Shown here piece after piece: positions 1-64,000 of a DNA stretch of 64,000 bases. The stretch lies in contig NC_058339.1 in assembly GCF_905475395.1 (NCBI RefSeq), positions 11,974,001 to 12,038,000 of the forward strand, given 5' to 3'. The DNA is from Chrysoperla carnea. Lineage: Eukaryota > Arthropoda > Insecta > Neuroptera > Chrysopidae. A program made the translations under genes and the position numbers. Below the pieces are notes generated by a model, which saw only the letters and a program-made list of their open reading frames with translations, did no database searches and had not been told where the DNA came from. Every line of letters begins with the position of its first letter. The first letter of the stretch is position 1.

Positions 1-3000
1 CTTGTGTTGGTCCAGTACAAAGTTCTGTATAATATTTAACTTTTGGTTCTGTACCACTTGTTCGTAATGTTGCAACCAAACCATTTGAAAACGTAAATGT
101 TATCATCTGTGAACTTTTCGAAACTGGTAAAATTGCTTTAAAATCATTCTGGGAATTGTCATAGCCGGTAGTTAGATCACGTACATTTTTGATTTTGTAT
201 TTTCCATTTTTAATAGATTCTGGATACTGAAAAGAATGAAATTAAAATTAGTTTCTTTACTTAAAAATAAAAATTATTATTTTCCATTGAATCAATCCCC
301 AGTTAAAACATTTTAATTTTTTTCTGTCGACCTCTCCGACCTAAAGTCAGTCGACGTCAAAGCCCTCCTGCTGTTTTTGAACAGCTCCAAATGGTTCATG
401 GAGTAGTGGCCGGGGACGGGCCAACCCATTTACGGTATCACAACAGACCCTATGGTCTAAGTGTGTCCCATCCCAGGACAGCCACTCTAACCTAACCTAT
501 TGAAAAATTAACAAAATTGGTAATCGAAATATGTATTTATGTAATGCAAAAATTGATCTAGGAAATTGGGACAAAAAATTGAAACTTTTTTGGTTATATA
601 TTAACCATTTTGAAGTGACAAGGAGTCACAAAAGAAGTGTTCAATTTAAAACTTTAGTATCCCTCAAATAAGTTAATAACAGTTAGCACGACATTCGAAA
701 AAATGGATAGTAGGCTAATAGTTGAAAATTTGCGTTAGTCTTCTTTCATTGATCACCATGAATAAATTAATCAACACGGATTGGTTAACTTTACCAGCCC
801 ATAATAATATTTTCTATTAATTATTGATTCAATTGAATAATAAAATATAAATAAATTCTTACACTTCCGTCTCCATTAAAATTCCGTAATCTATTGAATA
901 TTTTTTCAATAACTGCTCCATCGTGACAAATAAAATATGAATTTTCTGATATATGATAACCATATTCTTTATAAATTTCATCCAGCTGTTGTACCAGAGT
1001 TAAACCATGTTTATGTAAAAAGGCTGCCAATGTTGCTAAATGTACAGCTGCACTAACACCATCCTTATCTTTGACTGCTGTACCAAACATGAAACCTATT
1101 GCTTCTTCAAATGCAAAAATCACTTGCTTTCCATTATTTTCCAATTCATGAGTTTTATTACCTGTGCGTTTTGAAAAACAATAAGTCCTCAGAATCCTTA
1201 TTAATTTTATGAAGCTTTTTTACATGCTTTTTCGAATCACTAATGAAGTCAAGTAATCAGAATGGCAGTGACCTATTAATCTTAGAAATGAAGCCGAATC
1301 AAGACTAAGAGGTTGCAATTCCAAAGTGCAATATGATTATTTTACGTCATATTGACTAGAAAGTGGGCCTTTACCTTTCGCGGTTGCTTAAAAATTCGCA
1401 TCTCAAATATATGTGAGAAGCTGTAAAAATATCAAAAAATAAAATAAAAAGAACAAACTTACCCATCCATTTAAATCCCGTTAGAGTTTCCACGAAATTT
1501 AGACCTTCAGCTACTGCAATTGATCGTAGAATTTTTGAACTGACAGTGCTTGATAAAACATATACATCACTTAAATTTGATGAAGGATTTTTCATCTGAA
1601 AACAATGTAACGCCCACCAGCCAAGAAGGGCACCTATTTCGTTACCATTAAAAACACGCCATTGTCCACTAAAATTCAAGAATATCGAGTAAATTAATTT
1701 CATACAGAAAGGATTATACAGGATACGCCATTTTTTATGTCAATTTGTAAACATAGACCTTTTCATTGATTTGCTTTTGTTTCGGACAGTTGTCAAAAAA
1801 CTATTCAACTAAAGAAAATCTAATACATTTTACCGTTATCAAAGAGCGACATCCAAGAAAAGCTATTGATTGTCCAAAAAGTGACTGCTTGAGCCAAAAC
1901 TCAGCAAAAGGTAAATTTTTTTTGCTAGTAGAGGTGACCACTTTATTGACGTTGTATTCAAAAACTACTTAGTCCAAATAAATCACAAAGGACCAAATTG
2001 AATAAAAATACCTCATATACAGAAATGGGTTGTTTTTTCGCACCCGTTACTTACTTAGAAAGTTTTTCAGCACAAGCTAAGCGATCAGCGTCAGGATCAT
2101 TAGCCAAAATTATTGTACTGTCATTGGCATCGGCAGTTTTGAACGATAAATCTAAAGCACTTTGGCCCTCCTCAGGATTTGGAAATCTACAATGAATTAT
2201 ATATATATTTTCTTAAGTATATAAAGTGTAAAGAAAATTAATTCTTACTTAACAGTTGGAAATTCTGGATCTGGATCTTGTTGTTCAATAACTGGAATTA
2301 ATTGTAGACCAGCTAATTTAAAACCTCGTACCACATAATTATAACCAACTCCATGCATTGCAGTATATGTAAATTTTAGATCCGATACACCATTAATTGC
2401 TTTATGTTCATTTAATAAATCTTTACCAAGTTTTAGGTAATAATTTACTAAAGTTTGTGGTAATGGATCCCGCAAAAAATCACAACGATGTACAATTGCA
2501 ATATCCCAAGACGTTTCAAGTGGTGTTAAATTTTTTAAAATACATTTTGTGACTTCTTTATCAGCCGGTGATATAATTTGACTACCATTCCAACCATAAA
2601 GCTATTCAATATTTTCATAATTTTCATTTAGAATAGGAATGAAAAAAAGGTTTTTATTAGGGTTGAAAATAAATTAATAGGGAATATTCATGTATTTTTT
2701 TTAATGTTCTTAATTCATTGTTTACACCGTTATAACAAAGTAAAAAATATAAATCCTGCTTAAAAATGCTGTATTTAAGTGTAAAAAAATATTTAAAATA
2801 CATTATAATTTTGAGATATTTAAACGCAGTTTTTTGGCGCTCCCTGTTGATGACGTATAAGTACGTGATCTGTCAATTGGTGACAGTTCAATGTATAATT
2901 TACACTTTAAAAAAATGAATTTACACTCGTTATTATTAAGTTTTCTAATAAAAAGCCGTAGAATAATATAATTTAATGCAATACCATATAAAATGTAAGT

Positions 3001-4206
3001 AATTAATATCATACAGTATGTCAACAAATTTGACAAGCCCGTACTATGATGTCACGTCCGTATAAAAATTTGAATTTCCGTTTTAGAAATTTTTAAATGC
3101 CCTCACTGAATTTGTACTTTTATTAATTAATTTTAAGTAATTAAAAAGATATTAATTACTAAAATAATGGTTTAGTTGAAATGTCCAGTCATTAAAGTTA
3201 CGGAAGAAAAATATTTGAACCAAATTTTTTCATGAATATTCCCTATTAACAAAATTCAAAATACTTACTTTATACCCATTATCCTCTTTAGGATTATGGG
3301 ATGCAGTCACCATTATACCAGCAGCACATTTCCATTTGGTTGTCGCAAATGGTACAAATGGTGTAGGAACAACAGTAGAAAACAAATGTACAGTAACGCC
3401 TTCATTTAAAAATATAGCAGCTGTTAATTCGGCAAACCTGAAAAATAATAAATTATAATAAGAAAAATCCTATAAATGAATTTCGAAAAACCAAGATTTT
3501 TCTTAAATAGGATATTATCGTTAGTCAAAAATAAATCACGAAATTTGAAAAAAGTTAAAATTTATGTAAAAATATACTTAAATATTCTGATTTTGAGTCA
3601 TAAAAGCACATTTTTCTCTTAAAATATTAAAATTAAAAATCGTAATTTTTAAAATGTATATCACGTGACCTAAAACGCGGGTAAGCCCGGGTGTGATGTA
3701 ATAGCGGTATGAGTCATAGACCATCAGTTAGTTCAGTGTAGACAGTTGATTAGATCAATATTAATCTGGGATGGCGGGTTTAATTTTTATCCGCTTACTA
3801 GATACCCATTTGATATTATCTTACCCACTTGTATTCCCCAATAATATTTGCCTTTTTTACAAAATAAATACCGTTTGCTATTATGTCTCCCATCATATCC
3901 AATGACAATTCCATTATCAGTCAACAATTGATTATGTTTATTTTGTAAATATTTTAATAAACCTTGTCCAGTTTGTATAATAACTAAATCATTCATATTA
4001 GCATATCCTGCAGCCATTTTTCCACGCAAACCAGCTGTACCGAACGATATACGATTCAATAAAATTTTTGATAATTCATTGAAATTTTTTTCGTTTACAA
4101 GTTTCTCTATCTCGAGTTTCGTTATTATATTTCGATCCCATTTTAACCATTCAGATATCTTTTCATCTAACAATGGATTGCTTGAATTAATTTCTATATT
4201 ACTCAT
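1..4206 (-). CDS. PGM2: Phosphoglucomutase-2 / phosphopentomutase, 3' end outside the window
   Basis: Alpha-D-phosphohexomutase family. Cytosolic enzyme that interconverts ribose/deoxyribose 1- and 5-phosphate and, less efficiently, glucose 1- and 6-phosphate. Exons (minus): 4206-3872, 3437-3269, 2601-2249, 2186-2055, 1668-1463, 1161-863 and 226 to beyond base 1. All junctions are GT-AG and the phases join without a break into 573 codons; family members are about 600-610 aa, so only a short C-terminus is missing. Seen: GTAGLRGKM near residues 56-64, the catalytic loop TASHNPK with the phosphorylated Ser near 158, the metal loop DPDADR near 316-321, and the phosphate-binding loop RTSGTEP near 553-559. 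The start is the ATG at 4206. Introns carry a MITE, a dispersed repeat and a LINE remnant. The acceptor before exon 3 is pyrimidine-poor. The gene is head-to-head with the START gene. Confidence 0.95.
318..503 (+). mobile_element. 5'-truncated non-LTR retrotransposon 3' end
   Basis: An open frame at about 327-407 encodes a short tail ending [13 protein letters not shown] and a stop, typical of the last residues of insect LINE ORF2 proteins. A GC-rich 3' UTR follows and ends in CTAACCTAACCT. It lies in the PGM2 intron between exons 6 and 7, antisense to that gene. The family assignment is inference from the tail and composition. Confidence 0.5.
2678..3245. mobile_element. piggyBac-type MITE with 15-bp inverted repeats and TTAA flanks
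   Basis: The left end TAGGGAATATTCATG (2678-2692) is repeated exactly in inverted form at 3231-3245. Each end is flanked by TTAA (2674-2677 and 3246-3249), the target duplication of piggyBac-like elements. The 568-bp element encodes no transposase, so it is non-autonomous. It sits in a PGM2 intron, with only 23 bp between its right end and the exon 2 donor. A diverged copy in the other orientation starts near 8681. Termini starting TAGGG are not the classic CCC ends of piggyBac, so the superfamily rests mainly on the TTAA. Confidence 0.75.
3508..3748 (+). repeat. Dispersed repeat, copy 1 (about 240 bp)
   Basis: Nearly identical to 7587-7826 in the same orientation. Both copies begin with a TAGG..TATTATCGTTAG block, contain a CACGTG hexamer, and end in GTGTAGACAGTTG. 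Copy 1 lies in PGM2 intron 1 and copy 2 lies downstream of the START gene. I see no terminal inverted repeat and no coding capacity. Confidence 0.8.
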
Positions 4207-4883
4207 GGTTTTTTTCCTGTTAAAAAAAAAAAATTAAAAATATAAATCCTACGCAAATAAAAACATGTTTGAAAATTAGATTAAATTACTTTTATAAATT
4301 TCTTAATATGCTACGTAAAATTTTATTTTGTAATAATCATCAAAACGTATATCCTCTAATTAAAAAAAAATTGTGACCTACAGTTTTATCACTACTAATG
4401 ATAAGAATTATTTTACCTACGTAATAATATTTAAAAAATTTTTTGATAAGTTGTTTTTGAAAAACAACAAACTTTCTGTTTTTTATTTCAAATATTCACT
4501 GTTTATAAAAAAAATTTGTTTATTTATTTTGTTTATAAAAATTTAATTTAAAATTTATTACGGCAAAGTAAGTAAAGATTACAAGTCAATTATTGCTAAG
4601 CATATTACTATGTGGATTAATGGAAACTATATAGTGAAAATTATTCATCTGTAAATTTATATGCAACGTTTTATTGTTGCATTAAAATATTGATTTTATG
4701 CTATATAGCCAACATATAAGAATGTTTCCCTAATTTCCACACATCTAAACGTTGGTTTTTCTTTCAACATATGTTTATCATATAATTAATAGTTTTGAAT
4801 TATTTTTTTAATTTTAAATAAAACATGGTTACATAACAGTTAAGTTACGTAAATTAACCACTATTTTATTTTATTTTTAAGGA
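4207..4883. promoter_or_regulatory. Shared divergent promoter interval of PGM2 and the START gene
   Basis: 677 bp separate two start codons that point away from each other. The interval is very A+T-rich. A polypyrimidine tract and AG end at 4880, three bases before the START-gene ATG. This suggests that the 5' UTR of that gene is spliced and that its first non-coding exon lies further left. No core promoter motif could be fixed by eye. Confidence 0.45.
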
Positions 4884-6933
4884 ATGGAAACATGCATTAA
4901 GATTGCGGAAGACCGCGACTTTGAGATATTGAAGGAATTAATAGATTTTCATGAAGGATGGTCTTTAGACTACAACAAAGAAAACATAAAGGTTTTTTTT
5001 ATATTACTTGTAAATAGTAGTTAATATTGTTGCAATTTATTCAAAAAAATTGTTATTTTTTGTTCGTTGTAAACAATGGTTGAATTTTATGACCATTTAT
5101 GACAAAAATATTACTAACCTATTGTCAAAATTGTCAAATACTTTGCTTGATAACTAGTGCCATCTGTTGTGTATTTTATTAACAATCGTATTTAAATCTA
5201 ACTACTCAATTATAATTTTTTTTATTTTTTATATTTTTACTCAATGGAAAGCAATTTTTTATTAAAAAAAACCTTTAAATTCAATTATTACATGTGGTCT
5301 ATGCTCGTAAATATAAGTAGAGTATAATAAATATTAAAAAATTAAAGTTTCGAAAATCATATTATTATTTGCTGTTGTTTTAAGATTTTTATTAATTTTA
5401 GCTAACTTAGGCACTCGTGGACTTTATTCTTATAATATCTCTATGGTAATTGATCTATATAAATCAAAATTCCAACTAAGGAAAATTTATTTTAAGACCA
5501 TAGATAAAATATAGTAGTTTTAAGACAAAGCGAATCATGTGTTTGAGTTGTATCAAGGAACTCTGTTTTTAGAGAAACTTTAGAAAAGATTAAATTTCAT
5601 AAATAAGCTCATTTTTTTCCCGACATATATCAATAAGTATATAATTGTTTCATGTAACTTAAATGATTTTTCAGGTTTGGTCCAAATCAGATGATGAAAG
5701 TAAATCAAGTTGTAAAATGTTAAAAATGCATACAGTATTTCCTGATGTTACGGCAGCAATTTTATTTGATGTTCTTCATGATCCTGAATATCGAAAAGTT
5801 TGGGATACCCATATGCAAGAATCATTTGATATTGGATACTTAAATCCGAATAACGATATTGGATATTATTCAAGTTTGTATTCATTTTGAGACATTTATA
5901 CCTAGTAACAGTTTTATTTTATGTTTTTTGTTTTTTCAGTAAAATGTCCACCGCCTTTAAAAAACAGGGATTTTATTTTACAACGATCGTGGCTTGATAT
6001 AGGAACTGAAATGCTAATTTTAAATCATTCTGTTGAACATAAAGATTTTCCCCCCAAAAAAGGATTTGTAAGGTAATTTTCAAATATACCATAGATTTTT
6101 TAAAATTATAATGAAGAAATGTGTATTTTTCAGAGCGACGTCATTGTTAACGGGGTTTGTAATTCGTCCAGAAGGCAGTGGTTGTTTTTTTGGATATATT
6201 TCACAAACAGATCCACATGGAAAGATTCCATTATGGGTAGTTAATAAGTGCACACAAATATTTGGACCAAAACTAGTCAAAACTATACATACTGCAGCTC
6301 AAGGCTATGTACAATGGAAGGAAAAACAAGTAAATCCATGTTATAAACCATGGATTTATCCTGAACAAATGACTGCACCAAGAATTTCAATTAGTGATGT
6401 AAGTAAATAATGTCCTTTCGTAATTGATAATTCTAAATATTTAAACAAAAGCTTAGGAATACACAGGGTAAGTGGGAACAATGTAGGCTTAGCTCAAAAG
6501 GGGTGAGTGACATAGCTGCAATGGTGCACGAATTTGCGGCGGTTGTAGTTGTACCGAGTACCATTTTCGGACATTTTTAATTTTAAAATTAATAAAGTAA
6601 TTGATTATTTATAAATTGGGTAGAAATGCTTAAATGCCAAATGTTAAAATCAGTTCTAGCTTTTTTTATCTAGAAGAATAATGAAAAAAAAATTATTCCT
6701 AAATCGAAGATTGTAGTTACTCAATCAAGAAATAACTCAAAGAAAAGTTGTAGAGTTTGATGTATTTGATCATGTTCAGAAATTAGATTAGACCCAGTTC
6801 TCTGGGTGGCTTTAATAGTCAATTTATATCCTAAAAGGTAAGAAATAGAACAGTATTTTAAATTAGAAATTTTTTGTAGTGTGTTCCAGACAAATCAGTT
6901 GATAAAACCAAAGGATCTCCACGACATAAGTAA
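4884..6933 (+). CDS. STARD10: START-domain lipid-transfer protein, STARD10-like
   Basis: Exons 4884-4991, 5675-5873, 5940-6072, 6134-6398 and 6880-6933 join in phase, with GT-AG junctions, into 252 aa. The START domain fills nearly the whole protein. The order of family landmarks is: a first helix ([12 protein letters not shown]); the DPEYRKVWD block; [15 protein letters not shown] across the exon 2-3 junction; RSWLD, then [18 protein letters not shown]; then [13 protein letters not shown] and YKPWIYPEQ. This matches the PCTP/STARD2-STARD10 branch, whose members bind phosphatidylcholine or phosphatidylethanolamine and move them between membranes. There is no signal peptide or membrane helix, so it is probably cytosolic. 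It is slightly shorter than vertebrate STARD10 (about 290 aa) because the tail is short (17 codons in the last exon). Confidence 0.9.
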
Positions 6934-7586
6934 GAAACGAATTTCTCTAACAGAATTTATAAATAATTTTTAAGTATTAAAAGTATTATTTATGCCTTAT
7001 TCTTACAACTATACTCGAAAATTTTTTTATAGTAAAATTTTTTGTATTCTACTTTTAATGTCCAAATGAATTTTTAAAGTTAAAATGAACCGTTTCCTTA
7101 ATTAATATTTATTATTCGTTAAATTGAAGCCTCAACTTGTAAATGATTCATAATAATTTTGGAAAGATTTCAAAATCTCATTTATATGATTTTATAATAT
7201 AAAATGCGTTTATTAGTCGTATTTGTTTACAAAAATTATCAGGAGACATCATAAAAAATATTTAAAAATGCTAAAAATATTCCATTTTTGTTTTAAACTT
7301 TGAGAAAATCATTCTTATTACAAATATTTAGTACATACTGAGATGAAATTACCGATCTAATATACAGTTAGAAAAATTGGCAGCGGTAAACAAACAAAAT
7401 TCATCATTTCTAATAATAATAACTAACTACTTCTTACTAAAATAGGTAATCTTCAAATTCTGAAACAGTATTAATATTTTTTCGACCATTTTATTAAGAA
7501 TATTAATAATTTACTTATGTAAATGATTATACTTGCCAGAAGTATTCTAAATATGTAATATTTTGCCTTATTTAATATCTTCCTAA
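6934..7586. other. Intergenic, nothing recognised
   Basis: A+T-rich sequence after the START-gene stop; it presumably holds the 3' UTR. No coding exon or repeat boundary was seen. Confidence 0.5.
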
Positions 7587-7826
7587 TAGGGTATTATCGT
7601 TAGTCAAAAACAAATCATGAAATTGAAAAAAGTTAAAATTTATGTAAAAATACACTTAAATTTTCTGATTTCGAGTCATAAAAGCACATTTTTCTTTTAA
7701 AATATTAAAATTAAAAATCGTAATTTTTAAACTGTATATCACGTGACCTAAAACGCGGGTAAGCCCTGCTGTGATGTCATAGCGGTATGAGTCATAGACC
7801 ATCAGTTAGTTCCGTGTAGACAGTTG
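7587..7826 (+). repeat. Dispersed repeat, copy 2 (about 240 bp)
   Basis: Direct-orientation partner of 3508-3748, with only scattered substitutions. The shared block ends at the same GTGTAGACAGTTG, and unrelated sequence follows in each copy, so these are two insertions or a segmental copy rather than a tandem array. From here to 8680 the DNA is A+T-rich with nothing recognised. Confidence 0.8.
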
Positions 7827-8680
7827 GGTATAATATATACATAGATAAGTATTTATATTTATATTATAATCAGATGTCTATGAATATATCTGTCAAAATT
7901 ATTTGTGTTATTTCATATAGTGATACCCATATTACGTCATCAAATTGGATGCCTGCGTTTTTGACAGTTTAAAAAAGGTTTAAAATTTAATTTTAGTTTT
8001 TGGCAAGAAAGCGTGTGTATTATTCCAAAATAAATTGTTAGTGGCTTTTTATTAGCAAAATCTACATTTTGAAGTACTTTTTCAAAAATAGTGGAATACG
8101 ATATTCTCTCCTTGTCGGAGTGCGATTTCCATTAACTTTTAATTACTATAAATATTTATATCGGTAATGGCTTTGAGACTATTTTTTGCTTTAAGAATTT
8201 TTACACTATTTATGTACTTAAAGTTTTTATTTCTATTTTCTACCTTAAGTTAACTGCCGATTGAAAATATAATTTAGATATCTTTGATCGAATTAATTAA
8301 GATTTATTCGTGGCCAGTGTTTATCTGTGATGATTGTTATATTACAATCAACTTAATTTTTAAACGTATTAATTAAAATATTTTGTTTATAATAATAAGT
8401 TTAATGTTAAAAACATGTGGCCTAAATTATACGGCAATATACAAATGAAAAAAAAGTATTAAATTCTAAATAATTTACCATACAGGTAATGTTTTTCTTA
8501 CTCTGCACATTTGGTTGCATTTAATTGTGAGGTTTTTTCTATATACTATTAAAAAATAAATTTAATATTAATTAATATGTGATAGTTTATGGAATTTATC
8601 TTTTAAAATGAATTAAAATTCTAAATAAATTAAACAATTAAATTTTAGTCAGACTGTGACATTTTTCAGCTGAAAAGAAA

Positions 8681-9090
8681 TAGGAAATATTCACGAAATT
8701 TAAATTTGGTTCAAATTATGTTTTTTCCGTAACTTTATTGGCTCGACATTTGAACTAAACCATTATTTTAGTAATTAATATATTTTTAATTGCTTAAAAT
8801 GAATTAATAACAGTACAAATTCAGAGAGAGATATTCTAATTTTAAAACGGACGTGACGTCATAGTATGTGGCTTGTCCAAAGACGTTATATATAATAATA
8901 ATGTTATTACTTCTATGGGCTTGTCAGACTTGTTGATATACTCTATGGTATTAATTACTTATATTTTGTATGATATTACCATGGATTTATATTATAATTA
9001 CTACATCCGTGGGTATTACACCTGTAATAAACAGTACATTGAACTGTCAAAAACTGACAGATCACATATTAAAAGTAAAAGATCCTAGAT
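8681..9090 (+). repeat. Diverged second copy of the TTAA-flanked MITE family
   Basis: Starts with TAGGAAATATTCACG, a degenerate form of the 2678 terminus. It then follows the reverse complement of 2678-3245 through a GACGT(G/C)A-rich block and the ACATTGAACTGTCA block to about 9060. The far end is too diverged to fix and I see no TTAA flank. The short frames in both copies have unlike sequences and are not genes. Confidence 0.65.
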
Positions 9091-9228
9091 ATTATTTTTT
9101 TTTAATTTGTTTCATTTTATAAGATAAAATCTTTGAACATATTTACTAAAACGTATTTTTATTTGTACAGTATTTTTAATGTTTCAATTTTTCATGAAAT
9201 GTAAATAATATAGGGTATTTGACTAGTA

Positions 9229-10605
9229 GTGTGATCAAATTAACTTTTTGAATAATTTAATTCTGAGTTCGGAGAAAAAAATTGAATTTAGTAGATCATT
9301 ATGATACAAATTGAGGAAACTAAAATCTAACATTTTTTGATGGTCGGAAGGGGTCCAAAAAAAATGGTAAAGTGGCCTAATCCGGTCTTTCGCGTCAGAC
9401 ACCGTCGGATTGAGTTAAAAATAAAAAAGTGTTTAATAAGCTTAGGCGCCGTAAAAAGGCGAAAAGAATGAGCTGCGAATGAACCCGATTGGTCCATCGA
9501 TGTCCCCACAAATTGCAAAAAACCATCGATTTTGCTCGAAATTTCAAAACTTCATAGCTCTTGTTGTTTTAAAGATTTAAAGCTGAGATTTAAATGGATT
9601 GTAGCTTTTGTACCCATGAAGTATCACACACAATTTCAGCAAGATCGAATGTATACTTTTTGCAAACCGCAGCTGAATGCAAAAAACAGGACTTTTGTAA
9701 AATGGCCCTAAAAAAGTTGTGGTGCGGTAACGCGCTATTTTTTTTACGCGAGCATATGCTTCAATAGTTAAAGTAATACCTACTAAAGTGCCAACCTCTC
9801 ATCTTTAGTAAAAGTTACTAAAATATTAATTTTAAATTACTATTATTTTAAATTATAACATTAAAAATAGGATGGAAGTAATGGGAGCAATTATTAAGAC
9901 TATAATGTCACATAACTTCTGTCTCTTAATAATTGCTCCCATTACTCCCATCCTATTTTTAATGTTATAATTTAAAATAATAGTAATTTAAAATTAATAT
10001 TTTAGTAACTTTTACTAAAGATGAGAGGTTGGCACTTTAGTAGGTATTACTTTAACTATTGAAGCATATGCTCGCGTAAAAAAAATAGCGCGTTACCGCA
10101 CCACAACTTTTTTAGGGCCATTTTACAAAAGTCCTGTTTTTTGCATTCAGCTGCGGTTTGCAAAAAGTATACATTCGATCTTGCTGAAATTGTGTGTGAT
10201 ACTTCATGGGTACAAAAGCTATAATCCATTTAAATCTCAGCTTTAAATCTTTAAAACAACAAGAGCTATGAAGTTTTGAAATTTCGAGCAAAATCGATGG
10301 TTTTTTTGCAATTTGTGGGGACATCGATGGACCAATCGGGTTCATTCGCAGCTCATTCTTTTCGCCTTTTTACGGCGCCTAAGCTTATTAAACACTTTTT
10401 TATTTTTAACTCAATCCGACGGTGTCTGACGCGAAAGACCGGATTAGGCCACTTTACCATTTTTTTTGGACCCCTTCCGACCATCAAAAAATGTTAGATT
10501 TTAGTTTCCTCAATTTGTATCATAATGATCTACTAAATTCAATTTTTTTCTCCGAACTCAGAATTATCTAAAAATTGACGCCATTTTTTTTAAATTTGAT
10601 CACAG
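9229..10605. mobile_element. 1.4-kb near-perfect palindrome (foldback element)
   Basis: The left arm, 9229-9899, is the near-exact reverse complement of the right arm, 9924-10605. A 24-base spacer (9900-9923) separates them. Both ends carry TGTGATCAAATT and are flanked by TA, as expected of a Tc1/mariner-type target. The arms diverge only near the tips, where they differ by small indels. The matching short frames in each arm are mirror images and show no recognisable protein. Such a structure can be a foldback/MITE element or an inverted duplication of one element; the superfamily call is inference. Confidence 0.8.
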
Positions 10606-11575
10606 TATAGATACTTAATTTTGAAATTTAAAATGGAAAATGCAATATGAAGAATTCTTTGTCTGACACTATTTTCAATTAATGCAAGGAAACATGAAAT
10701 TCTAATATAAAAAGGTTTTTGTGAAGGGGGGTGTTCTATTTTTTACACAATTAAGGCCGTTCCCAAAAAAATTGCGCTTGTTATTCAACAACACATAATT
10801 TATAATGAAAGTAACATAGCTCCTACCGGGTTCTCAAGACGCATCTCGTTCTATTTAAAGTTAAAGTTAAATAGTAAAAATAAATATTGGATACTAATTG
10901 ATCAATCTGAGCAACTTTTTAGATTTGGATTACTTTTAGTGGAAAAAAGAAAATATATAAATTTTAGCGTAGTCAATTACCCTAATTATTTTCTTTTAAC
11001 AATCAATCTTGAATATTTCAAAAATGAATTTTTTTTAGTATAAATTTTTGCTGTAATTGAAAAAAAATTGTTTACTGTTTTACAAATTTATTATGTTTGT
11101 ATGAAAAAAGCTTTGAAATAAGGAAATATTCAAGTTCTTTTATTGAAATCTTCCATAAATATAATATAATAGTTAAAGTTTTAAAAATTTTATCAAATAA
11201 AATTATAATTATACATAAATATAATATTGTTGTATATAAAAATGAAAATATTAAAAAAAAAAAACTATTTTAAACGTTTCACATACTTTTATTTCTAGCT
11301 GTTACCCGTCCTCTTTGTTCGAGGTTTTGTGCTAGCAAAAAGTATGTTCAATAAAAGTCACTCCACACTTAATTTTTGGCAACGTTTCAAACAGAGAGTA
11401 ATAGTACATGGAATAATTTTTCGATATATTAGAAATGAAAATTTTCGTTTCGAAAAAGACTCTAGCATCGGTTTACGGTTAATAAGGAAGGATCTGTTTT
11501 CACAAGTTTATTTAAACTGTAGGTAACTACAAATATATTTCATGAATACTGATTATTAATCACAAGTGAGTGAAA
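10606..11575. other. Intergenic, nothing recognised
   Basis: A+T-rich sequence between the palindrome and the 3' end of the PGRP gene. One frame at 11329-11526 has no recognisable similarity or splice context and is not called. Confidence 0.5.
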
Positions 11576-11620
11576 GTTTTATTGAATACGTGTCGGATGG
11601 CGAGCCCAATGATATGCATC

Positions 11621-12886
11621 TTAATAACGAAACCAATGATCCATTAATTTAATTTCATTGTAAAGCTGTGTACCAGGACTTAATGTATTTACAAGTTGTC
11701 GTTGTCCAACCAATTTATAATCATGCTTCAATGCACCAATAAATACAGCACATTTTAATAATTTATCTAATGCTTCCAGTTGTTTTGCTTCTGGTGGAAC
11801 ATCTAAAATTAGATTTATTTATGAGATTATATAAAATGAAGAATGAAGCTCAAAGGCGTCCCTAGGATCAAATTATTTGGGGGGGGGGGGTTTACCAATA
11901 GTAGGAGGCATCAAAAAATGGATAATTAATTTAAAAAAAAAATTGTAGTTAGATAAACACGTTATAAATTTTAAGTATTTATGGATATCACATTTTTTAA
12001 GAAGTCCAGAATAAGGACGTCTATGATGAAGCTAATAGCTAATACAGTAATGTGCAATGAATTTTCAACAATCTTAAAAGTTCAGGTCGAATTCGAGATC
12101 TTTGTGGGATTGTCTCCTCCAAGTAGAATAACTTTATTAGAGTATTTGTTCAAAAAACAATTTGGTGAAGAAAAATTTACCGGGGGAAGTTAAAATGGCT
12201 CATCCTATGTATAGAAGATATAAATTTGGATAACTTAACTTTGCAAAAGCTAAATTGAACCAAATTCAAAGATTGATAAATAATTACGACATAAAAATAA
12301 ATTAAGTTCATACCATTAAAATTTCCAATGAATGCAATCCCGATGGATTTCGAATTATAGTCCCTAGTATGCGTACCTACACGATCGAATCCAATACCCT
12401 CGTAAATTTCTCCATTACCTCCTATTAAAAAGCTACAAAAAAGTTCTTTGTTTAGTAATTTTTCTAGTAGGCTTGAGAAATGAAAGTTAGCAACACTTAT
12501 AGCACTAGGAAGTTTTAATCCCTAATTCGATTATCGATTCTAAACAGTGTGAACTTACTTATATGCAATATCATTCCATTTTCTTTGATACAAATGATCA
12601 TCTTGAATATTTTTAATTAAAGATGCACAAGTAGCAAAGCAAAAACAATTCCTTGTCACAGTGTGTCCAATAATAGCATAGTCTACAGGTATCGAAGCCA
12701 ATTCATGTGTCTTTCCTTTTGCTGCTTCCCATTCAGAACGTTTTCGTATAGTTGGGCATACTTCAGCTGAATATCAAACATTTGATTAAATAAATATATA
12801 GAAAATAAAATAATATTATACTTACCGCGAGTAGAATGTAGGAGAATATTGATTATTAGCAAAGTAATAAAACTTTGTAGATTCAT
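11621..12886 (-). CDS. PGRP: Short secreted peptidoglycan recognition protein, predicted non-catalytic
   Basis: Exons 12886-12826, 12766-12559, 12432-12314 and 11802-11621 join in phase into 189 aa, the normal PGRP-S length. Residues 1-20 are a signal peptide, and a PGRP/amidase_2 domain follows (EVCPTIRKRSEW, AYNFLIGGNGEIYEG, SIGIAFIGNF). The disulfide loop CFCFATC (61-67) is kept. Of the amidase residues, the first zinc His (H55) and Tyr89 are present. The second zinc His is Gln (VGQRQ, 163) and the zinc Cys is Ser (TLSPG, 171). It should therefore bind peptidoglycan without cleaving it, as in Toll/IMD recognition PGRPs such as PGRP-SA/SD. A polyadenylation signal lies about 40 bases past the stop (11578-11583). 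A 12-13-base G run lies in the last intron at about 11879. Confidence 0.93.
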
Positions 12887-13153
12887 TATTAATAATTATA
12901 GGGACTTCAAACTAATTTATTATCCAGAAATTTATTAGATATTTCACATTCATAAAAATAATGCTGTGTTTATGATTGAAATTTTCTTATTTATAGTAAG
13001 TTTATCACTAATCAAATTTATGTGCATGAATTTGGCTCCCCCACTGAAAAGTGGTCCAACGGCAAACTGCAAATAAGTCTGATGAAAACTTTTTGACAAG
13101 TAAATTTTTGATGACTACATAGGTACCGTTTTAATCTATTATGGCTAATTTTG

Positions 13154-13411
13154 TAGTTAACCAATTAAAAAATAACTTGAACAACTTATTACTTTGATAT
13201 ACATTTGATATATTGTTTGACAGACCCACGACTCTCGTTGTTGTTGGAGGCTCTCACATTCCACCATTATATGTGGAACGATCAGTATGGCTCCACAATT
13301 TTGACATGCCTCTGGGTTTGTCTTCGTTATCAGGTACGTGTGGGTGAGTTTTGTGTGTCGAATTCTCATCCGGCTACTTTTGTTCAAGTTATTTTTTTGA
13401 TTGGTTAACTA
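13154..13411 (-). mobile_element. LINE ORF2 fragment enclosed by 30-bp inverted repeats
   Basis: On the minus strand a frame at about 13380-13230 reads RMRIRHTKLTHTYLI, then CQNCGAILIVPHIMVEC. That is the C-terminal Cys/His region of insect LINE ORF2 proteins. The fragment is bounded by inverted repeats of about 30 bp that start TAGTTAACCAAT (13154 inward, and 13411 inward on the other strand) and differ at about two positions. The whole unit is 258 bp. It may be a MITE that captured a retrotransposon piece, or a rearranged LINE remnant. Confidence 0.6.
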
Positions 13412-15015
13412 AAAATTGAGTCAAATGCAAGCAGCTTTATAACATAGATTAAATGTACGGTATTATGTACAATTTATCCAAGCTTTCCAATTAACACTTT
13501 AGGCGTTAAAATACTTTCATGACTTTACATTAGAATTTAGTGAATTTGAAAGATATAATACAAACTTCTTAAAAATTCTATTTATATAGAGGTTCTACTG
13601 TAAATGAATAATGATAATAATTTCCTAAAAATTAATTATCAACACAATATGATTAAAAATAATCCCCCATTTATCAATAAATCTGAAAATGGAATTCCCT
13701 GAATTATTCAGTCAGTTTGCATTTGGGTAGTATTATACAGCCCCTTTACTTAAGGGGGTTTTTTTGATTTAAAGAATTAATTTTTTAAGAATATAAGAAT
13801 ACTGATAAAATTTGTCTTATTTTTAGGTACTATTTATTTATGTTATTTATTTGTACTCTGATTGTGAATGCATTACGCACCAAATACTACATTAATCGGC
13901 TGTTTTGTTTCATTTTGTTGCTGTTTTTATTTTGTCAATAAACCTTGAAACTCAAGATAAAATCCTGAAATTGGCTATTTGAAATGGTTTTGTCATATAA
14001 ATGATAGTAATTTATTTACACTTATTTATTCTGATAAAATAAGCCTTTGCCTTTGACTTATTTATCTTGATAAAATAAGTCAGAGGCATTATGAAACGAA
14101 ACCTTAATTGAACAAAATTTAAAAATTTTGAGTGACTCGTGAATATTAGAAAAGTGTTCTCTCTTAGATAATATTTTTCTATCCACTTTTCATTTAAAGT
14201 AGTCGGGTTTTATTATTTAATAGAGAAATTTTCAAACAAAAATGCATACATACAAGATACTAGCGAAAAACATAACCACTCCTTTCAGTCAGACAGTCGG
14301 GTAATAAACAATGTATGAAACAAATTATCATTTGATCTTTTGTTATGTGAGTATAATATTTAAAGAAATATTACCGGTTTTAATGTTATTATAATAATAA
14401 AAGCCATTGCTTGGTTAAATAATTCACGAGAAACTTATAGTAATTAGTTAATTACCTACTTGAAATATTTATTTTAAATGTGATCTGAAAACGCCTCATT
14501 TTCCAAATTATGGTCTTAAATAAAGAACTTTTATAAAACGCTATTTAGACCGCAAAGTTGGATCGGTTTTTTATCCCTATAAAGTGAGTTTTTTTGGCCA
14601 AAAATAGCACGAATTTCGAACTGGAGTGATTGGGGAGATTGAAACTTCCCTAATTTTCAAAACATGGTAGAAGTTAGTCTTGATGTATGTTCCTAAAGGT
14701 CTAAGGAACACGGAGAAAAATGTCCGGCAGGTTTTCAATATTTTCCGACTGATTATTTAAATAAGTAGTCGTATAGTATTTATCACCATGCGCGAGGTCT
14801 GAAATTCCAACCTGGATTAAATTGAAATGGTCTGATTGTCTGCTGGCAAGCTGATTGCCTGCTGGCAGGATGATCAGCATGCTAGATTGTTTAAAAAAAT
14901 TTGTGTTTGTGTTTGAAAAAATTTTATACATACATTTTAATTAAATAATTTTATTAAATTTATTTATTATTTACAATTTATTTTAATTAATTTCCATAAA
15001 TAACCTCTTAGTTAA
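13412..15015. other. Intergenic; one near-perfect 19-bp palindrome at 14049-14087
   Basis: A+T-rich with no gene seen. The segment 14049-14087 is an inverted repeat (GCCTTTGACTTATTTATC and its near-exact complement around a 2-base centre). A polyadenylation signal for the DUF4789 gene lies near 14960. Confidence 0.5.
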
Positions 15016-16390
15016 TCATTTAACGATGACAGAACGATTACATTTACCATTATAATTGCGACGGCTATTTGAAGGGCAAAAATCGTTGTATATTGGATCG
15101 TTATACGAACTTAATTGTGGACTTACGCTAGATGGTAAACATTCAACATCAAAAGTTGTACTATTTACACCTAATATACCATTTCCTGTACTTATTAAAC
15201 CACAAGGTCCATCTAATTTTCCCAATTGATGACACATGTTTTGATAAAATACGTAACCATTTCTTTGACATGGATTCGATATACATTTTGGTATGGATGA
15301 ATCCGATTGTAATACTAAATATTGTTTTTTTTCACATGGTCCTTGTTTATATGCTGGATAACATAAATTTCTTAGTGGATAGTATAAGAAACCTGTAACA
15401 AGTGAAAATAAACAATTGACTGATTTAATTGTTGAAATACCCTCTCGAGAAAAACTGGATTATATATCAGGATATCTCCGATAATTTCTTCCGATCAAAA
15501 AAATGGTAAAACTGAGACCATTATAAAACTAGTTATATCTTAGTAGATGTACACTTGTTCATCTGTGTAGATCTACTTACATCACAATTGATGTACAGTA
15601 GTTCACCTGTGTACATCAGAGTACATCAACGTACATCAATGCTGATGTACATCATCGACTTAAAAATATGGTGAACTTTAGGAAAAAATAACAAATAGCC
15701 TTTTGAACCACTAGGGTTTCCGGCCCATCCAGAATATTAATCTATAAGCTTTTCTGAACAAGAATCATATGCAAAATGCGGTCCTCTATTTTTGCACACT
15801 CAACTCTATCTTGCGCCTGATCTAAACGTTAAGTATCATACAAATTGCCATACAGTTGATTCGATTTTTTTTTAAAACAAGTGTACATTATATTTTTCGT
15901 ATATAATATTCATAAATTATAATATTTGTAATAAATTATAATCATTCATTAATATTTATAACTTTAATGACAGTGACAGATAGATATCATTCTCAAATAA
16001 ATTAAAAAAATTTAAATGACGTATTTGGAAAAGATTAATTTGTCGAGAGATAGTTTGAGATTATTGTCATACAAAAACTAACTAAAACTAAATTAATTAA
16101 TTTACCTGGAGCACAATCACATATCCAATCATCCGCATGATCTCCTGGATACAATAATTCATTTTGTGGACACCTTCCTGGTATATAAATTGGTTGACGA
16201 TTCTTAATAACACAAAACACAACAATCACAATTTAGTTAAAAAATATAAAATTAATTGACTTGAACTTACATTTTTGTTTAGGAATTCTGGATTTTGTTC
16301 CTGTTCAGGAAATCCAATGTCTTGCGTTAATACACAAATATAATTTGTAATAAATATAAATAGAATATTAATTAATTTATGCTTATTCAT
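15016..16390 (-). CDS. Secreted cysteine-rich DUF4789 protein
   Basis: Exons 16390-16271, 16202-16106 and 15392-15016 join in phase into 197 aa. Residues 1-22 form a signal peptide. The rest follows the insect DUF4789 pattern: GRCPQNELLYPGD, DWICDCAPGFLYYP across an intron, CYPAYKQGPC, KCISNPC, a GPCG segment, and a VNSTTFDVEC block. The regular cysteines imply disulfides in an extracellular protein. The biochemical function of DUF4789 is not known to me. The second intron (15393-16105) holds a head-only copy of a dispersed repeat (15411-15441) and the GTACATC cluster. Confidence 0.85.
15545..15655. repeat. Cluster of GTACATC / GATGTAC motifs
   Basis: Within about 110 bases the heptamer GTACATC or its complement occurs repeatedly, with degenerate forms such as GTTCATC and TTACATC between. 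It is an irregular short-motif cluster inside a DUF4789 intron, not a strict tandem array. Confidence 0.6.
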
Positions 16391-16732
16391 TTTAATAACT
16401 GATATACTAATTAATATTTTATTTCTTGTTGTTTATCGTAAGTAGTGTTGGTTGGTATCAAAGCAGCATTCATTTACTACACATCAGTGGACAGTTCAAG
16501 TCTATTTAACTTCATTCTACTATTAATATATGACTAAAACAAATTTCCCAGGGATTTTTGATAACCTTTGTTAATATTTGGTAATTTTTTTCCTCAAAAT
16601 ATTCATTTATATAATTTATGGGAGATATTAAAATTATTATTAAGGCAGATTGTTAACTATAGTCTTGTCATGCCATCTGTGAGTGAATTAAACAAGTTAT
16701 CAGAAATCTTAGTGATGAAAATAAATCTTTAC

Positions 16733-16749
16733 GAATGGATAGAACGATT
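16733..16749 (+). repeat. Left target-site duplication of the LINE
   Basis: GAATGGATAGAACGATT is repeated exactly at 22587-22603, directly after the poly-A tail. The 17-bp length is typical of target-primed reverse transcription. Confidence 0.95.
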
Positions 16750-17056
16750 CTTGTTAAAACTCTGCTAGAGTATAGACGCATTTGTTTTTCGTCTACAACA
16801 ATATCAAGAATTTTATTTTTATCAAAATAAAAACAACAATATTTCAATTATTAATTGTTTACGACAGTTACATAAGTATTTTTGTTTGTGTTTAAATTGT
16901 TACCTTTTTTACCTGGTGAGTACATACAATAGCTGTTTACTTAGTAGTTAGTTAATTTTTGTTTTTGTTTTTGTTTTTAATTTTTTTTTTCGTATATACA
17001 TACTTTTAATAATATACTTTTTCAATATTTTTTTTACTATTATAAACTATTAGGAG

Positions 17057-18427
17057 GTGGCTGGAAATGAATCTCCACCAGACCCTTCTCGGATGGGTCT
17101 GGAAAACCCTACTCCTAATGTACCAAATAATGATAAGCCATTAGTCCTACCTGATAATTCCTCTGTACCTACCAAAGAAAAACCTATTTTTAAATACCAA
17201 AAAAATGCACTCGGGCCTTTTAAGATCTTCGTGGAATCCAAGGATCAAAATATAGGACGCTTACATCCTTTAGCCGTTGGACGTATATTATACTCAAACA
17301 AAGTACCGAATATAGCCAAGATTGAGAATTTGGGTCGCAATAGGATTTGCGTCCAATTTAAAACTTCCACATCAGCAAATGCATTTCTTGAAAATCCTAT
17401 CCTAACAACCGAAAAACTCCATGCGTATGTTCCTACCCACTGTGTAACTCGGGTAGGTGTTGTTAGAGACATTGACATAAACATTGATGAACAAACTATT
17501 TTAGAAAATATGCAAAATAACAAGCAAGTAAAAATCTTGAAAGTACATCGTATATCTCGAAAAACAACATCTCCCGAGGGCATACCGTCCTATAAACCTA
17601 CCACCACTGTACTTATCACATTCGAAGGCACCTTTATTCCCGATTATGTAACAATGTTTTACTGTTCCCGCCCCGTTGAAACATACATCTTCCCAGTGAC
17701 CCAATGCTACAATTGTTGTAGATTTGGTCACATTACCAAAAACTGTAAAAGCTCTCCCCGCTGTGCCATCTGTTCCGATTCCCACAAATCCTCCGAATGT
17801 GATAAAGATGATTCCCTACTAAAAACATGCATTAATTGTAATGGGGCCCACTCAGCCACATATAAAAACTGCCCTGAGTATAAACGCCAAATAGCAATAA
17901 AGAAAATTATGGCCTCCAATGGGGTTTCTTATTTTGAAGCTTGTGGTGAAGTCCCCAAAATCCTGAGTAATGATACCCTTCCGAATCCAACAATAAACGT
18001 TAGCTCAACTCCCCAACAATTTCCCGCACTATCTTATTCTACTTCTCCACTACCCACAACAAAACCTATTATCAGAAGAACATACGCTAAAATAACATCC
18101 CCAACCTCTGCTCCCTCGAATCCCAAAAAACGTAAAGATTCCTCTTCTCCTTCAAATTCTATTGCGGCTCAAATTGATAATATTTTGTTAAACCCAAATG
18201 GTAGATCCAATACCCCTATTAATTATAATCTTCCTTCTACATCTACTGGACCCTCTCCAACTGACCCATTCTTCACTATTCTCATTTCCGTTTTAAATTC
18301 TGTTAATCTCGACCCAGCTATCAAAAAAAATATCTTACAAACTTCAATTAATTTATTAAATCATGGATCAGTTGGCTTCACAGCTGAACCTGCTTCAGTG
18401 GAACATCCGCAGTCTAAATCAAAATAA
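17057..18427 (+). CDS. LINE ORF1: gag-like nucleic-acid-binding protein
   Basis: 456 aa. The N-terminal third is proline-rich, and the middle is a fold typical of LINE ORF1. Three Cys/His knuckles start near residue 217: CYNCCRFGHITKNC, CAICSDSHKSSEC, and CINCNGAHSATYKNC. The tail is rich in Pro and Ser. The protein should coat the element RNA and escort it as a particle. The start is the ATG at 17057, preceded by GGCTGGAA. The last 65 bases overlap ORF2 in another frame. Confidence 0.93.
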   Translation: MAGNESPPDPSRMGLENPTPNVPNNDKPLVLPDNSSVPTKEKPIFKYQKNALGPFKIFVESKDQNIGRLHPLAVGRILYSNKVPNIAKIENLGRNRICVQFKTSTSANAFLENPILTTEKLHAYVPTHCVTRVGVVRDIDINIDEQTILENMQNNKQVKILKVHRISRKTTSPEGIPSYKPTTTVLITFEGTFIPDYVTMFYCSRPVETYIFPVTQCYNCCRFGHITKNCKSSPRCAICSDSHKSSECDKDDSLLKTCINCNGAHSATYKNCPEYKRQIAIKKIMASNGVSYFEACGEVPKILSNDTLPNPTINVSSTPQQFPALSYSTSPLPTTKPIIRRTYAKITSPTSAPSNPKKRKDSSSPSNSIAAQIDNILLNPNGRSNTPINYNLPSTSTGPSPTDPFFTILISVLNSVNLDPAIKKNILQTSINLLNHGSVGFTAEPASVEHPQSKSK

Positions 18428-21400
18428 AGTTAACCTTTCCCTTATTTTATTCTCTTATCCTATTGACATTGTACTACTAAGTGAAACTTGGTTAAAAGAA
18501 AATTCAACAACAAAAATTCGTGGTTATCAAATTTTCCGAAATGATAGATATGACGGTTATGGTGGAACTGCGATTCTTGTAAGAAGGGGTCTTTCTGCTC
18601 AAATCATTCCTGTTGAGTCGAATGACCGCTTTTTCCAGGTAATCGCGGTTAAAGTTGCTGGCATATCGATAGTTTCCATCTACAATAACTCCTCTCAAAA
18701 CATTGTACCCTTAGATCAACTTAGCCTTATGTTTCGTAATGTACCTGAACCCATACTAATTGCTGGTGATTTAAATTATCATCATCCTTTATGGGGTTGC
18801 CATGCATCCGATAGAGGAGGTGATATACTGACGGAATTCATGGATTCCAAAAATTTGGTTTGCATGAATGACGGATCACCAACAATTATTCCTTCACCTC
18901 AACATAGATCATCTGCTGTTGACATCACCTTTTGTTCCCCCCAACTCAGTTTAATTTCCCATTGGAATATCCTCAATGATAGTTATGGTAGCGATCATAT
19001 TCCTATTTTAATAACCCTAAATCATCGTCACAGCCTATCCCAACCCAAACATTCACCTCGTAGACAGTGCGAGAGAGCAAATTGGGATTTGTACTCTCGT
19101 AGTGTAGACGATTCCCTTCCAAACTTCATACCCGTAGACAATCCCTTGGAATGGTATTCGGTCTTTCAACAAACTATCACCTCTGCTGCTGATCGGACCA
19201 TTCCATATTCCAAACCTCCTAAAAAGTCAATTTCTCCTACACCCTGGTGGGATAACGAGTGCAGAATACAAATAAAAACAAGAAAAGAGGCCTTGAAATC
19301 TCTCAGGAATAATTTTACCCCTGAAAGATTCTGTACCTTTAGAAGGCTTCAAGCACTAACCAGGCGCCTATTTAAGGAGAAAAAGCGAAATTCCTGGAAG
19401 ATTTTCTGTGAAAGTCTATCCAGGAATACGCCTATCAAAGAGATTTGGAATAAAGTCAAGATGTATAGCAGGTCTATTAACCCCTATCCCCAGACTCCTG
19501 TAAACCAAAACTGGCCGTTATCTTTCTTAGAAAACCTGACTCCGGATTTTGCTTCAATACCTATACAAATCCCGTTTGTCCAGAACGATCATCCACTGGA
19601 TTGTCCGTTCGAAACTTGTGAATTGGAGGGAGTTTTGTCTGGTCTGGCGGATTCGTCCCCTGGTCCAGATAATATTTCCTATAGCATGTTGAAAAACTTA
19701 TCTGACAACGCTAAAAGATCTTTTTTGTCAGCATTAAATCAACTCTTTATACATTCATCTGTTCCGAACGAATGGAAACATACGACGATCGTTCCAATAC
19801 TTAAACCTAATAAGGATCCTAATTCACATCAATCCTATCGTCCAATTGCGTTAGCCTCGTGCGTATCTAAAGTTATGGAACACCTGATAAAAAACAGGTT
19901 GGAATGGTGGTGTGAACACAACAATATTATCCCACCGTACTCGCGAGGCTTTCGCAAGAAATCCTCTACTCTTGATAACCTGTCTATACTCATGACCGAT
20001 GTTCAGATTGCTCTCTCCGAAAATGGATACCTGGTTTGTTGCTTTATAGACGTGAAAGGAGCATTTGACAATGTTGATATTAACACCTTAATCAACATCC
20101 TCACGTCTTTGTCTGCTCCTCCTAGACTAATATCGTTCATTTATAACTTTCTGAAAGCTCGTTATCTCACTGTAAAGTACCAAAACCATTTATCTGGCCC
20201 TAGAACTGCATTCTTAGGCTTGCCGCAGGGTGCAGTTTTAAGTCCCCTCCTTTTCAATATCTACACCACTGGTCTACAAATCGTAAATCAGCCTCCTATC
20301 CAGCTCCTGCAATACGCAGATGACTTTGTCCTATATTCGTCCTCCAAATCCTTACAAACAGCTGTCGATAATGTTTCAAACGCTTTGTCCACATTACAAA
20401 ACCATTTAATTTCTATCAATTTGGAAATATCCGTTACAAAAAGTTCAGCCATGGTTTTCACTAGGCACAGATGCAATGTCGAATCCATTCCCTTTCTCAA
20501 TACATCCATTTCCTGTCAAACGAACGTAAAATTCCTAGGAGTCATTTTTGATAAAAAATTGAATTGGAATTCGCATGTCGACTATATTATAAGTAAATGT
20601 ACCCCAAGAATCAACATCATACGTGCTCTCACCAAAGTTTGGTGGGGGGCCGATCAGAGTACTTTGCTTATGATATACAGACAAATTATTCGAAGTTTTA
20701 TCGATTATGGTTCCTTCCTTTTGTCTCCACTTTCTAACCAACGATCTTTAAGGTTAGATAGAGTCCAATTCCAAACTTTACGCATTGCTCTTGGACAAAT
20801 GCGCTCCTGTCCCACTAACTCCTTACTGATTGAGGCAGCGGATGCTCCATTAACTGTCCGTCGTCTGTATTTAGCTAAAAAGTTCTTCCTCAACCAATAT
20901 TCTTCCTTATCCCATCCCTTAATTCCGAAACTTATCCGATTAAACAACCACTGTACAAACTCCCCCTATTGGAGAAATAAAGAACTTCCTCTCCTTGTGG
21001 TGGCTTATCGTGTCTTTGGTATAATTCCCATTTACCAATCCTTATTACCACCCTTTTTTTCCTTTGAGTTTGTATCCCGTTATTCAAAAATCCCGGTGTT
21101 TGTTGATTGTGGCCTTGACAAGAACGATGCCGTTTATGGTTCTATTTTTGTCAATTCCACATTTAATAATTACCTGGACTCCATTCTTCCTAATTATACA
21201 TTCATCTTTACAGACGCCTCCAAGTTGGACGCAGACGCACGTGTGGGAGTTGCGTATCATTGTTCCTCTAGCGCACATTCTGCCTCTTTAAGCATATCAA
21301 AATTTTTTTCCATCTTTTCAGCAGAATGTGTAGCTATTTTGGAAGCACTCTCATACGTGGAGTCTGAGGGTATCAGAAAAGCAGCTATTGTATCTGACTC

Positions 21401-22064
21401 ACTAAGCTCCCTTTCCCTTCTCAAACAAAATTCCATCTCTTCCAAAACTCCATTTCTTATAGTATTGATAAAAAACACCGTACTAAAACTAATTCAAAAT
21501 CGTTTCTCCGTTGCCTTTGTGTGGTGTCCATCACACATTGGTATACGTGGAAACGAGTTTGTTGATATGTTGGCTAGGGACGCAGTTCAAAATGGTGCAG
21601 AAGATAACTCACCACCACCAGCACAAGATCTTTGGGCCGTCTGCAGAACGTCTATGTTGAATGATTGGAACCAAATATGGAGAAATTCAACAAAAGGTCG
21701 TAAACTATATGCACTACAGCCTGCTCCAGCACTTCAAACATGGTTCCATGAATGGGATGTGGGCAGGAAAAATATTACAATGATTGGCCGCCTCAGAACG
21801 GGGCACAACAGTTTACCCGCTCATCTACATAAAATAAACGTTGTCCCCGACACAAATTGTAGATGTGGCTACCCATACTGCGACATAAATCACGTCATCT
21901 TCGCCTGCCCACTCTTTAATCAACATAGACCAATGCTCCTAAGCTCCTTAGCCCGTATGGGTGTTTTTGGTCCTTACTTTATACCCCATCTCCTATCCTT
22001 AAATAATTATGATATCCTCTCTACAATTTGCAGCTTCCTTAATAAGACCCAACTCCCAATTTAA
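18363..22064 (+). CDS. LINE ORF2: endonuclease, reverse transcriptase and RNase H polyprotein
   Basis: 1,233 aa, uninterrupted. The APE-type endonuclease covers about residues 8-230 (QWNIRSLN near 11, SETW near 39, GDLN at 134-137, and a later SDH). The reverse transcriptase covers about 450-720 (SYRPIALAS, FIDVKGAFDNV, LPQGAVLSPLLFN, and catalytic YADD at 651-654). The RNase H covers about 945-1070 (TDAS with Asp 951, the E in SAECVAILEAL, SDS, and the final WCPSHIGIRGNEFVD). A CxC...H...C knuckle starts near 1166. The enzyme nicks the target and copies the RNA in place. All catalytic residues that I can check are present. The ATG lies inside ORF1, 65 bases before its stop, which suggests reinitiation or coupled translation. 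Confidence 0.95.
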   Translation: MDQLASQLNLLQWNIRSLNQNKVNLSLILFSYPIDIVLLSETWLKENSTTKIRGYQIFRNDRYDGYGGTAILVRRGLSAQIIPVESNDRFFQVIAVKVAGISIVSIYNNSSQNIVPLDQLSLMFRNVPEPILIAGDLNYHHPLWGCHASDRGGDILTEFMDSKNLVCMNDGSPTIIPSPQHRSSAVDITFCSPQLSLISHWNILNDSYGSDHIPILITLNHRHSLSQPKHSPRRQCERANWDLYSRSVDDSLPNFIPVDNPLEWYSVFQQTITSAADRTIPYSKPPKKSISPTPWWDNECRIQIKTRKEALKSLRNNFTPERFCTFRRLQALTRRLFKEKKRNSWKIFCESLSRNTPIKEIWNKVKMYSRSINPYPQTPVNQNWPLSFLENLTPDFASIPIQIPFVQNDHPLDCPFETCELEGVLSGLADSSPGPDNISYSMLKNLSDNAKRSFLSALNQLFIHSSVPNEWKHTTIVPILKPNKDPNSHQSYRPIALASCVSKVMEHLIKNRLEWWCEHNNIIPPYSRGFRKKSSTLDNLSILMTDVQIALSENGYLVCCFIDVKGAFDNVDINTLINILTSLSAPPRLISFIYNFLKARYLTVKYQNHLSGPRTAFLGLPQGAVLSPLLFNIYTTGLQIVNQPPIQLLQYADDFVLYSSSKSLQTAVDNVSNALSTLQNHLISINLEISVTKSSAMVFTRHRCNVESIPFLNTSISCQTNVKFLGVIFDKKLNWNSHVDYIISKCTPRINIIRALTKVWWGADQSTLLMIYRQIIRSFIDYGSFLLSPLSNQRSLRLDRVQFQTLRIALGQMRSCPTNSLLIEAADAPLTVRRLYLAKKFFLNQYSSLSHPLIPKLIRLNNHCTNSPYWRNKELPLLVVAYRVFGIIPIYQSLLPPFFSFEFVSRYSKIPVFVDCGLDKNDAVYGSIFVNSTFNNYLDSILPNYTFIFTDASKLDADARVGVAYHCSSSAHSASLSISKFFSIFSAECVAILEALSYVESEGIRKAAIVSDSLSSLSLLKQNSISSKTPFLIVLIKNTVLKLIQNRFSVAFVWCPSHIGIRGNEFVDMLARDAVQNGAEDNSPPPAQDLWAVCRTSMLNDWNQIWRNSTKGRKLYALQPAPALQTWFHEWDVGRKNITMIGRLRTGHNSLPAHLHKINVVPDTNCRCGYPYCDINHVIFACPLFNQHRPMLLSSLARMGVFGPYFIPHLLSLNNYDILSTICSFLNKTQLPI

Positions 22065-22586
22065 ACATAAATAAAGTGTTTTTGTGTATCTTATGTAAAA
22101 ACCCTACATACTTTCTCTATTGTAAACCTTTCCGTGGCCCCCAACCTATGTTATTATTGTCAACCACCTTTGTTAAAAGTCTCGATGGGCCCCGACGACG
22201 AACATCCTTCTAATCTCCTTTGTGTCCCCGTCTCTATAATTACTTATAATTTCTTGTTATTACTCTATAATTATTCCTTCAATTAATAAGAATTTCCCTT
22301 TTTGTTTTCAAATTCCAAAGTCCTTATTAAGAATATACATTATTATTTGTTTGATTTTTTTTTATTCTTGATTTTTTTTTTTTTTTCTCGAATTAAAATT
22401 TTTTTTTTTAGGACTTAGTAGAATATTATATATTGTTTCATTTTTTTTTTTATGACTTTGTAGAATATTACATATTGTTTCAATCTTTCTTTTAAGTTTT
22501 GAATTGTATTTTAATTGTACTTTGTTAATGGCTGTATGGCAATTGCTGAAGCCAGTTTTTAAATAAAAAAAAAAAAAAAAAAAAAA

Positions 22587-22603
22587 GAATGGATAGAACG
22601 ATT
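22587..22603 (+). repeat. Right target-site duplication of the LINE
   Basis: Exact copy of 16733-16749, directly after the poly-A tail. Confidence 0.95.
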
Positions 22604-23489
22604 TATATGAATGTGTGGGTAAAAATAAAAATGTATACATGCAGAATGGATCGTTTTAAGCTTGTTTTATAAGTAAATCAAACAAAAAATACCTTAAACA
22701 AAACATTGCATTTGATGGGAGGTATTATGTTCTTACATCAGCTTGGATCTACTTCTCTGGGTTGTTTTAAATAGCCAATTTAGTCAATTTAACACTTTAA
22801 ATTAGAAAGTTGATCCTAACAAAAATTTTTTTATTAAAACTTACAAAAGAAATTTACAAAATTAAAAAAAGATTTCATCTGATAGATGAAATCCATTAAA
22901 ATGAAACTCCATTAAACTTTCCACCAAATTATTTTGACTTTTTAAAAACAACAATTACCTTTCCATTTATCTTAGGGTTGGCAATAAAATTAACGATAAG
23001 TATTAAGAGTTGCCTAACAAACAAATTGTTTTGTCTTATTTACAATAAATAATGTTGTAAAAAATGTGTTTGTTCAAAGTTAATCTATGCTCTGTTCCAA
23101 CAAACATAGGTGAATTTATTATTCTATCAGGTACACACTCAATTATATAATCTGCTTTCACCTGTAGAATGGTAGAAAAAGGAAAAAATTACGCACTTTT
23201 GCCATCCTAGGCGGGGAACACTTGTTACGTTAATATCTACTTATGCAACATAAACTTTCGAAAAGAGAGGTGTTATTTTCCTGAAAACTTTATGTACTCA
23301 GTTATGGGTGGCAACGCAAAGAAATATGATGAAAAAAAAAAAAAAAAAAAACAATATTTTTTAATGCTAAAACATTTTTCATGACTTTTTAAATATTATT
23401 ATTTACAGGTTGTGCCATGCTTATACTTTTAGTTCGTTACAACGTAATAAAGTCTTTAATAAAGTATTTTTATTTCGTACTACTTTGTT
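22604..23489. other. Intergenic, nothing recognised
   Basis: A+T-rich with a 20-base A run at about 23331-23351. A polyadenylation signal for the next gene lies about 17 bases past its stop (23468-23473). No exon seen. Confidence 0.5.
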
Positions 23490-24926
23490 TTAATTTTGTC
23501 TGCACTCATTTATTTGTTCATCCCAACAATCATTTTCTCGACATCCGCATCCATGATCACAAGTTATTTTACAATTCGATGTGTTTTCATGCTTAGTGCA
23601 TAATCTTTGACATTTATTATTACATGATGAATAAATTTGATTCTTTCCAAACAAAGCACATGCTAAAAAATTGTATAAAAACAAATATTTAATAACGAAA
23701 CATAAATATATATAAACTACTTGAAATATGTTTCAAAATGTATTGTGGCTGCTACTTCGTTTTTTCGAAATATAAAGTAGAAAAGGTGTGAAAAATCAAG
23801 AGCAATTTACACCAAACAAACTAATTACATTTCGATCATTGCCGATAGCACGGCCCGATCTAGGTATTTTGTCGCTCTGGGCAAAAATAATGTTGATCTC
23901 ATTTTTCTCTAACACTATATAAGTCATGAGCTTGTTATTCCAAAGGTGGGATGTTATAATATTGTGGGAATTATATAATATTCGCATATGTCAGTATGGG
24001 GTAAGAAAAATGAAAAAGACACAATTACATACCTACATCTTTACACAGATTCATAAACTTTTTATTATTACCCGACATATAGTCCGTCGTATCCTCTGGT
24101 TCTAATCCTTCCACTTCTTTACACATATCTAAAAGAAAACAAAACTACTAAAATTAATTCCGCAATGCGATACTAGAATTCCGCAGTGTGATACCCGTGG
24201 CTAAAACAGAGAGATAGTGATACGAAAATTTACTACTTTTTTATAGGCAATTTTATTACAGATGTGATATACATATTATATAACGAACAAAATTAAATAG
24301 TAATATTATTTCTCTAGTCTGGTTTTTTCCTAAACGGTACATTTAGACCGAAAGTCTATTTTTCACAATAAGCTTGAAAATGAGAGGTAAATCATGGTCA
24401 ATTTGATAATACCTTCTAATCCGTTATAACTTTCAAAACTAATAACTAATAAAACAAATATCAAGATACCTACTATTACTGCAGAATTATACCTTTTTCA
24501 TTCGAATTTAGCCTGTTTAAGTGTTTTGAATTACATACAATGTATACCATCTTTACGATTTCTTTATAAACTTCCATGTGAATCGAGTTGTTACCTCGAT
24601 CTATTTCCAAACACGTCTCTAGAATTAAAAAAGAGTTTTTCAGGTGAAAATATGGAATTTAATTTTTATTATTACGTATAACAAATTGGATAATTATTTA
24701 AAATAATGTTTTTCTAGAAATTCTTCATACACAGATTTTTTTTTTCGTTTAAAAATTATATTGATATTTATACGAAATTTTTTTTTAGCTAAGAAGGAAT
24801 GCTGAAGCGATTTGCAATTAATGCATACGTACCTAACATTAGCTGATTATTTATCTTCCATTGTTCACTTAAATTTACGTTTATAAATATTAAACCAAGG
24901 ATTAAAAAGAAATTTTCACGAATCAT
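23490..24926 (-). CDS. Secreted TIL-domain (trypsin-inhibitor-like) peptide with a possible cassette exon
   Basis: Exons 24926-24833, 24128-24033 and 23662-23490 join in phase into 120 aa. A further open segment, 24618-24493 (126 bp), has splice sites in the same phase (1-1) and would make 162 aa if included. Residues 1-20 are a signal peptide. The last exon holds a ten-cysteine TIL-type module (CALFGKNQIYSSC, CNNKCQRLC, CKITCDHGCGC and two later Cys), the fold of small serine-protease inhibitors. The two middle segments resemble each other (an N-terminal Cys, an acidic stretch, a later Lys-Met/Phe and a second Cys), as if the exon had been duplicated. The target protease is unknown. Confidence 0.8.
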
Positions 24927-26376
24927 TGTTGTTTTATTAAGAAATAAAAATTAATTTCACAAAGTTGATATCAATTTAATAACATTACAAAGTACATGAA
25001 ACTCATTGAAAAGTTAACGGTATAATTACTGTAAAGCTATATTTGATAAAATCGTTTATAAATAGTTGTAATACTTTCTTCAAAACTTCACACTGTCTTC
25101 AATAATAAAATTATCTACAACTCAAAAATTAAATTTTTATTTTCTCTACTCTTATTTTTTGCAGGTAGATATCTATACAATCATATATTATCTCTTTTCT
25201 TATTAGTTAATTTAAGCCTTTTAAGAGCAATTTACACCAAAAGGGTTAAGGGTTTTAGGTAGGTTGTTACCCAAATTATTTAAACCTGGCCCCACATTTT
25301 TTTTGATTTATTCGAAAGATTATTCTTAAATACATCCATAGAAAAAAAAAACAAAGTTTTTTACCACATGGTTCACGAGATATAATTAATTAAAAGTGAA
25401 GACATCCTCACACTTTCGTCATTTATAGAAATATCGATTTGAAAATTTGCACAGTAATATAGGGGAGTTGGTTACATTTTTAAGATAGTTAACAGAAACC
25501 TGGACTTTAAACTCACTCACAAGCCTGCTACAAATTGACAAATAAGGCAAATTCATAAAATTTTGCCTAGCACCAGAGATGGTTAGAGATATCGAAAAAA
25601 ATTATTAGAAAAAGTTGCTTAGAATGTTTTTTATATATCAATTTTCATGACAAAATTCGCATTTTTAATTTTTCATTATAGGTAAAGGTAAAGCATAAAA
25701 ACTTATTATCTTTGGCCAAGGTTTGGGGAAACTTAGCTGACCAATTGCTTTCTAGAGTCTTGGACAATGCTATTGCACCATTTGACTCGATTGTTTTGTA
25801 GTACACATACGTATTTTTGATGTACAAATTGATCTAAACATTGCATTAAAATGTGTTAGAAACATCAAAAAAAACTTAGAATAATCTTTGAAAATTATAC
25901 AATAATTTTTGTATATATCGATCGTATATATCGATAAAGATATGGTATAAATAAAGAATAGAATAACTAGGTAATGTGTATTTCGAAAAAAATAATTTTA
26001 ATCATGTATTAAAGATCAAATTAGTATGATATACAGTAATAAATAATTAAATTGCTAATTTAATTATGAAGCTTAATGGAATAATTTATATAGGACGTAT
26101 TATTTTTATATTGAAATGCCTTTTGCGTTTAGATCACAGTGACTTCATTTTTAATTTGAATGAGTTAGCTCACTGTAAAAAAAACAGTTATAGCTGAAAG
26201 GAATATGTTTTTGATTCTAGAAAATATGTCCCTTACAAGAAAATAGGCAAATATTTTCGTTTTTCGAGTTTTTAAATTGCATGTTTACAGAAATCAAATA
26301 ATAATCAGATCTATATTGATATGTCGAAGCTAATCAAATAATATATGCATATTCTTAAACAAAGTACTTATTCTAA
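24927..26376. other. Intergenic, nothing recognised
   Basis: A+T-rich interval with no exon, RNA gene or repeat boundary recognised. Confidence 0.5.
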
Positions 26377-27046
26377 TCTATATATATAAAAAGAGAATGT
26401 TTGTTTGTATGTCCCCGGTTTTCCCTAAAACTAACCATTGACCTTCGGTAGGGGATAATGTCATTGGGTAGCCCTTAGGCTACCATTGTGAATAAGGGAG
26501 TTTGGTGGGGGTGCATTGTGAATAAGGGAGTTTGGTGGGGGTGGAATTAAAAATGATCTAGGAATTCATAGAAAAATAGATTAAAAAATAGTTCTAATAA
26601 TTTTCAATAGATGGCGTCACTGTCAATAGTACAATTTTCACTAGATGGCGCTACTGGCGCAAATGTCTTTCGATTTTTTAGTTCTAATAATTTTAAATAG
26701 ATGGCGCCACTGTCAATAGTACAATTTTCACTAGATGGCGTCACTGGAATGTTCTATGGATTTCTATCGAATTTTCTAGAATTTTCTCGAACATTCTGGA
26801 ATGTTCTATGGATTTCTATCGAATTTTCTAGAACTTCCTCGAATATTCTGGAATGTTCCATGGGTTTCTATCGATCTTTCCCTTACTTTTCCGTACACAC
26901 AGAGAGTGTAGACATAATATTGGGATCGGCCAAAAAAATCTTACTGTTCCGTACACACAGAGAGAATTAAAAAAAAAGTCTTTCATTTAACAATTTTGAT
27001 ATTTAAATGTGCAAAAACAACCCAGCGAAGCGGGTTTAACAGCTAG
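26377..27046 (+). mobile_element. Non-autonomous Helitron with exact ends
   Basis: Begins TCTATATATATAAAAAGAG (5' TC) and ends in AACAGCTAG. It is inserted between A (26376) and T (27047), the Helitron target. Just before the 3' end is a hairpin, AACCCAGC-GAA-GCGGGTTT, with one mismatch. It is 670 bp long and carries no Rep/helicase. Inside are a 30-bp duplication (GAATAAGGGAGTTTGG), duplicated TAGATGGCG blocks, and the heat-shock-element-like array at 26747-26858. Confidence 0.92.
26747..26858. promoter_or_regulatory. Heat-shock-element-like GAA/TTC arrays in a 52-bp repeat
   Basis: From 26769 to 26806 the trinucleotides GAA and TTC alternate perfectly every 5 bases for eight units. A second array at 26821-26858 has eight units with one imperfect. 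A further GAA-nn-TTC pair starts at 26747. The GAATGTTC core recurs at 26747, 26799 and 26851, a period of 52. Three units are enough to bind an HSF trimer in known systems. Binding here is inferred. Confidence 0.7.
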
Positions 27047-27123
27047 TATTCCAATAAAACCTAACACAATTAAATAAATAATAGTACAAAAAAAGTGTTT
27101 TCTAGCAAAGTTTTTCGGGGTTA

Positions 27124-27720
27124 AAAGTGTTCTTTTCCTTTCACAATTATCATCTTGTCTATATATTCCGCAACTATTATTATCTGTCTTATATTTTCGA
27201 CATTCAAAACTTTGTCCAGCATTCTTTCAATATATCCTCTCTCATTCCCTCACTTATATCCTGCCATTCTTCGCAAGTGATATCCAGAATCAAATCCTCC
27301 ACATAAAACAAACGCTCGCTTACCATTCATTTTATTTTTATTCTCCCGTATATACCTCCCCCTTCTAAAATTTATGAATAGTCTTCTTGTGTACAAATCG
27401 GGAATGTTCTCATTCATTCCTATTTCATTCATTATTTCAATCACTCAATCTTTCATACCCAGCTTAAAATAATCTTTTTGAATTCTGCTTGTGAAGTTAT
27501 GATGATGGCAATTCATCCAATTCTACTAATGTCGATTCATTAGCAGTATACGCTATCCCAAGTATATGTTTATACGCAGAGCAGACAAGGTTATTTAATT
27601 TTGGATCTATTTTTCCCATTTTTCAAATTTTATCTATAATAATATGCTTAAAATCTTCTACCAATTTTCAACTCTATGCGAACTGTTCTAAACTCACCAC
27701 TAGTTTCTATACATGGGATA
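27124..27720 (-). pseudogene. Decayed retroelement-like coding sequence
   Basis: Coding-like segments lie on the minus strand in changing frames, split by stops and frameshifts: KIDPKLNNLVCSAYKHILG with TANESTLVELDELPSS near 27600-27480; a 64-codon frame at 27444-27250; then ERMLDKVLNVENI near 27235-27130. The first segment resembles C-terminal parts of LINE polymerase proteins. The family was not identified. Confidence 0.4.
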
Positions 27721-28116
27721 TTTGGATAATTCAAAATGAAGACACTGTAAAAAATATTTCAAACAATTATAATTATTTTAAATATGAATAAATAATTATT
27801 ATTTATACGAACAAAACATATATAATATAGGTCAGGATGTCAATAATAAAAAAAATAATACCAAACATTGAAAAAAACTTAATTAACAAAATATGTAATG
27901 AAAAACGACAAATCACAGTAGATGGCCAATTGATTTATATTAAACAATTTCAACAAGAGTTTCCTCCATTTTAATGAAATGTTAAAGCGGAAAATGTCTC
28001 TTTATGATAACAGTCATTAGTAATAAATTTGTATATTTACGGTTTAAGTCATAAAAAGTGGATTATGCAAAAATAAATAAAAGTAATACAAATATAACAT
28101 TTATTGTTTTAATAAG

Positions 28117-29065
28117 AGCTAGGTTAATTTTGATAACAAATTTGAAAAGTATGACCCAAATTTATTAGGAGAACATACTTGGTTTATCAAAATTGTATAA
28201 AATTTGAATGTGATAGAGCAAAATTAAATTTTTTGGATTCTGATGACGTCATAAAGTTAAAAAATTCAATTTTTTTGAAAACACAGGCAAATTTTATTCA
28301 ATTTTATTGGAATTTTTTTTAAAACCCACTAATTTGAGGCCAGTCTTTTTAGCTGTGATGTCAGTTTTTCGCTAGCTATCACTAATGTGGCTAATTCCGA
28401 GACCAAGTCTCCACATTCTTGACATCTATTACAGCTAGGTTAATTTTGATCACAAATTTGAAAACTATGACCCAAATTTATATTAGTAGGATTACATACT
28501 TGGTTTATCAAAAGTGGATAAAATTTGAATGTGATAGAGCAAAATTAAATTTTTTGGATTCTGATGACGTCATAAAGTTAAAAAATTCAATTTTTTTGAT
28601 AACACAGGCAAATTTTATCCGATTTTATTGGAATTTTTTTTAAAACCCACTAATTTGAGGCCAGTCTTTTTAGCTGTGATGTCAGTTTTTCGCTAGCTAT
28701 CACTAATGAAGCTAATTCCGAGACCAAGTCTCCACATTCTTGAAATCTATTACAGCTAGGTTAATTTTGATCACAAATTTGAAAAATATGACCCAATTTT
28801 AGTAGGATTACATACTTGGTTTATCAAAATTGGATAAAATTTGAATGTGATAGAGCAAAATTAAATTTTTTGGATTCTGATGACGTCATAAAGTTAAAAA
28901 ATTCAATTTTTTTGATAACACAGGCAAATTTGATTCAATCGCACTGGAATTTTTTTTAAAACACACTAATTTTGAATCATTCTCTTCATCTGTGATGTTA
29001 GTTTTTCCCTAGCAATCACTTATGTGGCTAATTACGGAACCAAGCCTCCACATTCTTGAAATCCT
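28117..29065 (+). repeat. Three tandem copies of a 316-321-bp unit
   Basis: Units start at AGCTAGGTTAATTTTGAT (28117, 28433 and 28754). Copies 1 and 2 are nearly identical; the end of copy 3 is more diverged. Each contains the perfect palindrome TGACGTCA, then TAAAGTTAAAAAATTCAA. No protein is encoded. It is likely a small satellite or a tandemly amplified element. Confidence 0.9.
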
Positions 29066-29780
29066 AATTCTTTTTCGTTACCTACCTATTACTATACACT
29101 TGTCTTATGTAGTTTCATACTCATACATTGAACTACTCACTTAACTCTCTCACTTATTTTGTTAATACATGTTTTGTTAATAAGGATTGAGGAGATGTTA
29201 ACGAAAACAATTTAAATATTTTTGTTAATCTTTATTTATAATATCACTAGATAAATTAAGTTCTTTCTCGTTTTTGTTTATCTCGAATGGAAACATATTG
29301 TTAGAATATCAAATATAAAATGAATAATGTTTAAATAATGAAAAATGATTTTTATGGTGTATGTATGTATGAAACGGATGTCGGAGCTCCAGATCTCTGG
29401 ATAAAAATGCCAAAAAAATATCCAAAAATAAATACCTAAAAAATTATCCACTAAAAATTATTGTGAATAATAATACTGTGATTAGCAATTTTGTTTTGTT
29501 CAAAGCTGTAGTCATTTTTTTAAGGAATCTTTTTTCGCGAGTATTTTTTGAAAACTTTGTACAGAGATCTGTGTAGCACTATAACCTATAATGAATTGGA
29601 AATCGATTCTTAGAAATTAACTAATTTCGATATTTTGTTCAATGCTTTTAAAATTAACAAATTATGATAAAATAGCGTTTTTATACGGTATAGTTGTTAA
29701 CAATCTTTACAGATAATTTTCATATATAACAATACTTATTTATATATAATAGTTTTAATTATTTATTCTACTCAACGATT

Positions 29781-30051
29781 ATAGTCCCATCAAGTTAGAT
29801 GAAATTTACAGAAGTTGTTGGTAGAGCCACTTATGTCAATTTTTATTGACATAAGCGGTGGTGAAAATCAAAGATTTTCCACAATTTTTTGCAATATACT
29901 CGAAAACTATGCATTTTATATAAAATTATATATTTTCATTTCAAAACTGTGCCTTTTTGGGCAAAAAATACTTGTATATTTGGATTGTTTCCAATCTTTT
30001 ACATTTACGAAAAAATCGATATTAAATAATCATCTAATTTGATAGGACTAT
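29781..30051. mobile_element. 271-bp MITE with 22-bp inverted repeats and an internal hairpin
   Basis: The termini are inverted copies beginning ATAGTCC(C/T)ATCAA (29781-29802 and 30030-30051), with two mismatches. Near the left end an 11-bp perfect stem, CTTATGTCAAT (29830-29840) with ATTGACATAAG (29845-29855), closes a TTTT loop. The T/A-rich flanks do not give a clear target duplication. No coding capacity. Confidence 0.7.
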
Positions 30052-31641
30052 TATTTATTTTAGTGTTAAATGTCTTATCTATATCAATTTGTATCACACG
30101 CAGTCTTGAGCAAGTAGCTGAATATTTTTTATTCAAACTGCTAAATGTATGAAAAAATTAAATTTTTATTCTAAAACCTGCCTCACACGGTCAATTTTAT
30201 TGACGCATTATTATGTAAAAGGCGAGTACCTTCATGCGACTCAATACTTTTAGGATCAGGGACAGCGTCTACTTAAAAAAAAGAGCGTATTTTGACTCGC
30301 TCGTACAAAAATTTGTTTCATTTTCATTTTTTTCAATATTTTCAATACTACCGTTTCAATAGAGTCCTTAGACAATCAATATATTGATCAATATTAATAT
30401 TGACCAGGTGAGGTCGACCTTAAATGTCAATATAGTTTTTGAGAAATTTTTTCATTACTAATTTTGCTTCGTTTACTTTTGTTTAACTTTTTTCTCGTAG
30501 GCACACAATGAGTAAATTTAAAAAAATGTGAAATCAAATTTTTTCATATTAACGGATACCAATTAGATAAATAAATTGAATACATTTCTCGTTCAGCTGA
30601 TTAAAGGAATATATTTCCTTTCTCCTTCTCGGTCAAGTCACCAAGCGCCGCAAATCCAGCTTTTACTTACTAAAATTGTATAGCTTAATAGTATATTTTA
30701 AATAATGCCTCCGAGTATATCAACGAGCGTGACAAAATATACATAATACATTAGTAGTAAGCATATAATAGCATCTTTCTTATACATATTGCTTAATGTA
30801 TATGTACTCTCTCACACTTATTGATGTACTTAGCGAAATGATTTAAAAACAGTAAGTATAAGTAGAAACAAGATGTCTGCATCATGACTTCAACGAGATA
30901 CAGAGAAAATGACATAATCCTAAACCTGGAATAACGGTATACAATCAATTATCATGATCCTTAGGTACTATTTTCAATATTAACTGGAATTAATTTTTGG
31001 CAAAATAATAGATTTGTTCCTTATACTTACAAACATGCGGCTTGGATCTGAGTAAAATCAAAGAGTAATTGAAAAAAAAATTAAACAGACACCAATCGAT
31101 TATTTTAAGATAAAATATTATTAATGAAACATTTTTGGAGAATGTGAAACGCGTAAATAAAAAAGAACAAATCTAATAATTTAACTTAAAAGCGCTTTAA
31201 TTTTTTTTTATTCTAACTGTACAAATATAAAAAAATAAATAATAATTTTAACTGATCAATTTATAAATTTTACGTTTTTCATTTCGCCGATGAAATTACT
31301 AACTGATCTATTTAATTAATTTATAATACAAAGTAATGTCTACATATACAATTTATAAAATTATAGAATAATTTAAAATAATATTACAATTTTATTATTA
31401 AATATTTACAATTTACCAAATTATTGCTACGTTCTATTATAGGCACTCAAGAGTCATTAATATTTAAAAATCGTGATACATCAGTATTAGGTCCCCTACT
31501 ATGGCTTAACCCCTAACAGGCGGGGTTCCAAGATTCCGCACTCTTTTTGAAGTGAAAACTTCTTTAGCGGCGTTGTACACTTTTTTTGTAATGGGTAAAA
31601 AATGTTAAACTCGCGTCAGGACACGTGGCCTGATCGAAAAA
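30052..31641. other. Intergenic, nothing recognised
   Basis: A+T-rich. I saw no exon or element boundary in it. Confidence 0.5.
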
Positions 31642-31758
31642 GCGTACGACTATGTCACAGTCAGTACACCGGCTCTCGTCCGATCACTGAAGTTAAGCAA
31701 CATTGGGTACAGTCAGTACTTGGATGGGTGACCGCTTGGGAACACTGTGTGCGGTCAC
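31642..31758 (+). ncRNA. 5S-rRNA-like sequence, probably a pseudogene or the head of a 5S-derived SINE
   Basis: The central and 3' parts match eukaryotic 5S rRNA closely: CTCGTCCGATCACTGAAGTT, AAGCAAC, the internal promoter TACTTGGATGGGTGACCG, and CTTGGGAACAC. The two ends (GCGTACGAC and GCGGTCACC) do not pair as helix I should, and no T-run terminator follows directly. It is therefore unlikely to make working 5S rRNA. It lies alone between genes, not in an array. Confidence 0.7.
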
Positions 31759-32743
31759 CTGATAATCATTTTCAGTAAACTTAGGATAAAAGAAAAGACC
31801 CAATCTGTCAAAGCCAAGGTTTCAAAATCAGATGCCTCATACTGATATACAAACGTCTTCGCATAGCTTATTGTCTAGTTTAGCTGACCGCTCAACGATA
31901 ATTTTGTGATCATTAAGTAATATAATTTAATATTTTTAGTTAAACTTTTAAAACTTCTTCCCAGTTGTTATACGAACCTGTTTCAATTTGTGAAAGTTGT
32001 GTTAGGTTGAAGAGTTTGTTTCGCTAAAACGCGAATGTCTCACTCTCGACAACCTTGGCCCACAAGATTTTTTTTGAAACGATTGTAGCATCCTCGCCAG
32101 AAGTCATTACTGGCACTAACGTAGATAAATCAGGAGAATTACTATTGTCTAAATATTTTAGCGTCTGACAACACGTTGGAAATACAAAATATTAAATCAA
32201 GTTTTCCAGATTTTCAAATTTTTAGAACGTTCCCGAAAAATCATCATTTTGGAGAAGTGTATACATGCATTCTCATTAATGCAAGCGGTACTCGTTTTTC
32301 CATAAAATACATTTATGGGAATGAAATGAATGGCATTTGTGTGTTATTTCTTCTATAATATTTCCAAAACTATGGTATATATCGAAAAATTTTACTCTTA
32401 TTTCCCTTCTAACTTTCCCAAGTTCTAACAGAATCCACCCTCAAAATTTCAAATGTAAGTCTCAAATATTTATACAATCATGTTTTTTTAGGGAACGTCC
32501 TTAAAATAACAACATTCTTTAAGTTTAAGGAGTACTTTTAATCACAAATTATTCCAATACTTTCAGATCAGTTTTTAAATTCGAGTATACCAGCATTTAT
32601 ATTGTTGACTCTTCTCATGGAAACTCCATCATCACTCGTAATCAAATCGAAATCGCAAAGTTATTTCCACAATAACTTTTTATTCAAATCAAAGATTGTT
32701 ATATTTTACAGATGAGTTTTTGGATAAAATTGTCATTGTTTTC

Positions 32744-35700
32744 TTATAACGTAGCATCATGGTTATCATTAATATTACATTCTTTGATTGGATTCATTAA
32801 TGGTATATTGACAGTAATATGATTTGTAACGGATTCATTTGTCATGTGACATGTACATAAATGTGCTGTTGTCTCATGTTGCATTGATTTAACTTTTGTA
32901 AAATCACCGCAACTAATATCAGATTTACGACGTAACGATTGTAATTGTAAACAATGTTTTTTAATACGTTCATTTTGGAAATACAAGCGTAAATAATAGC
33001 ATGGAAATACAACACATTTACCATCGGGTTCTTCAGCATCAATATATACACCACGCACTAATACTGAATTGGAACATTTTAATAATATCAATAATATTAG
33101 GAATATTGTATGTGTGGACCAACAGCTTAATTCTGGATCATCTGAAACAAAATATACGGTTTGTGTTAGAAAGTAGAATCAATGTTTAAGAGCATTCATT
33201 ATAATTTATATATAAATGAACCCCTATTTCTTCTGGTCATCGAATCACGCGTGAACGGATGGAACAATTTCGCTAATCCTTTTTTTGTTGTGCTAAATAT
33301 TTATCAAAAAAAGTTAAGAAAGTTAAGAAAGTTGAACGGAACTTAAGAAACTTTAAGAAAAAATATTAAATGCAATAAATGTTGAAAACGCAGATAAATG
33401 ATGCATTATATAAATTATATTATGTGCTTATGTATTTATTTGCGCTCCCACCATATTTATCTAGAATTGTGAACAGGTATTTAAATATTATTGAGGTATT
33501 ATTTAGTATTGTGGTATGTTTAGGGGGCGAGTTAAGCAGGTGGCTGGTTTGCGGCTGTGCATGCGGGCACATGAGAATGTGCATGCGAGTTACCGTTCCC
33601 AATTCTAATTCTAGATACATCAGGTTCATAGGATGGAAAATTTAAAGTCAAATGACCTAACAAACATTAAATCCCAAAATAAAAACATTCAAATAAGATC
33701 AATTTTTGTAATTTTTAAATAAAATTGGAAAAACAAATACACTCATTTTTGTTAAGGAAAGCTCTTATTTAACCAATTAATTGATTATTTGAGTATTTGA
33801 ACGATATATTTATCTGCAGAAATTCAATAAAAGCTTCTAGGATTCTAAAGCATCTAAATAAAAGACAAGAAGCTACTAAACAAACAAAATGATAAGATAT
33901 TGTATGACATAACAGAGGCCGACCGACCGTCCACTTAAATTAAAATTTCCGTATTCAAGAAGCAAAAAAAATTGGAAAAATTTAGGTACTTGAAAAATAA
34001 TATTTCCCAATGATTATTGTATAAAATAATACTGATAAAAATTAATGATTTAAGTAAAGTACTCTGGCCATTTTTATTTTAAAAAAATGACTAAACAACT
34101 AGAGAAAAACAGGAAAGAAAAAATGCCTATTCAACATAGAAGAATATATATATAACTCGTTTTTGTTTATGGGCCCCCAATGGCAATGGCCACCGGAACC
34201 ACTCTACGAAATTCCGCAAGGGTTTGGCTGGCAGTTTCATAAAACTCATGCAATTAATGGACACACATAGGTGAAAGTCCAAATGTGTACAAACTTAAAA
34301 ACCGAATGACAAAATAATAGAAGGTCAAATATTCTGGAGATTTTCGAGTACCTAATCTAAATAGTTTGTTTTGGTGACAGCACGTTACATTACTTACATT
34401 ACCACATGTTTTGATTAGAACCAATAGTATTATATCATTGTTTCAAGTCATTGATTACTACAATCAATTACATAGGTCAATCAGTATGATTGATACATGT
34501 GATAGATAAATTGATTTGCATCAAGTTGCTAATTACAGTGATTATTATTGAATTGAAATAAAAATAGGAAACAATAATTCCTTTTTTAATTCTGATTATA
34601 CTTGAAACTGAAATCAAATATGTTGTTACTTAAACAGGTACTATTTTTTTAACTATGAAAAATGTCACGTTTAAAAAAGTTATTTATCTACGCCCGTTTT
34701 GCGCACTCAAATCTCTCTCAGTCTATTTTTAAAACTTGCATGAAAACAAAATGAATGTACTTATTTGCCTGATTACTGATATTTGAAAATGATAAATTTT
34801 TGTAATGAATAGCCTAATTTTACCGACAAACCATGTGATTTAGATATAAACAAATCGAATTCAATAGAATAAAATACTTTTAATATGCTTAACAAAGGAT
34901 TATTAGTTTTAATTCCATTAATCCTATGAGAAGTTAAGCAATATATATCAGTATCTGGTTTTAACTTTAAATATAAATAATAAAAAAGGATTTAGTTGTC
35001 TTTACTTATAAAATTTACAAATTTTGAGATAAAAAATAATTATTTTTTTACCGAAAAATTTGTAATTTATTATAATACTGATTTTTGTCAAGTAAGATTG
35101 TGGGTTTAATATTTAAAAAGTTTAGATCTTTATAAAATTTTGCGCACATACGTTTTGAACAAAAAATGCCGAAATTAAATACTCAAAAAAACAATATAGT
35201 TTGCCTGTAGCTTTTTTCAAAAAATACTATATCACGCAGGTGGAAAAAAGTGAGATTAAGAACTTCAAAAATGAAAACGAATTTTTTCAATATGCTAACT
35301 AGTGGTTCACTATCGAATATCCTTCATTTTCGGTGAACATTTCAACACTGAAACATTTTTTAGCCTACTCTAAGAAAGCAGCGAGAAAATGACAAGCCTA
35401 ATGTCCTACTACCTCAGTCTTGGCCGACTTGCAACATTTTCTAACACATTTTTTTAACGTGATATGTACCTATCTATGTAACGGAATCTTTGAGCGCGAT
35501 TTACACCCACTTCAGAACGTCAGAATGAATTGAAACAACTTATCAAGGACCGTTTATTATCAAGGTCGTTCAATTATTCTGATCAGTATCCTCGGAATTA
35601 ACGATTCACTAAAAAATCTTTGATGGTGGAAGCGCAAATAACATGATATTCATTGATATTAATAAATAATAGTTTAAGAAAGTTTTAAAAAAGCGCTTTT

Positions 35701-38700
35701 GTAACTAACTGAACTACAAACTAGACAATAATTTCTATAAGTTCAAAAAAAAGCAAAGACAAACAATTGACTGAGTTGTTGAAATACCCTGCAAAGAAGT
35801 GTTGAATATCAGTGCTTGTATTATTTTTAATAAATTAGAAGGGTTTAAAACAGTTATGGTGGTCTTTCAGCCGCCATTTATTTGGTATTCGCAAATTTCG
35901 AAAACTATTCTCTATATATTTTTTTTTTTTTTCGAGAATGTTTCACAAGACCATTAGTTGAAGTAAATTTTCAACTCCATACCTTGCGACATCACGGATA
36001 AACGGTGATGATTGTACTTCCCCAAACTTTGTACTTCCCCTTTTTCGTTATTAATTAAATCAATTCAAAATTAGTAAAAAAATAAAATAAATATTTGCGA
36101 TTTCTAAGCAAATGATAAACAATTTTATCAAATTTCTGTAACTTTTCATAATCTAAATACTCAATGGCGCCAAAAATATAAAGTAAAAAAAAATATAAGA
36201 ATTTTTCCATGTCATACCTGGTAAATAATACAGATTCAAAACGTTCCATATACCACGCCATACATTTACAGTCCCAATAAAAGCAAACAAAAAATAAATG
36301 TCTGCTATGCATAGTCTTAGTAAACCAGTTGTTTTCTCGCAAACCCATTTCATTAAAGGTTGAATTAAAAATGCTGATATGGTAACGATATAACCCAATA
36401 TCTAAAAAGAAAAAAAAGATCTATAAATTAAAAAAGCTCGTTTATAGTAAAACTACAATTTTATTCATTTTTAAAAAGCTCCTTAAGGGTCTCAAATGAT
36501 CTGTTTAAAAGTTTGCGTAATTTGTGACTATTTTGTGAATTAAAAAACTATTTGTGAATTAATAAAAGTCAGAAGTATGATCTCTTTAACCTGTCAGCAC
36601 TCGCACTATGAGCATTTTGCTCACCCTCGATTAAAAACATAAATAACATTTATTTTTCAAATGATATATGTGGTTTTCTTTCTTCATATAATTTTCAACT
36701 AATCTACAGTTTATAAAAAAAAGTTTTTTTTTCAAGTCCTTCAGAAATTGTGAGAATTTCTTTCACCACGAGAGTAAAAGTGTAAGTAAAAAAAATATTA
36801 ACAGAAATTTTCGGGCCTGCTCATGTACTTTCGGTAGTTTAATGTAAGTCGTACCCAGTAAAATAAAAAAGAGCTGTGTAGAAATATGATGAAATTTATC
36901 AAATTGAATTTAATTATTTAGATTATTTCTCTGCTCTAATATTTTTTACTGTCGCATGTGCAGAACACGTGAGAAAATCACTCATCACATCAGTATTCGA
37001 TTATAGAATTCATATTTTCTTGGACGCTCTCACTTAGCTAGAATTCTTTATGTCAAATGCGGCTTACAGAAAGTTGAGTATAAAGGCCAGATATATACAT
37101 CATTTGAAAAGATATTTCTTCTAAATTCATTATCAAGGCATAATTATGAGTTTTTAAGGAGCCTTTATTTTTCATTATTAGTACGTAGGTATACTAAATA
37201 GGTTCACGGTTTATTCGGAAATAATTTTGCCTCCGATATCTTAAGAAATCAAAGCAATTTCAACTTGCAAAATATACATGACTCAACTAAAAGTGAACTG
37301 TATGTTAGAGTTACACTGAGCAAAATATCCATCATCATTTCCGTTTACTGAGGATACAGTATATAGGCATATGCAGTTTTTGATTAAGAATGATATTTCC
37401 TTGAAGTTTTCTTCAAAGATTAAAGAAAAGACGGCTCATTCAATTGAATTCAAAAAGGAAGTTTTTTTCTTGATATAAATTAATGACTTTAATTAGCTTG
37501 AGTCAATATTATTTTTTTTTAAATATGCTTACACATTAATACATTTATTTAATATTCTGTGAATGCTATTATATAATTAACTTATTAATCATTTCATAGT
37601 TTAAAAAAATGATATAATACAATTAAGTTATTATCAAAGAAGGTTACTTTAATAACATATTTTAAGAAAAGTTAATCAATTATAAGATTAAGTAAAGATG
37701 GCACTAACTATTTAATAGATGAATCTATTAAATAGTACGTAAATATATTCGTACCTTCAAGAGACGAATGATCTAACTAGCAAGTCTAAGTCTCAATCTA
37801 AGAAGCTTTTATTCATTTAGTCTAAACTAAGATAATAAACAAAATTGGTATTTCCCCTAATCGCCTTAAATCTCATACGATGCAACACGGAAGCCAAGAT
37901 TGTCTCACATAAAATAAAGAAAATGAAACACAAAAGTAATTTTAGGCATTTATTAAATCAAAAAATCTATTTCGTGGGTCTCATTCCAGAATAATAAGGT
38001 TTAATATATTTTTTATTGTTTTAGGAGATTGCTATTAAGATTACACCCAATTTTTACCAGCAAGATAGCTATAAATTCATATTTATGTAATTGAATTTGT
38101 GAAATTTAAGTAAGACCTTGGCTATGTGTATGAATTAAAAAGTAATAAAATAAAAATTATTGTTTAAGACTACTCTATACATTTTGAATGTGCGTGAAAT
38201 CATTCTTTTATTTGCGTGAAACTTTATTTTTTTAGTTTAAGTTTAAGTCAGTCAAAGAATGATTTCACGCCAATTAAAAATATATATAGAACAGTCTTAA
38301 ATAAAAACTATAAAAAGTTTTTAATTTTCCAAATTTAAAAAGTATCTTTAAATGTATCTAAATTTTTAGTATCCAAGAACAGTGGTATCTACATACATTT
38401 AAAAAAATGTATCTGTATCTATATCTAGACATATTTTACTGTAAGTATCTGTATATCTATATCTGGATACATTTCAAAAGTACATCTCTGGCGATATCAC
38501 ACTAGCATATCACCAACCAAACCATTCGCCTCAAGCGTATAAACGTTCGATTGTTCTCTAATTTGTGCTTCTGACCTTTACTTCAACGCGTCTTTAATGA
38601 CGGACTCGAATCAATATTATCCTAATAGTGACGCAATTTTAAGCTTTTCATAAATCAATTTGAAAAACCAATAAAAATTAACGATCTTGACATTATGGCA

Positions 38701-41700
38701 TAAGATAGCCAACACGACCCTAATTTTTTTTATACAATTTCCATAAATAAATATTAAAAAATATGATTAAAGTTAAAAATTAGGCCGTCAGACTTCACAC
38801 AGTTATGCTACAAATATTATGCTGATCAATCAAAATCTTTTATAAGACATGTTTGTTATTGTCGATTTTTCATATGATTTCTCAATTTAAAATTGTAGTA
38901 CACGTTTTTAATGAATGGTCATTATATATATCATTAGTCATAATCATATGACCATTAAAAATTGACTTTTGAAATTCAATGATAAAAAAACATTGATGCG
39001 CATTTGAGGTATTTAAGTAGAGACGATTTTATTGTTATTGATAATTTTTGAAAAAAGCCCCAAATGGATGTCTTTGTATTATTATCCAACTTATTAAATA
39101 TTTTTGCATAATTTTAAATTTAATATAACAAAAAAAAATTAATAATCTTATAACTAATTAATTTTTTATTAGATAATATAACAAGCATATTAATAGATAC
39201 TTTAATAATAATAATATATTTTATCATTAAATTTATTAATTTATAAGCAGGAAAATGATTTATTTCAATTGGTTTAAAACAATATAATCAATATTCTTTT
39301 GTTATCAAAATTCTATGTAATTCGTCTTTATCAAAAGTTCAAAATGCTTTAAGTATTAAAACATTACATCGTTCAGTGTGTTGTTTTTTGACGTTTATAG
39401 ATTAAATATAGGTATTATTTACTATTTATAGATCTTATTAATCATCTGACTCCGATATATCCAAGTATAAATGTTTAGATTTATAGTATTGATTTGCTAT
39501 TATTACAACAACAACAAATATTTTTAGGTAATATTTCTAGATGTATATATAATATCTTGTTTTTCCAATTTTTTCCAAGAAATAATTGAAATTTAAAAAA
39601 ATTTGTTTACAAAATTTAAAAATCATTTATTTAGTAAATGTTTATACAGTCAAAATTATACCAAAGTAGCCAGATTAGACAGAATAATAAAAATTTTAAA
39701 TCCGTTTATCTCAAAACAACATTGTTCAACCTAACATAGGTTTTTTTCCCCCAAGTATTAATTAATACGGTTTTTAATGACTTCTATGTAAAAACGAATA
39801 AATGGGGAAAACCTCATCACAATTCTAGATAAATATGGTGGGAGCGCAAATAAATACATAAGTACATAATATAATATATATATAATGCATTATTTATATG
39901 CGTTCCCACCATTTATTGCATTCAATATTTTTTCATAAATTTTCTAATGTTTCACTCAATTCTCTTAATTCTTTCTTTGATACAAACCTTCTTCTGGTAA
40001 TAATGAACACAACAAAAAAAAGAATAAGCGAAACTGTCCCATCCGTTCAGGCATGATACGATAACCAGAAAGAATATGGGTTCATTTGTATATATTGTTA
40101 CGGAACTGCCTTGTGTAGGGGTCCAGGGGAAGATGCTGCCACCACCTGATTGTTTATTGTGAAGGATTAATCAGGAAAATCCTTGTAGGATGAAAACGAT
40201 TTTTTTTTATGTTTGATAATATCACTTTATTGTTTGACTTGATGTTGAAGTTAATAGTTTTTAAAACTTAGTTTGTAATAATCACAGTATAATCAAGTTG
40301 ACGTTCAAGTTGTAATAGTCACTGTATGAATTTTGATTATTTTAGTTTGCCTTTAAATATAAAACAATTAGGTCAAAAATGACGTAAAAATTGAATATTG
40401 GATATTGCTTTTTGCTGACAAGTACCTAAATATAATCAAAACCAAGCCATTGTATTACACCTTCAAATACTATGATTGTTAATTTAATAATATAAATTTG
40501 CTGACTAGATTAATGAATAAATATTTTAAATTAGGTTATTTAAAATATTATTACTTAATAATAATATGAATGATTTAGTGTGCTAGAACCACGTTTTTAA
40601 GGATAACGCTGCCCAGGGCCTAACAATATATAGATTACTATTTTTATCATTAGCGAACTTGCCATAAAGCAAGAGTTACCAATGCTTCAGGTCCAACGCA
40701 ATTCAGGGTCCCGCGAACGCAACGTAAAAAAAGTTTTTGATGAGGATTCTAATTAGAGAGACAAGCGGTGGATTAACGAGAGTTAAAGAATTGTGGTCGA
40801 ATTCTTACTGGCGAAAAAACAAAACGTGAACGATGTAGAAGTTTTTTTTTATTATTGATATATTTTTATTACGTGCTCTATGGAATATAATTGCAACACT
40901 GATTTTCATTAACTTTTAAAGGCGAAAAAGTGGGAAAAACTGTCTTAAGAATAACGAAAATATTTCCAATACATCGCCAGATAAGAGTTAGGTAAGAGAC
41001 TCTTACGTTTTTATAAATAATGATATAAATTAAGGACAAAGAAATATTAATAGATATTATATTACATAAATCTGTGCTCCAGCATTCAAATGATGGCTAC
41101 TATTCTATTCTAGAAATATTCTAGAAATATCTAATTTGAATACCAATACAAATAAATGTGTTAATATTCAGATTACAACATAAAATTTAACAAATTAAAG
41201 TTCAGTGATCAGTGATAACAATAAAAAGTAATAATCTCAATTCATATTATAAGTAGGGTAAGATGTAGAACCTAGAATAAAGTGTACCTTTTGTTATTTA
41301 CTGGAGAGCTACAGATTATTTTATAAAAATGCTGGTAGGATAAAGAATGATTGGCTGGTAGGATAAAGAGTGATTTTGTTTTCGAATTTTGGAGTGATCT
41401 TAAAAAATTTGTTGTAAAATAATTTTTAAAATTTGTATACCTTTCTAAGCTTTATATAAAATTTTGTGATAGTATTTCTCACTCTTTCCATCTTCTGTGC
41501 AAAGCGGAACGGGATGATAAAAATTATTGAGTAATAGATTCCAAAACTAGAAAATATAAGTTTTCAAACGAGCTATAGTTGTTCCAAATTCGATGATTTT
41601 CGCAGAGATACAGTTGTTTGAAATTTTGGTAAAATTTTGTGTAAACAAATTTGCTTTTATAAAAATATACTGTACTTTGGTTCAATATATTTTAATGCAG

Positions 41701-44700
41701 GGTTCGAGTCCTGGTTCGAGTGTATTTTTTTCAATTCTCTTTAATGAAGATTACTAGACAAGATATTTGTCAATATTTAGTTTACGAATGTGCAACATAT
41801 TATATATCAAAATTAGTCGAATAGACCATGATGTAAATATCGTGTGCATGATTAAATGTAAACAACAACAATAAGTAATTTAATGCAGGGCTTTAAAAAA
41901 GCACATAAATATAAGTTTAGTTTCAGGTGCAACACATTCCCTTACTAATACATTATTTTTATAGCATATACTATAAAACTATTAAATATAAGTATAACAC
42001 TATATAATATAGTCTATATCTAATATACTTAACTTATAAATGACGTTTGCTTTGCTACACCGGAAATCTTAGTTGATTTATGCAATTATATGATGAACTT
42101 TACGTGTTATACATTACAAATATTATTTATACTACATTTGTTAAGATAGTACAAATACTAAATAAACTATTACTTATAATATATATATATAGGATGTTTA
42201 CTTGAACTATATATTAATTATTTATTACTAGATTGGCCTAATTTATGTTAGATCATCATCTTATACATTACTCAACATTCATTTTATGTTTAGGTGAGTT
42301 ATGTTAATTTAAAACATGTGAAAACAAACAATTGACTGAGTTAATTGTTGAAATACCATGCATAGTCAGTGTTGATTTCTTTATCACATTACACATACAA
42401 ACATGTGACACATACATAAGTGATAATCAAGTATAGTACATATTATAAAATTTGCGCCTACTTGGCGCCCTCACGTGTAAATAGTGATGTTTACGAAAAA
42501 ATGTTTCAAACAAAAGTTGTTTAATTTTTGATGAGGAACATTTTTTATATTTAAACTTTTGTTCTATCTCTAACGGTTTACAAGATGGGTCCTACGGACC
42601 CAAGACCCAATTGACCTATGATGCTCATTTACGAACTTGACCTCACTTTTTACATCCTGAGTACGCTGTAAAAATTTCAGCTCGATATCTTTTTTCGTTT
42701 TTGAGTTATCGTGTCCACAGACGGACGAACGGACGGACAGCCGGAAATGGACTAATTAGGTGATTTTTCGAACACCTATGACAAAATTTTTTTCCTAGCA
42801 TCATTATTTTTAAGCGTTACAAACTTGGGACAAAACTTAATATACTATGTATATTTCATATATACATGGTATAATAATGCAGCATAGTAAAGATTTATCT
42901 AAGATCTGTTATTCTAAAGTATAGTTCATGGAAAATAAGAAAAATCAATCAAAAAAACCTTCCCTTTTTTAAGTCTTAAGGTGATTGTAAACCTACAGTA
43001 TTGTAAACAAGTGTTAGTTAATTGCACGGTAATGAGTTATTAAATTAGCTTTACAATACCGCGCAACTACAAAAATATATAATATATTGTGTGTAAGTGA
43101 TACTTATACATTCTATAATATAGATATCGCTCTTCAATCATCAATACTCTTACTATAATCGTCTCTGTTCATCAAATTATGGATCTTCTATGAACTCATA
43201 ATTGAATGATAATTTTGTTGTTATATCATCGACCACCTTATATTTTTATGATATTATTATAAACTACAAGATTGTCTAAATATTTAATTAAGATAGTTTT
43301 TGATCACAATCTCTAGATTTTTTGATATAGAAATATCCAATTGAAAAGGATAACCTATATGTAATACATTATAAGTCATATTCATATAAGTCATTTTAAT
43401 CATACTGTATATTATAAAAGGTCGGTAATTTGTAAAAAAATTAGTTTTCCTTAGTAAATACGTAACCTACGAATTTCCTTATAGCAAGGTCATCGTATAT
43501 ACTAAAATAATGTTAAGTAACGTTCATGTATTACGTATGTAATGTAGGCGTTATAAAAAGAATTATAATTGTATTATTCAAGGAATTTCATAATATAATC
43601 AATTATCAGATTTTTGAAGAAACACCGCAATATGGATAAAAGTTTTATGAGCAAATCTCAAGATTATTATCTGGAATAAGTGGTGTTAAATTAATCTCTT
43701 AAAAGATACATCTTAAAAATGTTTCAAAAAATCGAAAAATTTTTGTTACCTCCAATTTCGATAAAACTCAGTATATAAGGTAATTTTGACCCAAAAAGTA
43801 CAAAAATCAGGTGCATTTCTTGACGGGTCGAATAGTTTTTGAGATACGGACTAAAATCGATCCAAATATTACGATATCTCAGAAACTCTGCATCCAATCA
43901 TTAAATAAACCTGATTTTTATACTTTTTGGACCAAAATTACCCCATCCACCGAGTTTCATCAAATTCCAAAACAAAATTTTTTTTTCCGTTTTTCTCGAT
44001 TTTTTCAAAGGAGTAAAAAAATTGCAAAAAATCGAATCTTTAGCTTCGATTTCGATAAAACTCAGTAAATAAGGTAATTTTGACCCAAAAAGTACAAAAA
44101 TCAGGTGCATTTCTTGACTGATCGAATAGTTTTTTAGATAAAGACTAAAATCGAATTTTATTACTGGGCCTATTTTACAAGATCTAGAATATTCATTCTT
44201 AAATTATTATTAATTCAAAATCGTATTTGATTGTTTGTACTTAGCTATCTTAAACAAACGGTAAATACTGCCCTCAATATTTCATTAAACTTTTGTTTAA
44301 TTGGGAAAATTCCATAACAATACTAAAACATTCATAATTACTACATAATTCTTTTGTTATTATATCAATAACTAATAATTTCTAAACAAATATTATTAGA
44401 GACAAAATAAAAGATTCATTTTATTTATCAATAATCAAATATTAATAATTTGATTTGATTCAATTAATAATAAAAATTAACTTGTAATTGATCACACGGT
44501 TTTGTTTTTAATTCATTTATTACAAAATTAATTTTTTTGTTTATAAATTTTCTCGGGTGTTTGCAAATAGATCACGCGATTATTAATTTTTAGAAATAAC
44601 ACATCTTTTTTTATTTAAAAAAAAACGGAAATAAGTTATGTATAAAATTTACAAAACCCAATTGACCTGTGTTGCTCATTTACGAACTTGATCTCACTTT

Positions 44701-46881
44701 TTACGTCCTAAGCACGCTTTAAAAATTTCAACTTGATTTCTTTTTTCGTTTTAGAGTAATCGTGATGACAGACAGACGACAGACAGACAGACAGACAACC
44801 GAAAATGGACTAATTAGGTGATTTTATGAACACCTAGTATACCTTGGTTTATTTCATATACATGGTATAAAAAGGTAATTCAGAAAAATCTGACACAGAT
44901 AAGTAGATAAGCGATGAATTTCATTTCCAGAATTAATTATTGTTAATGGACCAAATAGCACTGTTATCATGAATTTATAAACAATGATTAAAAAATTGAT
45001 TTATTTCTCAGTTCATTCAACTAAAGTCAATATTTTATATATCTACTAGGACACATCATTCTTCCCACTAATTAATTATTATCAGAATAAAATTATTTAA
45101 AATTTATGGTAATTTGCATGAGAATCAAAGTTTTTAATTATTTTTGATTATTTATTAATTTATGAAACTTATTTAATGCGGTGTAAAAAAATTTAGAGTC
45201 CACCAGAAAAGTTAAATAAAGATTCATTATCACTTTTAGAATTATGACAAAATTAATTTAACTATTAGCTCAGTTGGTTAAGGCGTACCAATAGGGTAGC
45301 GGGTTCGATTCCCGCCGTCGCAACACAATTAATTTAATTAATAGTTGTGATGGGCTGGTGTAGTGCATGGTATATGCATGAAGGAGGTGTACTCAACCTC
45401 TGAAATTGAGGAGCTGATAAATGCAATTACAAGCTTAAATTAATGTCAAAAAATTATTTAAAATGACCAAAAAACCTTACTTGATTACCTAACTAAAGAC
45501 GCATCTCTTCCCAAGATTAAACGAATTATTAAAAATCGAAAAAACTCCAGTAATAGATTTTAGATTAATTTTGATAGATTTTCTTAGGTATATTTAGTCA
45601 ATCTTAAATTGAAATAATTATTTTTTTAACCTCCCCGAACATAATTTCAAAGTTGATTTTAGATTTTGAATTTGCTTAAATATCTTAAATTTGAAAATAA
45701 TCTGCGTGATTTTTTTTTCTATGAAAGCTTTTCTTAATACTTGCTTTCATATCAAAATTTTAAGTAATTATTTGAAATATTTTAGAGTATTTAAACAATT
45801 TTGTTTTTATTCAAAACTAAGATACAATTAATTTATTTAGTCCATTAATTTCATAGTAGAAATGTTTCAATCTAAAATAAGCCCATAAGCTTAACGTATA
45901 TAGCGTTCGTGTTTGGAAGGGTAAAGGTCGAATTTGGGGAATTTATTTTCTGTCACCTAAAAATCGGCAGTTCTTTATAATTTCAGAATCAAAATTATAA
46001 AAATTGTATTAATTTCTGGCAATTGGAGTTGTTACGCGGGGAGATCAAATCGTGATTTAGTTTGATTAATTAGTTAGAAAAAACAAGAAAATTCAAATCT
46101 TACCACACTGCCGATTGCCGATGATCCTTCATCATCCGGATATAAATAAATGTCGCAAATAACCCAAGCGCCTCTCCAAACGAAAACCACCAATGTTCCA
46201 ATAACGAATACAGAAAAAAGACAATCCAAGACATATGCGGGTCGATTTTTTTCGCAACTCTGTAACAATAGAAAAAAACTATTAATCACAAATTTAATAA
46301 TCAAAGAAAAGATTTACTGGAAAAATTTGAAATAAATTATGGCTTACCGGCACCCGATAAAAAGTAGGTATTTCAAAGTAAGATTGAACACTATCATTTA
46401 CTATACAAAATGGTACCGCTAATAAATTTCGTGTACAACGCATTAAAATTAACGCCACAACACTAGCAATTAATGATGTTAACAAAAGAATTTCTGATTC
46501 CATATACGTATCCAGCAATAACCAAATACCACGCCATGTATTAACGCAAGCACATGCAAATATAATCGTATAAAGTCGTGAACCAATTAAGTATGTTAAA
46601 CGTCTTTTATCTGGATCCAACCATTTTTCAAAATTATTTTGATATAATCCAGCAATAATATGCCCACTAAAACCAAATATAACCGATACTAATGCACTTG
46701 TAAATGGATCTTCGGGATAAACATAAATTGACATTAATTCCCATACAGCACGCCAGTAACCAACAACCGCTGGTGATAATATAAAAATTGCAAGACTTGA
46801 ATCGAGTACCGATAATAATGCATAATGTGCTGGTGATTTCCCTTTACCCGACACTGTTAAACCCGCTGTACTTCCACGCAT
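32744..46881 (-). CDS. fusl: Fuseless: multi-pass membrane protein of presynaptic terminals
   Basis: Exons 46881-46348, 46259-46104, 36401-36218 and 33141-32744 join in phases 0, 0 and 1 with GT-AG junctions into 423 aa. In Drosophila, fuseless is needed to cluster calcium channels at synapses. The protein has about eight membrane helices in four repeats, each marked by WR-x-x-W at residues 43, 116, 206 and 278. Three of the four are followed by D/S-x-Y and P-(E/D)-D. The exon 1-2 junction falls exactly between the two halves. The last exon has the VLVRGVYIDAEEP block and a Cys- and Asn-rich cytoplasmic tail. Introns 2 (9.7 kb) and 3 (3.1 kb) are filled with repeats. A polyadenylation signal lies 60 bases past the stop (32679-32684). 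Function is from the family; the exon chain is inferred. Confidence 0.85.
33200..33475 (+). repeat. Dispersed repeat, copy 1 (inverse of about 39825-40095)
   Basis: Shared blocks in order: TATATAAATGAACCC, CTTCTGGT, a GAACGGATGG block, a run of AAGTTAAGAAAGTT, then TGCGCTCCCACCATATTTAT. The partner copy has the same blocks on the other strand. It lies in fuseless intron 3. Confidence 0.7.
34160..34290 (+). other. GC-rich island with a 33-codon open frame in fuseless intron 3
   Basis: A compact G+C-rich stretch stands out from its A+T-rich surroundings. An ATG at 34169 opens a frame to a TAG at 34268-34270 whose product starts MGPQWQWPPEPLYEIPQGFG. I do not recognise it. It may be a fragment of a mobile element, a small exon or a micropeptide frame. 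The reverse strand also reads partly open. Confidence 0.3.
36809..36955 (+). repeat. Dispersed repeat shared with 60485-60635
   Basis: Both copies share GGCCTG, a GTACTTTCG block, CAGTAAA, GAAATATG and AATTTAATTATTTAGATTAT, in the same orientation with moderate divergence. No termini were fixed. Confidence 0.65.
37707..37736. repeat. Perfect 14-bp inverted repeat
   Basis: ACTATTTAATAGAT and its exact complement are separated by GA. It is a short cruciform-capable site in fuseless intron 2. Confidence 0.7.
38158..38305. mobile_element. Small MITE or foldback with arms of about 50 bp
   Basis: The left arm, 38158-38209, includes GTTTAAGACT and CGTGAAATCATTCTTT. The right arm, 38251-38305, includes AAAGAATGATTTCACGCC and AGTCTTAAAT. 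The arms are imperfect inverted copies around a 41-base middle. No coding capacity. Confidence 0.7.
39825..40095 (-). repeat. Dispersed repeat, copy 2, with an inner inverted repeat
   Basis: Reverse-complement partner of 33200-33475. Inside it, GGTGGGAGCGCA (39838-39849) faces TGCGTTCCCACC (about 39899-39910), giving a stem-loop. It abuts the probable LTR at 40096. Confidence 0.7.
40096..40625 (+). mobile_element. Probable solo long terminal repeat
   Basis: A 530-bp unit starts TGTTACGGAACTGCC and ends GGGCCTAACA, so it has short TGTTA...TAACA inverted ends. ATAT flanks it on both sides (40092-40095 and 40626-40629), consistent with a 4-bp target duplication of gypsy-type elements. No internal coding region or second LTR is present. 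The A+T-rich flank makes the duplication weak evidence. Confidence 0.5.
41697..41716 (+). other. tRNA-like T-arm with a perfect B box
   Basis: GGTTCGAGTCC matches the RNA polymerase III B box and sits in a CAGG/CCTG stem. No A box or acceptor stem is found at the expected distance, so this is at most a SINE or tRNA remnant. Confidence 0.3.
42311..42874 (+). repeat. Dispersed repeat family A, long copy 1
   Basis: Begins near AACAATTGACTGAGTTAATT (an inverted-repeat head), runs through ACGGACGAACGGAC, ATGG(A/C)CTAATTAGGTGATT and GTTACAAACTTGGGAC, and ends in a TATATACATGGTATAA tail. The 56241-56791 copy is nearly identical. Shorter copies are at 44640-44876 and 50680-50835. Heads alone occur at 15411 and 35761. 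No coding capacity; it looks like a non-autonomous element. Confidence 0.8.
43726..44160 (+). repeat. Dispersed repeat family B with an internal direct repeat
   Basis: A block with TTTCGATAAAACTCAGTA, GGTAATTTTGACCCAAAAAG and TCAGGTGCATTTCTTGAC occurs near 43756 and again near 44045. A related inverted block lies between them. The same family lies inverted at 50285-50600, and a part lies at about 58100 inside a Helitron. Confidence 0.75.
44640..44876 (+). repeat. Family A repeat, truncated copy
   Basis: Matches the 3' half of 42311-42874 from CCCAATTGACCT to the ATACATGGTATAA tail. It has an expanded GACA microsatellite and an internal deletion. Confidence 0.75.
45262..45430 (+). mobile_element. 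tRNA-derived SINE
   Basis: The head has an A box (TAGCTCAGTTGG) and a perfect B box (GGTTCGATTCC) with a sound T-arm. Its 3' strand, CCGTCGCAAC, has no matching 5' acceptor strand. The unrelated body GTGATGGGCTGGTGTAGTGC runs through a CAACCTCTGAAATTGAGG hairpin to TGATAAATGCAATTA. Transcription by RNA polymerase III is inferred from the boxes. It lies in fuseless intron 2. Confidence 0.75.
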
Positions 46882-49364
46882 TTTAAAAGCTTTGGTGTCT
46901 TTTATTTAAAAAGTTTATTTAATCTTTTAAATAATTAAAGAATACTGATTTATTTTTAAATAATATTTTTAATAATAAAATATCATTTAAAAAATTCCCA
47001 TAAGTGCTTATGGCACTTTGCAAATTTAATTTCTTGCTGTCGATCCAGTTTCGAGTTTTTAATCAATAAAACTATTTACAAAAAAAATCACTTTTATTTT
47101 AAAAATAATTTTTAACAGCACTTAATATAAAATAATTCTTTTGGCACTATCACAGCACTTTGGTAAATTCAAAAAAAATAAAATAAAATCACTTAAAAAA
47201 TCGAATAAATAAGAGCAAATCGCAGTTGTGTTTTGTGGAATGAATAAATTTGTATAAAATCTTTGATATTTATAGTGAAATGATAAAAAATGGAGCACTT
47301 AACGATTTATCTATTTTTTTTGTGTGAACAGATACGAGATTAATTATTATGTGACGACAAAAAGATTATTAATTAAGCTTTTGGACGACAATAAATAATA
47401 TACATGATTGTTCATAAAATGTATTTAAATTATTGTAAACACATTACAAATTTTTGTATAAAGATATGAGAGTTGTCAGTCAAATGTTTTTTTTTAGGAG
47501 CTTCAGAGAGATGTTATCATCGGTACGTTTCAAAGTTCCAACTGAATCTGAATTTGAATATCAAAATCAAACCTAAAAAATCTCTGATTATGATCGATAT
47601 TTTCTTGGATGTTAAACACCAGTAATAGTAATATTTATTTCGTAGAGTTGATGATGGTAATTCGGATGACATTGTGACTTGATTTATCTGTGTGTATGTT
47701 GCTAATTTTCGACTTTAATTAATTTATAACATTTGATCCATATTTTTAATTAAATGATGATGTGCACAAGTTTTTGGTTCACTTAAAACACATTTAACGT
47801 TTTTAATTTAATGATGGATGTTGCCGATGTTATAATAAATAATAATAAATAAATAATTCATTGAATATTATATATATTTTTTTTTGTACATATTATTATC
47901 AATATTATGCGTCCGCCATAATGGTGGACATAATAAGGGGATACACGAGACTATATTATCATCATCGTTGTTGTTGATAATGTTTTGTATATATGTGGTA
48001 CTCGTATATATTGTCTTATTTGTAAATCGGGGGTCATATACTATACTAAGCGTATAAACAAATTATTACATTATATACTTAATTCTTCATTTATCAACCG
48101 AATATGTTTGTATATCATCTAGAAATAAAGACAAAGTGTTTTATAATAATAGACCACTAAAGTCAATTTATCATAACAACAGACGGAAAATATGCATTAG
48201 GTATTATCAGTCAATGGTTACTATCAATATATGAACAATATGCTAATTTGTTGAGTTAATTAGTCCTTAAAATTATTCCTTATAGTTCATATTGTTTTTT
48301 TACTGTGGATGTCATATAAGAGAGAATTTTTCGAAATTCATCCCCTAAAGAGGTTAAATAAGGGATGGAAGTTTGTATGAAAATATACATATACATACCG
48401 TCAGTCATTTTGGAGTTCACAAGAGATAATTACATGAGAAACATGCACAGCTAGATGGTGCAACAGTCTCAATTTCAGTACATCTAGAATCAACGGCAAA
48501 TGATTTTTAAATTATGCCAGACATTGAAAATGTTTGATGTTCTTTGAACTTAGAAATACAAGGCAGTTCACGGCTAGACGCAACAAAAGTCCTACATCAA
48601 AAATTTCAACAATATACGAGCTATAACTAATCCAAAATTTCAGTAGATCTATATCTTATGCATTTTAATAGATATATAATGATATACGTATAGAGGAAAT
48701 GACCCCCTAAGAAAAAATGTAATTTATAGCCTATTCGAGATATGTATAAAGTCGAAATATTATTCAGGTGTTGCAATATTGGCATGCCAATTTCTTTTGA
48801 TTTGTTCAAATTTTTAGAACTATTCAATATTACTCAAAAGGAATCGTTTTACTAACCTTGTAAGAATAGGTGGGTAAAATGTATTTTTTACCAAAGAGTT
48901 TATGTAAAATATTAATTGTTCTTTTACATAATTACATCAACGATTAGTATATGAAAACAAAAATCACTGGTAAAATCATCTAAATTGACACATTCAAAAC
49001 CCGCACATGATGGGGGATCATTTTACCTATTATAATTTTACACACAAAATAGGGATCATTTTACCCGTAATGGCATATTTGTCTCTTCGATTCAGGAATC
49101 AAGTCACTTCGATTCAGGTATAATCAAAATGCACACGAAAATAAAATTGTATTATTATCCTTGAGACAGTTCTAAGAACTTCTACAAATATGTTGAAACT
49201 TAAATATCCGCATTATAAATGTTTCTTTGTAACTTGTAAGGATGCTTCTTGAAAAGTTTTTGATTGATATATATTAATATTTCATACTAATATGCATTTG
49301 AAAATAGTAGTTACATTTTAAAAATGCATAAAAAATTTCAATAAATCATACATTTTTGAAGAAT
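46882..49364. other. 5' flank of fuseless and intergenic DNA; nothing else recognised
   Basis: A+T-rich. A short hairpin, GTCCGCCATAATGGTGGAC (47911-47929), is the only ordered structure noted. It presumably holds the fuseless promoter and 5' UTR. Confidence 0.4.
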
Positions 49365-49761
49365 AAATATGAAAGAAAGGTTGTTTGTTTGTTTGCTTAT
49401 TTGTTATGCTTTCAAGCATAATTTACTGAATGGATTTGAATGAAACTTAACAATAATAAAGCTCATACATCAGAAGAATACATTAGTTATAATAAAACAT
49501 GAGGGTGAAGGAGATACAATTTATGGACATCTGTTATTGAATTACCATGTAACAGATACTATAATGTATACTACGAATCCGAGGCAAACAATCTCCTAGG
49601 AAAATTAATTGATTTACGGAAGAGGATGGGTTCAGAGGAGTGTAAAGGAAAATCAATATCTTATGTGAACATGATCCATGGGTGCATAAAGAGTGGATAG
49701 CCAAGGAGGAATCAAGGAGTTTCTATAGAATTGACCAGCGAAACGGGCTGGTCACTGCTAG
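49365..49761 (+). mobile_element. Helitron-like element with an intact 3' end
   Basis: The 3' end has a perfect 7-bp hairpin, GACCAGC...GCTGGTC, then ACTG and CTAG followed by T, the Helitron signature. The 5' end near GAAAGAAAGGTTGTTTGTTT is degenerate, with no clear TC. A related 5' part (CTGAATGGATTTGAATGAAA, GCTCATACATCAGAA) lies at 51345-51560. Confidence 0.65.
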
Positions 49762-50284
49762 TTTTGAATAATTTGACCTCGTTGCAAATTGTTAGACTAA
49801 TTAATAGTAGTAATTTAAAAACAATTAGAATATTATTTTACTAAATCAAGACGATTTGTTTAAATATACAACAGAAAAAATTAAGATTCCATAAACATAC
49901 CGTTTTACAATAAATTACAACTTGTGACCTTGAAACTTACGTAGCGCCATGGTAATAATAACATTGATTGATTAAATAGATCAGTAAAATTTGAAAAAGG
50001 AATTTTTGTTTAATATTCCCAAATAATTTATTATTTTAATCATTACTTAAATTTTTCTTTTAAGACAAGAAAGTTTTAGATGTTTATAATCAAGAGCAGT
50101 CTTCAAAGATTTATGCTATGCGAAGCAATGATTTCAAGGCTTCTTAAAAAAATTACTTTCTTTAACAAAACCAATATAATTAAGGACATTTAATACTTGA
50201 TTTTTCACCCTTATCAAAAGTACAACCAAGCAAATTTTATTTGCTTAATGTTAATATTACTTATAGAGTTTAAAGAAATTAGAT

Positions 50285-50600
50285 TTTTCTTCCAGGATTT
50301 AAGCAATATCGCAATATTTGGATCGATTTTAGTCCGTATCTCAAAGACTATTCGACCAGTCAACAAATGCAAGCGATTTTTGTACTTTTTGGGTCAAAAT
50401 TACCTAATATAGGTGTACTGAGTTTTATCGAAATTAGAGATAAAAAAAATTTTTCGATTTTTTGCAATTTTTTTAAGGGGTACCCCTTTGCAAAAATCGA
50501 GAAAATCGGAAAGAAAATTTTGTTTTGGAATTTGATGAAACTCAGTGGATGGGGTATTTTTGATCCAAAAAGTATAAAAATCAGGTTAGTTTAATGATTA
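50285..50600 (-). repeat. Family B repeat, inverted copy
   Basis: Reverse complement of much of 43726-44160 (ATCGATTTTAGTCCGTATCT, TTGTACTTTTTGGGTCAAAA, GATGAAACTCAGTGGATGGG). A family A tail follows it at 50680-50835. Confidence 0.7.
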
Positions 50601-50679
50601 GGCCTATAGAAAGTTACAATGTCAGCGAGTATGATATTTACAAAAAAATGTTCGGTATTTACCCATACTTATAAGGCAG

Positions 50680-50835
50680 ACGAACAGACGGCACACAACC
50701 GAAAATGGACTAATTAGGTGATTTTATGAACACCTATATACTAAAATTTTGTTGATAGCATCAATATTTTTAAGCGTTACAAACTTGGGACTAAACTTAG
50801 TATACCTTGGTATATTTCATATATGTATATACATG
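50680..50835 (+). repeat. Family A repeat, 3' fragment
   Basis: From ACAACCGAAAATGGACTAAT through GTTACAAACTTGGGAC to the TATATACATG tail. Confidence 0.7.
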
Positions 50836-51344
50836 TTTCTTGCTAATAGTTCACTTAAGTTCTAAAAAACTTTATTTTACAAAACAGTCAATATCAGTTG
50901 ACTGTATTATTATATTCAACAAACATTGACATTGTTCTACTTTCAGACATTACATTTCAAACATGCACGAATCCAATTAATGCAAAATGTACAAACAAAA
51001 GTAAAAATAAAATAACAAAATTTACATTGATTTGTTTCATTTTTAATAGAGCAGCTTTTCTACTTGTAGTTTTGTGAGTAAAATGTAAAGAACCCTTGCT
51101 CATAAGGAACCCAAATTGAGAAAATAAACATTTCTTATTGCAAAATTGCCGCATTTACTACTAACCACCCCTCATTTTTAAGGAGGTTGTAACAACATCT
51201 TCCTTTTAATCAACCTTAACGTACGCACTCTTTGTTACGTAAAGTTAAAGATTTTCAAAGGGATTTTTGTCCAAATTGAATCGTTTTCGAAGAAGTTCAA
51301 AGCGTATGCAGTACAAACTTTCAAATAAAATAACATTGCTTATG

Positions 51345-51790
51345 TAGCTAGCATATAGATATGTGAAAGTAAGGTTGTTTGTTTGTTACGCTCTCACGCC
51401 AAAACTACTGAATGGATTTGAATGAAACTTGACAATAATATAGCTCATACATCAGAATGAGCTTTAAACTATAAACATATTTTTGAAAAATTATATTTAT
51501 TGTCTTGACATTTCATAAAACAGGGTGAAGGAGACACAATTTATGGACATACATACTTTTATATGTGTAAAACATTCGAAAAAGTGTACTTTTGATTATT
51601 GCATATTCATTGAAAAGAAGTAGGTTTAGTTTCACGATTAGTTTTAATCCTATTTTCTCTTTTTTTATTTCCATTTTTCAAGCAATAGTTAATATGTTTC
51701 TAAACAAATTTATTTTTTTGTAAGATGTATGTCTGATAATCTTGGTTGAACAGATGTCCATAAATTATATCTCCTTCACCCTGTTTGTTT
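51345..51790 (+). repeat. Helitron-related 5' part and a nearby inverted repeat
   Basis: 51345-51560 matches the start of the 49365 element. Its GGGTGAAGGAGACACAATTT block (about 51525) is repeated in inverted form at about 51755-51785. The region between and to 53700 is A+T-rich with nothing else recognised. Confidence 0.55.
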
Positions 51791-53756
51791 CATATTATTT
51801 TAATTACTTTTTGATTCTCTTTGCCAATTATTTAAGGGCAAAAATGCGGGTCGAATCTGCGGGTAAAAGCGAGTAAAAAAATAAATAATTCCTGTTTGAC
51901 ATTTTACTTGCGATAAATGCTCAAAAAAGTGGTTTTTATAAATTTTTGCTCAGAATTCTTCGAAAACTGCTCAGTTTGCTCTATAGAGTAAACCAAAAAT
52001 AGTTACTGATAATAAAAAAAGTAGTGGTCTGATAAAGTAAAACACACTTCACTCGTAAAAGTTCAACAGAACACATATCATTTATAGATGGCGTACATTT
52101 TAAGTTTTAAATTCAAATAGATAAATGAATTGTAATGTTATCATTGCAAAATTGTAATTATTAGCAATACATTTTACTTTGATTATTATCGATAAAGATT
52201 ATGGTAAATGAATCATCATTCATTTTTTAAATAATTTCTTTTGAATATAATTAAAATCATCTCTATTTTAAGAATACATATTAATAATTTGTAGTAAAAT
52301 TTCGACAATCATTCAAAAAATACGACAATCCTTTAAGGTTTTTTTATTTTTTTTTTTATATTGATTGTGTTATTTGTAAAGCTTAGTCTTTCCACTTGAA
52401 TTATTTCAATAAAATAATTTTTATTTTCAAATAACACGAGCTCATTTCGTGTTAAATAATAAAATCTGTATTTATAACAGAAGTCATAATTTAATGTTAT
52501 TTCCATCTAGAGGGTCTTTTTGAGCCGTTTTTACTATTTAGAAGTAAGGCAATGACACTTGTGTCATACCTGTACAATTCAGGATACTGTACACAAAGAG
52601 TCTTGCAAACAGCGACGTAGCTATCATAGGAAAGAATTATATACAAATTGATTGAATATTTTACGTCCGGTGACTTTGCACTAAAATTTGTTTTCCTCTA
52701 AAACGCATTGTTTTCCTCTAAATTGGAAAAAATTGCAAAAAATTGTGGAAAACGAGGAAAATCGATTATTTTTCCCGAAATTACCCTTTTTTCCTGTGCA
52801 TATGAAAATTGCTGCCTCCAAAACTTCAGTAAATCATATGAATTTTCATATAATTTGCAGGGAGTAGTTAGTGTAGAATCCGATATAGAAAAGCTCGGTA
52901 TGGATATTTGTAATACCCTGTATACTTCGAAGCTATAAGTTAATTTATGTACGAAATGCATTTGACAATTTTTTATTTTCCCTCAAAACATTTCTAGCTT
53001 TTATTTTTGGGCTATACTGCTCAGAAATATGATTTAATTTGAATAAACTGCTATATTAAATTTCACTTAATCGGTTAATATTTTAAAACACACAATTTAT
53101 TTTAACTCACAAAACCACAACAAAAAGGTTGAACGGAATTTAATTAATCATAAAACTAAATAACTTTTTACCTAAAGAAAAATACATAGTATTTGTCAAT
53201 CATTATAACACAACTTAAGTTCAATTTCATTAAATTCATCAAATTTAAACTTAATTAATCGCTTCTTAATTTTTTTCCTTCTAGCAAAACGTTTTTTATA
53301 GATCATGTTTCAAATTAAATTAAATATTTAATCACAATATGATTTTACCACTTTCTACTAATAGTTTCCACAGCACATGTTTGTCGTATCGGATAGTAGC
53401 ATAAAATAATAATAATTTTCAAAATAACGTGATACCTATTCGCTGCGTGACAAAAGTTTAAATTATTAACAAATGTTTTTGTAGGGTTGTGGTTGGTATA
53501 CTACCCTAGTTAACAACACTAAATATAAATATGTAAATATATGTTTATATGGAAAATAAATTATATTGAGTGGGCTTTTCAATGGAGTTTTTAAATCTAC
53601 GCTATTGACTTTTACTTTTTTTGTATACAAGACCAATAAGACCCATGGTTACCATCTCGTATGTATTACTTTGGTTACACTAACTACCAATTGCCCTCGT
53701 TATTATTTATTCTCCACATTTCTGCATCAAAATATAAGAGCAACCTCTTATATTGT

Positions 53757-53808
53757 GGTTCCGATACCGGGAATCGAACCCGAGCCTCCTAAGTGAAAGC
53801 CAGGAAAT
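53757..53808 (-). tRNA. tRNA-Glu(UUC)-like fragment, probably a pseudogene or SINE head
   Basis: On the minus strand, CCTGGCTTTCACTTAGG is a Glu-type anticodon arm with TTC. It is followed by a variable loop, the B box GGTTCGATTCC in a T-arm, and ATCGGAA. The D-arm and 5' acceptor are missing; instead a GTAAGA...TCTTAC hairpin precedes it. It is not a working tRNA gene by this reading. Confidence 0.55.
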
Positions 53809-56240
53809 GTAAGAGAAACTTCTTACAACTGCTTAGTATTATTTTTTATGAAATTTCGTTTGTTTAATTAGTTCTAGAAATATAATCCTTATCCGTCCAA
53901 GTAAGTTGAGTACCCTTTCTACGAAAATAGTACTCAGTAATCAATGTAACGATAATCGTTTTAAGTGGGATGCTTTTCTTTTAATGTACTACGTTTTAAA
54001 AAAGACTAAAAAGTATAAAATAATCAAATAGTTTTAAATATATGGCAGAAATAAATTTTAGAAATGTGGCGTGCTTTATATATTTAATTTTTTTGTTTAA
54101 TAGCGAAGAGGATAACGACTTTGACCTATATTATGTTCATGAGATCAATTTTAAAAGATAGTGTCCATCGATCAATCCCTATAAATCGTGAATTTTCTAT
54201 TCTATATACAGGGTGTTTCATGACTCGATGGACATAGCTTAAGAGCGTATTTTTTTGACAATTTTAAGTCGAAACTGTCTTATATACTGTTATCCAAAAC
54301 TCTACAGTTCAAGAGTTATAGGCACTATTGAATTTAACCAATAAAGTAAAGACATTGTTGAGTAAAGTAGTTTAAGCAGGCCCGTGCACAAGGGAGGGGT
54401 TTTGGGGGTCAAAACCCCTTCCATTGAGAATCTGTCCACGTAAATTTTGAATTGATAATATAGTCCTGTAAATGCTCCCATTTACGAGACGCATTTCCAC
54501 TGACGAATCAGATATCCATGCATATTTTAAGCTCGGTACATTCTTTGACTTTTTTTTTGAGTCTTGTTCTTTGACTTTGTTTGAAAGAAGTATTCATCTG
54601 CGAAGTGTGGAAGCTAAGGTTCACCTCATAAGAGACTCAACGGTTGAATATACAGACCGATTTAGTTGAAGATTATATATCGCATTTTTAATCATCGCAA
54701 TATTTTATCAAATTTATCTTGTCTCTTTTTAAATGAAATGAAAAAATATTATGAAAACTCTTTCTCGGAAAAAATTGCAGATTTCATCAAACACTATTTC
54801 CTGCCAAGCTAATACTATACTACCTTAATTGTATTTTTCTGCAGTAAAAATATTTAACTATCCGTATTATACATAAATACATAAGTACTTATCATAAAAA
54901 TATGTTATGGTAAAAATCGATGTAATACTATTTCCAAGAATATATGAAAATACAAACTCTTCCATATGTCTACCGATCAGTGAATATCTAATTTTAATAT
55001 TAAACTGACAATAATATTATACGTTATTATTCTAATCAATTCACCTTTTTTTGTAGTTACTTACATTTTGCGTTTTCTTATACAGTTCATTAAATAACTA
55101 TAAAGAGTGTCCCGAAACTACCGCATTTGAAAGGCTATATAGAAGACACAGTGCGGATTTAGATGTTTTGACACTCTAGTTTGATGAAAGCCATGCCGGT
55201 TTATAAATATAACTATTTACTAAAACAGGCTCATAGTTTTTTTTACAGTTTTGACTATTATAGACAAACAGCCAATTTTTCAGAAGTCGAATTATCCCTT
55301 AAAAAATTGTCTATTTTTGAATTTTTTTTTTTACTTTTTTTTAGTCTTCATTTTGCACGTTTTTTGTAGCCAGCTGTATTTATTCTTTTCTACTATCATT
55401 CACAGTTAATCGTTGAATAATTAATCTTTGATAATTAATTATGAATAAACAATAATAACAAAGTATCCTCGCGTTTTTAAAAACGAAATAAATTCACTAT
55501 CATTTCATTTCATAGGACAATTTTTTAACAAAATATGAAAATACCTTAAGGTGATTGTAAACTTACAGTTTTGCAAAAAAGTTTTGGTTTATTGCACGGT
55601 ACATACATATAAACCAAATACATGCTTTGTAGTCAAGTAATGAGATATTTTTAGCTTTAAAATACCACGCAACTACAAAAATATATAATATATTGTGTAC
55701 AAGTGATGCTTATAAATTTGATAATATAGATATCGCTCTTCAATCATCAATACTTTAACTATAATCGTCTCTGTCATAAAATGATGGATCTTCGATGAAC
55801 TCATAATTAAATTAAAATTTTGTTTTTATACCATCGGTAACCTTATATTCTTATGGTATTATTATAAACTACAAGATTGTCTAAATATTTTAGATAATTT
55901 TTTATCACACTCTCTAGATTTTTTGATATAGAAATATTCAATTGAAAAAGATTTTTGAAAAATTTTGTTAATCAAAAAATGTATTTATAAAGTTTTATTC
56001 AAATCCCTAGTATTATTCAATCCTTACATATCTCCTTAAAAGAGATGACAAGAAATCTGACAAAGAAATACGGATAATGTAAAAATTTTAAACTACTTAT
56101 TAGACAGATATTGTTTTTGGACAAAATGGCAATTAGTTACTAATTAGACAGGTCCCTAAGTAGTATTAGCCCAAGGTCCCACAAATTCACGAACCGCCCC
56201 TGGTCATTGATTAAAAACCATTGTAAAATAGGCATATTAT
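53809..56240. other. Intergenic, nothing recognised
   Basis: A+T-rich. A GGCCCGTGCACAAGGGAGGG block near 54378 resembles the start of the duplicated unit at 59.3-60.4 kb. No exon seen. Confidence 0.4.
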
Positions 56241-56791
56241 TTAAAACAAGTGAAACAAACAATTGACTGAGTTAATTGTTGAAATACCATGCATAGTCAG
56301 TGTTGATTTCTTTATCACATTACACATACAAACATGTGACACATAACTAATAATCAAGTATAGTACATATTATAAAATTTACGCCTAATGGGCGCCCTCA
56401 CGGGTAAACAGTGATGTTTACGAAAAAATGTTTCAAACAAAAGTTGTTTAACTTTTGATAAGGGACATTTTTAAACTTTTGTTCTATCTCTAACGGTTTA
56501 CAAGATGGGTCCTACGGACCCAAGACCCAATTGACCTATGATGCTCATTTACTAACTTGAACTCACTTTTTGCGTCCTGAGTACGCTGTAAAAATTTCAG
56601 CTCAATATCTTTTTTCGTTTTTGGGTTATCGTGTCCACAGACGGACGAACGGACAACCGGAAATGGCCTAATTAGGTGATTTCATGAATACCTATGACAA
56701 AATTTTTTTCCTAGCATCATTATTTTTAAGTGTTACAAACTTGGGACTAAACTTAATATACTATGTATATTTCATATATACATGGTATAAT
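56241..56791 (+). repeat. Family A repeat, long copy 2
   Basis: Nearly identical to 42311-42874 along its length, in the same orientation, with small deletions (for example one GGAC unit). Confidence 0.85.
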
Positions 56792-57297
56792 TATAGCATA
56801 TGATTTTATGTGTAGGTTGAAATGAAAGTATATAACACAAAATACGTACTTGTTTCATAGTTTAGTTTTCTGTATATTCCAATTCCACACCGGAAGGATA
56901 ATAATGTCCATAATAATTTCTATTTCAATGTCTGGCACGAACATTAGTACCTACGAGAATAATTCGATGCCAAGATATTTTTATATTTTAACAACCTTGA
57001 ACTTGAAACCAGGATGTTATATGCAAATGTATGTTTTATGTTGATACTAGCTGACCCGGTGAACTTCGTATCACCTGCAACTTTTTTTTTTACAACTTTT
57101 GGTTCGTGATTATGTCAACCTTTAGACTCTAATTTATTTTTGTCAAAAATTAACACTGGTTGTATTATCTACGGTTAAAATGGTATTAGGTTATTAAATG
57201 AAACTTGTTGGTCATTTTAACATGTTTTATGTGTTTTATTAACACAACAAAATATAATCAATACATAACAAAACATAATAAATATATCTATGCAATT

Positions 57298-57501
57298 TAA
57301 AGCTTTTTGATAAACTACGTTTTTAGTTTGGTTTTTCGGAGCATAAATATATAAAGACGATGGCTTTCCTACACGTGAACACGCGACATATAGTTGTCCA
57401 TGCGAGAAGCATGGAAATTCTAAATTAATCCCGCAAACTTGCAACGACTGGCTTTGCGATTTGTTTATGATCATCGCAAAGGCCAGGCGCACGGGTATGT
57501 T
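57298..57501 (-). pseudogene. C-terminal end of a Helitron Pif1-type helicase
   Basis: The frame reads PVRLAFAMIINKSQSQSLQV, then FSHGQLYVACSRV, then NVVYQKAL. These are the late SF1B helicase motifs (V and VI) at the end of insect Helitron RepHel proteins. The usual INK-(S/A)-Q-G-Q has Ser for Gly (NKSQSQ). A long unrelated hydrophobic stretch precedes it. It is a remnant and cannot be active. Confidence 0.88.
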
Positions 57502-57897
57502 AATAAACATACACAATATAAACAATATGGGAATAAACACAAATAAAACAAAAGTAATGACAAACATTCTTCTTGAGTTTCTTCTTCAAATTTTTGGTTA
57601 TGTTTTACAAACTGAATATAGATAAATAGGATAACTTCGCAGTATACTTGTACGTATCTTCCTATATATTGAACAATTTTGGAACACTCTTGCAATCTTG
57701 AGGATCAAGCGTAACAATAGCGATTCCGATACAAAATTAATAAATTTTGATTTCTTTAGTTTAATTTTTGGTTTTTTTTAAATTTATTTTAGTTTAATTT
57801 TGAAAATCGGTCCAGCCGTTTTTCAGTTTTAGCGAGACTAACGCACAGCAATTTATTTTTATATATACAGATAAATAAAATTGAAAAAAAAACCCAA

Positions 57898-58015
57898 CTC
57901 AATCCACACCCACGCCCACACCCACAACTACACCCACACCCACTCCCACACCCACACTCATCCCAACCCAACCGAACCTAACCCAGCCTAACCCAACCCA
58001 ACCTAACCCAACCCA
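57898..58015 (-). repeat. CCCACA and CCAACC/CCTAACC minisatellite inside the Helitron
   Basis: The first half is repeats of CACCCA and CCCACA; the second half is repeats of CCAACC and CCTAACC. The latter looks like a variant of the insect telomere repeat (CCTAA), but the unit length drifts. Confidence 0.65.
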
Positions 58016-58384
58016 ACCAAAAATTACAAAAATTGTGTTTTTTTGAATTTTTTATGATTTTTTCGATTTTTACAAATTGCAAAAGTGTAAAAAAATTTTT
58101 TGTTTCCAATTTCGATAAAACTAAGTTTATAAGGTAATTTTGACCCGAAAATTACAAAAATCGTGTTTATTTGACCATTAAATGAGTAATTTTCGAGATA
58201 TTTTATGAATCTGACTGTAGAGCCAACATTTTCATTCCGTTCTGTCTCTGAAATTATTCCGCATTGAATCTAATTATTCCGAAATTGTCTTTTTCATTTC
58301 AATTACGATTCATTACTGTTTCGGACAGTAATAAGTTGGACAAAGACCCAAGATATTTGTTATTCATTTTATTACATTAGTTTT

Positions 58385-58740
58385 TTAACAAACATTTAAA
58401 ATTTATTGTAAGAGAACACTAAATTATAAAATGCATATTCTAAACAAAGATAGCTCTAAGCATATATTAAATAGATATAGACATTACATTTAATAAATAA
58501 AGATCGACATATAAGATTTAAATGTAAGTAGGTTTAAACTATCCTTATTTAATAAAAAATTATAACAAACATTTATAATTTATTGTAAGAGAACACTAAA
58601 TTATAAAATGAATATTCTAAACAAAGATAGCTCTAAACATATATTAAATAGATGTAGACAGTACATATAACATTTAATAAATAAAGATCGACATATAATA
58701 TTCAAATGTAAGTAGGTTTGAACTATCCTTGTTTAATAAA
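58385..58740. repeat. Direct duplication of 177 bp
   Basis: ATTGTAAGAGAACACTAAAT occurs at 58405 and 58582. The two units stay alike for about 170 bases (GATAGCTCTAA, TAAATAAAGATCGACATATA, GTAAGTAGGTTT). It lies inside the minus-strand Helitron. Confidence 0.85.
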
Positions 58741-59279
58741 TAAATGGTATATGTAGAGTTATGAAGTCCCACAGGAATGCTGTCGAACGGGATAAAAAGT
58801 ATCCTATGTTATTCTCGTGGCTCTAAACTACCTCCCTGCCAATTTTCAGCTAAATCGGTTCAGCCGTTCTTTAGTTATAAGTAGTGTCACTAACACGACT
58901 TTGTTTTATATATATAGATTTAAAACCAAGTTGAAGGAAACAATTGCATTTAGTCGCTTCGTATAGGCTGTGTTTGCTATAAAGAACTCAAACGATTTGC
59001 TGAATTATGGCAGTTCTGAATAAATTTACAAGTCTATAGATTAATAAAAATTTTAAAAATGAAAAAACTCCACTGCGTTAAATAGAAACTGAATAGAAAA
59101 AAGCAAGTTCAGTAGTTTATCAAACAAACTTTAACAGTCGGAATTAAAAGTTAAATCAGCTCAAATCTTTCCACTAATGAGTCTCAACTGTTAAAGTTGC
59201 TATGTAAACTATTGGGCTTGTTAGTTTTTCAAATTCGATCAGAAAAAAGCTACCAGCGAAAATTAACAGCTTCTAATTC

Positions 59280-60026
59280 TTTACAAAAATTTTGCCTCCT
59301 TCTCGAAATTTTCAGAATTTCTCGGTTGCCTTTACTTCCCGTACTTAGAATAAGTTTTTTTATATCTAACAGGCCCGTGCGCAGGATCATCGAAGGGGAG
59401 ATTTTTTTGAATGGACTGCCGGAATAGAATTACCTTTAAAAAAACTCATTACAAAAAATTAATAATCATCAAAAATAGAAACATATTAATAATCTTTACC
59501 CCCAAGAGATTAACTTTACTATTTTTAGTTACATCTTACTTATTTTTGGAAAAACGAATTAAGAATTTAATCGTATTTATGATTTATGGAAGTTATAAAT
59601 GATTATTTACCTTAAAAAAATTTGTTAGTTAACAATACGTTAGGATTTTTCTTAGTATTACCAACATACTCAAGATTTGATAAGAAATAATAATATTTGA
59701 TTACAAAAAAAATCAAAAGGGATTTCGAGAAGGATATGGAACTGGTTTAAGTAGCAGCATAGAGCTTTTCTAGTATGAGGCATATATACCATCCTTCTTC
59801 ATTGAGGGTTAAGGACGGATCTTATGAATTATAAAACGCACGATTTCCACACACGTCCAAGACCTTCTAATTCTAATCGAAAATTCTCCCTTCATCAGAA
59901 GAAATTGGAATTTCTCGTTTGCCTCAACCCCCCGTACTTTTTATACACCTAACAGGTGTCCGCAAGACATAATCTAAGAGGGAGGGGAGGAATTTTTACT
60001 GGACTTCCGGGATAGAACTACCTTAA

Positions 60027-60059
<33 letters not shown>

Positions 60060-60440
60060 AGAAAAAAAACCCAATACAAAAAATTAATACTCTCTTCAAA
60101 AATAGAAAAGTAATTAAAAAAACATATTAATAATCTTTACCCCCCTAGATTTACTATTTTTAGCTACATTTTACTTATTTTTGGAAAAATGAATTAAGAA
60201 TTTAATCTTATTTATGATTTATGAATGTTATAATTATTTATCTTAAAAAAAATTTGTTAGTTAATAATACACTTGGATTTAAGAATATTTTTTCGTAGTA
60301 TTACAAAGAAATAGTAATATTTTAATACATAAAATTCAAAACTTATTTCGAGAAAGAAGCGGAACTGGTTTAAGTAATAGTATCGAGCGAATTTTCTAGT
60401 ATGAAGCTAAAAGCACTTTAAATTTTCTTCTTCATGGAAG
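59280..60440 (+). repeat. Two diverged tandem copies of a unit of about 600 bp
   Basis: CCCGTACTT occurs at 59338 and 59931, and ATATTAATAATCTTTACCCC at 59482 and 60123. The copies share CAGG.CCG.GC, GGA.TGCCGG-like, TTACTTATTTTTGGAAAAA and AAAAATTTGTTAGTTAA blocks. Copy 2 has gained a 27-base A run at 60031. No coding capacity seen. Confidence 0.75.
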
Positions 60441-60484
60441 AGCGCACTAAAGCATTCCAACACCAAAAAGTAAAGGTTAATTTA

Positions 60485-60635
60485 CTTCGGAAATTTAAAG
60501 GCCTGTTTGTGTACTTTCGTTAGTTTGACATAAGTGCTACTCAGTAAATTATAACACCTTGTGTTAGAAATATGGTAAAATTGGATAAAATGAATTTAAT
60601 TATTTAGATTATTCCTTTGCTCTAATATTTTCACT
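60485..60635 (+). repeat. Dispersed repeat, partner of 36809-36955
   Basis: Same block order as the partner copy. From here to 61653 the DNA is A+T-rich with no exon recognised. Confidence 0.6.
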
Positions 60636-61653
60636 CTTAAACATGATTCAATAATTTTCATGCAATCAAACTATTTTTAATTAGCCAGTGTATTAAAAAA
60701 TATTTATTTAAAATTATTAGGTCAATCAATAAGGCCAATCAGTAAATCTTTGTGCTACACCTTATTTTACAACAATTATATCAAAATTTTAAAAGAATAA
60801 AGATCAAAGATAAACTTTGTATTCATATCTGCGATATGACGTACTATTTTGGGTATAAATATATTTTTCATATAACTATTAATAAATTGTAATCATGTAA
60901 TTAAAAGCTATAAATAGCTCAAAATTTAAAACTTTGTCTACTAACTGAATAAATAAAGACGAATTCTTAGAAAATTATATTTTTAACTTTTGATTATTGC
61001 GAACACAACACCTTGACTGTGTAAATGATAACAATAAATCATAAAATTTTTAAAATTACGTGTTATTTGGAATTTTTTTGAAATATGAGTATGTCACATG
61101 CATCATATGATACATTTTAGCCATCATAGAAACTAAGAACTCAAAATTTCAATTATAAAAGGAAAGTGTAACCAAAAATGAGCCCCGTCACGCTAGAGAA
61201 AGTCAACTTTTTTTTATCATATTAAAATTTTATCATGTGAAAAACTACAAACAATGCAATGGATTGTAATGAAAGTTATTAAATTTGTAGTAACGATATT
61301 TACCAAGGAAAGTCCATAATTTAGAGCCAAGAATTGGACTTGAAAAAAAAAAGTCTTTTTCATCGATCCTTGATAAGTATTCGAAGTTTTAATTTAATCC
61401 GACACATTTAAATGGATGAAAATCACGTTCAAATATTCCGTAACAGAGACACATCATATAAGCTAATAAAATCGTGTTCAAATTTTAGACTTATCGATAA
61501 AAATGGTCCATCTTGCATATACGATCGAAATGAGATTAGTAATAAGTGATAATGATAAGTATCGATTTTGCGAGATGCCTTATCAATGAAGTAATATATG
61601 ACTTACATAAGTAAAAAGCTTTTTACTACTCTAGAGTAATTTTCAATACTTAC

Positions 61654-63466
61654 ATCTGTTTTAAATCTTGTTGGGTACACAAAGCTTAATTTTTCCGTAT
61701 CCAATGCAATTAATAAGGGCGGTGCAAAAACATTACGTGTTGATCGAAAAACTACGAGTAAAATCCAACAAATGATTCCAGCTATGGCATTTGCATTTTT
61801 ATTATGGAAATAGTCGTTTAAACTATCCAAAATTAACCATCCAGAACGCCAATGTAGAATAGTAGCAATCAAAAAACAGTAAGTATAGAAGCGACGGTAG
61901 AGCTGAAATAAAGAAATGTATTTTTTAAACTGATTTAGAGCTGTTTAGTTTTGAGTTCTGGTTATGAATTTTGAGTATACATACCGCGAAACAAATTTAT
62001 GGATGATTTTCTCAAACAAACAAAAAAAGATAGTCAGTCATGGGGTCTGTGACGGAAGTGAAAACTTAAAACTTTGAAATAACTGTGTTTTTTTTCTAGC
62101 TGTGTTTTGATAGTTTGCGTATTCACGAGTTTCTGTACAATGGGTGTCAGAAAGAAAGTGCGACAGCCGACTATTCAATTTCAATTTAATTTTACAGTCT
62201 TCAATAAAATCAATAAAAAAATTATGATGGTAAATACTATCTGTATACGAAATTTCATCAAAATCGTTAGAACTGATCTCGATATTATTTAAGAACGCAA
62301 TCTAAATGTCTTAGAGGGTACCGCCTTATGTGTTATAAACTGAATTATAAAGAACACAGATAACAGACTCGTATTTATTGTTCATTATTTTTCAAGATCA
62401 CATTGCAATTATAGGAATTCTAGTTATTACTGCATTGAAATTACTTAGCGCATTCCACACTTGTCCTACATATTTCATTTCATTTCTAATTGTGTATCAG
62501 TTTAACCGACCAATGGACGCGAAAATTTGCACACAAATATCGTTTTTACCTTTGAAATTTCCGAAGTAAGATGGATCGAAATGCAGTTTTTTGCAATACG
62601 TTTTAGAAGGTATTTATAAACTTTGTAGATATTGCAGATTATTCAGAAATAATTTCCCTCGTTTGTGCCTCAAAAACTGCATTTTTTAATGTATTTTTTT
62701 AACCCCCCAACTAAAAAAAAGGGATGTTAAATTATAAGTTATGTGTGTGTGTCTGTCTGTGGCATCGTAGCGCCTAAACGAATGAACCGATTTTAATTTT
62801 TTTGAACTTTAGCTGATTCACCCATATTTGATATACATATACTTTTTAAAGTTTTAAATTAGTAAAAAATACTTTTTAAATGACAAGTTTTTATTGTACT
62901 CAAAAGTAGAAAATAGTTTTTTTTATGAGTCACTCATACCCGACTTTTTTTAAAAGCTTAAGTCGCTATGATTCATTCTTAATATTATAAATTGTGCACC
63001 TCCAGCTTTTACAAATAGTCGTGTATGAGTGACTCATAGAAAAAATTATTTTCTACTACAAAAACTTGTCCCTTAAAAAGTTTTTTTTATTTATAAATCT
63101 AAAACAAAAGATAATACTTACAAATGATTCAAATTGATGTCGAATTGTTTTCGAACGTTTAACAAAAAAGATTTTTTGTATATCACGTGTCATCGTAAAT
63201 CCGCAATTTAAAGCTCCACCAAAGCAAAATGATAGAGCCATTGGAAAATAGTCTTCGTGTAAATCCATTTCCATCCATATTGCACGCCATATACTAATTA
63301 CCGATGGTGCAATTATAAACAAACAAAAACCATAATCAAATACTTTTAAAAATTGTTTCTCTTTATATGTAAATATTATTAAATCTTTTTCATTGAAAGA
63401 AATATCACTATCGTTTTTTAATATGTTTGGAATTATTTGAATTTGATTCGTTGATTCGTTGTCCAT
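61654..63466 (-). CDS. Fuseless-type N-terminal half (paralogue or alternative first exons)
   Basis: Two exons, 63466-63122 and 61902-61654, join in phase 0 into 198 aa with clean GTAAGT donors. The product lines up with exon 1 of fuseless (178 aa). It has the WR-x-x-W marks at residues 60-64 (WRAIW) and 133-137 (WRSGW), FRSTRNVFAPPLLI against the RCTRNLLAVPFCI of fuseless, and a Y-P-T-x-(F/Y)-x end. About four membrane helices are expected. It ends at a phase-0 donor, as fuseless exon 1 does, but I found no later exons of its own between 46.9 and 61.6 kb. It could be a tandem paralogue with diverged or missing exons, or an alternative 5' part spliced into fuseless exons 2-4. Confidence 0.75.
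62872..63080. repeat. Foldback in the intron of the fuseless-type gene
   Basis: The arms 62872-62943 and 63016-63080 are imperfect inverted copies (CTTTTTAA.., GACAAGTTTTT, GTAGAAAATA, ATGAGTCACTCAT). ATGAGTCACTCAT at 62925-62937 is itself an odd palindrome containing an AP-1-like TGAGTCA. The right arm ends 42 bases from the exon 1 donor. Confidence 0.75.
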
Positions 63467-63908
63467 GATTATTTATAAACAACAAACTCAACTATTTCTT
63501 TATTGAAAAACAGTTAATAAGTCGTTTGTTACTTGAAATAAATTTATATGAAATTTATGCAAATTACTAATAAATTAGGTAAATTTTATATGAATCTCCA
63601 TTAATCTCTTCAATATACTGATAATAAAACTTTTATGGTGTACTTACATATAAAATCTTTTAAAACTCGAGTAACTTAAAATTAAAGATTTTTTTTACTT
63701 TGTTTACAACATTTTTTTGAAAGACATTCCAATTAACGCTCTTGAAAAGTCCATCCTTAATTTATGTTATTACTTGTAATCAAAACTAATTTCTTAAGCA
63801 AACTAAAGTTGATGATGTTTTTCCTTAAAGAAACCAGTTTCTCTTCAGTAGTGTAACTACTGGAGACTAGTTAAAGTAGTCCGGCCATCACGTGACTAAT
63901 CTATTAGG
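63467..63908. other. 5' flank of the fuseless-type gene
   Basis: A+T-rich. A small hairpin, CAGTAGT-GTA-ACTACTG, lies at about 63846-63862. It presumably includes the promoter, but no motif could be fixed. Confidence 0.4.
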
Positions 63909-64000
63909 CAATTTATATGACGTACATGTAATAAAATGCCTCTAAAAGTATCGTAAACTAGCCAATTATATGACGTAAATGTAATAAAATGCTCTAAAAA
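63909..64000 (+). repeat. Start of a tandem repeat running out of the window
   Basis: CAATT(T)ATATGACGTA.ATG, then TAATAAAATGC and CTCTAAAA, occur near 63909 and again near 63962, a period of about 54. More copies may lie to the right. Confidence 0.6.

Follow-up and report, generated by a model that had tools for sequence, protein, structure and literature searches.

A diverged second N-terminal half upstream of fuseless in Chrysoperla carnea, a candidate alternative 5' unit for that gene

The 64-kb window (the whole stretch of DNA analysed here, part of contig 3 of a 559-Mb assembly) carries the fuseless gene as four coding exons on the minus strand that together encode 423 aa. Exon 1 (46881-46348; 178 codons) supplies the N-terminal half of the protein (N-half) and ends at a phase-0 donor, and the C-terminal half (C-half) is encoded by exon 2 (46259-46104), exon 3 (36401-36218; phase-0 acceptor, phase-1 donor) and exon 4 (33141-32744), which includes the stop codon. 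Homology also links one half to the other (33% over 133 aa, 75.9 bits). Six copies of the motif W[RK][GAS]xW occur in the six frames of the window, four of them in fuseless (46104-46881 and 36218-36401) and two in the upstream copy described below, with none elsewhere, and we infer that there is one motif per two-helix repeat. An AlphaFold2 model of exon 1, made from a five-row alignment, gave four long helices at low confidence (mean pLDDT 56.8), and a PDB sequence search returned no match at E 10. In the fly, Fuseless is described, in the passage of PMC4413985 that mentions it, as presynaptic and involved in the exocytosis of synaptic vesicles; the source cited there for this role has calcium-channel localization in its title (reference list, PMC4413985). 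The portions of the literature searched contained no account of how the two homologous halves work. CG14020 was considered as a fuseless paralogue and dropped, as it is described as a predicted sulfotransferase.

Upstream of fuseless on the same strand lie two further exons that together resemble fuseless exon 1. The first (u1; 63466-63122, minus strand) starts with an ATG, runs for 115 codons, contains the first W-R-A-x-W repeat and ends at a GTAAGT donor; the second (u2; 61902-61654, minus strand) has a TTTCAG acceptor (sequence before u2: ATTTCTTTATTTCAG) and 83 codons, contains the second W-R-x-x-W repeat and ends at a phase-0 GTAAGT donor. Both reading frames are open, the splice sites are canonical and both junctions are phase 0; joined, the exons encode 198 aa, and the chance of 198 open codons at the base composition of the interval between the two N-halves is 3e-8. 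The joined product matches the Pfam Fuseless family (PF15993) over profile positions 2-157 with E 6.6e-21 and 75.4 bits (curated cut-off 25), and fuseless exon 1 covers those positions too, with 174.9 bits. Taken singly, u2 scored 54.6 bits and u1 only 20 bits, which is under the family cut-off and was obtained at profile 133-198. That match raised the possibility that u1 is a piece of the third repeat, which we rejected because the N-half fits u1 better (38 bits by tblastn with the fuseless N-half and 23 bits with an N-half profile, versus 12.8 bits with a C-half profile).

The preliminary description had given these two exons as a 198-aa equivalent of fuseless exon 1 that lies upstream on the same strand, ends at a phase-0 donor as exon 1 does, and is in phase with a shared C-half. 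The coordinates proved exact, the two N-halves end flush and without a gap in the alignment, and the phase-0 donor of u2 fits the exon-2 acceptor at 46259, which is in phase with both N-halves. The u2 donor sits at the alignment column homologous to that of the exon-1 donor. As GTAAGT occurs only five times on the minus strand of the 14.8-kb interval, the u2 donor counted, chance would rarely place a perfect donor at just this column. An intron separates u1 from u2, and fuseless exon 1 is without such an intron.

The two N-halves are identical at 51 of 167 aligned residues (~30%), and fuseless exon 1 is much closer to the family profile than the upstream copy is (175 versus 75 bits). Among 45 identical residues (M and W excluded) the same codon is used at 27, where random usage predicts 25.5; the synonymous sites appear saturated, although the reading frame and the family motifs stay intact. 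Given such random codon choice where the residues agree, the upstream protein would have been held by selection long after the duplication, and the codon pattern argues for long purifying selection, yet not for present-day function. Judged by its ~30% identity and its randomised synonymous codon choice, the upstream copy is old. In sequence comparisons it is grouped with the N-half and not with the C-half: the match to the N-half is ~65 bits, against ~28 bits for an alignment reaching into the C-half, and for this reason, together with the end position common to the upstream copy and the N-half, we rejected the idea of an ancestral half-gene predating the fusion of N- and C-halves. No relatives were confirmed in viral and prokaryote contigs, where 14 and 40 pattern matches failed tblastn.

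The interval between the two N-halves (46882-61653, minus strand; ~14.8 kb) holds repeat copies near 50.3-50.8, 55.5-56.0, 56.2-56.8 and 57.0-58.9 kb. The copy at 57029-58920 was compared with the best 40 of 2544 assembly candidates, the long ones of which are 88-98% alike, and among these 40 there was no other copy for the segment from 58.9 to 61.65 kb. Elsewhere in the window, overlapping long open frames of 457 and 1234 aa at 17054-22064 (plus strand) look by eye like a non-LTR retrotransposon, and an inverted duplication at 9327-10497 carries near-identical frames on opposite strands. Among the neighbouring features is an 831-aa open frame that lacks a Pfam match at E 1 (L010:6456-8948, minus strand); going upstream from u1 on the minus strand, it is the first frame to reach 85 aa. 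Two tandem exon sets at L011:2144-7450 (minus strand) resemble enoyl-CoA hydratase by eye, and a single 1351-aa open frame at L013:4946-8998 (plus strand) similarly resembles a copia-type retrotransposon polyprotein.

It had also been noted that no C-half belonging to the upstream exons was seen in this interval, and searches by tblastn, profiles and family motif agreed in finding none there. A tBLASTn of fuseless exons 2-4 against 46882-61653 gave at best 20.4 bits over 28 aa, on the wrong (plus) strand. When a C-half profile was run on the 2275 window frames of at least 18 aa, the four fuseless exon frames scored 60-308 bits, u1 12.8 and u2 7.5, and all others at most 4.8; within the interval nothing besides the u2 frame exceeded 3.6 bits. 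With a profile built from three halves, no interval frame scored above 5.7 bits, against up to 7.7 bits for chance matches elsewhere in the window. The W[RK][GAS]xW motif is absent from all six frames of the interval, and the eight of its 56 hydrophobic minus-strand frames that were run against Pfam gave no Fuseless match. As a positive control, the fuseless N-half profile picked up u2 at 30.9 and u1 at 23.1 bits. We also simulated diverged C-half exons (simple substitutions weighted by BLOSUM, no more than one indel in each exon, complete exons 2 and 3 plus the initial 50 aa of exon 4, threshold 4.8 bits). At 30, 25 and 20% identity, at least one of the three was detected in 150, 149 and 120 of 150 trials, respectively, and two in 41 of 150 trials at 20%, figures that overstate the power where exons are split; with the second, three-halves profile (threshold 7.7 bits), at least one simulated exon was detected in 134 of 150 trials. 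Over the whole assembly, five PF15993 matches were found among the best eight candidates, all inside the window. A search with the C-half returned only the four fuseless exons (best four candidates scored), and one with the upstream N-half returned, among its best eight, itself, fuseless exon 1 and a match at E 2.3 that we take as chance; no C-half was found upstream of 63466 in the assembly searches, with the best eight and best four candidates scored. An assembly gap hiding a C-half was rejected, as neither the window nor the adjoining 35 kb contains any N.

We favor the possibility that the upstream exons are an alternative 5' end of fuseless itself and share its C-half. This is the likeliest reading of the locus, although we hold it with somewhat less than even confidence. 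According to this model, u1 and u2 would represent an ancient duplicate of the N-terminal four-helix half of fuseless, transcribed from a separate promoter before 63466. Fuseless exon 1 would serve as a starting exon without a usable acceptor, and because of this the u2 donor (61654) would join the exon-2 acceptor at 46259. The predicted product would be ~443 aa long (198 + 245), with a different N-half and the common C-half. Consistent with this idea, PF15993 2-157 is covered by either N-half, and the two end flush, each at a phase-0 donor. Searches of fair power detected no C-half in the interval, and the five PF15993 matches among the best eight assembly candidates all lie in the window, in agreement with the searches that used the upstream N-half and the C-half. 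The 1019 bases before the fuseless ATG contain no YAG site with at least 11 pyrimidines among 17, while the four real acceptors have 11, 12, 13 and 15 of 17. As the kilobase upstream of exon 1 offers no ordinary-strength acceptor, one would predict that transcripts begun at u1 skip exon 1, and in-frame joining to exon 2 could follow. Several observations count against a shared C-half. The predicted intron from u2 to exon 2 spans 15.4 kb, two weaker YAG sites (10/17 pyrimidines) do lie within the 1019 bases before exon 1, and the interval holds 48 other acceptor-like sites with a pyrimidine content at least that of the weakest real one (11), so that a different 3' end is possible for the u1/u2 transcript. 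The divergence of the upstream copy, the score of u1 alone below the family cut-off and the intron between u1 and u2 that exon 1 lacks also speak against it.

One such different 3' end would be a short terminal exon or a retained intron, with u1 and u2 then encoding a lone four-helix half-protein that pairs with itself or with Fuseless. Read-through past the u2 donor would add just 16 residues before a stop, and the homology of the two fuseless halves means that one half could in principle self-pair; we nevertheless consider this unlikely, since a perfect donor is retained at the end of u2 and the 800 bases past the read-through stop contain a single AATAAA/ATTAAA hexamer, which is below the interval rate of 4.7 per kb. 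We give a similarly low probability to the upstream copy being a full paralogue with its own C-half inside the interval, one that escapes recognition because of its divergence or its division into small exons. Detection did drop at 20% identity in our simulations, and given that the upstream gene carries an intron that fuseless lacks, its remaining exons may also be split. Against such a C-half, at 30 and 25% identity, near the level of the N-halves, at least one simulated exon was almost always detected; the family motif is absent from the interval, and none of the eight hydrophobic frames (of 56) compared with Pfam matched Fuseless.

It is also conceivable, but quite improbable in our judgment, that the upstream exons are a recently dead remnant, namely a once-complete tandem copy that has lost its C-half and is now decaying, the loss being too young for its exons to have closed. 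Such a history would fit the insertion into the interval of several repeats that have close relatives elsewhere in the assembly, as well as the greater distance of the copy from the family; against it stand 198 open codons, a start codon that is intact, perfect donors at both exons and a good acceptor, all preserved after synonymous saturation.

If the upstream exons do use the shared C-half, one locus could make two presynaptic membrane proteins in which the N-terminal four-helix halves are swapped whole on one C-half, a proposal that we put forward still more tentatively than the shared C-half itself. The fuseless halves would then be modular units, with N-halves ~70% different in sequence fitting the same partner. 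A natural half-exchange of this kind would show that the halves are separable and would point to the half that bears a variable contact; it would also mean that variable first exons can encode part of a transmembrane core. No paper on fuseless isoforms or paralogues was apparent from the titles and abstract starts searched, and the passages on fuseless or fusl that were covered do not mention isoforms; the arrangement may perhaps be unreported so far.

Within the Fuseless family (PF15993; Drosophila fusl), the 198-aa upstream product resembles other members in its match to profile 2-157, well above the cut-off. It differs in that only an N-half was found upstream, with an intron splitting its two repeats and with positions 158-298 of the full two-half profile (2-298) missing; the upstream copy would have the full family architecture only if the fuseless C-half is shared. 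For the alternative of a lone half-protein the analogue would be the SemiSWEET half-transporters, half-sized membrane proteins of a two-half family that act as dimers, the likeness being one of architecture. In the protocadherins the constant part is the cytoplasmic tail and no half of a transmembrane core, unlike the C-half that fuseless is predicted to share. The part of PMC1885805 that deals with the protocadherin alpha and gamma clusters describes first exons that vary and are each joined by splicing to a constant set downstream. In UGT1 and UGT2A, as outlined in the same source (PMC1885805), tandem homologous starting exons code for the N-terminal part and common downstream exons for the C-terminal part, human UGT2A having two variable exons. 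UGT1 and UGT2A are enzymes with known spliced mRNAs, whereas here we have a membrane protein and predicted splicing, with N-halves that are only ~30% identical and a variable part that is spread over two exons. By analogy, the layout of u1/u2 and fuseless is nevertheless that of UGT1 and UGT2A as outlined there (PMC1885805): homologous candidate 5' units lie in tandem on one strand before one constant exon set, and the variable units end flush at the same place and in the same phase (0).
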